A program made the position numbers and the translations under genes. From contig CAJNBX010000005.1 of assembly GCA_905221115.1 (NCBI GenBank), forward strand, positions 62,001 through 126,000: 64,000 bases of DNA, written 5' to 3'. A model generated the notes under the pieces. The model made no database searches and was not told the origin of the DNA. It saw only the letters and a list, made by a program, of their open reading frames with translations. Numbering within the stretch: position 1 is the stretch's first letter; each line of letters opens with the position of its first letter. Source of the DNA: a bacterium (GTDB lineage: Bacteria; Bacillota; Bacilli; Lactobacillales; Streptococcaceae). Below, piece by piece: positions 1-64,000 of this stretch.

Positions 1-33
1 TGTATCATCAGACATTTTAGTTTATAAACGAGA

Positions 34-87
34 AAAAGCGAACAAGCTAGTCTTCTGAGTGTCAGAAAAGTAGTCTTGTTCGCTTTT
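34..87 (-). terminator. Rho-independent terminator of the FMN reductase gene
   Basis: Bases 34-46 pair perfectly with 75-87. The inner sequence extends the stem imperfectly (cttctga/tcagaaaag). On the minus strand the hairpin is followed by a T-rich run. It lies directly after the stop codon of the reductase gene. Confidence 0.75.
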
Positions 88-97
88 GTTATGTTAG

Positions 98-646
98 TTA
101 CTTGATCGCATTGACCAAGTCTTGAGCTTGTTTTTCAAGTGAATTTTGGACTGATTCTTCGAGAACCAATTTTCCGTCTGCCCAAGCAGAGTCATTGACA
201 CGTGCAGCAGTGAAATCACCAACGACTTGTGTACGGATAAATGGCAAGAGGTCTTTGTAAATAGCGAAGAGTTGATCGTGACCTGCATTGGCTACAGATG
301 ATACGGTGACAAACTTGTCTTGAAGAGCAGAAGCACCACGTGTATCAGACAAGTCAAGGGCGCGAGATAGCCAGTCAAGCAAGTTTTTCACTGTACCAGG
401 GATTGAGTGATTATAAACCGGTGAGAAAATCCAGATAGCATCCGCAGCAAGAACTGCTTCACGAGCAGCCGCCACAGCTGGATGAGTTGGAACTTCCAAA
501 TCTTGGCTGAAGAGAGGAAGGGATGAGTAATCAAGATAGCTAACTTCCGCTTTACCAGCAAGTGCTTTCTCAGCTTCGAGAGCCATTTGGTGGTTGAAAG
601 AACCTTGACGTAGTGATCCGACGATAAATAATACTTTTTTAGACAT
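98..646 (-). CDS. NADPH-dependent FMN reductase family flavoprotein
   Basis: This 182-residue protein has the flavodoxin-like fold of the NADPH_FMN_red family, cytosolic oxidoreductases that use bound FMN to reduce flavins, quinones or azo compounds. The N-terminus VLFIVGSLRQGSFN is the phosphate-binding loop. IWIFSPVYNHSIPGTVKNLLDW is the second flavin-contact motif seen in this family. The length is normal. A good Shine-Dalgarno (aaaggagac) precedes the ATG. The gene is monocistronic, with its own terminator at 34-87. The natural substrate cannot be told from sequence. Confidence 0.88.
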   Translation of the reverse strand: MSKKVLFIVGSLRQGSFNHQMALEAEKALAGKAEVSYLDYSSLPLFSQDLEVPTHPAVAAAREAVLAADAIWIFSPVYNHSIPGTVKNLLDWLSRALDLSDTRGASALQDKFVTVSSVANAGHDQLFAIYKDLLPFIRTQVVGDFTAARVNDSAWADGKLVLEESVQNSLEKQAQDLVNAIK

Positions 647-1063
647 GATGTGTCTCCTTTTTCTTAAATTTCCGAGAACTCTCGTTGTTATAAATTATAT
701 TACAACAAAACAAAAGGACTTGCAAGAAATTTGCTCAAAGATAAGTAAAACTATAAAATTGCCGAAACTCTAGTCATTTGCGACTAGAAAAGCAAGAACT
801 GTTTCCGTTGGATTCTGCTTTTCTTCGATTTTCCATGAGTATTCCTATATTCTCTTGTAATATGATGACATAAGTGCTAAAATAAACAAGAAAACTCGCA
901 ATAGAAACCGCAGAACAGCTATTTTCCGGTATCATTTTATAAATCATTAAAGGAACAATAATGGCATTGAAGAATGCTTCTAAAAAGGGGTGGAGATCAT
1001 GTAAGGCAAAGATTAACAAGTGACGGACAAAAGAAATAATAATACACTTGTTAAGGAGAAAAG
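647..1063. other. Intergenic region between divergent genes
   Basis: This gap separates the reductase (minus) from the MFS gene (plus). A minus-strand -10 candidate (TATAAT, 699-694) lies upstream of the reductase. Its untranslated leader carries a 5-bp-arm inverted repeat at 673-684 (CGAGA-AC-TCTCG), a possible operator or hairpin. A 6-bp-arm hairpin (ctagtc/gactag) lies at 769-786. A minus-strand open frame at 774-1124 encodes a hydrophobic stretch, but it overlaps the MFS start and has no clear ribosome-binding site. I do not call it a gene, although a decayed membrane-protein gene is possible. Confidence 0.5.
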
Positions 1064-2260
1064 ATGTTAATAAGAAATTATCGGAAAAATATTGGCCTGA
1101 TGGCCGGAGTTGAGTTTTTTGCATTTCTAGGGATTACCAGCTTTTGGATTCTCTTTCTTAGTCAAAATGGTATGTCTCTTTGGCAGATTGGACTTCTGGA
1201 AAGTATTTTTCATACGACCAGTCTTCTCTGTGAAATTCCATCTGGTATGTTAGCTGATCGCTATTCCTATAAGACCAACCTTTATTTAAGTCGAATAGCA
1301 GGGATTGTGTCTTCTATTCTCATGTTGGCTGGGCAGGGAAATTTTTGGATTTATGCACTAGCAATGGCTGTGAGTGCCTTGTCTTATAATTTTGATTCAG
1401 GAACAAGCGCAGCAATGGTCTATGACTCGGCTGTAGAGGCTGGACTAAAGGAGCGTTATCTATCCATTTCAAGCTTCCTATCAGGAGTAGCAGAAGGAAC
1501 TCGGTCTTTGGGGACCGTTTTGGCAGGATTTTTTGTCCATGGTCAATTGCACCTGACCTACTATATCATGATTGCGACTTCTATCATAGTTCTTTTCCTG
1601 ATTTGGATGCTGAAAGAGCCTAGTGTCAAGGTAGAAAAAGCTGATAGTGTGACCATGAAACAGATTATTTGGACTGTTAAGGAAGAGTTGGAGCGAAATC
1701 CCATGCTGTTCAACTGGATGATTTTGTCTCAGATTGTCGGAACACTCATGTGCATGTTTTACTTTTACTATCAAAATCAGTTACCAGATTTAAGTAGTTG
1801 GCAAATTTCAGCAGTTATGCTACTTGGAAGTCTCTTAAATATCGTCGCAGTCTATCTAGCGAGTAAGATTGGAAAGAAATATGCTGCCTTGAAGCTTTTC
1901 CCTGTCCTCGTCCTGCTGACTGGAGTCACCTATATGCTGTCCTACTTTGGGACACCTCTAATCTATATTTTGATTTATTTGATTAGTAATGCTCTATATG
2001 CTCTTTTTCAGCCGATTTTTGACAACGATTTGCAAGAGCGCCTTCCAAGTGAAGTAAGGGCAACCATGCTGAGTGTCTACTCTATGATGTTTAGCCTGAG
2101 TATGATTGTCTTCTTCCCACTGACAGGCTGGTTGATTGACCATTTAGGCTTTGTAGTAGCATTTCTTTATCTAGGCTTCTTTTTAGTCATGATTAGCCTT
2201 CTATTGCCTGTATTTTTAGGAAAATTGGCTAAAAAAATGGATGATAAAGTGATTCCATAG
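1064..2260 (+). CDS. MFS transporter, probable drug or metabolite efflux
   Basis: This 398-residue protein has about 12 hydrophobic segments and a short basic C-terminus (GKLAKKMDDK), the standard size of a major facilitator superfamily permease. The loop ...PSGMLADRYSYKTNL... between the second and third helices matches MFS motif A (GxxaDrxGrk). Helix-rich halves are joined by a charged cytoplasmic loop around residues 180-210. The start is fixed by AAGGAG at 1052-1057. No neighbour indicates the substrate. A terminator follows at 2275-2307. Confidence 0.85.
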   Translation: MLIRNYRKNIGLMAGVEFFAFLGITSFWILFLSQNGMSLWQIGLLESIFHTTSLLCEIPSGMLADRYSYKTNLYLSRIAGIVSSILMLAGQGNFWIYALAMAVSALSYNFDSGTSAAMVYDSAVEAGLKERYLSISSFLSGVAEGTRSLGTVLAGFFVHGQLHLTYYIMIATSIIVLFLIWMLKEPSVKVEKADSVTMKQIIWTVKEELERNPMLFNWMILSQIVGTLMCMFYFYYQNQLPDLSSWQISAVMLLGSLLNIVAVYLASKIGKKYAALKLFPVLVLLTGVTYMLSYFGTPLIYILIYLISNALYALFQPIFDNDLQERLPSEVRATMLSVYSMMFSLSMIVFFPLTGWLIDHLGFVVAFLYLGFFLVMISLLLPVFLGKLAKKMDDKVIP

Positions 2261-2274
2261 ATCAAAAAAACTTA

Positions 2275-2307
2275 CGAAAACTTGAGTACTAAGCTCAGGT
2301 TTTTTAA
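2275..2307 (+). terminator. Terminator after the MFS gene
   Basis: AAACTTGAG pairs with CTCAGGTTT across a short loop and is followed by a T run. It lies 15 bp after the MFS stop codon. Confidence 0.65.
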
Positions 2308-2400
2308 TAGGTTGATTTTGGAGCTGTCTTTAATTTTCTCGCTCGGTTTTAATCAAGAAAAATAGATTTACTTTGAAGGGAGAAATAGAATTGGTTGCTT

Positions 2401-2514
2401 ATACTCAATGAAAATCAAAGAGCAAATTAGGAAGCTAGCCGCAGGTTGCTCAAAGCACAGCTTTGAGGTTGCAGATAAAGCTGACGTGGTTTGAATTTGA
2501 TTTTCGAAGAGTAT
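2401..2514 (-). repeat. BOX element (boxC-boxA type with partial boxB)
   Basis: The element starts with atactcaatgaaaatcaaag and ends with ttttcgaagagtat, the two ends of mitis-group BOX repeats. The boxA part contains the ctgacgtggtttgaa core targeted by the classical BOX-PCR primer. The middle keeps only part of boxB. BoxA lies at the right end, so the element is in reverse orientation. Confidence 0.85.
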
Positions 2515-2526
2515 TCTTGCATTCAC

Positions 2527-2555
2527 TTGTAATAAAGCTTAATAGATGGTAAAAT
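2527..2555 (+). promoter_or_regulatory. Promoter of the tseB-aspB-asnS operon
   Basis: TTGTAA at 2527-2532 and TAAAAT at 2550-2555 are 17 bp apart. The expected transcription start falls on the GTG start codon at 2562, so the first gene may be translated from a leaderless mRNA. Confidence 0.6.
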
Positions 2556-2561
2556 AGACGA

Positions 2562-3050
2562 GTGAAAAAAAGACAAAACAAAGCAAAAAATAATCTACTG
2601 TGGCAGTATGGTCTAGGGATGACGATTTTGTTTGTGGTTATCAGTGCTTCCTTTCTGTATCTAGTGTTTCTGAGTATGAAACCATATCAAACAGCTAAAA
2701 GTGAAGGAGAAAAATTAGCTCAGCAGTATGCAGGATTAGAGCAGGCTGATCAGGTTGATTTATACAATGGCTTGGAATCCTATTACAGCGTTCTTGGTCG
2801 TAATAAACAGCAAGAAGCACTTGCTGTCCTGATTGGAAAAGATGACCATAAGATTTACGTTTATCGGCTAAATCAGGGTGTTTCACAAGAAAAAGCAGAA
2901 GCTGTTTCGAAGGAAAAAGGAGCTGGCGAGATTGACAAGATTATCTTTGGTCGTTATCAAGACAAACCAATCTGGGAAGTCAAGTCAGGCTCTGATTTTT
3001 ATCTAGTAGATTTTGAAACAGGAGCATTGGTCAATAAGGAGGGCCTATGA
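2562..3050 (+). CDS. TseB/YpmB-like cell-wall elongation regulator (DUF5590)
   Basis: This 162-residue protein has one N-terminal transmembrane helix (about residues 14-38) and an extracytoplasmic domain with repeated beta-strand patterns of the DUF5590/PepSY-like family. The B. subtilis homologue YpmB (TseB) interacts with a class A/B penicillin-binding protein and tunes lateral wall growth. The gene order ypmB-aspB-asnS is the same in Bacillus, which supports the assignment more strongly than the modest sequence signature. The start is GTG with no Shine-Dalgarno and lies at the predicted +1. An in-frame ATG at 2619 would truncate the membrane anchor, so I reject it. The gene overlaps the next by 4 bp (atga). 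Confidence 0.75.
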   Translation: MKKRQNKAKNNLLWQYGLGMTILFVVISASFLYLVFLSMKPYQTAKSEGEKLAQQYAGLEQADQVDLYNGLESYYSVLGRNKQQEALAVLIGKDDHKIYVYRLNQGVSQEKAEAVSKEKGAGEIDKIIFGRYQDKPIWEVKSGSDFYLVDFETGALVNKEGL

Positions 3051-4225
3051 AACTATCCAACCGTGTTTTAGAAATGGAAGAAAGTGTCACTTTAGCTAGT
3101 GATGCGAGAGCAAAAAAATTAAAAGCTCAAGGTAAGGATGTCCTTTTCTTGACCTTGGGACAACCAGATTTTCACACCCCTGAAAATATTCAGGATGCAG
3201 CAGTTAAAGCTATTCGAGAAGGACAGGCTTCCTTCTATACAGTAGCTTCAGGTCTACCAGAATTAAAAGCTGCAGTGAATACCTACTTCGAGCGCTACTA
3301 TGGCTATTCTGTCGCAAGTAATGAGGTTACCTTTGCCACAGGTGCCAAGTTCTCCCTCTATACTTTCTTTATGGCTGTAATCAATCCTTTAGATGAGGTT
3401 ATTATTCCAACTCCATACTGGGTTAGTTATGGAGATCAGGTCAAGATGGCAGAAGGGATTCCAGTTTTTGTTCAAGCTAAAGAAGACAATGATTTTAAAG
3501 TCACGGTGGATCAACTAGAACTAGTTAGGACAGATAAGACAAAGGTTTTGGTTCTCAATTCACCATCTAATCCGACTGGTATGATTTATACTCGTGAAGA
3601 ATTACTAGCTATCGGAAATTGGGCCGTTGAGCATGACATTCTGATTTTAGCTGATGATATATACGGTCGCCTTGTTTATAATGGAAATGAATTTGTTCCA
3701 ATCTCAAGTCTATCAGAAGCAATTCGTAAGCAAACCATTGTTATCAACGGTGTATCTAAGGCCTATGCCATGACGGGTTGGCGAGTTGGTTATGCGGTAG
3801 GTGATCCTGAAATCATTGCAGCTATGAGTAAATTGACGGGACAAACAACTTCTAACCTAACTGCTGTTTCACAATATGCAACCATCGAAGCCCTAACTGG
3901 ACCGCAAGATTCTGTGGAAGTTATGCGTCAAGCATTTGAAGAACGTCTCAATACCATCTATCCACTCTTGTGTGAAGTCCCTGGTTTTGAAGTGGTCAAA
4001 CCGCAAGGGGCCTTCTATCTCTTCCCAAATGTCAAAAAGGCCATGGAGATGAAAGGCTATACGGATGTGACTGACTTTACAACAGCTATTCTTGAGGAAG
4101 TTGGTTTGGCACTCATAACAGGAGCAGGTTTTGGAGCGCCAGAAAATGTCCGCCTCAGCTATGCGACAGACCTAGACACGCTTAAAGAAGCAGTTAAACG
4201 CTTGAAAGCATTTATGGAAAAATAA
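3047..4225 (+). CDS. aspB: Aspartate/aromatic aminotransferase, PLP-dependent class I
   Basis: This 392-residue enzyme has the fold-type I aminotransferase signatures: [12 protein letters not shown] (PLP and substrate contacts), ADDIYGRL (Asp to the pyridine nitrogen, Tyr to the PLP oxygen) and [15 protein letters not shown] with the Schiff-base lysine. It should transfer amino groups between aspartate (or aromatic amino acids) and 2-oxoglutarate, and so supplies aspartate for the asparagine/asparaginyl-tRNA branch. Its start codon overlaps the stop of the upstream gene, and asnS follows 22 bp later, so the three genes form one operon. Confidence 0.9.
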
Positions 4226-4247
4226 AAGAAAAAGAAAAGGAAAAATA

Positions 4248-5591
4248 ATGACAAAACGTGTAACGATTATTGATGTAAAAGACTATGTTGGTCAAGAAGT
4301 GACAATTGGCGCTTGGGTTGCCAACAAATCAGGAAAAGGGAAAATCGCCTTCTTGCAATTGCGTGATGGAACAGCCTTCTTCCAAGGTGTGGCCTTTAAA
4401 CCAAACTTTGTAGAAAAATTTGGTGAAGAAGTAGGACTTGAGAAGTTTGATGTCATCAAACGCTTGAGCCAAGAAACGTCTGTTTATGTGACAGGGATTG
4501 TCAAAGAAGACGAACGTTCTAAGTTTGGCTATGAATTGGACATTACAGACATCGAAGTGATCGGTGAATCTCAAGACTACCCAATCACACCAAAAGAACA
4601 CGGAACAGACTTCTTGATGGACAACCGTCACTTGTGGCTCCGTTCTCGTAAGCAAGTAGCGGTTATGCAAATCCGTAACGCGATCATCTATGCAACTTAT
4701 GAGTTCTTTGACAAGAACGGCTTCATGAAGTTTGATAGCCCAATCCTTTCAGGAAACGCGGCAGAAGATTCAACAGAACTCTTTGAAACAGACTACTTCG
4801 GAACCCCAGCTTACTTGAGCCAATCAGGTCAGCTTTACCTAGAAGCAGGAGCTATGGCCCTTGGCCGTGTCTTTGACTTTGGTCCAGTATTCCGTGCTGA
4901 AAAATCAAAAACGCGCCGTCACTTGACTGAGTTCTGGATGATGGACGCAGAGTACTCATACTTGACTCACGATGAGTCACTTGACTTGCAAGAAGCTTAT
5001 GTAAAAGCTCTTCTACAAGGTGTTCTTGACCGTGCGCCTCAAGCATTGGAAACCTTGGAACGTGATACAGAACTCTTGAAACGCTACATTGCAGAGCCCT
5101 TCAAACGTATCACTTACGATCAAGCCATTGACCTCTTGCAAGAACATGAAAATGATGAAGACGCTGACTACGAACATCTTGAGCATGGTGATGACTTTGG
5201 TTCACCACATGAAACTTGGATTTCAAACCACTTTGGTGTGCCAACATTTGTCATGAACTATCCAGCAGCCATCAAGGCCTTCTACATGAAACCAGTTCCT
5301 GGGAATCCAGAGCGCGTGCTTTGTGCAGACTTGCTTGCTCCAGAAGGTTACGGAGAAATCATCGGTGGTTCTATGCGTGAGGAAGACTACGATGCCCTTG
5401 TTGCTAAGATGGATGAACTTGGCATGGACCGTACAGAGTATGAATTCTACCTTGACCTTCGTAAATACGGTACAGTTCCTCACGGAGGATTTGGTATCGG
5501 TATCGAGCGTATGGTAACCTTCGCAGCAGGAACAAAACACATCCGTGAAGCTATCCCATTCCCACGTATGTTGCACCGTATCAAACCGTAA
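4248..5591 (+). CDS. asnS: Asparaginyl-tRNA synthetase
   Basis: This 447-residue class II synthetase carries an N-terminal OB-fold anticodon-binding domain (residues 1-110, starting [20 protein letters not shown]). The class II core includes motif 2 ([21 protein letters not shown]) and motif 3 ([11 protein letters not shown]). Lack of an inserted GAD-type domain and similarity to bacterial AsnRS rather than AspRS support asparagine specificity. It charges tRNA-Asn in the cytosol. Codon use is strongly optimised, as expected for a highly expressed gene. A terminator follows at 5598-5622. Confidence 0.95.
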
Positions 5592-5597
5592 GAATAG

Positions 5598-5622
5598 AAA
5601 AACGCCTATGTGGCGTTTTTTT
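5598..5622 (+). terminator. Terminator of the asnS operon
   Basis: AAACGCC (5600-5606) pairs with GGCGTTT (5612-5618) and is followed by seven T. It lies just past the asnS stop codon. Confidence 0.9.
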
Positions 5623-5703
5623 CTATAGAAAGCTCTAGAAACGAAAGGAAATATTATCAGGTTTTCAAAATCGGCTCTTGATAATATGCGCTTTTCGTGA
5701 AAA

Positions 5704-5810
5704 TATAGTGTATTGAATCTAGAACAGTACACTGTGTCTGCTAAAATATTTCTAGAAATTAATTTGCCTTTCTTAATCAGTTTGTTCATATTTTATTTTA
5801 ATACACTATA
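5704..5810. repeat. RUP element (107 bp)
   Basis: The element is exactly 107 bp, the defined length of the repeat unit of pneumococcus. Its ends form an inverted repeat (tatagtgtatt and aatacactata) and it starts and finishes with TA, the IS630-family target. RUP is a non-autonomous miniature element thought to be moved by the IS630-Spn1 transposase. No transposase gene is present here. Confidence 0.88.
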
Positions 5811-6161
5811 TTTACTTCCTTTTCCTATAAAATTGAGTTTTTGATAGAAACATATTATTAGTTGTTTAGAATAGAGTTTCGTATCTTAGTACATTGATCT
5901 TATTGTTTAAAAACTGATGTATGTACTATTTTCTTCAAGGAAGTATTAGATTGAAACCATAAATATATATAAGCATGAAACTTGAATTAATAATAGTGGC
6001 ATGATACAATATTAAGTGATATTGATAATTATTGGGCAACCTTTTTTAAAATGATAACCTTTTAATATTACTAAAAAATTTAAGGGGGGGGGGCTTTTTA
6101 TTTGTCTGTATATTTCAATTCAATATTAAAAAAATATGCATAAAGGAGGTTGTGACTCTAA
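5811..6161 (+). promoter_or_regulatory. AT-rich promoter region with G10 tract upstream of the adhesin
   Basis: This 350-bp region is strongly AT-rich except for ten consecutive G at 6084-6093. One promoter candidate is TTGTCT (6102-6107), 16 bp, TATTAA (6124-6129). A second -10 candidate, TATATT (6109-6114), would place its -35 inside the G run. The Shine-Dalgarno AAAGGAGGT (6142-6150) lies 11 bp before the ATG. I see no gene here. A change in the length of the G tract would shift the spacing or upstream contacts of the promoter. Confidence 0.6.
6084..6093. repeat. Homopolymeric G10 tract
   Basis: Ten uninterrupted G residues lie 68 bp upstream of the adhesin start codon in otherwise AT-rich DNA. 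Such tracts are prone to slipped-strand mispairing. No other G or C run of this length was noticed in the window. Confidence 0.95.
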
Positions 6162-9100
6162 ATGAAGGGTAAACAACAAGATTTTAGAACGGAAAAGTAT
6201 ATTCGTTACGGTATTCGTAAATACAGTTTTGGAGCAGCATCAGTAGCGATTGCGGCTGGTTTGATGTTCTTAGGAAATGGAGCAGTTTTAGCTACTGAAC
6301 AAAATCCAGTTTCAGACTCTAAAGAAAATATTCAAAAAGTAGAAAATTCTTCTCCAGAATTAGGAGAAAGTAATATCCAGTTGGTTGGAAAGACAACTGA
6401 AACACTTAAGAAAGAAGAAGTTAAAGTAAATAAGCCACTTCTTGAAGCGAGTATTTCAAATTTAGAGACTGCATTATCAAATGCTAAGTATGCGGATGCC
6501 TCAGTTGTAGCCAATGTTCGTGAAGCTTTAGCTACTGCGAAAGCTGTTTTGGCAAATGAAGCTGTCAAGCAAGAAGAGGTAAATGTTCAAAAAGAGATTC
6601 TTTCTGCATTGGGAACAGTTGTAACTGAATCAAACAAACTTGGATTAGAGAAAGAACAGGCTGATAAAGATAAGGTAGCAAAAGAAGAAGCACAAAGAAA
6701 CGCTACACCAACAGAAAAAGTTCTTTCAGAAGCTAAATCGGCACTCGATAAAGTTTCATCAGAAGCAGATGTAACCAATACACTCGCTGCTACAGAACTT
6801 CGTAAGAAAGAAGTAGCAGCAGAGAATCGAGCAGCAATTGAAGCAGCGGTGGCTAAGAACCAAGCTGTACTTAATGAATCAAAAGTACTTTTAGCTGACA
6901 AGAGTGTCACAAAGGAACAAGTAGATGCCCAATTATCTCGCTTAAATGAATCAATTCTTGCAGTTTATAGTGAACTGAAAAAAGCAGGAATTGGTCGTGA
7001 TGGGAAATTTGCTGTAGCGTTGGCAGCACAAGATTTTTATGCTGAAGGATCTACAAGTACTACTCATGCTTCAGAAATAAATGCAACAATTCATACAGGA
7101 TCAGATACATATACAATTCCACACCAAGAAATTAAACTAACCAAAGGGGCTGGAACTGATACTTCAGGCCTAGAAGTAGTTGTGTATTCTAACCAACGTG
7201 ATGGTGCTGAAACAAATGCTGGAAATGGTATGTATACTGAACAAGGTGGTGCAACTGGTCATAATAATAAAGGTCGTGTTGACTATCCTTTAACACCAGA
7301 GGCTGCTAAAAAGTTAGCAGAAGAAGCTCCTTTATGGAGAAATAAACTTCGTGCAGATGGTTCAAGGATTTCCAATGCAGCAACTGCAATTTATTCAGCT
7401 GGTGGTGGATATGAATATCTAGCTACCGAAATCTACAGATATGGATACGAACAAGGAATTGATCGCGTATATATTAAAGGATTAAAAGATCGTATTGCTG
7501 TTACAGAGGCTGCTAAGCAAGCTGGATGGAGTCTTACTTCTGTAACACCAACTAACCTTGTTCCTGGTTTAGCATATGATGAGGCTACAGATACTATTCA
7601 AGGGGTGGTCTCTGCCAATATTGAAAACGGGGTATATGATTTACGTTTTGATGTAACTGCAAGCCATACTGACGGTCGTTCAGTAACTTTTCGACTTCAG
7701 AATTTACGTGCTGGCTGGGTAGGATGGCAAGACACCACACCTCCTAAAATAAAATCTGATTCTGCAACATACAAACGTACAGTAGGTGATGACGCCAATA
7801 TCAATATTCGATTTAATGATGCTTCGGGAGCTGGTGTTATACCAGGAAATAACGCTGGAAACTATAGTTATACAACTGCTGAAGAAAAAGTAATTACAGT
7901 ACGTAAAAATTTTTCACGCAGTGTAACAGGAATTTCAGGATACAATACTACAGGAACTGCATTAGATGATTCAAAAGTATTAATTCCAGGTACTAGCTAC
8001 ACAGTTTCAAATAGTACTTCTGAAGAGCAAGCTGCCAATCAAACAAATATGGGTAAAGGAGTTATTGGTGGCAAGCTTACTGAGGCAGGGATATATACAG
8101 TCTCTGTATTTGCTAAAGATTACGATAAACTGGCTAATAATAATGTTTGGAACCAATCAGGTCAAGAGGCACATGCTTCTCTCACAGTTGTGGTGAAACC
8201 CAAAGTTGAGGTTCAAAACGTTGAAACTTACTCAACTTCAGTACCAGTTAAAATATCTAAGGGTGCAACAAGTGCGAAAGTAACGATGCCAGATGGAACT
8301 GTAACAAATCTAAAAGCGGTTAACGGTAAGTGGCTTGTAGATAGTGGCTCAACTAATACAGCTGTTACTGAAAATCAAGAACTAGGTGCCGTAGATTCTA
8401 GTACAGTCTTTAACATTCCCGTCACATCAGAAGCGACAGCAAAAGTTGGTGTGGATAACATTACTGTTGAAGCATCGTCTGAAAACGTTAAGGGAACTTT
8501 CTTACGTGAACAAGTTGAATTAACTGGAACTGACGGTCAAAAACACATCGCAAAATTAAATAGTACATCTGGTCATTGGGAACTTCCAGCTGATTATGCT
8601 GAAGTAAAGACACCAAATGGTGATGGTACTACAACGTGGACAAAACGCGAAGTGTATACTGAAGCGCAACAAGATGGAGCAATGAAATTCTACATCTATG
8701 AGTATACTCGTCAGCTAGATATAAATGGTAAAGTAACAAGTGTTGATACACCAACTCGCCCACTCACTGTATATGCTTCTCATAATACTAGTCAAGCAGG
8801 TGATGGAATGTCAGTAACAATCACTTATGATAAACATTCCAATACCTGGTCTTCATCAGATGGTACAGAAGTGACTGCTACCAAATTGGGTGACAATTCT
8901 TGGGAAGTGCTTACTAAATCAGGATTTGGTGGTGTTATTAGCGGTACGATTGCAACAAATTCGGATGTTGCAACTGTAGTTAATACAAAACCAATAGCAA
9001 GCTCTAAAGATTATACTTCTACTAAAGGAACTGCGGTAGATCTCCGTAATGAAGCAAAAGCTGCAGTGACAATTTCTGATACAGAAGATACTAAGTACGG

Positions 9101-12100
9101 AAAAACAACTTACATTACTCGTATTACAGTAACATCTCCTTCAGGAGTTCAGAAGGTTTATGACACTAAACAAGATGCAAACAACTACAATCTTGCTAGT
9201 GGTTATACACTGAATGAAGTGGGAGTCTATACAGTAACAGTTGATGTTATTGATAGTAATGGTAATTACACAACAGATGCTACAATAGGTGGAACTGAAT
9301 CTGGTGTGGATCATGGGGCTGGCTCATCAACAGCTACAACTACTTACCACATTACAGTAACAGACACAATTGAAGGTCACGATGCTACATCATCTGATAT
9401 CCAAGGAGCTACTCAAACGGGAACACCAACCTTTACTTCTGTAGGTGACGGTTCAACTATTTCACCAAGTGCAACATCACCAGCTAAGTTGGTTGCAACT
9501 GACGGTAGTCTAGTTGAGACTTTAACAGTTGTAAATGAGGGAACTTATACAATTGACCCAACAACAGGTGTTGTAACCTTTAAACCACTTGCAACATTCA
9601 CAGGGACAGCTACTCCAGTAACTGTCAAACTAACTGCAATTCTAGGTACAGATACTAACAATGCTAATATTACTGCAACTGCGACAGCTACATATACACC
9701 AACAGTAGTTCCAGTAAAACCAACCGCAGTAGCGTCTCAAACAACTGGACCTCAAGGGAAAGCCCAAACTTCTGCTATTAAGTTTGACGTAGCAGACACA
9801 GATGATACAACTGTAAACTTTGCTAAAGGAACAGTTGCTATTGATGCAAATACAACAAAATCTGTTGATCTTAATACAGCATCAGTAACTCTTCTTAATG
9901 CAGACGGTGTTGCTGTAACATCTGTAACAGTTGCAAATGAGGGAACTTATACACTGGATACAGCGACAAATGTTATTACTTTCCAACCAGTCGCAACATT
10001 CACAGGAACTGTTACAAAACCAATTAGTGTACGTATTGCGGATGCGAATGGTACTACTGCAACAACTACTTACACTCCAACTGTCACAGATGTCACTATG
10101 ACAGCTGAAAATGCAGCATCTACAGACGTTCAAGGCAAAACACAAACTGGAACACCAGAATTTGAAACGTCAGATTCATCAGTAACAATTGCGAAACGTC
10201 AGTTGCTTGATCCCACAACTATACAACCAACTACTAGTGTTACAATCGCAAATGAAGGAACATACACAATTAATCCAACAACAGGTGTTGTAACCTTCGT
10301 ACCAGTTCCAACATTTACTGGAGAAGGGACAGGAGTAACTGTTCAAGCAACAGATTCAAATGGTGAGACAGCAACAGCTACTTATAAACCAACTGTAACA
10401 CCAATCACGATTACTGGTGAAAATGTAACATCTAAGAATATCCAAGGTGAACAGCAGTCAGAAACACCACTATTCTCATCATCAGATGATAGTGCTCCAG
10501 TGTCAAATTACAAACTTGTAGATCCAACTACTGGAAATACAACGACTGCAACTTCAGTGACTGTTGAAAATGTTGGAACATATACAATTGATTCAACAAC
10601 AGGCAAAGTAACATTCAAACCAGTTGCAACTTATACAGGAACACCAGCATCAGTAACAGTTCAAGCATCAGCAACTATTACTAATGAAAAAGGTGAATCA
10701 ACAGAAATCACAGGTACAGCTGCTTATACTCCAACAGTAGTTCCTGTAGTCCCAACAGCTAAAGAATCAGCTACAGCTGGTAAGCAAGGTCAAGCGCAAA
10801 CGTCACAAATTATTTTTGATACTCCTGATACAGATGCTACAACATTGAACTTCGCTAAAGGAGAAACATCTGAAGTATTAGGTGAAGATGGCCAACCAAA
10901 ATCAGTAGCTCTTGATAAGAGTACTTTGACACTTCTTGATGCGAACGGAAATGCTGTAACTACAGTTACGGTTGATGGTGAAGGAACTTACACTCTTGAT
11001 AAAACAACTAATGTCATTACATTCCAACCAACTGAAGAATTCACAGGCAAAGCTACACCAGTACGTGTACAAATTGCAGATATCAACGGTACTACTGTAA
11101 CAACTACTTACACTCCAACTGTTGTTGCTGAAGATGGAACGGTCATTGTTGAGTATAAGGATGAAGAGGGTAATATTATCTCTCCTTCAACAACTCCAGT
11201 AAATAACGAAAAAGTGACGACTCCCTTCACAACTGAACCAAAAGAAATTTCTGGTTACACTCTTGTTAAAGTGGTAACAACAAACGGTCAGGTTGATGAA
11301 GGTACTAAGAAGGTTTCAGGTAAGGTTACAAATGATACAACTACTGTAACATATACTTATAGAAAGAATGTTCAAACAGCAACTATTTCTTACTATGATG
11401 TGACAACTGGTGCAGAAGTTGCTATAGATTCAGCTAAAGTTCCAGCAGCAGCTGTTGAGACAGTAGAAGGTGCTTATAACGGTGCTATCGATTTTGTTAA
11501 TCGTGAAAAAGCAATTGCAGCTCTTGAAAAAGCTGGATATACGTTAGTAGAAGATGGTTTCATTGTAGCAACGACAGCTGATAAGCTTTTTGATAACGAC
11601 ACAGCGGTGAATCAAAACTTCACGGTAACAGTTAAACAACGTGTGGAACCCGTGACTCCAAATAATGAGAAACCTGTTCCAGGACAACCAGTGGATCCAG
11701 AAAATCCAAACTCACCTGTATGGCCAAGTACTGCAGAAAATCTTGAGTTAACTAAAACAGTTACTCGTACCATCAAGTACCGCTATAACGATGAGAATGG
11801 TAAAGAAGTAACAGCTGATAAAGTTCAAACAGTAACCTTCACACGTAGCGCAAGCATTAACTTGGTAACAGGAAATGTGGAATATACTGACTGGTCAGCA
11901 GCACAAACGCTTGAGACAGTAGTTTCTCCAGAAGTAGCTAATTATACTTATGATAAGAAAACTGTTACAAGCCTTGAGGTAACAAACGAGTCAATTGATA
12001 GTACAGTATACGTTATCTATAAACCAGTAGCACCAACTACAACACCTGCTACATCAACTGATATCCAAGGTAAGGCACAGACAGGTACTCCAACATATAA

Positions 12101-14933
12101 ACATGCTGATGGAACTGAGTTGAAACCAACAACAGATAATCCAGCTAAGTTCGTTGGAACTGAGGAAACAACTATCCCAGCTACTAAGGATGGTAAGACA
12201 GTTGGTACATATACAATTGATCCAACTGGTACAGTAACCTTCACACCAAATAAAGACTTCGTTGGAACACCAGACCCAGCTAAAGTAGTTGTAACAGATC
12301 CTACAAATGGTACAACTGTTGAGTCAAGTTACACTCCAACTGTAACACCAGTTACACCAACAGGTGTGGATACAGGTTCTACAGGTCCTAAGAACACTCC
12401 TCAATCTGGTACACCAACATTTGTACCTGGTCATAAAGATGTACCAATGGACAATACTGTTCCTGCTACATTTGAAGATGATACAACAAGTAAAACAGTT
12501 CCAAACGAAGGAACGTATACTGTTGATGCAACAGGTAAGGTAACCTTCACACCAAATAAAGATTTCGTTGGAACTGCAACAGGAGTAACTATTGTACGTA
12601 AAGATACTAATGGCACTGTAGCGAAAGCTAAGTATACACCAACTGTTTATGAAGTGAAGTCTGATACACAAGTTGCGACTGTAACTTACAAAGATACTAA
12701 CGGAACAATTCTTGGTGAAGTGGATATCCTTCAAGGTGATTCTGGTTCTGAAATGAACTACTCTACTGCAGAACGTATCAACGCACTGAAAAAACTTGGC
12801 TACGAACTTGTGTCTGACGAGTTTACAAAAGCTGATGGCAGCAAGCAATCATTTGATAATGATACAAAAGCTATTCAAAAATTTGTTGTTACTGTTCAAC
12901 CACGCCTTGTTCCAGTTATTCCAAGTGATGTGACACCAGTTCCAGGTCAACCAATTGATCCAGAGGATCCAAACTCACCAGTATGGCCTGAAAGCGTTAA
13001 GGAATTGACAACTTCAGAAGAAGTAACTCGTACAATTACTTATGTTGATGGAGATGGTAAAGAGGTTACTACTTCTGTGACTTCATCAGTTACATTTACT
13101 CGTGATGCTAAGGTAAACTTGGTGACAGGTGAAGTTACTTACGGCGAATGGAAAGAAGCTACAACTGATGTTCTTTCTGGTAATAAACTTCCACTTGTTA
13201 AAGGTTATATTGCAGTAAGTGGAGATATTGAGGCATCTACCAAGGATCAAACTGTTAAGGCTGAAGACAAAGACATCATTCAAAAAGTTGTCTATAAGAA
13301 ACTGGGAGCCTGGATTCCAAACGTGCCAGGACAAACAAATCCTCCACGTATTGATTATCCAAATGATCCAAACGGTGATCCAACTAAACCGGGTGTACCA
13401 ACAGAAGATATTGTAATTCCTTATGTTCCAGGTTACATTCCAAGAGATAAAGATGGAAATCCGTTGAAACCAGTTGATACAGAAGATCCAACAAAAGGTT
13501 ATGTGCCACCAACATTACCAACTGATCCGAGTCAAGATACACCAATCAACTATACGAAGATTACAACGTCTTATGTGACAGTTGATCCAAATGGTAAAGA
13601 AGTATCTATTCCAAATTATCCAAGAGAAGACGGCGAACAACCTAAGAAAGATATCCCAGGTTATCGCTTCGTAGAAACGAAGAAACTACCAAATGGAGAT
13701 ACAGAACACGTCTACGAAAAAGTAAATACATTCTTCAAAGATAAAGAAGGTAATGAGATTCCGAACTATCCAAGTGAGCCGGGCACAGTAGATAAAAAAG
13801 ACATTCCAGAGTACAGATTCGTAGAAGCGAAGAAACTACCAAATGGAGATATAGAACATGTCTATGAAAAAGTGAATACATTCTTCAAAGATAAAGAAGG
13901 TAATGAGATTCCGAACTATCCAAGTGAGTCGGGCACAGTAGATAAGAAAGACATTCCAGAGTACAGATTTGTAGAAACGAAGAAACTTCCAAATGGTGAC
14001 ACTGAACACGTTTACGAAAAAGTAAGTACATTCTTCAAAGATAAAGAAGGCAATGAGATTCCGAAATATCCAAGTGAGCCAGGCACAGTAGATAAGAAAG
14101 ACATTCCAGAGTACAGATTTGTAGAAACGAAGAAACTTCCAAATGGAGATGTAGAACATGTTTACGAAAAAGTGAATACATTCTTCAAAGATAAAGAAGG
14201 TAATGAGATTCCGAACTATCCAAGTGAGCCAGGCACAGTAGATAAGAAAGACATTCCAGAGTACAGATTCGTAGAAACGAAGAAACTACCAAATGGAGAT
14301 GTAGAACATGTCTACGAAAAAGTGAATACCTTCTTCAAAGATAAAGAAGGTAATGAGATTCCGAACTATCCAAGTGAGCCAGGCACAGTAGATAAGAAAG
14401 ACATTCCAGAGTACAGATTCGTAGAAACGAAGAAACTGCCAAATGGAGATACAGAACATGTCTACGAAAAAGTAACACCACCAGCTCCAACACCTTCACC
14501 TGTTCCTCAACCAAATCCAGGTAAGCAAAATACAACTATTTGGACTGATGAGAATGGAAATCCATTGAAACCAACTGAGCCAGGTTCTAAAGAACCGGGA
14601 AGAATTCCAGGTTACGAATATGTGAAGACTGTGACAGGTTCAAATGGAAATATCAGACATATCTTCCGCAAAGTTGAGATGCCAACTCCAACACCGGTTG
14701 AACCAGTACAACCAGTTTCTCCACAAGAGCCAGAGACCCCAGAGCAACCAGTGACTCCAGAAATGCCAACAGTACCTGAGCAACCAAAACAATCAGCAAC
14801 ACCTAAATATGTTGATGGTCAAAAAGAATTGCCAAATACTGGTACAGAAGCTAACGCTAGTCTTGCAGCGCTTGGACTTCTTGGAGCCCTAGGTGGATTT
14901 GGACTTCTTGCTCGCAAGAAAAAAGAAGACTAA
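6162..14933 (+). CDS. Giant LPXTG surface adhesin with CshA-type and mucin-binding-type repeats
   Basis: This 2,923-residue protein starts with a YSIRK-type signal peptide (YGIRKYSFGAASVAIA, cleavage near residue 44). A helical Ala/Glu/Lys region (about 70-285) follows, then a non-repetitive putative ligand-binding region (about 290-1070). Five CshA-type fibril repeats (about 1070-1655) carry the recurring pattern DIQGxxQTGTPxF ... TYTPTV. Next come a MucBP-like block (1659-1737), a mucin-binding-type block (to about 1953), two more CshA-type repeats, and a second mucin-binding-type block (to about 2390). Five 50-residue repeats (2521-2770), a Pro-rich wall segment, LPNTG (2890-2894), a hydrophobic helix and a KKKED tail complete it. 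Sortase A should anchor it to peptidoglycan. It probably forms surface fibrils that bind host glycoproteins or other bacteria; the ligand is unknown. The gene is monocistronic, with its own terminator. Confidence 0.88.
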   Translation: MKGKQQDFRTEKYIRYGIRKYSFGAASVAIAAGLMFLGNGAVLATEQNPVSDSKENIQKVENSSPELGESNIQLVGKTTETLKKEEVKVNKPLLEASISNLETALSNAKYADASVVANVREALATAKAVLANEAVKQEEVNVQKEILSALGTVVTESNKLGLEKEQADKDKVAKEEAQRNATPTEKVLSEAKSALDKVSSEADVTNTLAATELRKKEVAAENRAAIEAAVAKNQAVLNESKVLLADKSVTKEQVDAQLSRLNESILAVYSELKKAGIGRDGKFAVALAAQDFYAEGSTSTTHASEINATIHTGSDTYTIPHQEIKLTKGAGTDTSGLEVVVYSNQRDGAETNAGNGMYTEQGGATGHNNKGRVDYPLTPEAAKKLAEEAPLWRNKLRADGSRISNAATAIYSAGGGYEYLATEIYRYGYEQGIDRVYIKGLKDRIAVTEAAKQAGWSLTSVTPTNLVPGLAYDEATDTIQGVVSANIENGVYDLRFDVTASHTDGRSVTFRLQNLRAGWVGWQDTTPPKIKSDSATYKRTVGDDANINIRFNDASGAGVIPGNNAGNYSYTTAEEKVITVRKNFSRSVTGISGYNTTGTALDDSKVLIPGTSYTVSNSTSEEQAANQTNMGKGVIGGKLTEAGIYTVSVFAKDYDKLANNNVWNQSGQEAHASLTVVVKPKVEVQNVETYSTSVPVKISKGATSAKVTMPDGTVTNLKAVNGKWLVDSGSTNTAVTENQELGAVDSSTVFNIPVTSEATAKVGVDNITVEASSENVKGTFLREQVELTGTDGQKHIAKLNSTSGHWELPADYAEVKTPNGDGTTTWTKREVYTEAQQDGAMKFYIYEYTRQLDINGKVTSVDTPTRPLTVYASHNTSQAGDGMSVTITYDKHSNTWSSSDGTEVTATKLGDNSWEVLTKSGFGGVISGTIATNSDVATVVNTKPIASSKDYTSTKGTAVDLRNEAKAAVTISDTEDTKYGKTTYITRITVTSPSGVQKVYDTKQDANNYNLASGYTLNEVGVYTVTVDVIDSNGNYTTDATIGGTESGVDHGAGSSTATTTYHITVTDTIEGHDATSSDIQGATQTGTPTFTSVGDGSTISPSATSPAKLVATDGSLVETLTVVNEGTYTIDPTTGVVTFKPLATFTGTATPVTVKLTAILGTDTNNANITATATATYTPTVVPVKPTAVASQTTGPQGKAQTSAIKFDVADTDDTTVNFAKGTVAIDANTTKSVDLNTASVTLLNADGVAVTSVTVANEGTYTLDTATNVITFQPVATFTGTVTKPISVRIADANGTTATTTYTPTVTDVTMTAENAASTDVQGKTQTGTPEFETSDSSVTIAKRQLLDPTTIQPTTSVTIANEGTYTINPTTGVVTFVPVPTFTGEGTGVTVQATDSNGETATATYKPTVTPITITGENVTSKNIQGEQQSETPLFSSSDDSAPVSNYKLVDPTTGNTTTATSVTVENVGTYTIDSTTGKVTFKPVATYTGTPASVTVQASATITNEKGESTEITGTAAYTPTVVPVVPTAKESATAGKQGQAQTSQIIFDTPDTDATTLNFAKGETSEVLGEDGQPKSVALDKSTLTLLDANGNAVTTVTVDGEGTYTLDKTTNVITFQPTEEFTGKATPVRVQIADINGTTVTTTYTPTVVAEDGTVIVEYKDEEGNIISPSTTPVNNEKVTTPFTTEPKEISGYTLVKVVTTNGQVDEGTKKVSGKVTNDTTTVTYTYRKNVQTATISYYDVTTGAEVAIDSAKVPAAAVETVEGAYNGAIDFVNREKAIAALEKAGYTLVEDGFIVATTADKLFDNDTAVNQNFTVTVKQRVEPVTPNNEKPVPGQPVDPENPNSPVWPSTAENLELTKTVTRTIKYRYNDENGKEVTADKVQTVTFTRSASINLVTGNVEYTDWSAAQTLETVVSPEVANYTYDKKTVTSLEVTNESIDSTVYVIYKPVAPTTTPATSTDIQGKAQTGTPTYKHADGTELKPTTDNPAKFVGTEETTIPATKDGKTVGTYTIDPTGTVTFTPNKDFVGTPDPAKVVVTDPTNGTTVESSYTPTVTPVTPTGVDTGSTGPKNTPQSGTPTFVPGHKDVPMDNTVPATFEDDTTSKTVPNEGTYTVDATGKVTFTPNKDFVGTATGVTIVRKDTNGTVAKAKYTPTVYEVKSDTQVATVTYKDTNGTILGEVDILQGDSGSEMNYSTAERINALKKLGYELVSDEFTKADGSKQSFDNDTKAIQKFVVTVQPRLVPVIPSDVTPVPGQPIDPEDPNSPVWPESVKELTTSEEVTRTITYVDGDGKEVTTSVTSSVTFTRDAKVNLVTGEVTYGEWKEATTDVLSGNKLPLVKGYIAVSGDIEASTKDQTVKAEDKDIIQKVVYKKLGAWIPNVPGQTNPPRIDYPNDPNGDPTKPGVPTEDIVIPYVPGYIPRDKDGNPLKPVDTEDPTKGYVPPTLPTDPSQDTPINYTKITTSYVTVDPNGKEVSIPNYPREDGEQPKKDIPGYRFVETKKLPNGDTEHVYEKVNTFFKDKEGNEIPNYPSEPGTVDKKDIPEYRFVEAKKLPNGDIEHVYEKVNTFFKDKEGNEIPNYPSESGTVDKKDIPEYRFVETKKLPNGDTEHVYEKVSTFFKDKEGNEIPKYPSEPGTVDKKDIPEYRFVETKKLPNGDVEHVYEKVNTFFKDKEGNEIPNYPSEPGTVDKKDIPEYRFVETKKLPNGDVEHVYEKVNTFFKDKEGNEIPNYPSEPGTVDKKDIPEYRFVETKKLPNGDTEHVYEKVTPPAPTPSPVPQPNPGKQNTTIWTDENGNPLKPTEPGSKEPGRIPGYEYVKTVTGSNGNIRHIFRKVEMPTPTPVEPVQPVSPQEPETPEQPVTPEMPTVPEQPKQSATPKYVDGQKELPNTGTEANASLAALGLLGALGGFGLLARKKKED
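13722..14471 (+). repeat. Five tandem 150-bp repeats inside the adhesin gene
   Basis: The period is exactly 150 bp (50 residues). Units start at 13722, 13872, 14022, 14172 and 14322. Each contains the motifs FFKDKEGNEIP, DKKDIPEYRFVE and KKLPNGDxEHVYEK. A diverged sixth unit precedes them (from about 13560) and a related, more distant unit follows (14526-14680). The high nucleotide identity suggests recent expansion. Confidence 0.95.
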
Positions 14934-14947
14934 AAACTCATAGTTTT

Positions 14948-14978
14948 TGAGAAGATGATTTGTCATCTTCTTTTTTTA
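14948..14978 (+). terminator. Terminator of the adhesin gene
   Basis: AGAAGATGA (14950-14958) pairs with TCATCTTCT (14963-14971), followed by a run of T. Confidence 0.9.
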
Positions 14979-14993
14979 TTTTGGTGTTTTTAC

Positions 14994-15022
14994 TTGCGTA
15001 AAAAATTGTTTTCTAGTATAAT
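14994..15022 (+). promoter_or_regulatory. Promoter of rpsF-ssb-rpsR
   Basis: TTGCGT (14994-14999) and TATAAT (15017-15022) are 17 bp apart and precede the ribosomal protein operon. Confidence 0.75.
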
Positions 15023-15030
15023 AGTTTATT

Positions 15031-15082
15031 GTGAGCGAACCTCACTTACCCCTTGCAAAGTCTTGGGGTCATTAGACCAAAA
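15031..15082 (+). promoter_or_regulatory. Probable S6:S18 ribosomal protein leader
   Basis: The untranslated leader of rpsF holds a hairpin GTGAG-cgaac-CTCAC (15031-15045) and a second stem ACCCC/GGGGT (15048-15052 with 15065-15069). An alternative GGTC/GACC pairing (15067-15078) reaches towards the ribosome-binding site. Many bacteria control this operon by binding the S6:S18 complex to a leader that mimics its 16S rRNA site. The position and structure fit, but I matched it to the family from memory only. Confidence 0.5.
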
Positions 15083-15096
15083 GGAGGAACATATCA

Positions 15097-15387
15097 ATGG
15101 CTAAATACGAAATTCTTTATATCATTCGTCCAAACATTGAAGAAGAAGCTAAAAACGCTTTGGTAGCACGTTTTGACTCTATTTTGACTGACAACGGTGC
15201 AACTGTTGTTGAATCAAAATCTTGGGAAAAACGTCGTCTTGCATACGAAATCAAAGATTTCCGTGAAGGACTTTACCACATCGTTAACGTTGAAGCAAAC
15301 GACGACGCAGCTCTTAAAGAGTTTGACCGTCTTTCAAAAATCAACGCTGACATTCTTCGTCACATGATCGTCAAAACTGACGCGTAA
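15097..15387 (+). CDS. rpsF: 30S ribosomal protein S6
   Basis: This 96-residue protein begins [13 protein letters not shown] and shows the RNP-like ferredoxin fold of S6, including [21 protein letters not shown]6 binds the central domain of 16S rRNA as a heterodimer with S18, which is encoded two genes downstream. A strong AAGGAGG precedes the ATG. ssb follows 11 bp later. Codon use is that of a highly expressed gene. Confidence 0.97.
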
Positions 15388-15398
15388 GAAGGTAAACT

Positions 15399-15869
15399 AT
15401 GATTAACAATGTTGTACTTGTAGGGCGTATGACACGTGACGCTGAGTTGCGTTATACCCCATCAAATGTAGCAGTTGCGACTTTTACTCTTGCAGTAAAC
15501 CGTACATTTAAGAGTCAAAATGGCGAACGTGAGGCTGATTTTATCAATGTCGTTATGTGGCGCCAACAGGCTGAAAACCTTGCTAACTGGGCTAAAAAAG
15601 GCTCACTTATCGGGGTGACAGGTCGTATACAGACTCGTAGTTACGATAACCAGCAAGGACAACGTGTCTACGTGACAGAGGTCGTGGCTGAGAATTTCCA
15701 AATGTTGGAAAGCCGTAGCGTGCGTGAAGGTCATACAGGTGGAGCTTACTCTGCACCAACTGCAAACTATTCAGCACCTACAAATTCAGTACCAGACTTT
15801 TCACGTGATGAAAATCCATTTGGAGCAACAAATCCATTGGATATTTCAGATGATGATTTACCATTCTAA
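15399..15869 (+). CDS. ssb: Single-stranded DNA-binding protein
   Basis: This 156-residue SSB has an N-terminal OB fold (residues 1-105; [40 protein letters not shown]). A flexible low-complexity linker follows. It ends in the acidic tip DISDDDLPF, which recruits repair and replication proteins. It coats single-stranded DNA in replication, repair and, in competent streptococci, recombination of incoming DNA. Its place between rpsF and rpsR is conserved in Firmicutes. Confidence 0.97.
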
Positions 15870-15900
15870 TGGACAAGTAAAATTATAAAGGAGAAAAAAC

Positions 15901-16140
15901 ATGGCTCAACAACGTCGTGGCGGATTCAAACGCCGTAAAAAAGTTGATTACATCGCAGCAAACAAAATTGAATATGTTGATTACAAAGATACTGAGCTTC
16001 TTAGCCGTTTCGTTTCAGAACGTGGGAAAATCCTTCCTCGTCGTGTAACAGGAACTTCAGCTAAAAACCAACGTAAAGTAACAACAGCTATCAAACGCGC
16101 TCGCGTAATGGCTTTGATGCCTTTCGTAAACGAAGATTAA
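15901..16140 (+). CDS. rpsR: 30S ribosomal protein S18
   Basis: This 79-residue basic protein has the S18 signatures [38 protein letters not shown] and [22 protein letters not shown]. It pairs with S6 on the 30S platform. It is the last gene of the operon and is followed immediately by an array of terminator hairpins. Confidence 0.97.
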
Positions 16141-16168
16141 AAAAGAGGTCCGGGTGGACCTCTTTTTC
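16141..16168 (+). terminator. Terminator of the rpsF operon
   Basis: AAAAGAGGTCC pairs with GGACCTCTTTT across a GGGT loop, with a T run. It begins right after the rpsR stop codon. Two further terminator hairpins follow as back-ups. Confidence 0.9.
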
Positions 16169-16267
16169 ACGAGCCTTGAAATGAGAGAGCGAGTTGGGGT
16201 CCAGTGGACCTCTTTTTCATGAGCTTTAAAACAAGAAAGCGAATTAAGACCCGGTTGGGTCTTTTTT
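16141..16267 (+). repeat. Tandem terminator-hairpin array A, after rpsR
   Basis: Three rho-independent terminator hairpins (16141-16167, 16197-16218, 16246-16267) are separated by two copies of a second hairpin. That hairpin has a roughly 14-base A-rich loop (cttgaaatgagaga, tttaaaacaagaaa) closed by GAGC/GCGA arms. The period is about 51 bp. The same alternating units occur at 45642-45945 after nadE. I do not recognise the family. Confidence 0.8.
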
Positions 16268-16299
16268 CACTAGATAGTTTTTTTCTGACCTTGGCGTGC

Positions 16300-16305
16300 T
16301 ATAAT
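16300..16305 (+). promoter_or_regulatory. Extended -10 promoter of the GNAT gene
   Basis: TGC-TATAAT forms an extended -10 element that gives a leader of about 28 nt. No good -35 is present, which is usual for TGn promoters. It sits on top of an in-frame upstream ATG and thereby decides the start at 16340. Confidence 0.65.
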
Positions 16306-16339
16306 GGTAATAGAAAGAGTAAAGGTGGGTAAGTCAAAG

Positions 16340-16843
16340 ATGAATTGTACGATTAGAAATATGATTAAGTCTGATATTGAATCCTTATCTCATGGCTTTA
16401 TGAATCAAGGTTGGCCTGGTAGAGAGGAAATTTTGGCTAGATATTTTCTGGAACAGGAAAGTGGGGAGAGAGAAGTCTTAGTTGCAGAGATTGATGGTGC
16501 TGTAGCGGGCTACGTTACCATTTTGCCCTCTGCTAAACATGGTCCTTTTGCAGAAGTCTATCCAGAATTATCAGATTTTAATGTGTTTGAGCCTTTTCGA
16601 AATCAAGGGATTGGGAGTCAACTGCTAGAAGAAGCAGAAAATCGAGTTAAGTTTTTTTCAGATAAAGTGACGTTGGGTGTAGGTTTGCACTCAGGCTATG
16701 GACCTGCCCAGAGATTGTACATCAAACGAGGCTATATTCCAGATGGTTCAGGCGTTTGGTATCGAAATCAGCCGTTGGAAATGAATGCAACTAGCCAAAA
16801 TAATGATGATTTAGTTTTATACTTATCCAAGGACTTACAATAA
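16340..16843 (+). CDS. GNAT family N-acetyltransferase
   Basis: This 167-residue GNAT has the acetyl-CoA loop pattern FRNQGIGSQLLEEAE (about residues 95-110), with beta strands AEIDGAVAGYVTI before it and a C-terminal LYIKRGYIPDG segment. The substrate is unknown. I place the start at the ATG at 16340, preceded by aaaggtggg. An in-frame ATG at 16304 overlaps the -10 hexamer TATAAT (16300-16305, extended TGC) and cannot be the translated start. The gene stands alone after terminator array A. Confidence 0.82.
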   Translation: MNCTIRNMIKSDIESLSHGFMNQGWPGREEILARYFLEQESGEREVLVAEIDGAVAGYVTILPSAKHGPFAEVYPELSDFNVFEPFRNQGIGSQLLEEAENRVKFFSDKVTLGVGLHSGYGPAQRLYIKRGYIPDGSGVWYRNQPLEMNATSQNNDDLVLYLSKDLQ

Positions 16844-16922
16844 AACTGGAAACTCTTTGAAAATAGGGGATTTAGCTACTTTATGGTATAATGGAAAGAG
16901 TTAGATTGAAAGAGGTAGTGAG

Positions 16923-18323
16923 ATGGATGCCAAATTAAGATATAAGGTAAAGAAGATCAAGATTGTCTTTTTTGATATTGATGATACATTGAGAAATTCC
17001 AAGACAGGTTTTATTCCAGCTTCAATCCCAACTGTTTTTAAGCAATTACGTGAGAAAGGAATTTTGACAGGTATTGCTTCTGGACGGGGGATTTTTGGTG
17101 TCGTGCCAGAGATTCGTGAACTCAAACCTGATTTTTTTGTGACCTTGAATGGTGCCTATATTGAAGATAAAAAAGGTCAGGTGATTTATCAACATCAGAT
17201 CGAGAAGTCAGATGTTGAGGAGTATATCTCTTGGGCTAAGCAAGAAGGAATTGAGTATGGCTTGGTTGGGAGTCATGAAGCCAAGTTGTCGACTCGCACC
17301 GATATGATTAGTGAAGCTATCAATCCAATTTATCCCGACTTAGATGTAGATCCAGATTTCCATGAAAAAGAAGACATCTATCAGATGTGGACTTTTGAAG
17401 ATAAAGGAGATGACTTGCACTTGCCTGATAGTCTCTCAGACAAACTTCGCATGGTTCGTTGGCATCAACATTCGTCTGATATTGTGCCGATTTCAGGCTC
17501 CAAAGCGACAGGTGTGGAAAAGGTTGTGGAACACCTTGGCTTGAAACCAGAGAACGTCATGGTTTTTGGAGATGGGCTGAATGACTTGGAACTCTTTGAT
17601 TATGCTGGAATCAGCGTTGCTATGGGAATTTCTCATGATAAGATCAAAGAAAAAGCAGATTATATTACAAAAATACTAGAAGAAGATGGCATTTTTGATG
17701 CCTTAGAAGGATTTGGTATGGTAGAAAAAGAATTGCATTTCCCACAAGTAGACATTGAAACAGTAGAAGGTCCTATCGCGACTATTAAGACCAATCATGG
17801 AGACTTGCGTATCAAGCTTTTCCCTGAACATGCTCCTAAAACAGTGGCTAACTTTATAGCTCTTTCAAAAGATGGCTACTATGATGGAGTCATTTTCCAT
17901 CGTATTATCAAGGATTTTATGATCCAAGGTGGAGATCCAACTGGAACTGGTATGGGTGGCGAGTCAATCTACGGTGAATCATTTGAGGATGAATTTTCAG
18001 AAGAACTTTACAATATCCGTGGTGCCCTTTCCATGGCTAATGCTGGTCCAAATACCAACGGCAGCCAATTCTTTATCGTGCAAAATCAACACCTGCCTTA
18101 TTCTAAAAAAGAAATTGCTCGTGGTGGTTGGCCAGAACCGATTGCGGAAATCTATGCCAACCAAGGTGGGACACCTCACCTAGACCGCCGTCACACGGTT
18201 TTTGGACAGTTGGTGGATGAAGCATCTTACGCTGTTTTAGATGAAATTGCTGCTGTTGAGACAGGGGCTATGGACAAGCCAGTTGAAGATGTTGTGATTG
18301 AAACAATTGAAATCGAGGACTAA
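16923..18323 (+). CDS. Bifunctional Cof-type HAD phosphatase / cyclophilin-type peptidyl-prolyl isomerase
   Basis: This 466-residue fusion has an N-terminal HAD-IIB domain (residues about 12-265). It shows motif I VFFDIDDTL, the motif II/III region GSKATGVEK, and motif IV VFGDGLNDLELF. The C-terminal cyclophilin domain (about 280-460) has FHRIIKDFMIQGGDPTGTG and the NTNGSQFFI motif. The first domain should dephosphorylate small phosphometabolites. The second catalyses cis-trans isomerisation of Xaa-Pro bonds. No signal peptide is present, so both act in the cytosol. The fusion recurs in streptococci, so it is not an assembly artefact. The gene is followed by the S1-domain gene after 1 bp. Confidence 0.92.
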   Translation: MDAKLRYKVKKIKIVFFDIDDTLRNSKTGFIPASIPTVFKQLREKGILTGIASGRGIFGVVPEIRELKPDFFVTLNGAYIEDKKGQVIYQHQIEKSDVEEYISWAKQEGIEYGLVGSHEAKLSTRTDMISEAINPIYPDLDVDPDFHEKEDIYQMWTFEDKGDDLHLPDSLSDKLRMVRWHQHSSDIVPISGSKATGVEKVVEHLGLKPENVMVFGDGLNDLELFDYAGISVAMGISHDKIKEKADYITKILEEDGIFDALEGFGMVEKELHFPQVDIETVEGPIATIKTNHGDLRIKLFPEHAPKTVANFIALSKDGYYDGVIFHRIIKDFMIQGGDPTGTGMGGESIYGESFEDEFSEELYNIRGALSMANAGPNTNGSQFFIVQNQHLPYSKKEIARGGWPEPIAEIYANQGGTPHLDRRHTVFGQLVDEASYAVLDEIAAVETGAMDKPVEDVVIETIEIED

Positions 18324-18324
18324 G

Positions 18325-18687
18325 ATGAAAATCGGTGATAAGCTAAAGGGGCGTATTACAGGGATTCAGCCCTACGGTGCCTTTGTTGAACTAGAGACGG
18401 GTGATACGGGACTGATTCACATTTCAGAGATTCGAACAGGATTTATTGAAAATATTCATGAAGCCTTGAAAGTCGATGAAGAGGTTCAAGTTCAGGTAGT
18501 AGATTTGGATGAATTTACAGGGAAAGCCAGTCTTTCTATCCGTACTTTGGAGGAAGAAAAGCACCAGTTTCCGAGACGGAGACGCTTTTCAAGCGACCGC
18601 TTTAACTACGGCTTTGCGCCCCTCAAAAGAATGATGCCAATTTGGACCAAGGAAGCTCTTCAACATTTGAAGAAGCAGAAGAATTAG
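18325..18687 (+). CDS. cvfD: S1 RNA-binding domain protein, CvfD/YugI-like
   Basis: This 120-residue protein is mostly one S1 domain (residues 1-75: GDKLKGRITGIQPYGAFVELETGDTGLIHISEI), followed by a basic tail rich in Arg and Lys. It matches the YugI/GSP13 family. The pneumococcal member, CvfD, acts as a post-transcriptional regulator of stress and virulence gene expression and may associate with ribosomes. The start at 18325 follows the upstream stop directly. An upstream in-frame TTG at 18298 lies inside the previous gene and is less likely. Confidence 0.83.
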   Translation: MKIGDKLKGRITGIQPYGAFVELETGDTGLIHISEIRTGFIENIHEALKVDEEVQVQVVDLDEFTGKASLSIRTLEEEKHQFPRRRRFSSDRFNYGFAPLKRMMPIWTKEALQHLKKQKN

Positions 18688-18704
18688 TTAGAAATCTATA
18701 TTCT

Positions 18705-18733
18705 TTGTAATGTTAATATAAATTTGCTATAAT
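18705..18733 (+). promoter_or_regulatory. Promoter of the methyltransferase gene
   Basis: TTGTAA (18705-18710), 17 bp, and TATAAT (18728-18733) with an extended TGC. The expected transcription start is the A of the ATG at 18740. Confidence 0.75.
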
Positions 18734-18739
18734 AGGACC

Positions 18740-19489
18740 ATGGAAGAAGAACAATTATTAAAATCAGGGGAGCGCATTAACCAGCTCTTTTCGACAGATA
18801 TCAAAATCATTCAAAATAGAGAGGTTTTTAGCTATTCGGTGGATAGTGTTCTCTTGTCACGATTTCCACGTTTTCCTAAAAAGGGCTTGATAGTGGATTT
18901 CTGTGCTGGGAATGGAGCAGTGGGGCTTTTTGCTAGCACTCGTACTCAGGCACAGATTTTGGCTGTTGAAATTCAGGAGCGTTTGGCGGATATGGCTGAA
19001 CGCTCTGTCCGTTTGAATGGTTTGGAAGAGCAGATGAAGGTCATCTGTGATGATTTGAAAAATATGCCTGCTCACATTCAGGGGAGTAAGGTGGATATGA
19101 TTTTGTGTAATCCGCCCTATTTCAAGGTGGATCCTCATTCAAACCTGAACGAGAGTGAACATTATCTCTTGGCTCGCCATGAAATCACGACCAATTTGCA
19201 GGAAATCTGTCGTAGTGCCCAGAGTATTCTCAAGTCTAATGGGCGTTTGGCTATGGTTCATCGGCCTGATCGACTTTTAGATATCTTGGATACGTTACAA
19301 CGGCATAATCTAGCACCTAAGCGCCTGCAATTTGTCTATCCAAAAAAGGAAAAGGAAGCCAATATGCTCTTGATTGAGGCTATCAAGGATGGCTCAACAA
19401 GCGGTTTTAAGGTCTTGCCACCTCTCATTGTTCACAATGATGATGGTTCTTATACGCCCGAACTCGAAGAGATTTATTATGGATCATAA
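18740..19489 (+). CDS. TrmN6-type adenine-N6 methyltransferase
   Basis: This 249-residue SAM-dependent methyltransferase resembles YfiC/TrmN6, which methylates A37 of tRNA-Val in E. coli. Visible motifs are [12 protein letters not shown] (SAM-binding glycine loop), [12 protein letters not shown] (motif II acid) and ILCNPPYF (the NPPY catalytic motif of N6-adenine or glutamine methyltransferases). No ribosome-binding site precedes the ATG, and the promoter places +1 on the A of the start codon. The downstream GIY-YIG gene overlaps its 3' end by 11 bp. The pairing of these two gene families is common in Firmicutes. Confidence 0.85.
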
Positions 19490-19775
19490 GGCTTATATGT
19501 ACGTGCTGGAGTGCCGTGACGGATCTTACTATACAGGCTATACGACTGATGTGAGAAAACGCCTCGCTGTTCACAATAGTGGGAAGGGAGCCAAATATAC
19601 ACGAGCACGCTTGCCAGTTAAACTCATCTATGCTCAAGGTTTTGCCAGTAAGGAAGAAGCCATGTCAGCTGAAGCCCTTCTCAAGCGTAAGAAGAGGCCA
19701 CAGAAGGAGCAATTTTTATCTGAAAATCAAGATAGAAATTTACTCATACTCAATGAAAATCAAAGAGCAAACTAG
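19479..19775 (+). CDS. GIY-YIG domain protein (UvrC-like small nuclease family)
   Basis: This 98-residue protein has the GIY-YIG core: [24 protein letters not shown] near the N-terminus (residues about 5-28), then [15 protein letters not shown] and the conserved Glu in [11 protein letters not shown]. It belongs to the COG2827 group, predicted endonucleases of unknown substrate. I place the start at 19479, overlapping the methyltransferase stop by 11 bp. The last nine residues and the stop codon are encoded by a BOX element that begins at 19746, so the natural C-terminus has been replaced. Confidence 0.85.
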
Positions 19776-19849
19776 GAAGCTAGCCGTAGGCAGTACTTGA
19801 GTACGGCAAGGCGAAGCTGACGTGGTTTGAAGAGATTTTCGAAGAGTAT
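19746..19849 (-). repeat. BOX element (boxA-boxC, no boxB) ending the GIY-YIG gene
   Basis: Both BOX ends are present (atactcaatgaaaatcaaag and ttttcgaagagtat) with the tacggcaaggcgaagctgac core. The element supplies the last codons and the TAG of the upstream gene. Reverse orientation. Confidence 0.9.
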
Positions 19850-19870
19850 CAGTTATTTTGAAGAATTGTG

Positions 19871-19898
19871 AGGAGCCCTTTGACTCCTCTTACTTTTG
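19871..19898 (+). terminator. Terminator after the GIY-YIG gene
   Basis: GAGGAG (19871-19876) pairs with CTCCTC (19885-19890) and is followed by a T-rich stretch. Confidence 0.7.
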
Positions 19899-19925
19899 TC
19901 AAAAAGCGAAAAAAATGCTACAATA
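19897..19925 (+). promoter_or_regulatory. Promoter of ppaC
   Basis: TTGTCA (19897-19902), 17 bp, TACAAT (19920-19925) with extended TGC, upstream of ppaC. Confidence 0.75.
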
Positions 19926-19953
19926 AAGAGAATAAACAAAATGAGGTATTATC

Positions 19954-20889
19954 ATGTCTAAGATTCTAGTATTTGGTCACCAAAATCCAGACTCAGATGC
20001 CATCGGGTCATCTGTAGCCTTTGCCTACCTTGCAAAAGAAGCCTACGGTTTGGATACGGAAGCTGTTGCCCTTGGAACTCCAAATGAAGAAACAGCCTTT
20101 GTCCTGAACTATTTTGGTGTGGAAGCACCGCGCGTTATCACTTCTGCTAAAGCAGAAGGCGCAGAGCAAGTTATCTTGACTGACCACAATGAATTCCAAC
20201 AATCTGTATCAGATATCGCTGAAGTAGAAGTTTATGGTGTTGTGGACCACCACCGTGTTGCTAACTTTGAAACTGCAAGCCCACTTTACATGCGTTTGGA
20301 GCCAGTTGGGTCAGCTTCTTCAATCGTTTATCGTATGTTCAAAGAACATGGTGTAGCTGTGCCTAAAGAGATTGCTGGTTTGATGCTTTCAGGTTTGATT
20401 TCAGATACCCTTCTTTTGAAATCACCAACAACACACCCAACAGATAAGGTCATTGCTCCTGAATTGGCTGAGTTGGCTGGTGTGAATTTGGAAGAATATG
20501 GCTTGGCTATGTTGAAAGCTGGTACCAACTTGGCTAGCAAATCTGCTGAAGAATTGATTGACATCGATGCTAAGACTTTTGAATTGAACGGAAATAATGT
20601 CCGTGTTGCTCAAGTAAACACAGTTGACATCGCTGAAGTCTTGGAACGCCAAGCAGAAATTGAAGCTGCAATGCAAGCTGCTAACGCAGCAAACGGCTAC
20701 TCTGACTTTGTCTTGATGATTACAGATATCGTCAACTCAAACTCAGAAATCTTGGCTCTTGGTACCAATATGGGCAAAGTCGAAGCGGCTTTCAACTTCA
20801 AACTTGAAAACAATCATGCCTTCCTTGCTGGTGCTGTTTCACGTAAGAAACAAGTGGTACCTCAATTGACTGAAAGCTTTAATGCTTAA
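19954..20889 (+). CDS. ppaC: Manganese-dependent inorganic pyrophosphatase (family II)
   Basis: This 311-residue DHH-superfamily enzyme hydrolyses pyrophosphate to two phosphates and pulls biosynthetic reactions forward. Metal-binding motifs are clear: [13 protein letters not shown] (motif I), TDHNEF (motif II), the DHH motif in [11 protein letters not shown], and the C-terminal [10 protein letters not shown] that binds the substrate. Length and codon use are normal for a highly expressed housekeeping gene. It is transcribed alone and followed by a terminator at 20938-20962. Confidence 0.96.
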
Positions 20890-20937
20890 GATTTTAGTTA
20901 TCAATTCAAATTAGGAAAGGCTAGTTTGCCTTATATC

Positions 20938-20962
20938 GAAAGGAGTTTCGGCTCCTTTTTTT
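20938..20962 (+). terminator. Terminator of ppaC
   Basis: AAAGGAG pairs with CTCCTTT across TTTCGG, then a T run. Confidence 0.9.
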
Positions 20963-20975
20963 CTAGGAGTGAAGC

Positions 20976-21488
20976 ATGTTAGCAAATGGCGATTTGATTT
21001 TTGTGAGAGATGAGTCGGATATGGGGCAAGCCATCCTGACTTCCACAGGCAACTATAACCATGTTGCCATTTATTTGGATGGGATGATTTACCATACTAG
21101 TGGACAGAGTGGTGTTGTCTGTCAAGAACGAGCAGATTTCTTTAAGTCCAATCATTTGTACGACCTCTATGTTTACCCAGAAATGGATATCCAGTCTGTG
21201 AAGGAAAGAGCTGGCAAACATCTGGGAGCACCCTACAATGCTTCTTTCTATCCAGATGGAGCTGGTTTTTACTGTCCCCAGTACATGGCAGAAATCCTCC
21301 CCATTTTTGAAACTATTCCCATGAAATTTGGAGATGGGGAGCAGGAGATTAGTGATTTTTGGAGAGAGTATTATAGAGAACTAGGTTTGCCTGTTCCTCT
21401 GAACCAAGCTGGGACCAATCCTAGTCAGTTGGCAACATCGCCTCTGTTAGAATGTAAAGAAAGGAATCTTCATGATTCAGATTTTTAA
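20976..21488 (+). CDS. YiiX/NlpC-P60-like cysteine hydrolase
   Basis: This 170-residue protein resembles the permuted NlpC/P60 (YiiX/YebB) superfamily. LANGDLIFVRDES begins the domain. The His of YNHVAIYLDG and the Cys of GAGFYCPQYMAE are the likely catalytic pair. There is no signal peptide, so it is predicted cytosolic, which argues against peptidoglycan as substrate. It may hydrolyse an amide or thioester in a small molecule or lipid. It overlaps the following DUF1803 gene by 17 bp, so the two are probably co-translated. Confidence 0.7.
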   Translation: MLANGDLIFVRDESDMGQAILTSTGNYNHVAIYLDGMIYHTSGQSGVVCQERADFFKSNHLYDLYVYPEMDIQSVKERAGKHLGAPYNASFYPDGAGFYCPQYMAEILPIFETIPMKFGDGEQEISDFWREYYRELGLPVPLNQAGTNPSQLATSPLLECKERNLHDSDF

Positions 21489-22122
21489 TCCATCTCGTTT
21501 GACGAGACAGCCATTTTTTAGAGAATTGATCCGCTATCTGGACCAGCATGAGGATGTTATTTTGCGAGAAATTAAGGCTCAATTTCCAGATGTTGCAGTT
21601 GATAAACTCATGGAAGAGTATATAAAGGCAGGTTTGATTCTACGAGAAAATAAGCGCTATCACCTCAATCTTCCTATGCTTGAATCACTTGATGGTCTCG
21701 AACTGGATCAAGAGATTTTTGTCAAAGAAGATAGTCCGACCTATCAAGCCTTGTTAGAGCAGAGTTTTGAGACGGAATTACGAAATCAAACCAATGCAGC
21801 TATTTTAGTTGAAAAAACAGATTTTGCGCGCACTAAAATGACCCTTTCCAATTATTTCTACAAGGTCAAACATCAGTATCCTTTGACAGAAAAACAGCAG
21901 GAACTCTATGACATTTTGGGAGATGTCAATCCTGAGTATGCCCTCAAGTATATGACGACTTTTTTGTTGAAATTTCTCAAAAAAGACCAGCTTATGCAGA
22001 AACGCCGTGATATCTTTGTGGACAGTTTAGTTGTCCTAGGTTATATTGTTCAAAATGAAGATGGAAAGTATGAGTTGGCTATCGATTTTGATAAGGAAAG
22101 ATTAACTTTCTACTTGGCGTGA
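21472..22122 (+). CDS. DUF1803 family protein
   Basis: This 216-residue cytosolic protein matches the streptococcal/lactococcal DUF1803 family, whose function is unknown. It begins MIQIFNPSRLTRQPFFRELIRYL and contains a winged-helix-like stretch (HEDVILREIKAQFPDVAVDKLMEEYIKAGLILRENKRYHLN, about residues 25-66) that could bind nucleic acid. It has no transmembrane segment. It overlaps the upstream hydrolase gene by 17 bp. A role with the hydrolase is suggested only by that coupling. Confidence 0.75.
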   Translation: MIQIFNPSRLTRQPFFRELIRYLDQHEDVILREIKAQFPDVAVDKLMEEYIKAGLILRENKRYHLNLPMLESLDGLELDQEIFVKEDSPTYQALLEQSFETELRNQTNAAILVEKTDFARTKMTLSNYFYKVKHQYPLTEKQQELYDILGDVNPEYALKYMTTFLLKFLKKDQLMQKRRDIFVDSLVVLGYIVQNEDGKYELAIDFDKERLTFYLA

Positions 22123-22145
22123 TTTCTTGTTTCTGAGCACATTGT

Positions 22146-22196
22146 TTGACTTTCCTTAGTATTCGGTATAAACTATATGTAACCGGTAACACATAT
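22146..22196 (+). promoter_or_regulatory. Promoter and inverted repeat upstream of the csbD-like gene
   Basis: TTGACT (22146-22151) and TATAAA (22167-22172) form a -35/-10 pair with a short 15-bp spacer. Directly downstream lies an inverted repeat ATATGT-aaccggtaac-ACATAT (22175-22196) over the likely transcription start, a possible operator or leader hairpin. Confidence 0.5.
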
Positions 22197-22222
22197 CGGA
22201 ATAAACTAAAGGAGACAATCAT

Positions 22223-22414
22223 ATGTCACTTGAAAACAAATTGGAACAAGCAACAGGCGCTATCAAAGAAGGATTTGGTAAAGTTACTGGGGATAGCAAG
22301 ACAGAACTTGAAGGAGCTGTTGAAAAGACAGTTGCTAAGGCAAAAGAAGTTGTTGAAGACGCTAAAGGTGCTGTAGAAGGTGCCGTTGAAGGCTTGAAAA
22401 ACGCTTTTAAATAA
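22223..22414 (+). CDS. CsbD family stress protein
   Basis: This 63-residue hydrophilic, helix-forming protein has the CsbD pattern [29 protein letters not shown] near its N-terminus, followed by an Ala/Glu/Lys/Val-rich repeat region. CsbD-like proteins are induced by stress or stationary phase in other Firmicutes; their biochemical role is unknown. A strong AAAGGAGAC precedes the ATG. The gene stands alone, with a shared terminator towards convergent murE. Confidence 0.88.
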
Positions 22415-22420
22415 AGATAG

Positions 22421-22454
22421 AAAAAATCAAGGGTTTCATTTCCCTTGATTTTTT
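22421..22454. terminator. Bidirectional terminator between csbD and murE
   Basis: AAAAAATCAAGGG (22421-22433) pairs with CCCTTGATTTTTT (22442-22454). The T run on one strand and the A run on the other let it serve both convergent genes. Confidence 0.92.
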
Positions 22455-22462
22455 TACGATCC

Positions 22463-23908
22463 TTATAAATAATTTTCTGCTACGGCGGCATCTCCAGGAT
22501 AGGCTTCTTTTTTTCCTTGAACGATTTGGTAGCAATCGGCTCCCTTACCAGCAATAATAACTGCATCTAATTCGTGATTTGTGATAGCCATAGCTGCCTT
22601 AATGGTTTCTTGGCGATCCGCAATTTTTTTAACAGGATGATTGATGTAGCTACTAATTTCATCTGCAATGGCCATTGGGTCCTCATAGTTGGGGTCATCA
22701 GCAGTCAAAAAGACTTGGATCTCAGGGTGTTGATTGAGGAGGAGGCCAAAGTCCTTACGACGACTTTCTCCCTTGTTTCCTGTCGAACCCAGAACCAGAG
22801 CAATCTTTCCAGTTTGATGAGTTTCAACCACATTGATGAGTTTTTTCAGACTATCCCCATTGTGGGCATAGTCGATGAAGACCTTGGCTCCATTTTTCTG
22901 AGTAAGGACTTCCATACGACCAGGAACGCGGGTTGCAGCAATTCCTTTTTTGATGTCCTCAAGACTAGCTCCGAGACGAAGACAAGCAAGTCCAGCAGCA
23001 ACGGCATTTTCTTGGTTGAAGTGTCCAATCAGTTGAATATCATAGTCTCCAACTAACTTTCCACTAGCTGAAAAACTAAAGGCTTTGGAATTCTCGATTT
23101 GGTTGCTCGATTGGCTACCATAGAAATCATGGTCTTGATCTGCCACTTGTTCTTTTAAGACAGAAAAGTGGTCCATGTCACTATTAATGATGACTGCTCG
23201 GCTATTTTCCATCAAGAGACGCTTGTGGTAGAAGTAGTCTTCAAAGCTAGGGTGTTCAATCGGGCCGATATGGTCTGGGCTGATATTGAGGAAAACTCCC
23301 ACATCAAATGTTAGACCATAGACACGTTTGACCAGATAGGCTTGACTGGAGACTTCCATGATGAGGTGGGTACGGTCATTTTGTACAGCTTGATGCATCA
23401 TATCAAAGAGGTCAATACTCTCAGGAGTTGTCAATGCAGACTTAAAGAAAGTCTTGCCATCTAGAGTTGTGTTCATGGTCGACAACATTGCAGGGCGATG
23501 CCCTTGAGATAAAATGTTATAGGCGAAATAGGCTGCTGTTGTCTTACCCTTAGTACCAGTAAAGGCAAGGAGTTTGAGTTTTTTCTGTGGATTGCCATAA
23601 AACTCCATGGCAATCAAACTCATGGCTTTCTTGATATCGCTGACAATAATGGCAGGAATACCGACCTCATAATCTTTTTCAGCCACATACCAACCGAGTC
23701 CTTGAGAGATTGCTGAAAGAAGAAATTCCTTCTTAAAGGCAGCACCCTTGACGAAAAAGAGGCTCTTTTCTTTAGCCTTGCGACTGTCATAGCAGATGGT
23801 GTTAAACACGACATGGCTGTAGTTGTAGTGATAATGTCCTTGGTCGATAATCTCACGGAAGAGACCATCTTTCTTTAATATATCTAATACGGTTTCAATC
23901 TTTATCAT
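22463..23908 (-). CDS. murE: UDP-N-acetylmuramoyl-L-alanyl-D-glutamate--L-lysine ligase
   Basis: This 481-residue Mur ligase adds the third residue of the peptidoglycan stem peptide. The ATP loop is [13 protein letters not shown] (about residue 115). The signature [10 protein letters not shown] replaces the DNPR motif of diaminopimelate-adding enzymes and indicates lysine specificity, as in streptococci. The C-terminal AGKGADCYQ is typical. Reading leftwards, TTGTAA-17-TACAAT puts the transcription start about at the ATG, so little or no leader is expected. The gene is divergent from a flippase gene of the same pathway. Confidence 0.95.
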
Positions 23909-23915
23909 ACTTTCT

Positions 23916-23966
23916 ATTGTAAACCGAAAGTCGCAAATTTACAAGTAACAAGGAAAAGTTTATAAT
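23916..23966. promoter_or_regulatory. Overlapping divergent promoters of murE and the flippase gene
   Basis: Minus strand: -35 TTGTAA (23944-23939), 17 bp, -10 TACAAT (23921-23916), for murE. Plus strand: -35 TTTACA (23938-23943), 17 bp, -10 TATAAT (23961-23966), for the flippase gene. The two -35 hexamers share five base pairs, so two polymerases cannot occupy both at once. Confidence 0.7.
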
Positions 23967-24013
23967 GGAAGATAAGGAGTTTTTCCTAGTTATCAAAATT
24001 GAATGAGGAATCT

Positions 24014-25636
24014 ATGTCGCACGAAAACAATCACCAGCAGGCCCAGATGTTACGGGGGACTGCTTGGTTAACGGCTAGTAACTTTATCAGTCGCCTGCTT
24101 GGGGCCATCTATATTATCCCTTGGTACATCTGGATGGGGTCTTATGCGGCTACGGCCAATGGTCTCTTTACCATGGGTTATAATATCTATGCCTGGTTCT
24201 TGCTGGTTTCAACAGCAGGTATTCCAGTTGCGGTGGCCAAGCAAGTTGCCAAGTATAATACCATGCGAGAAGAGGAGCATAGCTTTGCCCTGATTAGAAG
24301 CTTTTTAGGCTTTATGACAGGACTAGGCCTCATTTTTGCTTTAGTCTTGTATGTCTTTGCTCCTTGGCTAGCAGACTTGTCTGGCGTGGGCAAAGACTTG
24401 ATACCTATCATGCAAAGCTTGGCTTGGGGAGTCTTGATTTTCCCATCTATGAGTGTTATCCGAGGATTTTTCCAAGGGATGAATAACCTGAAGCCTTATG
24501 CCATGAGCCAAATCGCTGAGCAGGTCATTCGTGTTATCTGGATGCTTCTAGCAACCTTTATCATTATGAAGTTCGGTTCAGGAGATTACCTAGCAGCCGT
24601 TACCCAATCGACCTTTGCGGCCTTTGTCGGTATGGTAGCCAGTTTTGCAGTTTTGATTTATTTCCTTGCTCAAGAAGGGTTACTCAAAAGAGTATTTGAA
24701 ACAGGGGATAAGATTAACAGCAAGCGTCTCTTGATCGATACCATTAAGGAAGCCATTCCTTTTATCTTGACAGGGTCTGCCATCCAGCTCTTCCAGATTC
24801 TGGATCAGATGACCTTTATCAATAGTATGAGCTGGTTTACCAACTACAGCAACGAGGACTTGGTTGTCATGTTTTCTTATTTCTCAGCCAATCCTAATAA
24901 AATCACGATGATTTTGATTTCTGTTGGGGTTTCAATTGGGGGTGTCGGTTTACCACTTTTGACTGAAAACTATGTCAAGGGGGACTTGAAGGCAGCTTCT
25001 CGTCTCGTTCAGGACAGTATTACCATGCTTTTTGTATTCCTGCTACCAGCAACGGTTGGAGTGATTATGGTAGGAGAACCTCTTTATACAGTCTTTTATG
25101 GCAAGCCAGATAGTTTGGCCATGGGCTTGTTTGTCTTTGCAGTTTTGCAGTCTACTATTTTAGGCTTGTACATGGTCTTGTCTCCAATGCTTCAGGCCAT
25201 GTTCCGCAACCGCAAGGCAGTTCTCTATTTTATCTATGGTTCCATTGCCAAGCTGGTCTTGCAAATACCTACCATCGCCCTCTTCCACAGTTATGGTCCT
25301 TTGATTTCCACAACCATTGGGCTCATCATTCCTAACGTCTTGATGTATCGGGATATTTGTCAAGTAACTGGTGTCAAGCGCAAGGTGATTTTGAAGCGAA
25401 CCATTTTAATCAGTTTGTTGACACTTGTTATGTTCATCGGTGTAGGTGCCATCCAGTGGATTTTAGGATTTGTCTTCCAACCAAGTGGACGTTTGTGGAG
25501 CTTCCTTTATGTTGCTCTTGTTGGTGCCATGGGTGGAGGAGTATATGGGGTCATGAGTCTCCGTACTCGTTTATTGGATAAGGTGATTGGAAAAGCTCAA
25601 GCAGATCGCCTGCGAGCAAAATTAAAAATTTCTTAA
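24014..25636 (+). CDS. MurJ/YtgP-type lipid II flippase (MOP superfamily)
   Basis: This 540-residue polytopic protein has about 14 hydrophobic segments and belongs to the oligosaccharidyl-lipid flippase group (YtgP/SpoVB-like). Family members complement MurJ and move lipid II across the membrane for wall synthesis. The N-terminal LRGTAWLTASNFISRLLGAIYIIPW is characteristic, with charged residues inside the first helices. I chose the ATG at 24014, preceded by gagga, rather than a TTG 15 bp upstream. The partner gene murE is divergent across an unusually tight promoter region. Which polymer is moved in vivo is an inference. Confidence 0.85.
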   Translation: MSHENNHQQAQMLRGTAWLTASNFISRLLGAIYIIPWYIWMGSYAATANGLFTMGYNIYAWFLLVSTAGIPVAVAKQVAKYNTMREEEHSFALIRSFLGFMTGLGLIFALVLYVFAPWLADLSGVGKDLIPIMQSLAWGVLIFPSMSVIRGFFQGMNNLKPYAMSQIAEQVIRVIWMLLATFIIMKFGSGDYLAAVTQSTFAAFVGMVASFAVLIYFLAQEGLLKRVFETGDKINSKRLLIDTIKEAIPFILTGSAIQLFQILDQMTFINSMSWFTNYSNEDLVVMFSYFSANPNKITMILISVGVSIGGVGLPLLTENYVKGDLKAASRLVQDSITMLFVFLLPATVGVIMVGEPLYTVFYGKPDSLAMGLFVFAVLQSTILGLYMVLSPMLQAMFRNRKAVLYFIYGSIAKLVLQIPTIALFHSYGPLISTTIGLIIPNVLMYRDICQVTGVKRKVILKRTILISLLTLVMFIGVGAIQWILGFVFQPSGRLWSFLYVALVGAMGGGVYGVMSLRTRLLDKVIGKAQADRLRAKLKIS

Positions 25637-25650
25637 AAAATAATTTATAA

Positions 25651-25709
25651 ATAAAATGAATAAGTTGAGTTTTTTAAAAATCAAAACACTCTCTTATTCA
25701 TTTTTTATT
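25651..25709 (+). terminator. Terminator after the flippase gene
   Basis: ATAAAATGAATAAG pairs with CTTATTCATTTTTTAT across an AT-rich loop and ends in T residues. Confidence 0.75.
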
Positions 25710-25781
25710 GTTAGAATTGGATATGAAATGTAAATTAGAGAATAAATAACGAAAGTAATTGAATTTTATGTCAAAAAACAC

Positions 25782-25810
25782 TTGACTAAAAAGTAGTTAG
25801 TTTGTATAAT
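25782..25810 (+). promoter_or_regulatory. Promoter of the oligopeptide-binding lipoprotein gene
   Basis: TTGACT (25782-25787), 17 bp, TATAAT (25805-25810), a near-consensus housekeeping promoter. Confidence 0.85.
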
Positions 25811-25842
25811 AAAACAAATATTTAAATCAGGAGGTTCTGGAA

Positions 25843-27801
25843 ATGAAAAAGTCTAAGGCCAAGTATGCAACGCTTGCAGGTGTAGTGTTAAGTGCAGGTA
25901 TTTTATTAAGCGCGTGTGGAAATTCTAGCACAGGATCAAAAACCTATAACTATGTTTATTCAAGTGATCCATCTAGTTTGAACTATCTAGCAGAAAACCG
26001 TTCAACAACTACTGATATTGTGACCAACCTGGTAGATGGTCTCATGGAAAATGACCAATATGGGAACTATGTCCCATCCTTGGCTGAGGATTGGACTGTT
26101 TCTCAAGACGGTTTGACCTATACCTATAAACTGCGTAAAGATGCTAAATGGTATACTGCAGATGGAGATGAATATGCTCCTGTAACTGCCCAAGATTTTG
26201 TCACTGGTTTGAAATATGCGGCTGATAAAAAATCAGAAGCCTTGTACTTAGTGCAAGAATCCGTTGCAGGTTTAGATGACTATATCACTGGTAAAACAAG
26301 CGACTTTTCAACTGTCGGAGTCAAGGCTCTTGATGACCAAACCGTTCAATATACCTTGGAACGACCAGAACCTTACTGGAACTCAAAAACAACCTCAACT
26401 ATTCTCTTCCCAGTCAATGCGGATTTCTTGAAATCAAAAGGGGATGATTTTGGGAAGGTAGACCCATCTAGCATTTTGTACAATGGACCTTTCTTGATGA
26501 AATCCTTTGTTTCAAAATCGGTCATCGAATACAAGAAAAATCCTAACTACTGGGATGCTAAAAATGTCTTTGTGGATGATGTCAAATTGACTTATTTTGA
26601 TGGTAGTGATCAAGATGCGTTAGCACGTAATTTTACCGAAGGTGTTTATAGCTATGCTCGTCTCTATCCAAACAGTTCAAGTTTTGAAGGGATTAAAGAA
26701 AAGAATAAGGACAATATCATCTATAGCATGCAAGATGCTACTTCTTACTTCTTAAACTTCAACTTGGATAGAAAATCTTATAAATTCACTTCCAAGACAA
26801 GTGATGCTGAAAAGAAATCGACTCAAGAAGCGGTTCTTAACAAGAACTTCCGTCAAGCCATTAATTTTGCCTATGACCGTACAGCTTACGGGGCCCAATC
26901 TCAAGGAGAAGAGGGGGCAACTAAGATTTTGCGTAACCTCGTCGTTCCTCCAAACTTCGTAAGTATCAACGGAAAAGACTTTGGTGAAGTAGTAGCCTCT
27001 AAGATGGTTAACTACGGTAAGGAATGGCAAGGAATCAACTTTGCAGATGCCCAGGATCCATACTATAATCCTGAAAAAGCCAAGGCTAAATTTGCAGAAG
27101 CTAAGAAAGAACTCCAAGCCAAAGGAGTCCAATTCCCTATACACTTAGATAAAACTATAGATTTGGCTAATAAGGCTGAAATTCAAGGAATCAATTCCAT
27201 GAAGCAATCAATAGAATCTGTCTTAGGTGCAGATAATGTTGTGATTGATGTTCATCAACTTTCTACAGAGGATTATGATAGTTCAGGTTATCTTGCTCAA
27301 ACTGCAGCTCAGAAGGATTATGATCTTTACAATGGTGGTTGGACTGCAGACTATCAAGATCCTTCAACCTATCTTGACGTCTTTAACGTTAATTCTGGTG
27401 GTTTGATGCAAAATCTAGGTATAGAGCCAGGTGAAGCCAATGACAAGGCTAAGGCTGTTGGGCTGGATGTCTACACTCAAATGTTGGAAGAAGCTAATAA
27501 GGAACAAGATCCGGCTAAACGTTATGAAAAATATGCAGATGCCCAAGCTTGGTTGGTGGATAGCTCTCTAGCAATTCCAAATGTTTCACTTGGTGGAACA
27601 CCAACATTGAGAAAAATTGTTCCTTTCTCAACACCATACTCATTGGCTGGTAATAAAGGGGTTGAATCATATAAATACCTCAAATTACAAGATAAGACAG
27701 TCACAAAAGATGAATATGAAAAAGCCAAAGAAAAATGGTTGAAAGAAAAAGAAGAATCTAATAAAAAAGCCCAAGAAGAATTGGCAAAACATGTCAAATA
27801 A
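25843..27801 (+). CDS. aliB: Oligopeptide-binding lipoprotein of the Ami system, AliB-like
   Basis: This 652-residue extracellular solute-binding protein (family 5) has a lipoprotein signal with the lipobox LLSAC, Cys25 being the lipidation site. YVYSSDPSSLNYL and YGNYVPSLAEDWTVSQDGLTYTYKLRKDAKW open the binding fold. The length and lone position match the AmiA/AliA/AliB group, which captures peptides for the AmiCDEF transporter encoded elsewhere. In pneumococcus these proteins also sense peptides from other species. The murE-flippase-aliB order agrees with the pneumococcal aliB locus as I recall it. AliA remains possible. Confidence 0.85.
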   Translation: MKKSKAKYATLAGVVLSAGILLSACGNSSTGSKTYNYVYSSDPSSLNYLAENRSTTTDIVTNLVDGLMENDQYGNYVPSLAEDWTVSQDGLTYTYKLRKDAKWYTADGDEYAPVTAQDFVTGLKYAADKKSEALYLVQESVAGLDDYITGKTSDFSTVGVKALDDQTVQYTLERPEPYWNSKTTSTILFPVNADFLKSKGDDFGKVDPSSILYNGPFLMKSFVSKSVIEYKKNPNYWDAKNVFVDDVKLTYFDGSDQDALARNFTEGVYSYARLYPNSSSFEGIKEKNKDNIIYSMQDATSYFLNFNLDRKSYKFTSKTSDAEKKSTQEAVLNKNFRQAINFAYDRTAYGAQSQGEEGATKILRNLVVPPNFVSINGKDFGEVVASKMVNYGKEWQGINFADAQDPYYNPEKAKAKFAEAKKELQAKGVQFPIHLDKTIDLANKAEIQGINSMKQSIESVLGADNVVIDVHQLSTEDYDSSGYLAQTAAQKDYDLYNGGWTADYQDPSTYLDVFNVNSGGLMQNLGIEPGEANDKAKAVGLDVYTQMLEEANKEQDPAKRYEKYADAQAWLVDSSLAIPNVSLGGTPTLRKIVPFSTPYSLAGNKGVESYKYLKLQDKTVTKDEYEKAKEKWLKEKEESNKKAQEELAKHVK

Positions 27802-27813
27802 GGATTTTTCAAG

Positions 27814-27850
27814 AAAAAACGATGGTTTCTAAGGGAACTGTCGTTTTTTA
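27814..27850 (+). terminator. Terminator of aliB
   Basis: AAAAAACGA (27814-27822) pairs with TCGTTTTTT (27841-27849), with a T run. Confidence 0.85.
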
Positions 27851-27884
27851 ATAGAATGATAGCGAAGTTGGAAGAAAAGTGCAT

Positions 27885-27989
27885 ATACTCAATGAAAATC
27901 AAAGAGCAAACTAGGAAGCTAGCTGCAGGCTGTACTTGAGTACGGCAAGGCGAAGCTGACGTGGTTTGAATTTGATTTTCGAAGAGTAT
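27885..27989 (-). repeat. BOX element (boxA-boxC, no boxB)
   Basis: Ends atactcaatgaaaatcaaag and ttttcgaagagtat are present, with the tacggcaaggcgaagctgac core. Same orientation as the other three BOX copies. Confidence 0.9.
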
Positions 27990-28224
27990 TACATTTTTTA
28001 GATTGTTTATTAGATGTATGTTATAATGAATATATCAAAAACGTGAGAAACTATTTTTTTAAATCCTCTTCCAGTGTTAACGGAAGTATGCACATGCTAG
28101 AACGATTTTATAGGAGGGATGTTATTTACTGAAAAAGTAAGATAAAATGCAACAAATGATAAGTTCTTCTTTTATGTGAAGAATTCTTAACTGGCTATTT
28201 AGTGATTTTTATGGAGGTATCATC
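27990..28224 (+). other. Intergenic region before the 153-residue gene
   Basis: A TATAAT at 28022-28027 is a likely -10. A strong Shine-Dalgarno-like sequence (taggaggg, 28110-28117) is followed at once by an 8-codon frame (28117-28143) that ends in TAA; its ATG is too close to the motif for normal initiation. A small hairpin (agttcttc/gaagaattct) lies near 28170-28192. I see no gene other than this possible leader or decayed start. Confidence 0.4.
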
Positions 28225-28686
28225 ATGGGTGCTATTATGGAGTTTGCAACAGAAAAACAGATTGCATCATTTCTCTCAACTTGCCACATTGAAGGACAAA
28301 AGAATTTTCTGATGGCTTTCAAGAAAAAGACATGGTTGAAATCCTTTATTGATTTTTTCATTATAGGTGGTTCTTACTATGTTCAGTCGAGTGTGAAGCC
28401 TAAGATTCTGGTATTCACACCTAAGGGAATCTACTTGATGAACATCAGTGATATAACTGAAAATCGCTCTAATCAAGTCCTTGAGATGCCTTGGAATCAA
28501 GTCAAAGATTTTACTTATCAGACAGTCTTGAATACAGTTAGGTTGAACTGGCACTATCAAAATGAAGACTATATTTTTTCCGTGGATGTCGGTCAGATTA
28601 GTCAGCATGTAGGTCAGTATCAATTTAACAAAGACCATTATGACTATTTAGCCCAACAGGATTTTTTCGTTCACAGTAAACCCTAG
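28225..28686 (+). CDS. Protein of unknown function, predicted PH-like fold
   Basis: I do not recognise this 153-residue protein at family level. It has no signal peptide. A moderately hydrophobic stretch (about residues 38-55, SFIDFFIIGGSYYVQSS) is followed by alternating beta strands (KILVFTPKGIYLMNISDI, MPWNQVKDFTYQ, NTVRLNWHYQNEDYIFSVDV). The strand pattern recalls bacterial pleckstrin-homology-like domains. GGAGG at 28213-28217 sets the ATG at 28225. Two BOX elements flank the gene, and terminators lie on both sides, so it is monocistronic. Confidence 0.75.
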   Translation: MGAIMEFATEKQIASFLSTCHIEGQKNFLMAFKKKTWLKSFIDFFIIGGSYYVQSSVKPKILVFTPKGIYLMNISDITENRSNQVLEMPWNQVKDFTYQTVLNTVRLNWHYQNEDYIFSVDVGQISQHVGQYQFNKDHYDYLAQQDFFVHSKP

Positions 28687-28700
28687 CAATCATTTTCACA

Positions 28701-28733
28701 AAAGAATCTGGAAGCTTTTTTGGATTCTTTTTA
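28701..28733 (+). terminator. Terminator after the 153-residue gene
   Basis: AAAGAATC (28701-28708) pairs with GATTCTTT (28723-28730), followed by T residues. Confidence 0.75.
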
Positions 28734-28747
28734 GCTTTACTAGCTAG

Positions 28748-28898
28748 TACTCAATGAAAATCAAAGAGCAAACTAGGAAGCTAGCCGCAGGTTGCTCAAA
28801 ACACTGTTTTGAGGTTGCAGATAGAACTGACGAAGTCAGTAACATATACCTACGGTAAGGCGACGCTGACGTGGTTTGAAGAGATTTTCGAAGAGTAT
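28748..28898 (-). repeat. BOX element (boxA-boxB-boxC, one boxB)
   Basis: This 151-bp copy keeps the boxB segment (ggttgcagatagaactgacg...), unlike the other copies. It contains the ctacggtaaggcgacgctgac sequence, nearly identical to the BOX-PCR primer target. Left end tactcaatg, right end ttcgaagagtat. Confidence 0.92.
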
Positions 28899-28996
28899 AA
28901 GTCTATAGTTTAAAACTATAACTAGATCTTGAAAAGAAGAAAATGAGTTGATGAAAATAAGTGGTACAATAGTTACTATAGATTTGGAGGTATTGT

Positions 28997-30091
28997 ATGA
29001 GCAAGGAATTACACATCAACACAATTTTGGCCCAGGCGGGCATTAAATCAGATGAAGCGACAGGAGCTTTGGTGACACCGCTTCATTTTTCAACGACCTA
29101 TCAGCATCCAGAGTTTGGTCAATCTACTGGATTTGACTATACGCGCACTAAAAACCCAACTCGTAGTAAGGCTGAGGAAGTCTTGGCGGCTATTGAGTCC
29201 GCAGACTATGCCCTAGCTACTAGCTCAGGGATGTCAGCTATTGTACTGGCCTTTAGTGTCTTCCCAGTAGGAAGTAAGGTCTTGGCTGTCCGTGACCTTT
29301 ATGGTGGTTCTTTCCGCTGGTTCAACCAAGTGGAGCAAGAAGGCCGTTTCCATTTTAACTATGCCAATACAGAAGAAGAGTTGATTGCCGAGTTGGAGAA
29401 GGATGTGGATGTTCTCTATATCGAAACGCCAACCAATCCCTTGATGTTGGAATTTGATATCGAAAAACTAGCAAAATTGGCTCATGCTAAGGGTGCCAAA
29501 GTAGTGGTGGACAATACCTTCTACAGCCCTATCTACCAACGTCCGATTGAAGATGGAGCAGATATCGTTCTTCATTCAGCAACCAAGTATCTAGCAGGCC
29601 ACAATGATGTCTTGGCTGGAGTGGTTGTGACCAATAGTTTAGAACTATACGAGAAACTCTTTTACAATCTCAATACGACAGGGGCTGTCTTGTCTCCATT
29701 TGACAGTTATCAATTGATTCGTGGTCTCAAGACCTTGTCTCTTCGTATGGAGCGCTCAACAGCTAATGCCCAAGAAGTGGTTGCCTTTTTGAAGGATTCT
29801 CCAGCAGTTAAGGAAGTTCTCTACACTGGTCGTGGGGGCATGATTTCCTTTAAAGTAGCGGATGAAACACGCATTCCTCATATTTTGAACAGCCTCAAGG
29901 TTTTCTCTTTTGCGGAAAGTTTGGGTGGAGTGGAAAGTCTTATTACTTATCCAACGACACAAACTCACGCTGATATTCCAGCAGAAGTGCGTCATTCTTA
30001 CGGTTTGACAGATGACCTCTTGCGTTTGTCGATTGGGATTGAGGATGCTAGAGATTTGATTGCAGATTTGCGCCAAGCCTTGGAAGGATAA
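28997..30091 (+). CDS. Cystathionine gamma-synthase/beta-lyase family enzyme (Cys/Met metabolism)
   Basis: This 364-residue PLP enzyme belongs to the Cys/Met metabolism family. Characteristic segments are FDYTRTKNPTRSKAEE (phosphate and substrate contacts), YIETPTNPLM, VVDNTFYSPIYQRP and the lysine-bearing LHSATKYLAGHNDVLAG. It probably acts as a cystathionine synthase or lyase in transsulfuration. The family cannot be split confidently by sequence alone. A MalY-type beta C-S lyase follows 7 bp downstream, so the operon likely converts homoserine esters and cysteine through cystathionine to homocysteine. A good ggaggt precedes the ATG. Confidence 0.88.
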   Translation: MSKELHINTILAQAGIKSDEATGALVTPLHFSTTYQHPEFGQSTGFDYTRTKNPTRSKAEEVLAAIESADYALATSSGMSAIVLAFSVFPVGSKVLAVRDLYGGSFRWFNQVEQEGRFHFNYANTEEELIAELEKDVDVLYIETPTNPLMLEFDIEKLAKLAHAKGAKVVVDNTFYSPIYQRPIEDGADIVLHSATKYLAGHNDVLAGVVVTNSLELYEKLFYNLNTTGAVLSPFDSYQLIRGLKTLSLRMERSTANAQEVVAFLKDSPAVKEVLYTGRGGMISFKVADETRIPHILNSLKVFSFAESLGGVESLITYPTTQTHADIPAEVRHSYGLTDDLLRLSIGIEDARDLIADLRQALEG

Positions 30092-30098
30092 GACAAAG

Positions 30099-31265
30099 AT
30101 GGGAAAATATGATTTTACAAGCCTGCCCAATCGTTTAGGGCACCATACCTATAAATGGAAAGAAGCAGAAACGGATAGTGAAGTCCTACCAGCTTGGATA
30201 GCGGATATGGACTTTGTAGTCTTGCCTGAAATCCGCCAAGCCGTGCAGACTTACGCTGATCAACTGGTTTATGGCTATACCTATGCCAGTGATGACTTAA
30301 TTAAGGAAGTTCAAAAGTGGGAAGCCACACAACACGGTTACCACTTTGACAAAGAGGCTCTTGTCTTTATCGAGGGTGTGGTACCAGCCATTTCAACAGC
30401 TATTCAATCCTTTACAAAAGAAGGCGAGGCGGTTTTGATTAACACACCTGTCTACCCACCTTTTGCTCGCAGTGTCAAGTTGAACAATCGCAGATTGATT
30501 ACCAATTCTTTGGTGGAAAAGGCTGGTCTGTTTGAGATTGACTTTGACCGACTTGAAAAGGATTTGGTGGAAGAGGATGTCAAACTTTATATTCTCTGCA
30601 ATCCTCATAATCCTGGTGGACGTGTTTGGGAAAAGGAAGTGTTGGAGAAGATTGGCCAACTCTGCCAAAAACACGGTGCTTTCTTGGTTTCGGATGAGAT
30701 TCACCAAGATTTAGCTCTCTTTGGTCACAAGCATCATTCCTTCAATACTGTCAACCCTGACTTTAAAGAATTTGCTATCGTCTTGAGCAGTGCCACTAAA
30801 ACCTTTAACATCGCTGGAACAAAAAATTCATATGCAGTCATTGAAAATCCTAAGTTGAGACTGGCTTACCAGAAACGCCAGTTGGCCAATAATCAGCATG
30901 AAATTTCAGGCTTGGGCTATTTGGCGACAGAAGCTGCTTATCGATACGGTAAAGATTGGTTAGAGGAACTCAAGCAAGTCTTTGAAGACCACATCAATTA
31001 TGTGGTGGATTTATTTGGAAAAGAGACTAAAATCAAAGTCATGAAACCGCAAGGAACCTACTTGATTTGGCTTGATTTTTCAGCCTATGACCTGACTGAT
31101 GAAAAATTACAAGAGCTGTTGAGAAATGAAGCTAAGGTTATCCTCAACCGTGGTTTGGATTTTGGGGAGGAAGGAAGTCTCCATGCCCGTCTCAATGTAG
31201 CCATGCCTAAATCCCTGCTGCAAGAAGTTTGTCAGCGGATTGTGACGACTTTTGCCAAACGTTAA
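30099..31265 (+). CDS. MalY/PatB-type cystathionine beta-lyase (aminotransferase class I fold)
   Basis: This 388-residue PLP enzyme shows the MalY/PatB pattern: LPAWIADMDF near the N-terminus, YGYTYASDDL, LCNPHNPGGRVW, VSDEIHQDL and SSATKTFNIAGTKNSY with the PLP lysine. It should cleave cystathionine (or cysteine) to homocysteine (or pyruvate, ammonia and sulfide). The ATG at 30099 follows aggataagac. An upstream in-frame ATG at 30060 lies within the previous gene and is less likely. It forms an operon with the upstream transsulfuration gene. A terminator at 31272-31309 ends it. Confidence 0.9.
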   Translation: MGKYDFTSLPNRLGHHTYKWKEAETDSEVLPAWIADMDFVVLPEIRQAVQTYADQLVYGYTYASDDLIKEVQKWEATQHGYHFDKEALVFIEGVVPAISTAIQSFTKEGEAVLINTPVYPPFARSVKLNNRRLITNSLVEKAGLFEIDFDRLEKDLVEEDVKLYILCNPHNPGGRVWEKEVLEKIGQLCQKHGAFLVSDEIHQDLALFGHKHHSFNTVNPDFKEFAIVLSSATKTFNIAGTKNSYAVIENPKLRLAYQKRQLANNQHEISGLGYLATEAAYRYGKDWLEELKQVFEDHINYVVDLFGKETKIKVMKPQGTYLIWLDFSAYDLTDEKLQELLRNEAKVILNRGLDFGEEGSLHARLNVAMPKSLLQEVCQRIVTTFAKR

Positions 31266-31271
31266 AAATCC

Positions 31272-31309
31272 AGCCTTCTAGGAGAAAAGTATCCCTAGAA
31301 GGCTATTTT
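31272..31309 (+). terminator. Terminator of the transsulfuration operon
   Basis: AGCCTTCTAGG (31272-31282) pairs with CCTAGAAGGCT (31294-31304). The T tract is short (attttc). Confidence 0.75.
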
Positions 31310-31357
31310 CATAGGGGAAAATATGGTATAATAAAAAGATAAGGTAAAGGTAAAAAT

Positions 31358-34300
31358 ATGGCTAAATTGATTCCGGGGAAAGTCCGTATCGAAGGCGTTG
31401 CCCTTTATGAAACTGGTAAGGTTGACATCATCAAGGAAAAGAATAATCGGCTCTACGCTCGCGTTGCAGAAGAAGAACTGCGCTATAGTTTAGAGGATGA
31501 TTTGGTTTTTTGTGCCTGCGATTTTTTCCAAAAGAGGGGCTACTGTGTGCATTTGGCAGCGCTGGAGCATTTTCTAAAAAATGATGAGCGTGGTCAAGAA
31601 ATCTTGCAGAGCCTGGAAGAAGGTCATGAAGAAAAAGAGGCCGTTGAAACCAAGGTGACCTTGGGTGGCAAATTTTTGGACCGAATCTTGTCTCCAAAAT
31701 CAGAACGTGCCTATGAATTATCGGCTGTGGGGCAGGTGGAAGCAGGAACCAATCATATCTTGTGGACTCTGAGAATCGGCCAAATCAATAGCCAAAAATA
31801 CTACGTCATTCGGGATATTCCACTCTTTTTAAGGATTGTCGAGCAGAGAAAGTCTTATATGATTGGCAAGATTTATGAGGAGTCTCTTTCTTGGGAAGCC
31901 TTTGATGAGGCCAGTCAAGAACTTCTGATTTTCTTGCGTGGACTGATGGAGGAAGGACAGGCTCCAGACCTCTTTTTCCAAAACCAAGGTCGGCACCTCT
32001 TTTTCCCTCTGACTTTTTTTGAGCAGGGTGTGAATTTATTGATGACCTTGCCCCATTTTCAATTTGACCATCAAGTGGATAGCTACCAAACCCTACTTTT
32101 TCAGGATTTGCATGCTGATGCCAATCTATTTGCCTTTACAGTAACAGAATACTCGGATTATTTTGAAATGGAAATCAGTGAGAGTCCAAGGGTCAATGTC
32201 TTTTATCAGGGAGCTGTGCTTTTCCATAAAGGTCAGGTTTATTTTCAAACAGACCAGCAGATGCGTCTTCTCAAGGAAATCAAAGCGCTGCCTGTGGATC
32301 AACAAGGAAAGAAATACCTGCAATTTGATAGCAGTGACCGAGATAAGTTAGCTTCTTGTTTAACTCTTTTTAACCAAATGGGGACCGTTTCAGCTCCAGA
32401 ACGGTTACAAATCAAAACTTTTGCGCCCTCTTTTTACTTTGACAGGGAAGAAGATAATCGGATTCGTTTAGAAATTCAGTTTGATTATGGGGATAGGCAG
32501 GTATCAAGCCGACAAGAGCTAGAAGAATTGCCATTTTCAAGTGACGCTGACTTAGAAGAAAGAATTTTCCAAGTCTGTTTGACTGCGGGCTTTGAAGCAG
32601 ATTTTCAATCTTGGCGACAGGCCCTAAAAGCGGAGTCTATCTATCATTTCTTCCATGAAATCATTCCAGTATTTGAAAAACTCGGGAATGTTGATCTATC
32701 AGATAAGCTAGAAGAGCTTTATAGCCTAGCGAGTACTCAAGTGCAGATTGCTTCCAAGGGAGGTCTCTTGGAAATCCAGTTTGATTTTCAAGATATTGCC
32801 CAAGAGGAAATTGACCAAGCCATGCAGGCCTTGGTTGCCAACAAGGATTTTTACATTGATTCGTCTAACCAAGTCTACTTTTTTGATGAAGAAACCAAGA
32901 AAATTCGCCAAAATCTACAGGAGCTGGGGCAGTTTGAACTAAAAGATGGCTCCTTGCAGGCTCGGAAATCCTTGGCTTATAGTTTAGCTCATCTCTTTGA
33001 AGGGCGTGACCGTGTTTCTTTTTCACAAGAATTCCAGAATCTAGCTCATGATTTGACGCATCCAGAGGACTTTCCTCGACAAACAACTCAAGTTCAGGCT
33101 GACTTGCGAGATTATCAGGAAAAGGGAATCGGCTGGCTACAAATGCTCCATCATTATGGTTTTGGTGGGATTTTGGCTGATGATATGGGATTGGGGAAAA
33201 CTCTTCAGACCATTGCTTTTTTGACCAGTCAAGTGACAAAAGAAAGTCGAGTCTTGATTTTAGCACCGTCAGGTTTGATTTACAACTGGGCAGATGAGTT
33301 TCAGAAATTTGCCCCACAGTTGGATGTAGCTGTTGTTCATGGTTTGAAAGCTAGTCGTGAAGAGATTCTTGCTGAGAGCCATCAAATCTATGTGACGAGC
33401 TATGCTACCTTCCGTCAGGACAGTGAGCTTTATCAGGGGATGGCCTTTGACTTCCTTTTCTTAGATGAGGCTCAGGTCATGAAGAATGCCCAGACTAAGA
33501 TTGCCCAGACCTTGAGACAATTTGTGGTGCCGTCAGTTTTTGCCTTGTCAGGAACTCCTATTGAAAATCATTTGGGTGAGTTGTGGTCTATTTTCCAAAT
33601 CGTCATGTCAGGACTTTTGCCAAGCAAGAAAGAATTTATGAAATTGCCAGCAGAGCGAGTGGCTCAGTTTATCAAGCCTTTCGTGATGCGGCGAAAGAAA
33701 GAAGAAGTTCTGACCGAATTGCCAGACTTGATTGAAGTGGTTTATAAAAATGAACTGGAAGACCAGCAAAAGGCTATCTACCTAGCTCAGTTGCAACAGA
33801 TGAGAGATAGATTGGCTCAAGTGTCAGATCAGGAATTTCAGCGAAGTCGGGTGGAAATCTTATCTGGTCTGATGCGCTTGCGTCAAATCTGTGACACTCC
33901 TGCTCTCTTTATGGAAGATTATCAGGGAGCCAGTGGCAAACTGGATAGTCTCCGAGACCTGCTGGTCCAGGTGGCAGACGGCGGACACCGTGTCTTGATT
34001 TTCTCTCAGTTCAAGGGAATGTTGGAGAAAATTGAACAAGAACTGCCAGACTTGGGCATGACTTCCTTTAAAATTACGGGTTCAACCCCAGCCAAGGAAA
34101 GACAAGATATGACCAAGGCCTTTAACCAAGGGGAAAGAGATGCCTTTCTGATTTCCCTCAAGGCGGGTGGTGTCGGTCTGAACCTAACAGGTGCTGATAC
34201 GGTTATTTTGGTTGACCTTTGGTGGAATCCTGCGGTGGAGGCGCAAGCCATTGGCCGTGCCCATCGGATGGGTCAGGAAGAAACGGTTGAGGTCTATCGC

Positions 34301-34456
34301 TTGGTGACCAAGGGAACCATTGAAGAAAAAATACAGGAACTCCAAGAACAGAAGAAACATCTGGTGTCACAAGTATTGGATGGCACAGAGTCACGTGGCA
34401 GTCTGACCCTAGCAGAAATTAGAGAAATTTTGGGAATTTCTGAAGCCAGCACTTGA
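31358..34456 (+). CDS. SNF2-family DNA translocase/helicase with SWIM zinc finger
   Basis: This 1,032-residue protein begins with a SWIM zinc-binding motif (CACDFFQKRGYCVH, about residues 50-63), followed by a bacterial SNF2-associated region (to about 580). The C-terminal SNF2 ATPase has Walker A ILADDMGLGKTLQ, motif II FLDEAQ (DEAQ rather than DEAH), motif III ALSGTPIENHLGELWS and motif VI QAIGRAHRMGQ. It should use ATP to move along duplex DNA or remodel protein-DNA complexes; its cellular role in streptococci is not defined. It precedes a small unknown gene and murC. TATAAT at 31327-31332 is a likely -10. Confidence 0.93.
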   Translation: MAKLIPGKVRIEGVALYETGKVDIIKEKNNRLYARVAEEELRYSLEDDLVFCACDFFQKRGYCVHLAALEHFLKNDERGQEILQSLEEGHEEKEAVETKVTLGGKFLDRILSPKSERAYELSAVGQVEAGTNHILWTLRIGQINSQKYYVIRDIPLFLRIVEQRKSYMIGKIYEESLSWEAFDEASQELLIFLRGLMEEGQAPDLFFQNQGRHLFFPLTFFEQGVNLLMTLPHFQFDHQVDSYQTLLFQDLHADANLFAFTVTEYSDYFEMEISESPRVNVFYQGAVLFHKGQVYFQTDQQMRLLKEIKALPVDQQGKKYLQFDSSDRDKLASCLTLFNQMGTVSAPERLQIKTFAPSFYFDREEDNRIRLEIQFDYGDRQVSSRQELEELPFSSDADLEERIFQVCLTAGFEADFQSWRQALKAESIYHFFHEIIPVFEKLGNVDLSDKLEELYSLASTQVQIASKGGLLEIQFDFQDIAQEEIDQAMQALVANKDFYIDSSNQVYFFDEETKKIRQNLQELGQFELKDGSLQARKSLAYSLAHLFEGRDRVSFSQEFQNLAHDLTHPEDFPRQTTQVQADLRDYQEKGIGWLQMLHHYGFGGILADDMGLGKTLQTIAFLTSQVTKESRVLILAPSGLIYNWADEFQKFAPQLDVAVVHGLKASREEILAESHQIYVTSYATFRQDSELYQGMAFDFLFLDEAQVMKNAQTKIAQTLRQFVVPSVFALSGTPIENHLGELWSIFQIVMSGLLPSKKEFMKLPAERVAQFIKPFVMRRKKEEVLTELPDLIEVVYKNELEDQQKAIYLAQLQQMRDRLAQVSDQEFQRSRVEILSGLMRLRQICDTPALFMEDYQGASGKLDSLRDLLVQVADGGHRVLIFSQFKGMLEKIEQELPDLGMTSFKITGSTPAKERQDMTKAFNQGERDAFLISLKAGGVGLNLTGADTVILVDLWWNPAVEAQAIGRAHRMGQEETVEVYRLVTKGTIEEKIQELQEQKKHLVSQVLDGTESRGSLTLAEIREILGISEAST

Positions 34457-34503
34457 AAAATCAAGACAATACGCTATAATGAAGTGTTGAAAGGAAATAG
34501 AAA

Positions 34504-35121
34504 ATGAAACAAGAACGATTTCCATTGGTGTCAGATGACGAGGTCATGTTGACTGAAATGCCAGTCATGAACTTGTACGATGAGTCTGATCTGATCAGTA
34601 ATATCAAGGGTGAGTATCGAGATAAAAATTATTTAGAATGGGCTCCTATTACTGAAGAGGCGCCAGTAAAACCGATTGAAAAGCAAGTCGAGAAACCTAA
34701 AAAAGCTCCTTTAGGGGTAAAAAAAGAAGGAAAGAGCTATGCGGAGGTGGCGCGTGAAGAAGCGCGTGCAGACTTGAAAAAGAAACGCTCTGCCAACTAT
34801 TTAACTCAGGATTTCAGCCGTGCGAGACGTCATTCTAAATCAGGCCTTGTTAGACAGGGTAACCAACCGACAGCTCCTTTCCAAAAGGAAAACCCTGGTG
34901 AATTTGTCAAATATAGCCAAAAATTGACCCAGTCTCATTATATCTTGGCGGAAGAAGTTCATTCTATCCCTACCAAGAATGAAGAAGTGTCAGCACCTGC
35001 TCCAAAGAAAAACAACTATGATTTTCTAAAGAAGAGCCAAATCTACAATAAAAAAAGTAAACAAACAGAACAAGAACGTCGGGTTGCCCAAGAGTTGAAT
35101 CTGACAAGAATTACAGAATAG
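34504..35121 (+). CDS. Conserved basic protein of unknown function upstream of murC
   Basis: This 205-residue soluble protein has an acidic N-terminus ([25 protein letters not shown]). A Lys/Arg-rich, probably disordered middle (about residues 60-125) contains [22 protein letters not shown]. The C-terminus is polar, rich in Lys, Asn and Gln. No catalytic motif, signal peptide or membrane segment is seen. It lies between the SNF2 gene and murC, 10 bp before murC, so it may be co-transcribed with wall synthesis genes. I recall the same position in pneumococcus. I cannot assign a function. Confidence 0.8.
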
Positions 35122-35131
35122 GGGAGAAAAC

Positions 35132-36466
35132 ATGACAAAGACATATCATTTTATCGGAATTAAGGGATCAGGGATGAGTGCCTTGGCCTTGATGTTGCAC
35201 CAAATGGGGCATAAGGTACAGGGATCAGATGTTGAAAAGTACTACTTTACTCAACGTGGTCTTGAGCAGGCAGGAATTACTATTCTTCCTTTTGATGAAA
35301 AGAATCTAGACGGTGATATGGAAATTATCGCTGGAAATGCCTTCCGTCCAGATAACAACGTCGAAATTGCCTATGCAGACCAAAATGGTATCAGCTATAA
35401 ACGTTACCATGAGTTCCTAGGTAGCTTTATGCGTGACTTTGTTAGCATGGGAGTAGCAGGAGCGCATGGAAAAACTTCAACGACAGGTATGTTGTCTCAC
35501 GTCTTGTCTCACATCACAGACACCAGTTTCTTGATTGGAGATGGAACAGGTCGTGGTTCGGCCAATGCCAAATATTTTGTCTTTGAATCTGACGAATATG
35601 AGCGTCACTTTATGCCTTACCATCCAGAATACTCTATTATCACTAACATTGACTTTGACCATCCAGACTATTTCACAAGTCTAGAAGATGTTTTCAATGC
35701 CTTTAATGACTATGCCAAACAAATTACCAAGGGTCTTTTTGTCTATGGTGAAGATGCAGAATTGCGTAAAATTACAGCCAATGCTCCGATTTATTATTAT
35801 GGTTTTGAAGCTGAAGGCAATGATTTTGTAGCTAGCGATATTCTTCGTTCAACAACTGGTTCAGTCTTCACAGTTCATTTCCGTGGACAAGAATTGGGTC
35901 AATTCCACATCCCAACCTTTGGTCGTCACAATATCATGAATGCGACAGCCGTTATTGGTCTTCTTTACACAGCAGGATTTGATTTGAACTTGGTGCGTGA
36001 GCACTTGAAAACATTTGCCGGTGTTAAGCGTCGTTTCACTGAGAAAATTGTCAATGATACGGTGATTATCGATGACTTTGCCCACCATCCAACAGAAATC
36101 ATTGCGACCTTGGATGCGGCTCGTCAGAAATACCCAAGCAAGGAAATTGTTGCAGTCTTCCAACCGCATACCTTTACAAGAACAATCGCTTTGTTGGACG
36201 AATTTGCCCACGCTTTGAACCAAGCGGATGCTGTTTATCTAGCGCAAATTTATGGGTCAGCTCGTGAAGTAGATCATGGTGATGTTAAGGTAGAAGACCT
36301 AGCCCAAAAAATCAACAAAAAACACCAAGTGATTACTGTTGAAAATGTTTCTCCACTCCTTGACCATGACAATGCTGTCTATGTCTTTATGGGAGCAGGA
36401 GATATCCAAACCTATGAATATTCATTTGAACGTCTCTTGTCTAACTTGACAAGCAATGTTCAGTAG
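35132..36466 (+). CDS. murC: UDP-N-acetylmuramate--L-alanine ligase
   Basis: This 444-residue Mur ligase adds the first amino acid of the stem peptide. The N-terminal Rossmann loop [14 protein letters not shown] binds the UDP part. [15 protein letters not shown] is the ATP loop. [10 protein letters not shown] and the FGRHNIMNA segment are family signatures, and [10 protein letters not shown] is the MurC-specific C-terminal motif. It acts in the cytosol upstream of MurD and MurE. Two GNAT genes and mltG follow within 1.1 kb. Confidence 0.96.
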
Positions 36467-36475
36467 GATATTCTT

Positions 36476-36958
36476 ATGGAAATTCCAATTAAGATCATTC
36501 AGGCAAGTGATGCTGATTTGGCTGAGATAGAGGCACTTCAAACTTTGTCTTTGCCAGCTGAAAAGCAGCTGACTTCCCATATTTTAGAAGAAAGTATCCG
36601 TAAGTGTGCGGATACCTTTCTTCTAGCTAGGGATGAAAATCAACTGTTAGGCTATATTCTATCAAGTCCTCAGTCAGACAATCCGCAATGTCTAAAAGTA
36701 CTTTCTTTAGTCATTGAGGCTGACCATCAGAGACAGGGCTTGGGAACGCTTCTCCTTGCAGCCTTGAAAGAGGTGGCAGTTGAGCTGGAGTACAAGGGGA
36801 TTCGTTTGGAGAGTCCTGATGAGCTGCTTTCCTATTTTGAAATGAACGGTTTTATTGATGAAGAAACTTCGCTTTATGCAACTAGCCAGGGTTTTAGTAT
36901 GATTTGGTTTAATCCCTTTTATCTGGAGGCACAATGGAAATTAGGAAAGCAAGATTAG
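36476..36958 (+). CDS. GNAT family N-acetyltransferase (first of a tandem pair)
   Basis: This 160-residue acetyltransferase has the acetyl-CoA motif DHQRQGLGTLLLAALKEVAVEL (about residues 84-105). A C-terminal YFEMNGFIDEE segment is shared with the next gene. The order and spacing suggest the amine acetyltransferase (AANAT-like) branch, but the substrate is unknown. The acyl-CoA loop and LLxALKEVA helix closely resemble those of the downstream paralogue, which overlaps it by 25 bp. Both follow murC closely and may be in its operon. Confidence 0.82.
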   Translation: MEIPIKIIQASDADLAEIEALQTLSLPAEKQLTSHILEESIRKCADTFLLARDENQLLGYILSSPQSDNPQCLKVLSLVIEADHQRQGLGTLLLAALKEVAVELEYKGIRLESPDELLSYFEMNGFIDEETSLYATSQGFSMIWFNPFYLEAQWKLGKQD

Positions 36959-37428
36959 AAGATTTGGATCGGATTGTCGAGATTGAACTAGAGAATTTTT
37001 CAGTCGAAGAAGCCATTCCTCGATCTGTCTTTGAGGCACATTTGCGAGAAATTCAGACCTCTTTTCTGGTTGCGGAAAAAGAAGGTAAGATTATTGGTTA
37101 TATCGAAGGGCCAGTTGTCCCTCACCGCCATCTGCAAGACCAGTCTTTTACAAAAGAAATAAAAGACTATAGTCATGAGCCTGGTGGATATATCTCTGTG
37201 ACCTGTCTGTCTATTGCCAAGGAGGCACAGGGCCTCGGACTAGGTAAGAAATTGCTAACAGCTTTGAAAGAAGTTGCTCTTGAAGATGAGAGAGAAGGCA
37301 TTAATCTAACCTGTCATGACTATCTCATCGCCTACTATGAAAAACACGGATTTGTCAACGAAGGCTTGTCCCAGTCAACCTTTGCAGGGGAAACTTGGTA
37401 TGATATGGTCTGGGAAGCTAAAAAATAG
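36934..37428 (+). CDS. GNAT family N-acetyltransferase (second of a tandem pair)
   Basis: This 164-residue acetyltransferase has the acetyl-CoA motif EAQGLGLGKKLLTALKEVALED (about residues 93-114) and YYEKHGFVNEG near the C-terminus. The arrangement of strand, loop and helix follows that of the upstream gene, so the pair probably arose by duplication and diverged. It starts inside the upstream gene with GGAGG 4-8 bp before its ATG, which implies translational coupling. The substrate is unknown. Confidence 0.85.
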   Translation: MEIRKARLEDLDRIVEIELENFSVEEAIPRSVFEAHLREIQTSFLVAEKEGKIIGYIEGPVVPHRHLQDQSFTKEIKDYSHEPGGYISVTCLSIAKEAQGLGLGKKLLTALKEVALEDEREGINLTCHDYLIAYYEKHGFVNEGLSQSTFAGETWYDMVWEAKK

Positions 37429-37508
37429 GCAAGACAAGGCATCATAGGTTGCTTTTCCTAGACTTTTAAGATATAATATTATGGATTGTCAACGAGGAGG
37501 AAAAACTT

Positions 37509-39251
37509 TTGAGTGAAAAGTCAAGAGAAGAAGAAAAATTAAGCTTTAAAGAGCAGATTTTACGAGATTTAGAACGAGTTAAAAAACATGAAGAAGATCA
37601 GGAAGAAGTTGATTTAGCTTCAATAAAACCCCAATTTTCTTCTAAAAATGACCAGTCGATAGAAGAGCTAATGGAAGATTCTCTATCAGCTGTAGAGGAG
37701 ATTATGAGAAAAGCTCCTACCGTGCCTACTCACCCAAGTCAAGATGTACCAGCTTCTCCAGCAGATGAGATTCAAAGAGAAACTCCTGGTGTTCCAAGTC
37801 ATCCAAGTCAAGATGTGCCTTCTTCTCCCGCAGAAGAGGCTGTAAGACAAGCTCCACTTGCTTCTAGTCATCCGAGTCAAGAAGGACCTTCTGCTCCATC
37901 AGCGGAGGGAGTATCAAGACCAACTCCAGGACCTGTTAGTCCTAGAAAAGTAGAAAAGGAATTTAATGAAATCCCAACGAGGGTAGCTGTTTCTTATAAG
38001 ACAGAAGCTCAGAGAGAGGTAAAAAGAGAAGTTCCTACTTCAAAACCAGTAGAGGAAAAGAAAGTTGTAGAAGAAATGCCTGCAACTCCACGTCGTAGCC
38101 GTCGTGAGACGGTTAAGTCAACCAAGAAGAAAAAATCAGGATTTAAGACCTTCTTCATTTCTCTACTTATTTTCCTAGGTTTGATTTCAGCAGGTGCTTA
38201 CTTCGGTTATCAGTATGTTCAGTCATCTTTACAGCCTGTGGATGCTTCATCTAAACAATATGTGACAGTGCAAATCCCAGAAGGAGCTAATGTTCAAACA
38301 ATTGGTTCAACTCTTGAAAAGTCTGGTTTGATTAAACACGGAGTGATTTTTGCTTTTTATGCAAAATATAAAAATTATTCAGATTTGAAGTCTGGCTATT
38401 ACAATTTGCAAAAGAGCATGAGTACAGAAGATATCATCCATGAATTGCAAAAAGGTGGAACAGCTGAAGCTCAAGAACCTGCCCTTGCGAATTTAACAAT
38501 TCCAGAAGGTTATACGATTGATCAAATTGCACAAGCGGTAGGTCAATTGCAAGGTGACTTCAAAGAGCCTTTGACAGCGGATGCTTTCTTGGCTAAAGTG
38601 CAAGATGACAACTTTATCAGCCAAGAAGTTGCCAAATATCCTAGTCTACTTGAAAGCTTGCCAACGAAAGAAAGTGGCGTTCGTTACCGTTTGGAAGGTT
38701 TCCTCTTCCCAGCTACATATTCTATCAAGGAAAGTACAACTATTGAAAGCTTGATTGATGAGATGTTGGCAGCTATGGACAAGACTTTAGCACCTCATTA
38801 CAGTACGATTAAGTCTAAGAATTTGACGGTCAATGAATTGCTGACCATTGCTTCTCTTGTCGAAAAAGAAGGAGCTAAGACGGAAGACCGTAAGTTGATT
38901 GCAGGTGTATTCTACAATCGCTTGAATCTTGGTATGCCACTTCAAAGCAATATTGCTATCTTGTATGCCCAAGGAAAACTTGGTCAGAAGATTAGTCTTG
39001 CTGATGATGCTGGAATTGATACGACAATTAATTCACCGTATAATGTTTATACGAAAGCTGGTTTGATGCCAGGTCCAGTAGATAGTCCAAGCTTGGATGC
39101 CATCGAGGCAAGTATTAATCAGACTAAGAGTGATAACTTATACTTTGTAGCTAATGTTACAGATGGTAAGGTCTATTATGCTGCTACTCAGGAGGAGCAT
39201 GATCGTAATGTCGCTGAACATGTCAACAGCAAATTAAACCAAACAAACTAA
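37509..39251 (+). CDS. mltG: Endolytic peptidoglycan transglycosylase MltG
   Basis: This 580-residue membrane protein has a long cytosolic N-terminal part (1-210) that is acidic, then Pro-rich with three 23-residue repeats. A single transmembrane helix (about 213-235) and an extracytoplasmic YceG domain follow. The LysM-like segment (VTVQIPEGANVQTIGSTLEKSGLI) precedes the catalytic region, where ASLVEKEGA contains the likely catalytic Glu452. MltG cleaves nascent glycan strands and, in pneumococcus, works with peripheral wall synthesis. Translation starts at TTG with gaggagg 8 bp upstream. The gene follows the murC-GNAT group. Confidence 0.92.
   Translation: MSEKSREEEKLSFKEQILRDLERVKKHEEDQEEVDLASIKPQFSSKNDQSIEELMEDSLSAVEEIMRKAPTVPTHPSQDVPASPADEIQRETPGVPSHPSQDVPSSPAEEAVRQAPLASSHPSQEGPSAPSAEGVSRPTPGPVSPRKVEKEFNEIPTRVAVSYKTEAQREVKREVPTSKPVEEKKVVEEMPATPRRSRRETVKSTKKKKSGFKTFFISLLIFLGLISAGAYFGYQYVQSSLQPVDASSKQYVTVQIPEGANVQTIGSTLEKSGLIKHGVIFAFYAKYKNYSDLKSGYYNLQKSMSTEDIIHELQKGGTAEAQEPALANLTIPEGYTIDQIAQAVGQLQGDFKEPLTADAFLAKVQDDNFISQEVAKYPSLLESLPTKESGVRYRLEGFLFPATYSIKESTTIESLIDEMLAAMDKTLAPHYSTIKSKNLTVNELLTIASLVEKEGAKTEDRKLIAGVFYNRLNLGMPLQSNIAILYAQGKLGQKISLADDAGIDTTINSPYNVYTKAGLMPGPVDSPSLDAIEASINQTKSDNLYFVANVTDGKVYYAATQEEHDRNVAEHVNSKLNQTN
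37713..37919 (+). repeat. Three 69-bp tandem repeats in mltG
   Basis: The cores HPSQ(D/E) recur at 37731, 37800 and 37869, an exact 69-bp (23-residue) period. The encoded unit is Pro/Ser-rich and lies in the cytosolic part of MltG. Confidence 0.9.
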
Positions 39252-39312
39252 AATTATATGATGCTTCACATAATTTTAGTTAGAAAATATCATCAGAAGA
39301 AAGTTGAGAAAA

Positions 39313-39795
39313 ATGGCAGAAAAAACATATCCAATGACCCTTGCGGAAAAGGAAAAACTTGAAAAAGAATTAGAAGAATTGAAATTGGTTCGCCGACCAG
39401 AAGTGGTAGAACGCATTAAGATTGCCCGTTCATACGGTGACCTTTCTGAAAACAGTGAATACGAAGCGGCTAAGGATGAACAAGCCTTTGTTGAAGGGCA
39501 AATCTCTAGCTTGGAAACAAAAATCCGTTATGCTGAAATCGTCAATAGTGACTCAGTTGCCCAAGACGAAGTAGCGATTGGTAAAACAGTTACTATCCAA
39601 GAAATTGGTGAGGACGAAGAAGAAGTTTATATTATCGTAGGTTCAGCAGGTGCGGATGCCTTTGCAGGTAAGGTTTCAAATGAAAGCCCAATTGGACAAG
39701 CCTTGATTGGCAAGAAAACAGGTGATACAGCAACCATTGAAACACCTGTTGGTAGTTATGATGTAAAAATCTTGAAAGTTGAAAAAACAGCCTAA
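39313..39795 (+). CDS. greA: Transcription elongation factor GreA
   Basis: This 160-residue factor has the N-terminal coiled coil (residues about 1-75: [37 protein letters not shown]) whose acidic tip enters the RNA polymerase secondary channel and stimulates cleavage of backtracked RNA. A C-terminal FKBP-like domain ends it. The ATG at 39313 gives the standard length; the TTG upstream at 39304 would add MRK and lacks support. It follows mltG by 61 bp, an arrangement common in streptococci. A terminator follows. Confidence 0.95.
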
Positions 39796-39802
39796 AAACA
39801 GA

Positions 39803-39845
39803 AAAAAGGAGTGGGGAGGCGATGCGCTTCACTCACTCCTTTTTC
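39803..39845 (+). terminator. Terminator of greA
   Basis: AAAAGGAGTG pairs with CACTCCTTTTT across a loop that can itself fold (ggcgatgcgcttc). Confidence 0.85.
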
Positions 39846-39870
39846 CATTTTAAATTGAATTGGAGACGAT

Positions 39871-41235
39871 ATGAGTTCAAAGAAGAAAAAAAATAAGATG
39901 GAACGTGGTCTGACGAATCGTCACGTGCAGGTTATGGCCATTGCGGGAACAATCGGAACAGGACTCTTTTTGGGAGCGGGTCGATCTATTAGCCTAACAG
40001 GTCCTTCTATTGTACTGATTTATATGATTACTGGTGCTTTTATGTTCCTCATGATGCGTGCGGTTGGGGAAATGCTCTACCAAGATCCTGAGCAACATAC
40101 CTTTATCAACTTTATCACGCGCCATTTAGGTAAGGGCTGGGGTTATTTCTCAGTTTGGTCTTATTGGCTATCCGTTGTCTTTATCGGTATGGCGGAAATC
40201 ACTGCGATTTCTCACTATGTTCAGTTCTGGTTCCCTAGCTGGCCAAGTTGGATGATTGAGATTGGATTTTTGACTATTCTAGCCTTGGTCAATCTAATCG
40301 CGGTGAAGCTCTTTGGGGAAGTTGAGTTTTGGTTCGCTATGGTCAAGATTGTGGCTATTTTAGCCATGATTGCAACAGGAGTCTTTATGGTCTTGACAGG
40401 CTTTAAGACACCTCATGGAGTAGCAAGTTTGGCTAATATTGCCGACAATTTCTCCCTCTTCCCTAATGGTGGAGTGAACTTTGTCATGGCCTTCCAGATG
40501 GTTTTCTTTGCCTACCTCATGATTGAGTTTATCGGGGTAACGACTTCAGAAACAAAAAATCCACGCCAGGTCTTGCCAAAAGCCGTTAAGGAAATTCCTT
40601 TGCGTATCGCCTTTTTCTACGGTGGTGCCCTCTTAGCCATCATGGCTATCATTCCGTGGCGTGAACTTGCATCGGCTGATTCTCCCTTTGTTACAGTATT
40701 TGAGTTAGCAGGTATCAAGTGGGCGGCAGCCTTGATTAACTTCGTCGTTTTGACTTCAGCAGCATCTGCTCTTAACTCAACCCTTTATTCAACAGGTCGT
40801 CATTTGTATCAGATTGCCCATGATTCGCCCAATCCATTCTTAAAGGCGATTAAGGCAGATACTCTTTCTCGTCACAATGTGCCACAAAATGCCATCATCG
40901 CTTCAGCAATTTTGATTGCTCTAGCAGCCTTTATCAACGTCTTTCCAGGAGTTTCGGATGCCTTTGCCTTGATTACGGCATCGTCGTCTGGTGTCTATAT
41001 CGCCATTTATATCTTGATTATGGTGGCTCACCTTAAATACCGCAAGTCACCAGACTTTATGGCAGATGGTTATCTCATGCCCCATTATCGTTTCCTAAAT
41101 CCCTTAACCATGCTCTTCTTTGCCTTTGTCTTTGTAACCCTCTTTTTACAAGAGTCTACATTTGTCGGAGCAATCGGTTCAGCTATCTGGATTATCAGTT
41201 TCGGGATTTACAGCCAGTGGAAATTTAGAAAATAG
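39871..41235 (+). CDS. Amino-acid permease, APC family (AroP/CycA-like)
   Basis: This 454-residue protein has 12 predicted transmembrane helices. The N-terminal APC signature GLTNRHVQVMAIAGTIGTGLFLGAG includes the unwound helix-1 motif GTIGTG that binds the substrate amino group. The region FFAYLMIEFIGVTTSETKNPRQVLPKAVKEIP matches helix 6 and the following loop of the AroP/CycA group. It should import neutral, aromatic or D-amino acids (D-Ala, D-Ser or Gly) by proton symport. The neighbours do not decide the substrate. Confidence 0.87.
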   Translation: MSSKKKKNKMERGLTNRHVQVMAIAGTIGTGLFLGAGRSISLTGPSIVLIYMITGAFMFLMMRAVGEMLYQDPEQHTFINFITRHLGKGWGYFSVWSYWLSVVFIGMAEITAISHYVQFWFPSWPSWMIEIGFLTILALVNLIAVKLFGEVEFWFAMVKIVAILAMIATGVFMVLTGFKTPHGVASLANIADNFSLFPNGGVNFVMAFQMVFFAYLMIEFIGVTTSETKNPRQVLPKAVKEIPLRIAFFYGGALLAIMAIIPWRELASADSPFVTVFELAGIKWAAALINFVVLTSAASALNSTLYSTGRHLYQIAHDSPNPFLKAIKADTLSRHNVPQNAIIASAILIALAAFINVFPGVSDAFALITASSSGVYIAIYILIMVAHLKYRKSPDFMADGYLMPHYRFLNPLTMLFFAFVFVTLFLQESTFVGAIGSAIWIISFGIYSQWKFRK

Positions 41236-41242
41236 ATTAAGG

Positions 41243-41270
41243 ACTCATCAACTCAGGTTGGTGAGTTTTT
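41243..41270 (+). terminator. Terminator of the permease gene
   Basis: ACTCATCAAC (41243-41252) pairs with GTTGGTGAGT (41257-41266), then T residues. Confidence 0.88.
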
Positions 41271-41276
41271 GCTAGT

Positions 41277-41305
41277 TTGACAGTCTATTGAAATAGGACT
41301 ATAAT
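41277..41305 (+). promoter_or_regulatory. Consensus promoter of the GNAT gene at 41335
   Basis: TTGACA (41277-41282), 17 bp, TATAAT (41300-41305): a perfect housekeeping promoter. Confidence 0.92.
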
Positions 41306-41334
41306 CAAGCTGTAATCGTTTCGCGGAGGTTTAT

Positions 41335-41745
41335 ATGTACTTTAGATTGGAAAACAAGGAGTCTCAGAAAGCGCAAGAAATAGGGAATCTGCTTCGTGTT
41401 TATAACCGTTCAAAAAGAGAAGAAGCTGAAAGTGAGCCACTTAATCTTTATGTCGAAGATGAAAAGGGCAATCTCTTGGCAGGTTTGATAGCAGAGACTT
41501 TTGGAAATTGGCTAGAAATCGAGTATTTATTTGTAAAAGAAGAACTGAGAGGGCAAGGAGTCGGTTCAAACCTATTGCAGCAAGCAGAAACTGAAGCTAA
41601 GAATCGAAACTGTCGTTTTGCTTTTGTCAATACTTACCAGTTTCAAGCTCCAGATTTTTATAAAAGGCATGGCTACAAGAAAGTCTTTACCTTACAAGAC
41701 TATCCCTACATTGGGCAAAGATATTATTACCAAAAGGATTTGTAA
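41335..41745 (+). CDS. GNAT family N-acetyltransferase
   Basis: This 136-residue GNAT begins MYFRLENKESQKAQEIGNLLR and has the acetyl-CoA motif EELRGQGVGSNLLQQAETEAKNR (about residues 65-87). FVNTYQFQAPDFYKRHGYKKV is the C-terminal part typical of small GNATs that may modify ribosomal or other proteins. GGAGG sits 7 bp upstream of the ATG, and a consensus promoter lies 30 bp further up. The downstream HAD gene that may once have been co-transcribed is now a remnant. Confidence 0.87.
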   Translation: MYFRLENKESQKAQEIGNLLRVYNRSKREEAESEPLNLYVEDEKGNLLAGLIAETFGNWLEIEYLFVKEELRGQGVGSNLLQQAETEAKNRNCRFAFVNTYQFQAPDFYKRHGYKKVFTLQDYPYIGQRYYYQKDL

Positions 41746-41799
41746 GGAGAAGATGAAAGCATAAGGCAAATAGGGGAACTTGACATAAGTATGAAGTAG

Positions 41800-41949
41800 A
41801 TTCTCGATAAATACCAGTTAAATCCTACAAGTTGTGTCTTTCTAGGTGATATTTAGGACAATACAATTGCATCTGAGAAATTGGGAATCAAGTCTTATCA
41901 GGTTAAGAAAAGAAGTGATGTCGTTGATATTTTGAAATCCTATATTTAA
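41800..41949 (+). pseudogene. Remnant of a HAD-superfamily hydrolase gene
   Basis: In one frame this stretch reads ILDKYQLNPTSCVFLGDI, a stop, then DNTIASEKLGIKSYQV and a C-terminal tail ending in TAA. The pattern FLGDxxxDxxxAxxxGI is motif IV of HAD phosphatases, with an in-frame TAG inside it. The preceding 50 bases hold no intact N-terminal part. This is the end of a decayed gene. Confidence 0.7.
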
Positions 41950-41955
41950 AGGCAA

Positions 41956-41990
41956 CGCTCTCTATTTTTTGTAGTAGAGAGTTTTTTTGT
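41956..41990 (+). terminator. Terminator after the HAD remnant
   Basis: CTCTCTA (41958-41964) pairs with TAGAGAG (41975-41981), followed by seven T. Confidence 0.85.
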
Positions 41991-42021
41991 TAATAAAATC
42001 TTACAAAATGATATATATATA

Positions 42022-42049
42022 TTGCATTAAGTTAGATATATGGTATAAT
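42022..42049 (+). promoter_or_regulatory. Promoter of the XRE regulator operon
   Basis: TTGCAT (42022-42027), 16 bp, TATAAT (42044-42049). A (AT)n tract lies just upstream. Confidence 0.75.
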
Positions 42050-42096
42050 GTTTTTAAAAGAAGCGCAACTTTTTAAGAATGTGAAGGAGGACGCTA

Positions 42097-42306
42097 GTGG
42101 CTAAAAATTTAAAATTAAAATTAGCTCGGGTGGAGCGTGATTTAACACAAGGGGATTTGGCAGAAGCTGTGGGCGTTACTAGGCAGACTATAGGCTTGAT
42201 TGAAGCTGGGAAATACAATCCTAGTCTCTCCCTCTGCCAGTCCATTTGCAGATGCTTAGGAAAAACATTAGACCAACTATTTTGGGAGGAAGAAGATGAA
42301 AAATAG
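42097..42306 (+). CDS. XRE/Cro-type small transcriptional regulator
   Basis: This 69-residue protein is a single helix-turn-helix domain (LKLARVERDLTQGDLAEAVGVTRQTIGLIEAGKYNPSLSLC), close to the YozG/YvaO class of small regulators found beside membrane protein genes. It starts at GTG, with GAAGGAGG 6 bp upstream. Its end overlaps the next gene by 11 bp through the sequence encoding WEEEDEK. It probably represses its own operon in response to an unknown signal. Confidence 0.88.
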   Translation: MAKNLKLKLARVERDLTQGDLAEAVGVTRQTIGLIEAGKYNPSLSLCQSICRCLGKTLDQLFWEEEDEK

Positions 42307-42769
42307 AAAAAAACTTGTGATCAAAGATGAACGTACAGAAAAATTGGATGGAAAGATTTCAGGAGAAATTCTTTTGGGAATGTGCCTATTTTTGGCACTG
42401 GAAATTTTTGCCAAAGTTTATATTTTTAATTTAACGCTTCTATCCTATTCACCAGAATTACTTTTATTGATTGGAGTAGGTTTGTATGCCATTATTCGCC
42501 GCATGTATGTAGGAATTGATATTCGAGATATTGTTGAGAATACTGGAAAAGAAAGAATTTTATCTGCTTTGGGATTTTCTATAGTGATTTTATTGATTGA
42601 TATCATAGGCAATCGCGAGGAGCTGGTCAGTCTGTTGACTTGGAAGTACTCCCTAAAAGTGGTTCTAGCAGTTATCATCTATCTCGTTGGGAGTTATTCT
42701 ATGGATAGAGTTATCCTATACTTGAATCGCAGAAATCAGCAAGTTTGGGAGGAAGAAGATGAAAAATAG
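42296..42769 (+). CDS. DUF6773-like membrane protein with XRE partner
   Basis: This 157-residue protein has a short cytosolic N-terminus (KNRKKLVIKDERTEKLDGKISGE) and four predicted transmembrane helices. It resembles the DUF6773/DUF3796 membrane proteins encoded next to small XRE regulators, whose function is unknown. The end of the coding sequence, encoding VWEEEDEK, is the same at DNA level as the end of the upstream regulator gene. It overlaps the following membrane gene by 11 bp. Confidence 0.8.
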   Translation: MKNRKKLVIKDERTEKLDGKISGEILLGMCLFLALEIFAKVYIFNLTLLSYSPELLLLIGVGLYAIIRRMYVGIDIRDIVENTGKERILSALGFSIVILLIDIIGNREELVSLLTWKYSLKVVLAVIIYLVGSYSMDRVILYLNRRNQQVWEEEDEK

Positions 42770-43247
42770 ATTTTTTTATTATCAATTACTAGACGAAAGA
42801 GAAGAACAACTGATCAATAAAGCGGGGGCTGAAAGTTTCTATATCTCTATAGCTTTCTTGCTTTTATCTTATATGATTGCAGTATTAGCACCAAGTCTTT
42901 TTAATTCTAATATGCTGCTCATCGTTATCATCATAGGGACATTTTACTTTTTTAACCGTGCTCGAAATCTCGGAGTGACCTATTATAGCCGATTTCATTT
43001 TACGATTTTGGGATGCTTACTAGTGACTCTTGCAATTACAGCCATCTTGATGTTCCAGAACTACCAGTTCAATATTGAGATTTATCAGCATAATCCTTTG
43101 AATTTTAAATACTTGTCTGCTTGGATCCTTACTTATCTTATTTATCTTCCATGGGTTTTTATTGGAAACCTAACTTTAAGAAATTTTGGTGAATGTGCTC
43201 AGAAAAAGTTTGAACAAGATATGGATGAATTGGAGAGTGGTGAATAG
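42759..43247 (+). CDS. Small membrane protein with XRE partner
   Basis: This 162-residue protein has four predicted transmembrane helices, a DEREEQLINKAG segment near the N-terminus and a charged tail. DERxxxIxxKAG motifs occur in the DUF3169/DUF6773-type membrane proteins of XRE operons, so both membrane proteins here may descend from one ancestor. It is the last gene of the three-gene operon. A role as sensor or partner of the regulator is only inferred from position. Confidence 0.78.
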   Translation: MKNRFFYYQLLDEREEQLINKAGAESFYISIAFLLLSYMIAVLAPSLFNSNMLLIVIIIGTFYFFNRARNLGVTYYSRFHFTILGCLLVTLAITAILMFQNYQFNIEIYQHNPLNFKYLSAWILTYLIYLPWVFIGNLTLRNFGECAQKKFEQDMDELESGE

Positions 43248-43282
43248 CTTGTTACTCTTTTCTCAATACAGCCAAAATGTGA

Positions 43283-43334
43283 TATAATAGTACTAATTTA
43301 TTGGAATACATGAAAGTTTTTGAAAATTTTCATG
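43283..43334 (+). promoter_or_regulatory. pncB promoter and leader hairpin
   Basis: TATAAT (43283-43288) is the -10 candidate; no clear -35 is seen. In the leader, CATGAAA (43309-43315) and TTTCATG (43328-43334) form an inverted repeat that could be a hairpin or an operator for the NAD genes. Confidence 0.45.
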
Positions 43335-43362
43335 GGTTTCTAGCTAAGGAAGTAGGAAAAGT

Positions 43363-44823
43363 ATGTATCCAGATGATAGTTTGACATTGCACACGGACTT
43401 GTATCAGATTAACATGATGCAGGTTTACTTTGATCAAGGGATTCACAATAAAAAGGCGGTCTTTGAGGTGTATTTCCGCCAGCAGCCTTTTAAGAATGGC
43501 TATGCAGTTTTTGCAGGTTTGGAAAGAATTGTGAGCTATCTTGAAGATTTGCGTTTTTCAGATAGTGATATTGCCTATTTGGAGTCGCTAGGCTATCATG
43601 GGGCATTCTTGGACTACCTTCGCAATTTCAAGTTGGAGTTGACTGTTCGTTCTGCCCAAGAAGGGGATTTGGTTTTTGCTAATGAACCGATTGTGCAGGT
43701 GGAAGGTCCTCTAGCCCAATGTCAGTTGGTCGAAACGGCTCTTCTAAATATCGTCAACTATCAGACCTTGGTGGCGACGAAGGCAGCTCGTATTCGTTCG
43801 GTTATTGAAGATGAACCCTTGATGGAGTTTGGGACACGTCGGGCTCAAGAGATGGATGCGGCTATCTGGGGGACACGCGCAGCGGTGATTGGTGGTGCCA
43901 ATGGAACCAGCAACGTGCGTGCTGGTAAACTCTTTGACATTCCTGTCTTGGGGACCCATGCACATTCCTTGGTGCAGGTTTATGGCAATGATTATGAGGC
44001 TTTCAAGGCTTATGCTGCGACCCACAAAAATTGCGTTTTTCTTGTGGATACCTATGACACCCTTCGTATTGGAGTGCCAGCTGCCATTCAGGTGGCGCGT
44101 GAGCTGGGCAATCAGATTAACTTTATGGGTGTGCGGATTGACTCAGGGGATATTGCCTACATTTCTAAGAAAGTTCGTCAGCAATTGGACGAGGCTGGAT
44201 TTACAGAGGCTAAGATTTATGCTTCAAATGATCTAGATGAAAATACCATCCTCAACCTCAAGATGCAAAAGGCTAAGATTGATGTCTGGGGTGTGGGTAC
44301 CAAGCTGATTACAGCCTATGACCAGCCAGCTCTTGGGGCAGTTTACAAGATTGTGGCCATCGAAGATGAAAATGGTAATATGCGCAATACCATCAAACTG
44401 TCTAATAATGCGGAAAAAGTGTCCACGCCAGGTAAGAAGCAGGTGTGGCGCATTACCAGTCGTGAAAAAGGCAAGTCAGAAGGAGACTATATCACTTATG
44501 ATGGCGTAGATGTTACCAGCATGACAGAAATCAAGATGTTCCATCCGACTTACACCTACATCAAGAAGACCGTTCGTAATTTTGACGCTGTTCCTCTCTT
44601 GGTGGATATTTTCAAAGACGGAAAATTGATTTACAACCTGCCTAGTTTGACTGAGATTCAGGCTTATGCTCGTAAGGAATTTGACAAGCTTTGGGATGAG
44701 TACAAGCGCGTGCTCAATCCGCAACATTATCCAGTGGATTTGGCGCGTGATGTATGGCAAGACAAGATGGACTTGATTGATAAGATGCGCAAGGAAGCCC
44801 TTGGTGAAGGAGAAGAAGAATGA
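43363..44823 (+). CDS. pncB: Nicotinate phosphoribosyltransferase
   Basis: This 486-residue enzyme joins nicotinate and PRPP to give nicotinate mononucleotide, the first step of NAD salvage. Key segments are [15 protein letters not shown] near the N-terminus, [25 protein letters not shown] (with the phosphorylated His) and [14 protein letters not shown]. Length is normal. It overlaps nadE by 4 bp (atga), so both are translated from one mRNA. Streptococci lack de novo NAD synthesis and rely on this route. Confidence 0.95.
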
Positions 44824-45644
44824 GTTTGCAAGAAACGATTATCCAAGAATTAGGTGTAAAACCAGTGATTGATGCCCAAGAAGAAATCTGTCGTTCTATT
44901 GATTTTTTAAAGAGATACCTGAAAAAACACCCCTTCCTTAAAACCTTTGTACTAGGGATTTCTGGGGGACAAGACTCAACCTTGGCAGGTCGATTGGCCC
45001 AATTAGCTATGGAAGAACTGCGAGCAGAAACTGGAGATGATAGCTACAAATTTATCGCTGTCCGCCTGCCATACGGAGTGCAAGCTGATGAAGCAGATGC
45101 TCAAAAAGCCATAGCCTTTATCCAGCCAGATATCAGCTTGGTAGTCAATATCAAGGAATCAGCTGATGCCATGACAGCTGCAGTTGAAGCGACAGGAAGC
45201 TCTGTTTCAGACTTCAACAAGGGAAATATCAAGGCTCGTAGCCGTATGATTGCTCAGTATGCCCTGGCAGGTGCCCATAGCGGAGCGGTCATTGGAACAG
45301 ACCATGCTGCGGAAAATATCACAGGTTTCTTTACCAAGTTTGGTGACGGTGGTGCAGATATTCTCCCTCTTTACCGCCTCAATAAACGTCAAGGAAAACA
45401 ACTCTTGAAGGAACTTGGTGCAGACCCAGTCCTTTATGAAAAAATCCCAACAGCAGACCTAGAAGAAGACAAACCAGGTCTAGCTGATGAAGTCGCACTT
45501 GGAGTCACCTATGAAGAGATTGACGACTACCTAGAAGGTAAAACAATCAGCCCAGAAGCTCAAGCGACCATTGAAAACTGGTGGCACAAAGGACAACACA
45601 AACGCCACCTCCCAATCACCGTATTTGATGACTTTTGGGAGTGA
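44820..45644 (+). CDS. nadE: NH3-dependent NAD synthetase
   Basis: This 274-residue enzyme converts deamido-NAD to NAD with ammonia and ATP. The ATP pyrophosphatase loop [17 protein letters not shown] (about residue 45) and [33 protein letters not shown] are the family signatures. The absence of an N-terminal nitrilase domain shows that ammonia, not glutamine, is the donor. It is coupled to pncB. The stop codon is followed directly by terminator-hairpin array B. Confidence 0.96.
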
Positions 45645-46030
45645 AAAGGTCCGGGGGACCTTTTTACCCTGAGCCTAGAAATGAGAAAGCGAAGAAGGTC
45701 CGGGGGACCTTTTTAGCTTCTTGCCTTGAAACTCGAGAGCAAGAATAACCTCCAGTGTAGGTTTTCCGCCTCTCACCTTGAAATAAAAAAGTGAGAGTAG
45801 GTCCGGTAACTCGAAGAGTTCGATTTTCCTTGTCTCACCTCGCAACGATGACTAGGTTTGAAAAAGCTTGGTAAAGCGCATTTCAAACCAGACAGCGAAT
45901 GCGTCAAGGAACTAGATGAAAAACTTGTTTTCTAACTGTTATTGAGTTAAGTCTTTTCAGCCGATCCTAGAATAAGAAAGCGAAACAAGTTTCAATGTGG
46001 ATTGAACAGAGAATCATATATTAGAAAGCG
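45642..46030 (+). repeat. Tandem terminator-hairpin array B, between nadE and a GNAT gene
   Basis: Alternating units of a terminator hairpin and a second hairpin repeat with a period of about 51 bp. Terminator hairpins include AGGTCC/GGACCT (45644-45666 and again 45694-45714), AACCT/AGGTT (45727-45743), and weaker ones near 45807-45825 and 45932-45952. The second hairpin has loops CTAGAAATGAGAAA, CTTGAAACTCGAGA and CTTGAAATAAAAAA, with arms TGAGC/GCGA, TTCTTGC/GCAAGAA and CTCTCAC/GTGAGAG. Decayed copies lie at 45967 and 46021. A further inverted repeat, GGTTTGAAA/TTTCAAACC, lies at 45854-45889. Confidence 0.8.
45644..45666 (+). terminator. Terminator of pncB-nadE
   Basis: AAAAGGTCC pairs with GGACCTTTTT across GGG, with a T run. 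It begins at the nadE stop codon. A near-identical terminator follows 50 bp downstream. Confidence 0.88.
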
Positions 46031-46040
46031 AGGTAACATT

Positions 46041-46592
46041 ATGAAAGAAATCGGTACGCAAGTATTACAGACAGACCGTTTGATCTTGAGAAGATTTGTG
46101 GAGAGTGATGCAGAAGCCATGTTTCAAAATTGGGCTTCATCTGCTGAGAATCTGACCTATGTCACCTGGAATCCTCATCCTGATGTCGAGGTCACTCGGA
46201 ACTCGATTCGAAATTGGGTTACTTCCTATACTAATCCCAACTATTACAAATGGGCCATTTGTCTCAAAGAAAACCCAGGGCAAGTGATAGGAGATATCAG
46301 CATCATTGAAATGGATGAGAACGATTCTTCTTGTGAAATTGGTTATGTGTTAGGCAAGAAATACTGGGGTCATGGTATGATGACAGAGGCCTTGAAAGCT
46401 GTCTTGGACTTTTGTTTTACTCAAGCAGGTTTTCAAGATGTCAGAGCACGATATGCTAGTCTCAATCCAGCTTCAGGTCGTGTCATGGAGAAGGCTGGAA
46501 TGTCCTATCTAAAGACTATTACAAATGCTGTAGAGAGAAAAGGCTATCTTGCTGATCTTATTTATTATCAGATAAGTAAGAAGGATAGATAA
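46041..46592 (+). CDS. RimJ/RimL-type GNAT N-acetyltransferase
   Basis: This 183-residue protein has the RimJ/RimL pattern: LQTDRLILRRFVESDAEAMFQNW, the acetyl-CoA region GYVLGKKYWGHGMMTEALKAVLDF (about residues 98-121), and NPASGRVMEKAGMSYL. Family members acetylate N-termini of ribosomal proteins or amino groups of small molecules; the substrate here is unknown. I chose the ATG at 46041. The weak ribosome-binding sequence gcgaggtaac belongs to the last decayed unit of array B. An in-frame ATG at 46002 lies inside that array and lacks a ribosome-binding site. Confidence 0.83.
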   Translation: MKEIGTQVLQTDRLILRRFVESDAEAMFQNWASSAENLTYVTWNPHPDVEVTRNSIRNWVTSYTNPNYYKWAICLKENPGQVIGDISIIEMDENDSSCEIGYVLGKKYWGHGMMTEALKAVLDFCFTQAGFQDVRARYASLNPASGRVMEKAGMSYLKTITNAVERKGYLADLIYYQISKKDR

Positions 46593-46733
46593 GCTTAACA
46601 TTTATTGTTTATCCGCTGTTCTTATTTTTTATTTACTATTTCATTTATCCTTTCTTTTCCGAATAAATAGATAGAGCCAGAGAATCTAGCGAAATTAGAT
46701 TTAAAAATATGGTATAATAGAAGGAGGAAATGG

Positions 46734-47651
46734 ATGATTCTCAGACATCCGGGCATCAGCCCGACCAACGATTTGGTTGCTAAGAAAATCTTTAGCAATC
46801 CAGAAATCACTTGCCAATTTATTCGCGATATGTTGGATTTACCTGCAAAAAATGTAACGATTTTGGAGGGAAGCAATATTCATGTCTTGCCTACCCTGTC
46901 GTACTCGGCGCAGGATTTCTATACCAGTATAGACGTCTTAGCGGAGTTGGACAATGGGACACAAGTAATTATTGAGATTCAGGTGCATCATCAGAATTTT
47001 TTCATCAATCGCCTGTGGGCTTATTTGTGCAGCCAGGTCAATCAAAATCTTGAAAAAGTTCGTCAACAAGAAGGCAATACTCATCAAAGTTACAAACACA
47101 TCGCACCTGTTTACGCTATCGCAATTGTAGATAGTAACTACTTCCATGATGATCAAGCTTTTCATAGCTTTAGCATGCGCGAGGACACGACAGGTGAGGT
47201 CTTAACCATCACAAATAACGGTCAAGAAAACCATCTAGTCAAGATGGCGTTCTTGGAATTAAAAAAATACAGAGAAACCAGCAAAGACGAGGTTCGCAAG
47301 CCGTGGTTAGAGTTTTTCGGGAATAAACCCTTTACTCAGCAACCCGAGCGAGCCATCAGCCAAGCAGATCAACTGCTAGACTATAAGAGCTGGTCCGAGG
47401 AGGACAGGAAAATGTTTAGTCAACTACGTATGCGTGAAGAACAAGCCTTGTTAGCACAGGACTATGCCTTGGAACAAGCTGAGGAAAAGGGCTTAGAACG
47501 TGGTATTGAACAGGGACTGGAGCGTGGGAAAATCTTTACCTTTCTAAACTTAGTCCACCAACATGTTTTAACTTCCGAATTTGCGAGTGAACAATTGGGA
47601 ATGACCGTCGCTGAATTTGAGGTGCTGTTGCAAGACCATAACCAATCCTAG
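46734..47651 (+). CDS. Rpn family PD-(D/E)XK nuclease / transposase-like protein
   Basis: This 305-residue protein matches the Rpn/YhgA family. The N-terminal PD-(D/E)XK nuclease core is visible as SIDVLAELDNGTQVIIEIQVHHQ (acidic residues plus EIQ). NRLWAYLCSQVNQ follows. The C-terminal Glu/Gln/Arg-rich region (EEKGLERGIEQGLERG) is typical of the family. Rpn proteins promote RecA-independent recombination in E. coli. AAGGAGG at 46721-46727 and TATAAT at 46713-46718 define its expression. Its TAG stop lies within a direct repeat of an internal segment, so the C-terminus may have been altered by rearrangement. Confidence 0.88.
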   Translation: MILRHPGISPTNDLVAKKIFSNPEITCQFIRDMLDLPAKNVTILEGSNIHVLPTLSYSAQDFYTSIDVLAELDNGTQVIIEIQVHHQNFFINRLWAYLCSQVNQNLEKVRQQEGNTHQSYKHIAPVYAIAIVDSNYFHDDQAFHSFSMREDTTGEVLTITNNGQENHLVKMAFLELKKYRETSKDEVRKPWLEFFGNKPFTQQPERAISQADQLLDYKSWSEEDRKMFSQLRMREEQALLAQDYALEQAEEKGLERGIEQGLERGKIFTFLNLVHQHVLTSEFASEQLGMTVAEFEVLLQDHNQS

Positions 47652-47795
47652 TCAAGATGGCGTTCTTGGAACTAAAAAAATACAGAGAAACCAGCAAAGA
47701 CGAGGTTCGCAAGCCGTGGTTGGAGTTTTTCGGAAACAAGCCCTTTACCCAGCGACTCGAGCGATTAGTAAAGCAGATTAACTGCTGGAATAAAG
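47648..47795 (+). pseudogene. Remnant of a second Rpn family gene
   Basis: This stretch is highly similar to 47235-47386 inside the intact Rpn gene (VKMAFLELKKYRETSKDEVRKPWLEFFGNKPFTQ). It then diverges, with a small deletion and an early stop. It starts exactly at the stop codon of the intact gene. The differences show it came from a related paralogue rather than a fresh duplication. Confidence 0.85.
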
Positions 47796-48053
47796 GGATA
47801 CTCTGAGGAGTAGTTTTTGTAAATCAATAAGTCAATGACAGATTTTTCCGTGATAGATGGAAGAATCTGTTTTTAGTTATGCTAGATGTGAACTCTGGAA
47901 CAGTAAGATAGCTTACCTTTTGTATTTATGCTTCTTTTGATTTTTTTGAAGTATAATCTGATTAAATTCCTATTTTTCCCTATCATTGTCCCTGTTTTTT
48001 CTGGAATTTTGGGGCTATAATAATCCTATCAAATCAAAGAATGGAGGAAGGCA
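47796..48053 (+). other. Intergenic region before ccdA
   Basis: AT-rich sequence with an imperfect inverted repeat (cagattttt/agaatctg, around 47838-47874), and a TATAAT at about 48016-48021 that is the likely -10 of the ccdA operon. Apart from the tail of the Rpn remnant I see no gene. Confidence 0.5.
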
Positions 48054-48764
48054 ATGGATAATATAATCTTTTTTATCAGTGTGTTTCTTGCTGGAATTCT
48101 TTCCTTCTTTTCTCCTTGTATCTTACCCTTGTTACCGGTTTATGCAGGGGTCTTGTTGGATGACAAAGATGGTGCTCAGGCTTCTAGTGGAAAATATTCA
48201 ATCTCAGTTGTTAGTTTATTGCGAACTTTGGCCTTTATAGCAGGGATATCCTTTGTTTTTATCTTACTAGGCTATGGAGCTGGTTTTTTAGGCAATTTGC
48301 TATATGCTTCTTGGTTTCAGTATGTGACGGGTGCGGTTATCATTCTCTTGGGCTTACACCAGATGGAAGTCTTACATTTTCAGGGACTCTACAAGGAAAG
48401 AAGGCTACAATTACAGGGACAGGGGCAAAAGGGTAAGGGCTATAGTCAGGCATTTTTACTGGGCTTGACCTTTAGTTTTGCTTGGACGCCATGTGTGGGA
48501 CCGGTTCTGGGCTCTGTTTTGGCTTTATCGGCTTCAGGTGGCTCAGGTGCTTGGCAGGGAGCTGGTCTCATGTTGGTTTACACGCTGGGTTTGGCGCTAC
48601 CATTTTTGGTTCTAGCTCTTGCCTCCAGCTATGTTTTGAAACATTTCCGAAAACTCCATCCCTACCTAGGAACCCTCAAAAAAGTGGGTGGTTTCCTCAT
48701 TATCGTGATGGGAATCTTGGTGCTTTTGGGAAATGCTTCCATTTTAACTACATTATTTGAATAG
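48054..48764 (+). CDS. ccdA: CcdA-type transmembrane thiol-disulfide transporter
   Basis: This 236-residue protein has six predicted helices and two redox-active cysteine sites, FFSPCILPLLPVYAG and FAWTPCVGPVLGS, the CcdA/DsbD-beta signature. It carries electrons from cytosolic thioredoxin to extracytoplasmic thioredoxin-like proteins. The downstream lipoprotein thioredoxin and MsrAB are its likely partners. In pneumococcus the equivalent CcdA1-Etrx1-MsrAB2 system repairs oxidised surface methionines. GGAGG precedes the ATG. Confidence 0.93.
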   Translation: MDNIIFFISVFLAGILSFFSPCILPLLPVYAGVLLDDKDGAQASSGKYSISVVSLLRTLAFIAGISFVFILLGYGAGFLGNLLYASWFQYVTGAVIILLGLHQMEVLHFQGLYKERRLQLQGQGQKGKGYSQAFLLGLTFSFAWTPCVGPVLGSVLALSASGGSGAWQGAGLMLVYTLGLALPFLVLALASSYVLKHFRKLHPYLGTLKKVGGFLIIVMGILVLLGNASILTTLFE

Positions 48765-48777
48765 AGAGGAAAAAGAA

Positions 48778-49341
48778 ATGAAAAAATGGCAAACATGTCT
48801 CCTTGGAGTCGGCTCAATCTGTTGCTTGGCAGCCTGTTCGGCTAAAAATATGTCAGACGAATCTACTATGAAGGAGCAAACAAAAACAGAACAAGTTAGT
48901 GCGCAAACTGCGACTAAAGGTCAGGCGGTTGCTGATTTCGAACTGACAGGAGTAGATGGCAAGACTTACCGTTTATCTGATTATAAGGGTAAGAAAGTCT
49001 ATCTCAAATTCTGGGCTTCTTGGTGTTCCATCTGTCTAGCCAGTCTTCCAGATACGGATGAAATTGCTAAGGATGCTGGTGATGACTATGTGGTCTTGAC
49101 AGTAGTGTCACCTGGACATAAGGGGGAACAAGCAGAAGCTGACTTTAAGAATTGGTACAAGGGCTTGGATTATAAAAATTTCCCAGTTCTAATTGACCCG
49201 TCAGGCAAACTCTTGGAAAGTTATGGCGTTCGTCCTTACCCAACTCAAGCCTTTATAGACAAGGAAGGCAAGCTGGTCAAAACGCAACCAGGTTTTATGG
49301 ATAAGGATATGATTTTAAAAACATTGAAAGAAATGGGGTAG
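48778..49341 (+). CDS. Surface thioredoxin-like lipoprotein (Etrx1-like)
   Basis: This 187-residue TlpA/ResA-like thioredoxin has a lipoprotein signal ending LAACS, with lipid attachment at Cys20. The active site is WASWCSIC (Cys83, Cys86). It should accept electrons from CcdA and reduce MsrAB on the outer face of the membrane. The ATG at 48778 follows agaggaaaaag and leaves 13 bp after ccdA; an upstream ATG at 48757 overlaps ccdA and would spoil the signal peptide. msrAB follows 9 bp downstream. Confidence 0.93.
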   Translation: MKKWQTCLLGVGSICCLAACSAKNMSDESTMKEQTKTEQVSAQTATKGQAVADFELTGVDGKTYRLSDYKGKKVYLKFWASWCSICLASLPDTDEIAKDAGDDYVVLTVVSPGHKGEQAEADFKNWYKGLDYKNFPVLIDPSGKLLESYGVRPYPTQAFIDKEGKLVKTQPGFMDKDMILKTLKEMG

Positions 49342-49350
49342 AGAAAGGTC

Positions 49351-50463
49351 ATGAATGATAAAGTAAAATTGTTTGTCTTGGCAGGAATCTTTTTCCTAGC
49401 CATAAGCGGTTTCTATTTTCTATTGATGCGAAATGCAGGGCAGACAGATAGCTCGCAAATTGAGAAAGCATCAGTTAGCCAAGGAGGAAAAACAGTGAAA
49501 AAAACAGAAGTGAGTAAAGATGCAGACTTGCACGAAATTTATCTAGCTGGGGGATGTTTCTGGGGAGTTGAGGAATACTTCTCACGCGTTCCTGGAGTAA
49601 CGGATGCTGTTTCAGGCTATGCAAATGGTAGAGGGGAAACAACTAAGTACGAATTGATCAACCAAACAGGGCATGCAGAAACTGTCCATGTCACCTATGA
49701 TGCTAATCAAATTTCCCTCAAGGAAATCCTGCTTCATTATTTCCGCATTATTAATCCAACTAGCAAAAATAAACAAGGAAATGATGTGGGAACCCAGTAC
49801 CGTACTGGTGTTTATTACACAGATGACAAGGATTTAGAGGTGATTAACCAAGTCTTTGATGAGGTGGCTAAGAAATACGACCAACCTCTAGCAGTTGAAA
49901 AGGAAACCTTGAAGAATTTTGTCGTGGCAGAGGATTACCACCAAGACTATCTCAAGAAAAATCCAAATGGCTACTGCCATATCAATGTCAATCAGGCAGC
50001 CTATCCTGTCATCGATGCCAGCAAATACCCCAAACCAAGTGATGAGGAATTGAAAAAGGCCTTGTCACCTGAGGAGTATGCAGTTACCCAGAAAAATCAA
50101 ACAGAACGAGCTTTCTCAAACCGCTACTGGGATAAATTTGAATCTGGTATCTATGTGGATGTAGCAACTGGCGAACCCCTCTTTTCATCAAAGGACAAGT
50201 TTGAGTCTGGTTGTGGCTGGCCTAGTTTTACTCAACCCATCAGCCCAGATGTTGCCACCTACAAGGAAGATAAGTCCTACAATATGACACGCATGGAAGT
50301 GCGGAGCCGAGTGGGAGATTCTCACCTTGGTCATGTCTTTACAGATGGGCCTCAGGACAAGGGTGGCTTGCGCTACTGTATCAATAGTCTCTCTATCCGC
50401 TTTATTCCCAAAGACCAAATGGAAGAAAAAGGCTACGCTTATTTACTAGATTATGTCGATTAG
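49351..50463 (+). CDS. msrAB: Membrane-anchored fused methionine sulfoxide reductase MsrA-MsrB
   Basis: This 370-residue fusion has an N-terminal membrane anchor (residues 6-26). The MsrA domain (about 62-215) contains the catalytic Cys69 in [17 protein letters not shown]. The MsrB domain (about 235-365) has SGCGWPSF and [11 protein letters not shown] with the catalytic Cys. MsrA reduces the S form and MsrB the R form of methionine sulfoxide in proteins. The two upstream genes supply electrons. The extracytoplasmic location and operon match the pneumococcal MsrAB2. Confidence 0.95.
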
Positions 50464-50533
50464 TAGGACTTTCCTAAGCAGTTAGAGGAGAATTTTGCTA
50501 TACTGATACTAGTAAGTGATAAAGGAGAGAAGC

Positions 50534-51271
50534 ATGACCTATACAATCTTAATTGTAGAAGATGAATATCTGGTAAGACAAGGCTTGACCAAACTGGTTA
50601 ATGTAGCAGCCTACGATATGGAAATCATCGGTCAAGCTGAAAACGGAAGACAGGCTTGGGAATTGATACAAAAGCAGGTTCCAGATATCATTTTAACCGA
50701 TATCAACATGCCTCAGCTAAATGGCATCCAGTTAGCCAGTCTGGTCCGAGAAACCTATCCGCAGGTTCATCTAGTTTTTTTGACAGGTTATGATGATTTT
50801 GATTATGCCTTGTCTGCTGTCAAACTCGGTGTGGATGACTACCTGCTTAAGCCCTTTTCTCGTCAGGATATTGAGGAAATGTTGGGGAAAATCAAGCAAA
50901 AGTTGGATAAGGAAGAAAAGGAAGAGCAGTTACAAGATCTATTGACTGATAAGTTTGAGGGAAACATGGCCCAGAAAATCCAGTCTCATCTTGATGACAG
51001 CCAATTTAGTTTAAAGTCTTTGGCCAGTGACTTGGGCTTTAGTCCGACTTATCTGAGTTCTTTGATTAAGAAAGAGTTGGGCCTACCTTTTCAGGATTAT
51101 CTGGTGAGAGAACGTGTCAAACAAGCCAAGCTCTTGCTTTTAACTACAGATCTGAAGATTTATGAGATCGCAGAGAAGGTTGGTTTTGAAGATATGAACT
51201 ATTTTACCCAACGCTTTAAGCAGATTGCAGGTGTGACACCTCGTCAGTTTAAGAAGGGAGAAGGCCGATGA
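50534..51271 (+). CDS. Response regulator with AraC-type DNA-binding domain
   Basis: This 245-residue regulator has a receiver domain (residues 1-120) with the phosphorylation site Asp56 in ILTDINMP, acidic pocket ED (9-10) and the Lys of LLKPF. A C-terminal AraC/XylS helix-turn-helix pair follows (LKSLASDLGFSPTYLSSLIKKEL, KIYEIAEKVGFEDMNYFTQRFKQIAGVTPRQF). It corresponds by context to pneumococcal RR09 (ZmpS), located between msrAB and zmpB. The ATG at 50534 follows aaaggagag. Overlap of 4 bp couples it to the kinase gene. Confidence 0.93.
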   Translation: MTYTILIVEDEYLVRQGLTKLVNVAAYDMEIIGQAENGRQAWELIQKQVPDIILTDINMPQLNGIQLASLVRETYPQVHLVFLTGYDDFDYALSAVKLGVDDYLLKPFSRQDIEEMLGKIKQKLDKEEKEEQLQDLLTDKFEGNMAQKIQSHLDDSQFSLKSLASDLGFSPTYLSSLIKKELGLPFQDYLVRERVKQAKLLLLTTDLKIYEIAEKVGFEDMNYFTQRFKQIAGVTPRQFKKGEGR

Positions 51272-52959
51272 AGCGTTCTTCTCTCCTAGTCAGAATGGTT
51301 ATTTCCATCTTTCTGGTCTTTCTCATTCTCCTAGCTCTTGTTGGGACTTTCTACTATCAATCTAGTTCTTCAGCCATTGAGGCTACCATTGAGGGCAATA
51401 GTCAAACAACTATCAGTCAGACTAGCCACTTTATCCAGTCTTATATCAAAAAATTAGAAACCACCTCGACTAGTTTGACCCAGCAAACAGATGTCCTGGC
51501 CTATACTGCGAATCCAAGTCAAGACAAGGTCAAGGAAATCCGAAATCTGTTTTTGACCATCTTAAAGGCAGATCAGGACTTGAAAACTGTTGTTCTGGTG
51601 ACCAAATCTGGTCAAGTCATTTCTACAGATGACAGTTTGCAGATGAAAACTTCCTCTGATATGATGGTTGAGGATTGGTATCAAAAGGCTATTCATCAAG
51701 GAGCTAAGCCCGTTTTGACACCAGCTCGTAAATCAGATAGTCAATGGGTCATTTCTGTCACTCAGGAACTTGTTGATGCAAAGGGAGCCAATCTGGGTGT
51801 ACTTCGTTTGGATATTTCTTATGAAACTCTGGAAGCCTATCTCAACCAGCTACAGTTGGGTCAGCAGGGATTTGCTTTCATCATCAATGAAAATCATGAA
51901 TTTGTATACCATCCTCAACATACAGTTTATAGCTCAGCTAGTGAAATGGAGGCCATGAAACCCTATATTGAGACAGGGCAGGGCTATACTCCAGATCACA
52001 AATCCTACGTCAGTCAAGAAAAGATTGTAGGAACAGATTGGACAGTTATAGGCGTGTCTTCACTAGAGAAGTTAGACCAGGTTCGGAATCAACTCTTGTG
52101 GACCTTGCTTGGGGCTAGTGTCACATCTCTTCTTGCTTGTCTCTGTTTGGTATGGTTCAGTCTCAAGCGCTGGATTGCTCCTTTGAAGGATTTGAGAGAT
52201 ACCATGCTGGAAATTGCTTCTGGTAATCAGAATCTTCGTGCCAAGGAAGCTGGTGCTTATGAACTGAGAGAAGTGACTCGTCAGTTCAATGCCATGCTGG
52301 ATCAGATTGATCAGCTGATGGCAGATGTGCGCAGGCAGGAAGAAACAACCCGTCAGTACCAACTTCAAGCACTGTCCAGCCAGATTAATCCGCATTTCCT
52401 CTATAACACCTTGGATACCATCATCTGGATGGCTGAATTTCAGGATAGTCAGCGCGTGGTTCAGGTGACCAAGTCCTTGGCAACCTATTTCCGCTTGGCG
52501 CTCAATCAAGGAAAGGATTTGATTTGCCTGTCTGACGAAATCAACCATGTCCGCCAGTATCTCTTTATCCAGAAACAACGCTATGGAGATAAGCTGGAAT
52601 ACGAAATTGCTGAAAATCCTGCCTTTGATCATCTAGTCTTGCCCAAGTTAGTGTTACAACCCTTGGTAGAAAATGCCCTTTACCATGGCATTAAGGAAAA
52701 AGAAGGTCAGGGACATATTAGAGTTTCTGTTCAGAAACAGGATTCAGGACTGGTCATCCGTATTGAGGATGATGGAGTTGGTTTCCAAGATGCTAGCGAT
52801 AGTAGTCAAAGTCAGCTCAAACGTGGGGGAGTTGGTCTTCAAAATATTGACCAACGGCTCAAACTTCATTTTGGAGAACATTACCAGATGAAGATTGATT
52901 CTAGGCCCCAAAAAGGGACGACGGTTGAAATATACATAAATAGAATAGAAACTAGCTAA
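51268..52959 (+). CDS. LytS/YesM-type sensor histidine kinase
   Basis: This 563-residue kinase has an N-terminal helix (about residues 8-30), a large extracellular sensing domain (about 31-270, dCache-like), a second helix (about 272-296), HAMP (to about 355), and a HisKA_7TM-like/His_kinase domain. The phosphoacceptor His376 lies in SSQINPHFLYNTLDTI. The ATPase has N box NALYHGI and G box DDGVGF. It should phosphorylate the upstream regulator. The ligand is unknown; sugar- or stress-type signals are known for relatives. In pneumococcus this pair is TCS09. Confidence 0.93.
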   Translation: MKRSSLLVRMVISIFLVFLILLALVGTFYYQSSSSAIEATIEGNSQTTISQTSHFIQSYIKKLETTSTSLTQQTDVLAYTANPSQDKVKEIRNLFLTILKADQDLKTVVLVTKSGQVISTDDSLQMKTSSDMMVEDWYQKAIHQGAKPVLTPARKSDSQWVISVTQELVDAKGANLGVLRLDISYETLEAYLNQLQLGQQGFAFIINENHEFVYHPQHTVYSSASEMEAMKPYIETGQGYTPDHKSYVSQEKIVGTDWTVIGVSSLEKLDQVRNQLLWTLLGASVTSLLACLCLVWFSLKRWIAPLKDLRDTMLEIASGNQNLRAKEAGAYELREVTRQFNAMLDQIDQLMADVRRQEETTRQYQLQALSSQINPHFLYNTLDTIIWMAEFQDSQRVVQVTKSLATYFRLALNQGKDLICLSDEINHVRQYLFIQKQRYGDKLEYEIAENPAFDHLVLPKLVLQPLVENALYHGIKEKEGQGHIRVSVQKQDSGLVIRIEDDGVGFQDASDSSQSQLKRGGVGLQNIDQRLKLHFGEHYQMKIDSRPQKGTTVEIYINRIETS

Positions 52960-52985
52960 CTCCCAGTCAATTCTGGGAGTTTTAT
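52959..52985 (+). terminator. Terminator of the two-component operon
   Basis: ACTCCCAG (52959-52966) pairs with CTGGGAGT (52973-52980), then T residues. Confidence 0.85.
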
Positions 52986-53073
52986 GCAGGTTGGAGTAAG
53001 ATTTTCAGGTTGTCTATCTTGCTAAAAACAAGAAAAAACGATATGATAGATAGTGATAAAAGAGGTATCAAGT

Positions 53074-53637
53074 ATGAAGGAAAAAGACATTCAAAGAGAG
53101 ACAAGCCAGATTGTAGAAGATGTATTGGAAAAGGCCAATTTGAAGCAAGGATCTATCTTTGTTTTGGGCCTTTCTTCTAGTGAAGTGATAGGTGGTCAGA
53201 TTGGCAAGGAATCCAGCCAAGAAATTGGCGAAATCATTGTGAAGACCATCCTAGATATCTTAGAGGAAAAAGGAATTCATCTAGCTGTTCAAGGTTGTGA
53301 ACATGTCAATCGGGCCCTCGTTGTTGAACGTCAGGTTGCAGAGCAGTTTGGTCTGGAAATGGTCAGTGTCCTTCCTACCCTTCATGCAGGAGGTTCAGGT
53401 CAGTTGGCAGCCTTCAAGTTTATGCAAGATCCAGTTGAGGTTGAATTTATCAAGGCTCATGCTGGCTTGGATATCGGAGACACTGCAATTGGCATGCATG
53501 TTAAGCATGTTCAGGTTCCGATTCGCCCTCTTTTGAGAGAGATTGGTCATGCCCACGTAACGGCGCTGGCTAGTCGTCCAAAATTAATTGGAGGTGCGCG
53601 TGCGCATTATCCACAAGATTCTATTAGAAAGTCGTGA
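53074..53637 (+). CDS. TIGR01440/DUF436 family protein (YwlG-like)
   Basis: This 187-residue cytosolic protein matches the YwlG/DUF436 family of unknown function. Family features are [24 protein letters not shown] and a C-terminal [39 protein letters not shown] prefer the ATG at 53074, preceded by aaagaggt, over a GTG 21 bp upstream. It overlaps the putative zmpB start by 4 bp. In pneumococcus the same gene lies before zmpB, as I recall it, but a functional link is not evident. Confidence 0.87.
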
Positions 53638-56600
53638 AAATGAGAAAAACAAAACAACAACTAGAAAAAATCACCAAATATTCGATTCGTAAGCTAACTG
53701 TTGGGGTAGGTCCTGTAGCCATCGGAGCCTTCCTTTTTGGAGCCAGTGCCCTTTCAGTAGATAAGGTTCAAGCCAATGAAGTTGGCAGTGCTCATAGTGT
53801 TCATTACCGTTATTTGGCGGAGCAGGAATTGACCGAGTCTGAAAAAGCCCTGATTCACCATGAGGTTCCTACAGAATTTCAAGATGATGATATTCTATAT
53901 GTAGTTTATCGTAAGAAGGCAACTAACAGTCAACAACTTCCATACACAGGAAGTAAGGAACTAGCCTTGGCAGGTCTTGGTTTGGCAACGGCTTCTCTAG
54001 CAGTCTTTTTGGTGTCCAAAAAAGGTCGCAAAGAGGTTCTAGGTGTTCTTCTGATTGGTTCTTTAGGAGCTAGCACCTTTGTACCTTACGGGACATTTGC
54101 ATTTGAAAATAAAGAATTGCTTTCTTATAACCAAACTATTTCGGCCTCAACACATGAAGGTTTGGCTGAAGGGATTATCCATATTGATGGCTATGAGTAC
54201 ATTGGATACTTCAAGGAAGCAGAACTCCATCCCTCAAGATCAGCTTCAGCTGAGAAGCCTCAGTTGCCAGTAGAAAAGCAAAATGCAAATGAAATCGAGA
54301 AAACAGAAGTCGTTCAAGAAAGAACTGCTGTCACTCCAGAAACTGTCATCGAAAAATCTGTAGTAGAGAATCCAGTTGCTCCTGCTGTTGAAGAAAAACC
54401 AGTTTCTGAGAAGCCTCAGGTTAGACAGGAAGAGAGCTTGGTGGAGATTCCTTTTGAAACGGTCACAAGTCCAGATGCGAATCTAGCAGAAGGAAAGACT
54501 CGTATCGTCACAGCAGGAGTAAAGGGTCAGCGTCGTCTTGTAACTAAAGTATCGATGGTCAATGGTCAAGAAGTTAGAGAAGTCATTGAAGACCAAGTGG
54601 TTCAAAATCCTGTGCCGCAAGTCATTGCAGTCGGAACTAAGAAAGAGGTGCAACCTACCCCAACTCCAGTACCACAAGCTGAACCAACTCACCAAGTAGC
54701 TAAAGGTACGCAAGAAGAAGGAAAAGAAGGTCAAGCCTTAACACAAGCTGAATTACCAGAGGCTCCAGTTGAAGTAAAAGGAACCCAAGAGGCAGGCAAA
54801 GAAGGTCAAGCCCTAACACAGCCAGAATTGCCAGAAGCTATAGTAGAGTCTAAAGGAACTCAAGAGGTAGGTAAGGAAGGTCAAGCTCTAACACAACCGG
54901 AACTACCAGAGGCTAAAGTAGAGTCTAAAGGAACTCAAGAGGTAGGTAAGGAAGGTCAAGCTCTAACACAACCGGAACTACCAGAGACTAAAGTAGAGTC
55001 TAAGGGAACTCAAGAGGTAGGTAAGGAAGGTCAATCCTTAACGCAACCGGAACTACCAGAAGCTATAGTAGAGTCTAAAGGAACCCAAGAGGAAGGTAAA
55101 GCAGGTCAAGCACTTGTTCAAGATCAATTACCTGAGTATAAGGTGACTGAGGGAACCCTTGTTGAAGAATCAACTACAGAAATTGATTACAAAACTGAAA
55201 CGACTGAGGATCCAACTAAGTATACGGACGAAGAAACTGTCCTACGAAATGGTGAAAAAGGAAGTCAAGTTACAAAAACAATCTATAAAACGGTAGAAGG
55301 TGTCAAAACTGACCAAGTTCTTTCAACTAGTACGGAAGTGACTAAGGAGCCTGTAAATCAACAGGTAAGCCGTGGTACAAAACCAATTGAAGGAACTCTT
55401 GTAGAGGAAAGCATTGAAAAGATTCCATTCGAAGAAAAGATTGAAGAAGATGCTCAACTGAAAAAAGGCTTAGAAGTTGTAGCTCAAGAAGGTAAAGAAG
55501 GTCAGAAAAAAATCACTAAGACCTTTAATACTATCAAAGGAGTTAAGACTGAGGATGCACCAAAAGTAACGGAAGAAGTAATTGAGGCCCCTCAAGACCG
55601 AATTTTGAAACGTGGTACCAAGACCTTTGAAAAACCAGTATTGACCATCACTGCAGTTGAACCTAAGGATTTGAAACGTATTTCAGATGTTAAATACAGT
55701 CTAGAAAATCCAAGCAAGGCAGCCATTAAATCTATCACCTTAACTCTGAAAAAAGGTGATGAGATTGTGAAAACATTGAATGTTTCACCTGACAACTTAA
55801 CAGCTAACCTGACAGATTTGCAATACTACAAAGATTATAAGATTGAAACTAAGATGGTTTATGACCGTGGTGAAGGCGATGAGGAAGTAGTTCTGAATGA
55901 AGAACCTCTAAGAATTGACCTCAAAAAAGTTGAAATCAAAAATATCAAAGAAACAAGCTTGATGAGTGTGGACGCTGACGGTAATGAAACAGATACTAGT
56001 TTGCTTACAGAAAAACCAGCTGATGTTGTCCCACTTTACCTACGAGTTACAACTCACGACAACAAGGTTACACGACTTGCTGTTGACAAGATTGAAGAAG
56101 TAGAAAAAGACGGAAAAACTTTATATAAAGTTACTGCCAAAGCACCAGACTTAGTTCAACGTAATGCTGATAACACACTTAGCGAAGAGTATGTTCATTA
56201 CTTTGAAAAACAAAAAGCAAAAGAAGGTAATGTTTACTACAACTTCAATGAGCTTGTAAAAGATATGAAAGCTAACCCTAGCGGTGAGTTCAAACTTGGT
56301 GCAGATCTAAATGCAGCTAATGTACCAACTCCAAATAAAGAGTATGTTCCTGGTACATTTAAAGGTAAGTTATCAAGTGTTGAGGGACAACGTTATTCAA
56401 TCCACAATATGACACGTCAATTATTTGGTGGTATTGAAGGTGGTTCGGTTAAAGATGTTAATTTAGCTAATGTCGATATTAATATGCCTTGGATTGATAA
56501 CATTTCAGCTCTTGCTAGAACTGTTAAGAATGCTACTGTTGAGAATATTAAAGTAACTGGTAGCATAACTGGTAGAGATGGAATTGCCGGACTTGTTAAC

Positions 56601-59600
56601 AAATTAGATAACGGCGGACAGCTTACTAATGTTGCTTATATCGGTAAACTTACTGGTGTAGGTGATAGAGGATGGGATTTCGCTGGTATGGTTGGTGAAA
56701 TCTGGAAAGGTAATGTTGATAAAGGATATGTAGAAGCTGATATAGTTGCTAATAAAGCTCGTATCGGTGGATTTGTCGCTAGATCAGATAACGGTTCTGA
56801 TCCTAACGGAATTGGTAAATATGGTTCTGCTCGTAATGCTGTTACGAAAGGAACTATTAAGGTAAATACACCTGTTGAAGTAGGTGGTTTCCTTAGTAAG
56901 AACTGGGCATGGGGTAAAGTTGCAGACTCTGTGTCTATGATGAAAGTTGAAAATGGTGAAGTGTTCTATGGATCTAAAGATATTGACGAAGATGGGGGAT
57001 ACTTCTCAAATAACGCTTTAGAACGTAACTTTATCGTGAAAGATGTAAGTACAGGTAAACGTTCATTTAAATTCTCTGTTTCTAACCGAATTAAAGAAGT
57101 GTCTCAAGATGAAGCTGACCAGAAAATTGCAACATTAGGAATTACGGCTAATGATTATGTTATCAATCCTCTTGTTTCAGATACATTAAATAATGTTAAA
57201 CCAAAATCTGACACTTACAAAGATACTCAAGATTACGATGCTTCTCGTGAACTTGCATACCGTAATATTGAAAAACTTCAACCATTCTACAACAAAGAAT
57301 GGATTGTAAATCAAGGAAATAAATTAGCCGCTGATAGTCCATTAATGACTAAAGAAGTATTGTCTGTAACTGCAATGAAAGGCAATGACTTTGTCACAGA
57401 CCTTACAGATGCCGACCATATTATGGTTCACTACGCGGATAAGACAAAAGATATCTTTACGATTTCTCCTAAGGACTCTCAAGTTAAGCAAGTAAAAGAG
57501 TACAGTGTCGCTGAGCTTGGTGAAGTTGTGTACACACCAAACATGGTTGTTAAAGATCGTGCTGACTTAATCAGTGCTATCGAAAGCAAATTAAGTTCAG
57601 TTGAATTGCAATCTGACCCGATTTATCAACACTTGGGTAGAACTGGTGGCAACAAAGTCAATGCAATTAAGGACTTGTACCTAGAAGAAAGCTTCAAGTA
57701 TGTTAAAGATAATCTTACTCAATTCGTTACGAAGTTAGTAGAAAATGAAGATCACCAGCTTAACACTGATGAAGCTGCAAAACGTGCCTTGATTAAGAAA
57801 ATTGATGACAATAAAGCTGCAGTTCTTCTCGGATTATCTTACCTAAATCGTTACTACGGTGTTAAATTCGATGACTTTAATATTAAAGAATTAATGCTAT
57901 TCAAACCGGACTTCTATGGTAAGAATGTTAATGTGTTAGACTTCTTGATTAAAGTTGGTTCTAAAGAAAGTAACATTAAAGGTGATAGAACTTTAGAAGC
58001 TTATCGCGAAACGATCGGTGGAGTTATCGGTATAGGCGAGTTAAACAGTTTCTTAGACTATAATATGCGTCTATTCACAAGTGATACAGATTTAAACGAT
58101 TGGTTCATAAAAGCTACTAAAGATAATGTATATATCGTTGAACCTAAAACAACAACTCCTGAATTTGCTGATAAGAAACACAGAGCCTACGAGGGATTAA
58201 ACAACGACATGCATGGCAAGATGATTCTACCACTTCTTAACTTGAAAGATGCTCATATGTTCTTAATCTCAACATATAACACTATGGCTTACAGTTCATT
58301 TGAAAAATACGGTAAGAATACTGCAGAAGAACGCGAAGCATTCAAAGCTGAAATCAATAAAGTCGCTAAGGGTCAACAAAATTACCTAGACTTCTGGTCT
58401 CGTCTATCATTAGATAAAGTTCGTAATCAACTGCTTAAGAGCAATAACATGGTTCCAACTCCTGTGTTAGATAACCAAAATTATAAAGGAATCAGCACAG
58501 ATAAATACGGACATACGAATAGTGGTAAAGACGTAGCACCTATCCGTGAATTATACGGACCAACAGGACGTTATCATGCAACTGACTGGCGTATGGGAGC
58601 TGTAGCTCGTATTTACGGTAATCCTTATAAGGATGATTCAGTCTTCTTCATGGTTACTGATATGATTAGTGACTTTGGTATCTCAGCCTTCACTCACGAA
58701 ACGACTCACGTAAACGACCGTATGGTTTACTTAGGTGGTTCTAGACACCGTGAAGGTACTGACCTAGAAGCATTTGCACAAGGTATGTTGCAATCACCTG
58801 CTGAAACAAGTCCAAACGGTGACTTCAAAGCACTTGGATTAAACATGGCATATGAACGTCCAAATGACGGAAATCAATGGTATAACACAAATCCAAATGA
58901 CCTTACATCTCGCGCTGAAATCGATCATTACATGAAAGGTTTCAACGATACTCTAATGCTTCTTGATTATCTTGAAGGAGAAGCTGTTCTTGATAAAGGC
59001 AGCAAAGAACTAAACAACGCTTGGTTCAAGAAAGTTGCTAAGAAATTACGTAACGCTAATACGAAGAACCAATACGATGAGGTTCGTGATTTGAATGCAG
59101 AAGAAAAAGAATATAACTTAACTTCTGTTAACGATCTAGTAGACAAGAACTTCATGACCAAACACGGTCCTGGTAATGGTACTTATGACCCAACTGGATT
59201 TGGCTCTGCCTATGTAACGGTGCCTATCACTGCTGGTATCTATGGTGGTAATACAAGTGAAGGAGCTCCAGGCTCTATGTCATTCAAACATAACACATTC
59301 CGTATGTGGGGTTACTTTGGATATGAAAAAGGCTTCTTAAACTACGCTTCTAACATGTTGAAAAATGAGTCTAAACAGGCTGGTCATGCTACTCTAGGTG
59401 ATGACTTTATCATTAAGAAAGTTTCTGATGGTAAATTTAAGACTCTAGAAGATTGGAAGAAAGCATACTTCAAAGAAGTTGTTGATAAGGCTAAAGCAGG
59501 ATTTAATGCTGTTGAAATCGATGGAACAACTTATAATAGTTACGATGAATTAAAACAAGCATTTGCTGAAGCAGTTGATAAAGATAAAGCTACTCTTAAA

Positions 59601-59702
59601 AATGGATCAGTTAAATTTGATAATACTGTATCACTTAAAGAAAAAATCTTCAAGAAACTTCTTCAACAAACAAATAGCTTTAAAACTTCAATCTTTAAAT
59701 AA
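53634..59702 (+). CDS. zmpB: Zinc metalloprotease ZmpB, M26 family
   Basis: This 2,022-residue surface protease has a YSIRK-type signal ([19 protein letters not shown]). The sortase motif LPYTG lies near the N-terminus (about residue 102), followed by two hydrophobic helices. Three G5-type domains (near 265-335, 500-575 and 580-660) and six 25-residue repeats (357-506) are next. The M26 catalytic region holds HETTH (His1688, Glu1689, His1692), with Glu1707 or Glu1712 as the third zinc ligand. This N-terminal anchoring is characteristic of M26 proteases. Pneumococcal ZmpB affects inflammation; IgA1 proteases belong to the same family, and HETTH replaces the HEMTH of some relatives. The start could also be the ATG at 53640. 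Confidence 0.92.
54702..55151 (+). repeat. Six 75-bp tandem repeats in zmpB
   Basis: Each unit encodes 25 residues of the form [20 protein letters not shown] plus a variable end. Units start at 54702, 54777, 54852, 54927, 55002 and 55077. Units three and four are almost identical at DNA level, which indicates recent duplication. They form the linker between the membrane anchor and the later G5 domains. Confidence 0.95.
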
Positions 59703-59711
59703 TCGAAATCT

Positions 59712-59747
59712 CTCATCTGCTTTGCAGATGAGGGTTTTCTTTTTTTG
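59712..59747 (+). terminator. Terminator of zmpB
   Basis: CTCATCTGC (59712-59720) pairs with GCAGATGAG (59724-59732), followed by a T-rich run. Confidence 0.92.
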
Positions 59748-59756
59748 TGCTATACT
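59748..59756 (+). promoter_or_regulatory. Extended -10 promoter of pabB
   Basis: TGC-TATACT (59748-59756). The expected transcription start is the A of the ATG at 59763, six bases after the -10. Confidence 0.6.
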
Positions 59757-59762
59757 TAAGGT

Positions 59763-61484
59763 ATGCATAGAAAAACAGTGATTGATTTTAGGGCTTTGGG
59801 GGAGAGATACACCTTTACCCAGCCTATCAAAGAGTTAAAAACGAGAGATTTAGCGGAAGTAACAGCCTTGCTGGCACAAGTGGAAAGATACCAAGAGCAA
59901 GGCTATTATGTGGTAGGCTATGTCAGCTACGAGGCTGCACCTGCTTTTGAGGAGAAATTAGCAGTTCACAAGGCACCTTTACTGGACGAGTATTTGCTTT
60001 ACTTTACTGTTCACGATAAGGTGGAGACCTCCCCTATTCCTTTGACTTATGATGAGGTTGATTTGCCTTCAAATTGGCAGGAAGTAACATCTGCAGCAGA
60101 CTATGAAAAGGCGATTGCCCAGATCCATCATCATTTGCGGCAGGGAGACACCTATCAGGTCAACTACACCGTCCAACTCAAGCAAGATTTAAGTGCCAAT
60201 CCTTTTGCCATCTACAATCGTATGGTGGTAGAGCAGGAGGCGGGCTACAATGCCTATGTTGAACATGATGAGATGGCAGTGATTTCCATGAGCCCGGAGC
60301 TCTTTTTTGAGCAGAATGGTCGCGAGTTGACAACGCGACCAATGAAGGGAACGACTCAGCGTGGCGTGACCGACCAAGAAGACCTTGCCCAAGCTAGTTG
60401 GTTAGAACAGGATCCCAAAAATCGCTCTGAAAACATGATGATTGTGGACCTCTTGCGCAACGATATGAACCGTATTTCTGAAGTGGGCAGTGAGTATGTG
60501 GAGCGTCTGTGTCAGGTAGAACAGTATTCGACTGTCTGGCAGATGACTTCAACCATCAAGAGTCAGTTGCGAGAGAACATTGACCTTGTTGAAATATTCC
60601 GTTCTCTCTTTCCTTGTGGTTCCATAACGGGAGCTCCGAAAATTGCGACAATGGAGATTATCAAGGACTTGGAGCCACAACCACGCGGAGTCTACTGCGG
60701 AACGATTGGTCTCTTGCTTCCAAATGGACGACGGATTTTTAATGTTGCTATCCGGACTATTCAACTGCATCAAGGGAAAGCCATCTATGGAGTTGGCGGA
60801 GGCATTACATGGGATAGCACTTGGGAATCTGAATACCGCGAGGTTCATCAAAAGGCAGCTGTTCTTTATCGTAAACAAGCTCGTTTTCAGCTGATTACTA
60901 CTGGAAAAATCAGTCAGAAGAGCTTGCTGTTTGAAGATCAACATTTGGAAAGACTGAGAAAAGCTAGTAGATATTTTGCTTATCCTTTTTACCCAGAAAT
61001 TTTGAGACAAAAGATTGAAGCAGAGTGTCAGACTTGTGATGCTAATCAAGATTACCGCTTGCGAATTTCTCTCAGCAAATCTGGAGAGATAGAACTTAGT
61101 CGACAAATCTTAACATCCCTTAGTCCAAGTTTTTGCGAGGCCGAACTTTGTCTGCAAGAAGCAGATTTGAATCAAGCATTTACCTATTTTAAAACGACTC
61201 ATAGACCACACTTGACTCTAGGGAAACAGGAAATCATTTACCATAATGTAAAAGGAGAACTGCTTGAAACCTCTATCGGAAATTTAGTTTTGAAAATCGC
61301 TGGGAAACTCTACACACCGCCTATCCGATTGGGAATCTTGCCAGGAATTTACCGTCAGCATTTGCTGGAAACAGGACAGGTAGAAGAGAAAGTCTTGACC
61401 TTGGCAGATTTAGCCCAAGCAGAAGCTATCTACGGCTGTAATGCAGTGAGAGGCTTGTATGAATTAAGCCTAGAGGAGAATTAG
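59763..61484 (+). CDS. pabB: Aminodeoxychorismate synthase component I fused to aminodeoxychorismate lyase (PabB-PabC)
   Basis: This 573-residue fusion makes p-aminobenzoate for folate synthesis. The PabB part (about 1-355) shows the chorismate-binding motifs RPMKGTTQRG, NRSENMMIVDLLRNDMNRIS and PCGSITGAPKIATMEIIKDLE. The C-terminal part (about 370-573) is a class IV PLP lyase domain (LLFEDQHLERLRKASRYF, ETSIGNLVLKIAGKLYTPPIRLGILPGIYRQHLL). Amide transfer needs a PabA glutaminase encoded elsewhere. The fused form is common in streptococci. There is no ribosome-binding site, so translation of a leaderless mRNA is likely. The downstream hydrolase gene starts at the base after its stop. Confidence 0.9.
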   Translation: MHRKTVIDFRALGERYTFTQPIKELKTRDLAEVTALLAQVERYQEQGYYVVGYVSYEAAPAFEEKLAVHKAPLLDEYLLYFTVHDKVETSPIPLTYDEVDLPSNWQEVTSAADYEKAIAQIHHHLRQGDTYQVNYTVQLKQDLSANPFAIYNRMVVEQEAGYNAYVEHDEMAVISMSPELFFEQNGRELTTRPMKGTTQRGVTDQEDLAQASWLEQDPKNRSENMMIVDLLRNDMNRISEVGSEYVERLCQVEQYSTVWQMTSTIKSQLRENIDLVEIFRSLFPCGSITGAPKIATMEIIKDLEPQPRGVYCGTIGLLLPNGRRIFNVAIRTIQLHQGKAIYGVGGGITWDSTWESEYREVHQKAAVLYRKQARFQLITTGKISQKSLLFEDQHLERLRKASRYFAYPFYPEILRQKIEAECQTCDANQDYRLRISLSKSGEIELSRQILTSLSPSFCEAELCLQEADLNQAFTYFKTTHRPHLTLGKQEIIYHNVKGELLETSIGNLVLKIAGKLYTPPIRLGILPGIYRQHLLETGQVEEKVLTLADLAQAEAIYGCNAVRGLYELSLEEN

Positions 61485-62102
61485 ATGAAGCTGATATTTT
61501 TGCACGGGTTAGGGCAGTCAGCAGAATCTTGGAAAGAAGTTCGGAATCTACTGACAGATTATCCTTCTGAGGCTATCGAGTTATTTCCTTCTGGAGTTAG
61601 TAGCTATCAAAAAGCCAAGGGGCGAGTATATCATTACCTAGCTCAAGAGACAGAACCTTTTGTTTTGGTTGGATTGTCTTTAGGTGCTGCCCTGGCACTA
61701 GAACTTTCCAGTTATGATTTACCAAATCTCCGAGCTTTGGTTCTATCAGGATGTCCACTTAAATTGTCCGGTAATATCCTATTTTATCTTCAGTTGCTGA
61801 TTTTTAAACTACTTCCCAAAAGAGCATTTGAAAAACAGGGAGTAGATAAGACTCTTATGGTCGGAGTTTCTGATGAATTGAAGACACTTGATTTAACGGA
61901 TATAGCAGGAATTTGCCCCTATCCAACCTTACTAATTTGTGGCAGCAAAGATAAACCGAATCTTAGTTCTATGAGAAGTCTTCATAAACTAATATCAGAA
62001 TCCCAATTTCAGATTATCCCAGACGGCCCTCATGTCTTGAATAAGGAAAAACCAAAGGAGTTTGTAGAAAATACTAGAAGTTTCCTTGAATTGCTGAAAT
62101 AA
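61485..62102 (+). CDS. Alpha/beta hydrolase
   Basis: This 205-residue protein has the alpha/beta hydrolase fold. LIFLHGLGQSAESWKEV forms the oxyanion hole region. VLVGLSLGAALALEL carries the nucleophile Ser in GxSxG. LLICGSKDKPN likely holds the acid, and IPDGPHVLN the catalytic His. The substrate is unknown; small esters are likely. It begins at the base after the pabB stop with gaggag upstream, so the two genes are coupled. The cap domain is short. Confidence 0.85.
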   Translation: MKLIFLHGLGQSAESWKEVRNLLTDYPSEAIELFPSGVSSYQKAKGRVYHYLAQETEPFVLVGLSLGAALALELSSYDLPNLRALVLSGCPLKLSGNILFYLQLLIFKLLPKRAFEKQGVDKTLMVGVSDELKTLDLTDIAGICPYPTLLICGSKDKPNLSSMRSLHKLISESQFQIIPDGPHVLNKEKPKEFVENTRSFLELLK

Positions 62103-62151
62103 GTTTGATAAAATAATATTGAAATCGATAACATTCCTATAGGAGAAAGTA

Positions 62152-62844
62152 ATAAACAAACGTCTATTTTTTAAAATGAGTTTGGCGACGTTGTCAGTTT
62201 TAGCTTTGTTTTCACAACCAGTTTTAGCAGAAGAAAACATCCGTTTTTCTAGCTGTAAGGAAGCTTGGGCTAATGGCTATTCAGATCTTCATGAGGGAGA
62301 CCCTGGTTATTCTGTCAAGTTAGACCGCGATCATGATGGTGTGGCTTGCGAATTGAAAAATGCCCCTAAGGGCGCCTTTAAAGCAAAACAAGCAACTGTG
62401 GCTCAAACTGATACAAGTTCAGCAACAACAAGTGGCTGGGTTAAGCAGGACGGTGCTTGGTACTACTTTGATGGAAATGGAAATCCAGTGAAAAATGCTT
62501 GGCAGGGAAGCTATTACCTGAAAGCAGACGGGAAAATGGCCCAGAGCGAATGGATTTATGATGATTCTTATCAGGCTTGGTATTACTTGAAATCAGGTGG
62601 ATCTTATGCTTACAGTACATGGCAAGGAAATTACTATTTGAAATCAGATGGTAAAATGGCACAAGGTGAGTGGGTTTATGACTCTTCTTACCAAGCCTGG
62701 TATTACTTGAAATCAGATGGTTCTTATGCTCGCAATGCATGGCAAGGAAACTACTATTTGAAATCAGATGGTAAAATGGCTAAAAATGAGCGAGTTGATG
62801 GAGGCCGTTATTATGTAGATGCTTCAGGTCTCTGGAAACCATAA
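62152..62844 (+). CDS. Secreted Excalibur / choline-binding-repeat protein with apparent ATA start
   Basis: The protein has a signal peptide ending QPVLAEE. An Excalibur calcium-binding domain follows (FSSCKEAWANGYSDLHEGD...DRDHDGVACE; DxDxDG). Aromatic Trp/Tyr/Gly repeats of the choline-binding type (GWVKQDGAWYYFD, YQAWYYLKS, TWQGNYYLKSDGKMAQ) complete it. It should attach to phosphocholine on teichoic acids. AGGAG (62141-62145) lies 6 bp before an ATA codon at 62152, which gives a normal signal peptide starting (M)NKRLFFKMSL. The next in-frame ATG, at 62176, lacks a ribosome-binding site and the basic n-region. An in-frame TAG at 62140 rules out starts further upstream. I therefore annotate from the ATA. 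Full length is 230 residues. Confidence 0.78.
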   Translation: MNKRLFFKMSLATLSVLALFSQPVLAEENIRFSSCKEAWANGYSDLHEGDPGYSVKLDRDHDGVACELKNAPKGAFKAKQATVAQTDTSSATTSGWVKQDGAWYYFDGNGNPVKNAWQGSYYLKADGKMAQSEWIYDDSYQAWYYLKSGGSYAYSTWQGNYYLKSDGKMAQGEWVYDSSYQAWYYLKSDGSYARNAWQGNYYLKSDGKMAKNERVDGGRYYVDASGLWKP

Positions 62845-62868
62845 GTCAGGATAAAATCCAGAAAGTTA

Positions 62869-62907
62869 ATGCAAACCTTTGCATAAGCAACTAAAATTTG
62901 TTATACT
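62869..62907 (+). promoter_or_regulatory. Glucokinase promoter with palindrome over the -35
   Basis: TTGCAT (62879-62884), 17 bp, TATACT (62902-62907). A palindrome with 7-bp arms, ATGCAAA-cc-TTTGCAT (62869-62884), covers the whole -35 hexamer and may be an operator. Confidence 0.65.
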
Positions 62908-62955
62908 AGTACTGTAAGCATTTTCAATTAATTCATAATGAAAAAGGAGAATATG

Positions 62956-63915
62956 ATGAGTCAAAAGATTATTGGGATTGACCTTGGTGGAACTTCTATC
63001 AAATTTGCAATCTTAACAACAGCAGGAGAAATCCAAGAAAAATGGTCTATCAAGACTAACATTTTGGATGAGGGAAGTCATATCGTTGATGATATGATTG
63101 AGTCTATTCAGCATCGTTTAGACTTGCTTGGATTGGCAGCAGCGGACTTCCAAGGAATTGGGATGGGTTCACCAGGTGTGGTTGACCGTGAAAAAGGAAC
63201 TGTTATTGGTGCCTACAACTTGAACTGGAAAACCCTTCAACCAATCAAAGAAAAGATTGAAAAAGCCTTGGGTATTCCATTCTTCATCGACAATGATGCC
63301 AACGTGGCAGCTCTTGGTGAACGTTGGATGGGTGCTGGTGATAACCAACCAGACGTTGTCTTTATGACACTTGGCACTGGTGTTGGTGGCGGTATCGTCG
63401 CAGAAGGCAAATTGCTTCATGGTGTTGCTGGTGCAGCAGGTGAGCTTGGGCACATAACTGTTGACTTTGACCAACCAATCGCATGTACTTGCGGTAAGAA
63501 AGGCTGCCTTGAGACAGTTGCTTCAGCAACAGGGATTGTCAACTTGACTCGTCGCTATGCCGATGAATACGAAGGCGATGCAACCTTGAAACGCTTGATT
63601 GATAACGGAGAAGAAGTAACTGCTAAGACTGTCTTTGACCTTGCAAAAGAAGGAGACGACCTTGCCTTGATCGTTTACCGTAATTTCTCACGTTACTTGG
63701 GAATCGCTTGTGCTAATATTGGTTCAATCCTAAACCCATCAACAATCGTCATCGGTGGTGGTGTGTCAGCTGCGGGAGAATTCCTTCTACAAGGTGTTCA
63801 AAAAGTCTATGACGAAAATACTTTCCCACAAGTACGCACATCAACAAAATTAGCTCTTGCAACTCTAGGAAATGACGCTGGGGTTATCGGAGCAGCATCA
63901 CTTGTACTGCAATAA
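62956..63915 (+). CDS. gki: ROK-family glucokinase
   Basis: This 319-residue enzyme phosphorylates glucose with ATP. The ATP motif is IIGIDLGGTSIKFAIL. The sugar-binding FIDNDANVAALGERW and ELGHITVD segments and the zinc site CTCGKKGCLE mark the ROK family. The start at 62956 is 6 bp after AAGGAG (62944-62949); the ATGs at 62938 and 62953 are in frame but poorly spaced. gki is one of the loci used in pneumococcal MLST. A terminator follows. Confidence 0.93.
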   Translation: MSQKIIGIDLGGTSIKFAILTTAGEIQEKWSIKTNILDEGSHIVDDMIESIQHRLDLLGLAAADFQGIGMGSPGVVDREKGTVIGAYNLNWKTLQPIKEKIEKALGIPFFIDNDANVAALGERWMGAGDNQPDVVFMTLGTGVGGGIVAEGKLLHGVAGAAGELGHITVDFDQPIACTCGKKGCLETVASATGIVNLTRRYADEYEGDATLKRLIDNGEEVTAKTVFDLAKEGDDLALIVYRNFSRYLGIACANIGSILNPSTIVIGGGVSAAGEFLLQGVQKVYDENTFPQVRTSTKLALATLGNDAGVIGAASLVLQ

Positions 63916-63916
63916 A

Positions 63917-63972
63917 ATAAAAAAGGAGAAAATTGCTTTCTAGAAGCGAGTGATTTTCCTCCTTTCTTTTTT
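63917..63972 (+). terminator. Terminator of gki
   Basis: AAAAAGGAGAAAATtgcttTCTAG... pairs with ...gtgATTTTCCTCCTTTCTTTTTTT, a long imperfect hairpin with a T run. Confidence 0.75.
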
Positions 63973-63974
63973 TA

Positions 63975-64000
63975 TGCTATACTAGTTAGGACAATAAATG
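63975..64000 (+). promoter_or_regulatory. Promoter of the next gene, cut by the window end
   Basis: TGC-TATACT (63975-63983) is an extended -10. An ATG at 63998 is the last codon in the window, so the gene itself is outside. Confidence 0.5.

Follow-up and report, generated by a model that had tools for sequence, protein, structure and literature searches.

A length-variable G tract upstream of a streptococcal adhesin gene, a candidate slippage-prone element of a dispersed and probable mRNA leader module

Variation of surface proteins through slippage in runs of G is best known from Neisseria, Campylobacter and Moraxella. In the one strain of Moraxella catarrhalis described, uspA1 mRNA was low at 8–10 G and high at 11–12 G, with a 21-fold difference between 10 and 12 G (PMC7302503), and for Neisseria porA, opc and fetA the homopolymer length is described to switch the surface protein (PMC2791445). 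Among streptococci, GCAGA repeats are reported to be combined with attenuation at pil1 of S. gallolyticus (PMC3894217), transcripts at the T tract of S. pyogenes Spy1336/R28-Spy1337 are reported to be altered between 9T and 10T (PMC7098570), and mga of group A streptococci is named as having a C run in a review (PMC11868660). For paired blood/CSF isolates of S. pneumoniae, 121 non-coding mutations were reported without clustering (PMC5361624), so that this close relative gives no sign of such switching in that comparison. In the main text of a comparative genomic study of S. mitis and its kin (PMC6722419), the terms 'homopolymer', 'poly-G' and 'frameshift' are absent and 'phase variation' occurs once, concerning restriction-modification. 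Among the matches listed from the open literature (best 10 to 20 per query) there was no report that treats the poly-G tracts of mitis-group streptococci as a set; the novelty of such a set is provisional, since the scope was the best-ranked open papers, with most subscription papers outside it.

The window, i.e. the whole 64-kb stretch of DNA that was analysed, contains ten consecutive G, 68 bp before the ATG (6162) of a large surface-protein gene (Table 1). A preliminary description of the window had located this tract correctly and had taken the gene for a 2,923-residue adhesin, which was confirmed by a YSIRK signal, 7 CshA repeats, MucBP-type domains, 7 SSSPR-51 repeats and an LPXTG anchor; relatives of the protein with solved structures include CshA and mucus-binding proteins. 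The gene order asnS – adhesin – rpsF-ssb is kept in a single orientation. With the G10 tract, a homopolymer of slippage-prone type is placed at an LPXTG adhesin gene, and it is the sole run of more than 5 G in the window, the second-longest being 5. After dinucleotide shuffling, a mean of 0.67 G8 matches was expected versus 3 (overlapping) observed, a number reached in 6 of 100 shuffles; by composition itself, a chance origin of G10 is unlikely but not impossible. It is disfavoured because relatives keep the tract between flanks that hardly vary, while its length changes.

Table 1 Features of the adhesin locus (positions in the window)
Feature	Position	Strand	Basis or remark
asnS (asparagine--tRNA ligase), upstream gene	4248..5591	+	NCBIfam NF003037 620 bits, TIGR00457 472 bits, both above cut-off
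Terminator-like hairpin 3' of asnS	5598..5620		Placed on the − strand by the scan; on the + strand, arms then T run (inspection)
Predicted −35, TTGAAT	5982..5987	+	Score 12.0, intergenic best; also in plain consensus scan
Predicted extended −10, TGA-TACAAT	6002..6010	+	Diverged copies: TATAAT or TAATAT in the corresponding place
Predicted 5' leader of adhesin mRNA, about 145 nt	6017..6161	+	Inferred from predicted start
Possible leader hairpin, 6058-6065 (CCTTTTAA) with 6080-6087 (TTAAGGGG)	6058..6087	+	
G10 tract	6084..6093	+	Sequence; length among relatives 6-12
CTTTTTATTTG	6094..6104	+	Conserved, abuts 3' end of tract; (nearly) identical in A, A' and B copies
Ribosome binding site, AAGGAGGTT	6143..6151	+	Sequence, by inspection
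Adhesin gene, 2,923 aa, YSIRK / CshA-repeat / MucBP / SSSPR-51 / LPXTG	6162..14933	+	
rpsF (ribosomal protein S6), downstream gene, then ssb	15097..15387	+	NCBIfam TIGR00166 above cut-off

Two further elements were noted around the gene. Within the SSSPR-51 coding region (window 13643-14473), a 150-bp unit is repeated 5.5 times in tandem at a 92% match, a possible second source of variation for the same adhesin. Between asnS and the adhesin promoter (window 5701-5813) lies a MITE-like element of 113 bp whose terminal inverted repeats are 17 nt long and 94% complementary, and a 23-base piece of its left end gave zero exact matches among 281 loci.

Of the genomes compared, G001 was nearest to the window, with 36% of sampled words in common. 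A module TTTWA-Gn-CTTTTT, with n of 6–12, precedes surface-protein genes in mitis-group genomes. In the scan of named genomes, TTTAA-G7+-CTTTTT matched 77 stretches, including 15 distinct Streptococcus sites; the 15 Streptococcus stretches were read, and the other 62 of the 77 were assumed to be chance matches of the gapped pattern. A YSIRK-type start was found in the downstream open frame at 14 of the 15 sites, and the fifteenth (L074) is truncated by the end of its sequence piece; the same contig, represented as L003, shows a YSIRK-type start. Across 284 genomes of the genus, the pattern occurred at 14 sites in 11 genomes (reversed-pattern control, 1 hit), and a looser pattern, covering shorter tracts and the sister form TTTTA, at 24 sites in 13 of the 284 genomes with n of 6–12 (reversed control, 0). 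Four types of copy were distinguished, namely A, to which the window belongs, A', A'' and B, a sister family; a looser group C has the AT-rich block 5' of the tract in common and the 3' part only partly. Streptococcus sp. 2342 (L079/L090) and Streptococcus sp. k-402 (L094/L098) each carry two module copies on a single contig, ahead of different YSIRK genes.

At the 27 distinct A- and B-type sites n ranged from 6 to 12, counted from assemblies in which homopolymers may be off by one or so. Tract length, compared among relatives in this way, was not constant: n was unequal in 29 of the 36 pairs of copies at least 93% identical, and in 4 of 4 pairs at least 98.5% identical. By sequence comparison, the G tract is the length-variable part of the module. 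As the data are assemblies of different strains, this describes lability on an evolutionary scale rather than switching inside a clone.

Promoters were scored with simple, untrained sigma-A weights. When 5921-6161 was shuffled 300 times, 3 shuffles attained the score of the best intergenic candidate, TTGAAT-17-TACAAT (5982-6010), and this candidate was among the 6 promoter sites of a plain consensus scan of 5300-6500, versus 4.4 expected by chance. The corresponding upstream promoter ranked first in all 16 A-type copies, with the predicted start 65–67 nt 5' of the tract, and a separate promoter, TTGATT-17-TATAAT, scored highest in 11 of 11 B-type copies, with the predicted start at −30; at 3 A-type and 6 B-type sites these distances were taken by inspection and then agreed by scan. 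In a scan of 24 sites, the C copies were less uniform (predicted starts at −24, −23, −24 and −141; both C'' copies at −88). Six diverged A'/A'' copies matched the window at 5–6 of 6 bases of the −35, 2 of 2 of the TG and 4–5 of 6 of the −10, and at only 3–4 of the 14 spacer bases. The adhesin transcript is predicted to start at about 6017. Since the best promoter, which ends 73 nt 5' of the tract, and this start lie upstream, the G10 tract is placed at about +68; most likely it sits in the 5' leader, not in the promoter.

On balance we favour the reading that G10 is a slippage-prone contingency tract in the adhesin mRNA leader, where it would tune expression as one copy of a dispersed module that is found ahead of several YSIRK surface-protein genes of mitis-group streptococci. 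The tract would lie about 67 nt past the predicted transcription start and 68 nt ahead of the start codon. Replication slippage, presumably also within a clone, would alter the number of G (6 to 12 among relatives), and this number would likely set the amount of adhesin. The first G's of the tract would form the 3' arm of a hairpin by pairing with a pyrimidine-rich 5' arm, with the U-rich stretch CTTTTTATTTG directly after; tract length would then shift the register of the hairpin and how far it stands from the U stretch, which may change premature termination, RNA stability or ribosome access. An adhesin expression switch as such is likely. Hairpin attenuation is put first among the possible mechanisms, by analogy with pil1 and with family B, but tentatively and at clearly less than even chances; its main rival would be action through RNA stability or translation.

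The 8 pairs of the A/A' helix are possible in all 8 distinct sequences counted (64/64 cells). No covariation was found in this helix, all 500 shuffles reaching the observed values, and the helix has no covariation power because its 3' arm never varies. The hairpin of the window folded no better than shuffles (z +0.7); z was −1.0 to +0.7 in the A family (7 regions tested), −1.8 to −2.7 in A' (6 regions), −0.5 in A'' and −3.0 to −4.0 in the B family (10 distinct regions). The B helix (8 sequences) was paired in 80 of 80 cells, with one compensatory change of an A-U to a U-A pair; its covariation score exceeded all slid versions and was reached by 28 of 500 shuffles, and the count of pairs with both sides changed (1) was reached by 229 of 500. 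By predicted energy, the leader hairpin is convincing in family B and unconvincing in the window itself. As a terminator tail, the U stretch scored 2.86 in the window versus 5.09 for the asnS tail, and related C'' copies are without it. Hairpin plus U stretch, the candidate counterpart of a pil1-type terminator hairpin, has a strong fold in B and a weak one in the window. A strong intrinsic terminator in the window leader, tried as a candidate, was unsupported by fold z and U-tail score. A scan of window 1-20000 against Rfam at gathering cut-offs gave zero hits, i.e. no known RNA family.

The leader tract might instead act mainly on translation or RNA stability, through sequestration of the ribosome site, access of RNases or an sRNA on the G run (as in the RepG/tlpB type), and not on termination. 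By inspection, the arm rich in pyrimidines (window, AACCTTTT; relatives, AACCTCTT) could pair with AAGGAGGTT too, whereas across natural alleles there is no simple relation between n and how accessible the ribosome site is predicted to be; this explanation is regarded as doubtful. Its simplest form, sequestration of the ribosome site, was rejected, as predicted accessibility was without a clear trend with n over these alleles.

G8+ runs were counted in 199 of the 284 genomes and their context was followed in 12 related genomes, 11 of which carry the module, G041 being added for its ten G8+ runs. A surface signal had to lie within 420 nt and share the strand of the G run. After hand correction, 57 of the 76 G8+ tracts in the 12 genomes were at genes for secreted or surface proteins: the script output comprised 57 with a surface signal (48 upstream, 9 in-gene) and 19 without, and the removal of a false match (L213) and the addition of a missed one (L216) left the total at 57/76. 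PspA-like and other secreted signals were matched by patterns devised once the loci had been viewed; the YSIRK and KxGKxW patterns are general and alone accounted for 45 of the 76. YSIRK genes number 207 in the 12 genomes, with a same-strand footprint of about 0.34% of sequence, and 43 G8+ tracts lie at them (32 of 65 when the 11 A-type tracts are excluded); the binomial figures are extreme, and the clustering is given as description because the genomes were chosen mostly by motif. Some of the remaining tracts lie within what we take, from the translations, to be a miaA-like gene or glycosyltransferase-like frames.

A reading without any switch, in which the leader conserves the tract for its structure and the length differences come from assembly error or neutral drift, is unlikely. 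Assemblies are error-prone at homopolymers, but G runs of 6–12 are retained at the 27 distinct sites, long G runs are concentrated at surface genes, and copies that are 96% identical differ in tract length by up to 5.

G tracts in these streptococci occur at three positions, in the −35/−10 spacer, in coding sequence and in the leader, as in the window. The first arrangement, TTGACA-flank-Gn-TATA, was found in 44 of 284 genomes (reversed control, 3). The spacer analysis took in 51 of 53 rows, after removal of two overlapping duplicates, and excluded 16 of these 51 as not strictly flank-Gn-TATA; the 35 strict cases had total spacers of 15–22, with 17 of 35 at 17–18, and over 25 distinct flanks the flank length and G number compensated each other (r −0.45, permutation p 0.015). 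These promoters span many Streptococcus species (L160, L182, L195, L200, L226 and others), and some presumably serve PspA-like genes. In-gene G tracts were seen in surface genes including YSIRK genes (L157, L178, L186, L214, L220; L185, L191, L198; L223), some of which we take for sialidase-like and serine-rich-type surface genes; depending on the strain, the frame at such tracts is open or shifted. At L156, L210 and L211, G11–G13 stands between a divergent regulator, presumably Rgg-like by its sequence, and a secreted or surface gene, a layout like that of R28-Spy1337 in S. pyogenes. At seven further loci (L184, L194, L201, L212, L219, L221, L225), G9–G11 is located 122–123 bp 5' of a YSIRK gene, directly after GGAC and shortly 5' of TATAAT, where the tract may set the spacing of a −35-like TGGACG to the −10.

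The spacer design thus exists in the genus, with G number and flank compensating as described, and the preliminary description had placed the tract of the window in a comparable role, with a −35 in the tract or just after it. For such a switch, the tract would overlap or abut the −35 of a promoter with the −10 TATATT at 6109, and its length would alter core promoter geometry as at Neisseria porA/opc. However, TTGACA is absent 5' of the tract in the window, and GGGGGG-17-TATATT, with the −35 inside the tract, scored 3.0 versus 12.0 upstream. TATATT is not retained in the A' and A'' copies, in which the sequence diverges past the conserved stretch 3' of the tract. The best pair with a −10 3' of the tract scored only 3.9 versus 12.0, and the tract lies outside the −35/−10 spacer of the best predicted promoter. 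We therefore regard a promoter switch in the window as very unlikely. A start within the G run, with a TAAAAT-like −10 seen by eye just 5' of it, was dropped as well, because B and A'' do not share this hexamer. Attenuation of the pil1 type, in which repeat number shifts a leader-peptide frame and for which S. gallolyticus provides a precedent (PMC3894217), has a negligible probability here, no frame from ATG, GTG or TTG crossing the G10 tract in the window, and tract-crossing frames occurring in 11 of 28 rows from 27 distinct sites (L097 and L276 being one site), only 3 of them A-type and none with a ribosome site by the pattern used.

The earlier proposal of a slippage-controlled adhesin in a mitis-group streptococcus is hence retained with regard to a length-variable tract (6–12 G) tied to the adhesin, and is given up with regard to its promoter placement; the observation itself was right and part of a larger set, and its promoter reading is probably wrong. 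In a wider and rather speculative reading, which we consider improbable as a whole, mitis-group streptococci would possess a poly-G phasome with three control modes, namely promoter-spacer, coding-frame and a new leader class with an attenuator retuned by slippage without a leader peptide, the G run of the leader class being a slipping 3' hairpin arm set against the U stretch.

If slippage control holds true, simple slippage in G runs would let commensal mouth streptococci vary many of their surface proteins, and the tract genotype read from sequence could predict the adhesins displayed by a population. The leader version would add a mode distinct from promoter spacing and frame shifting, and consensus assemblies of mitis-group genomes may conceal mixed populations at G tracts.

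Compared with the known systems, the T tract at R28 is likewise a homopolymer in intergenic DNA, next to the gene for a surface protein of a streptococcus (PMC7098570), but it is a T run between divergent genes, whereas the window has a G run with a same-direction neighbour, within a predicted leader. The tracts of Neisseria porA, opc and fetA are described between −35 and −10 (PMC2791445), unlike that of the window, which is downstream of the predicted promoter; by analogy, the streptococcal TTGACA-Gn-TATA promoters look like the true counterpart of the Neisseria spacer tracts. Like pil1, the window has a slippage-type repeat, close to a possible hairpin, in the predicted leader of a streptococcal gene for a surface structure (PMC3894217), yet the pil1 repeats are pentanucleotides within a leader-peptide gene, whereas the window has no leader peptide over the tract, and its hairpin is, unlike that of pil1, a weak terminator candidate. 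In uspA1, a poly-G of similar length is located upstream of the ORF of a surface adhesin (PMC7302503), as in the window, although its host is Gram-negative, and length is reported to set mRNA there. By these likenesses, uspA1 and, less exactly, pil1 of S. gallolyticus may serve as the functional precedents for the tract of the window.
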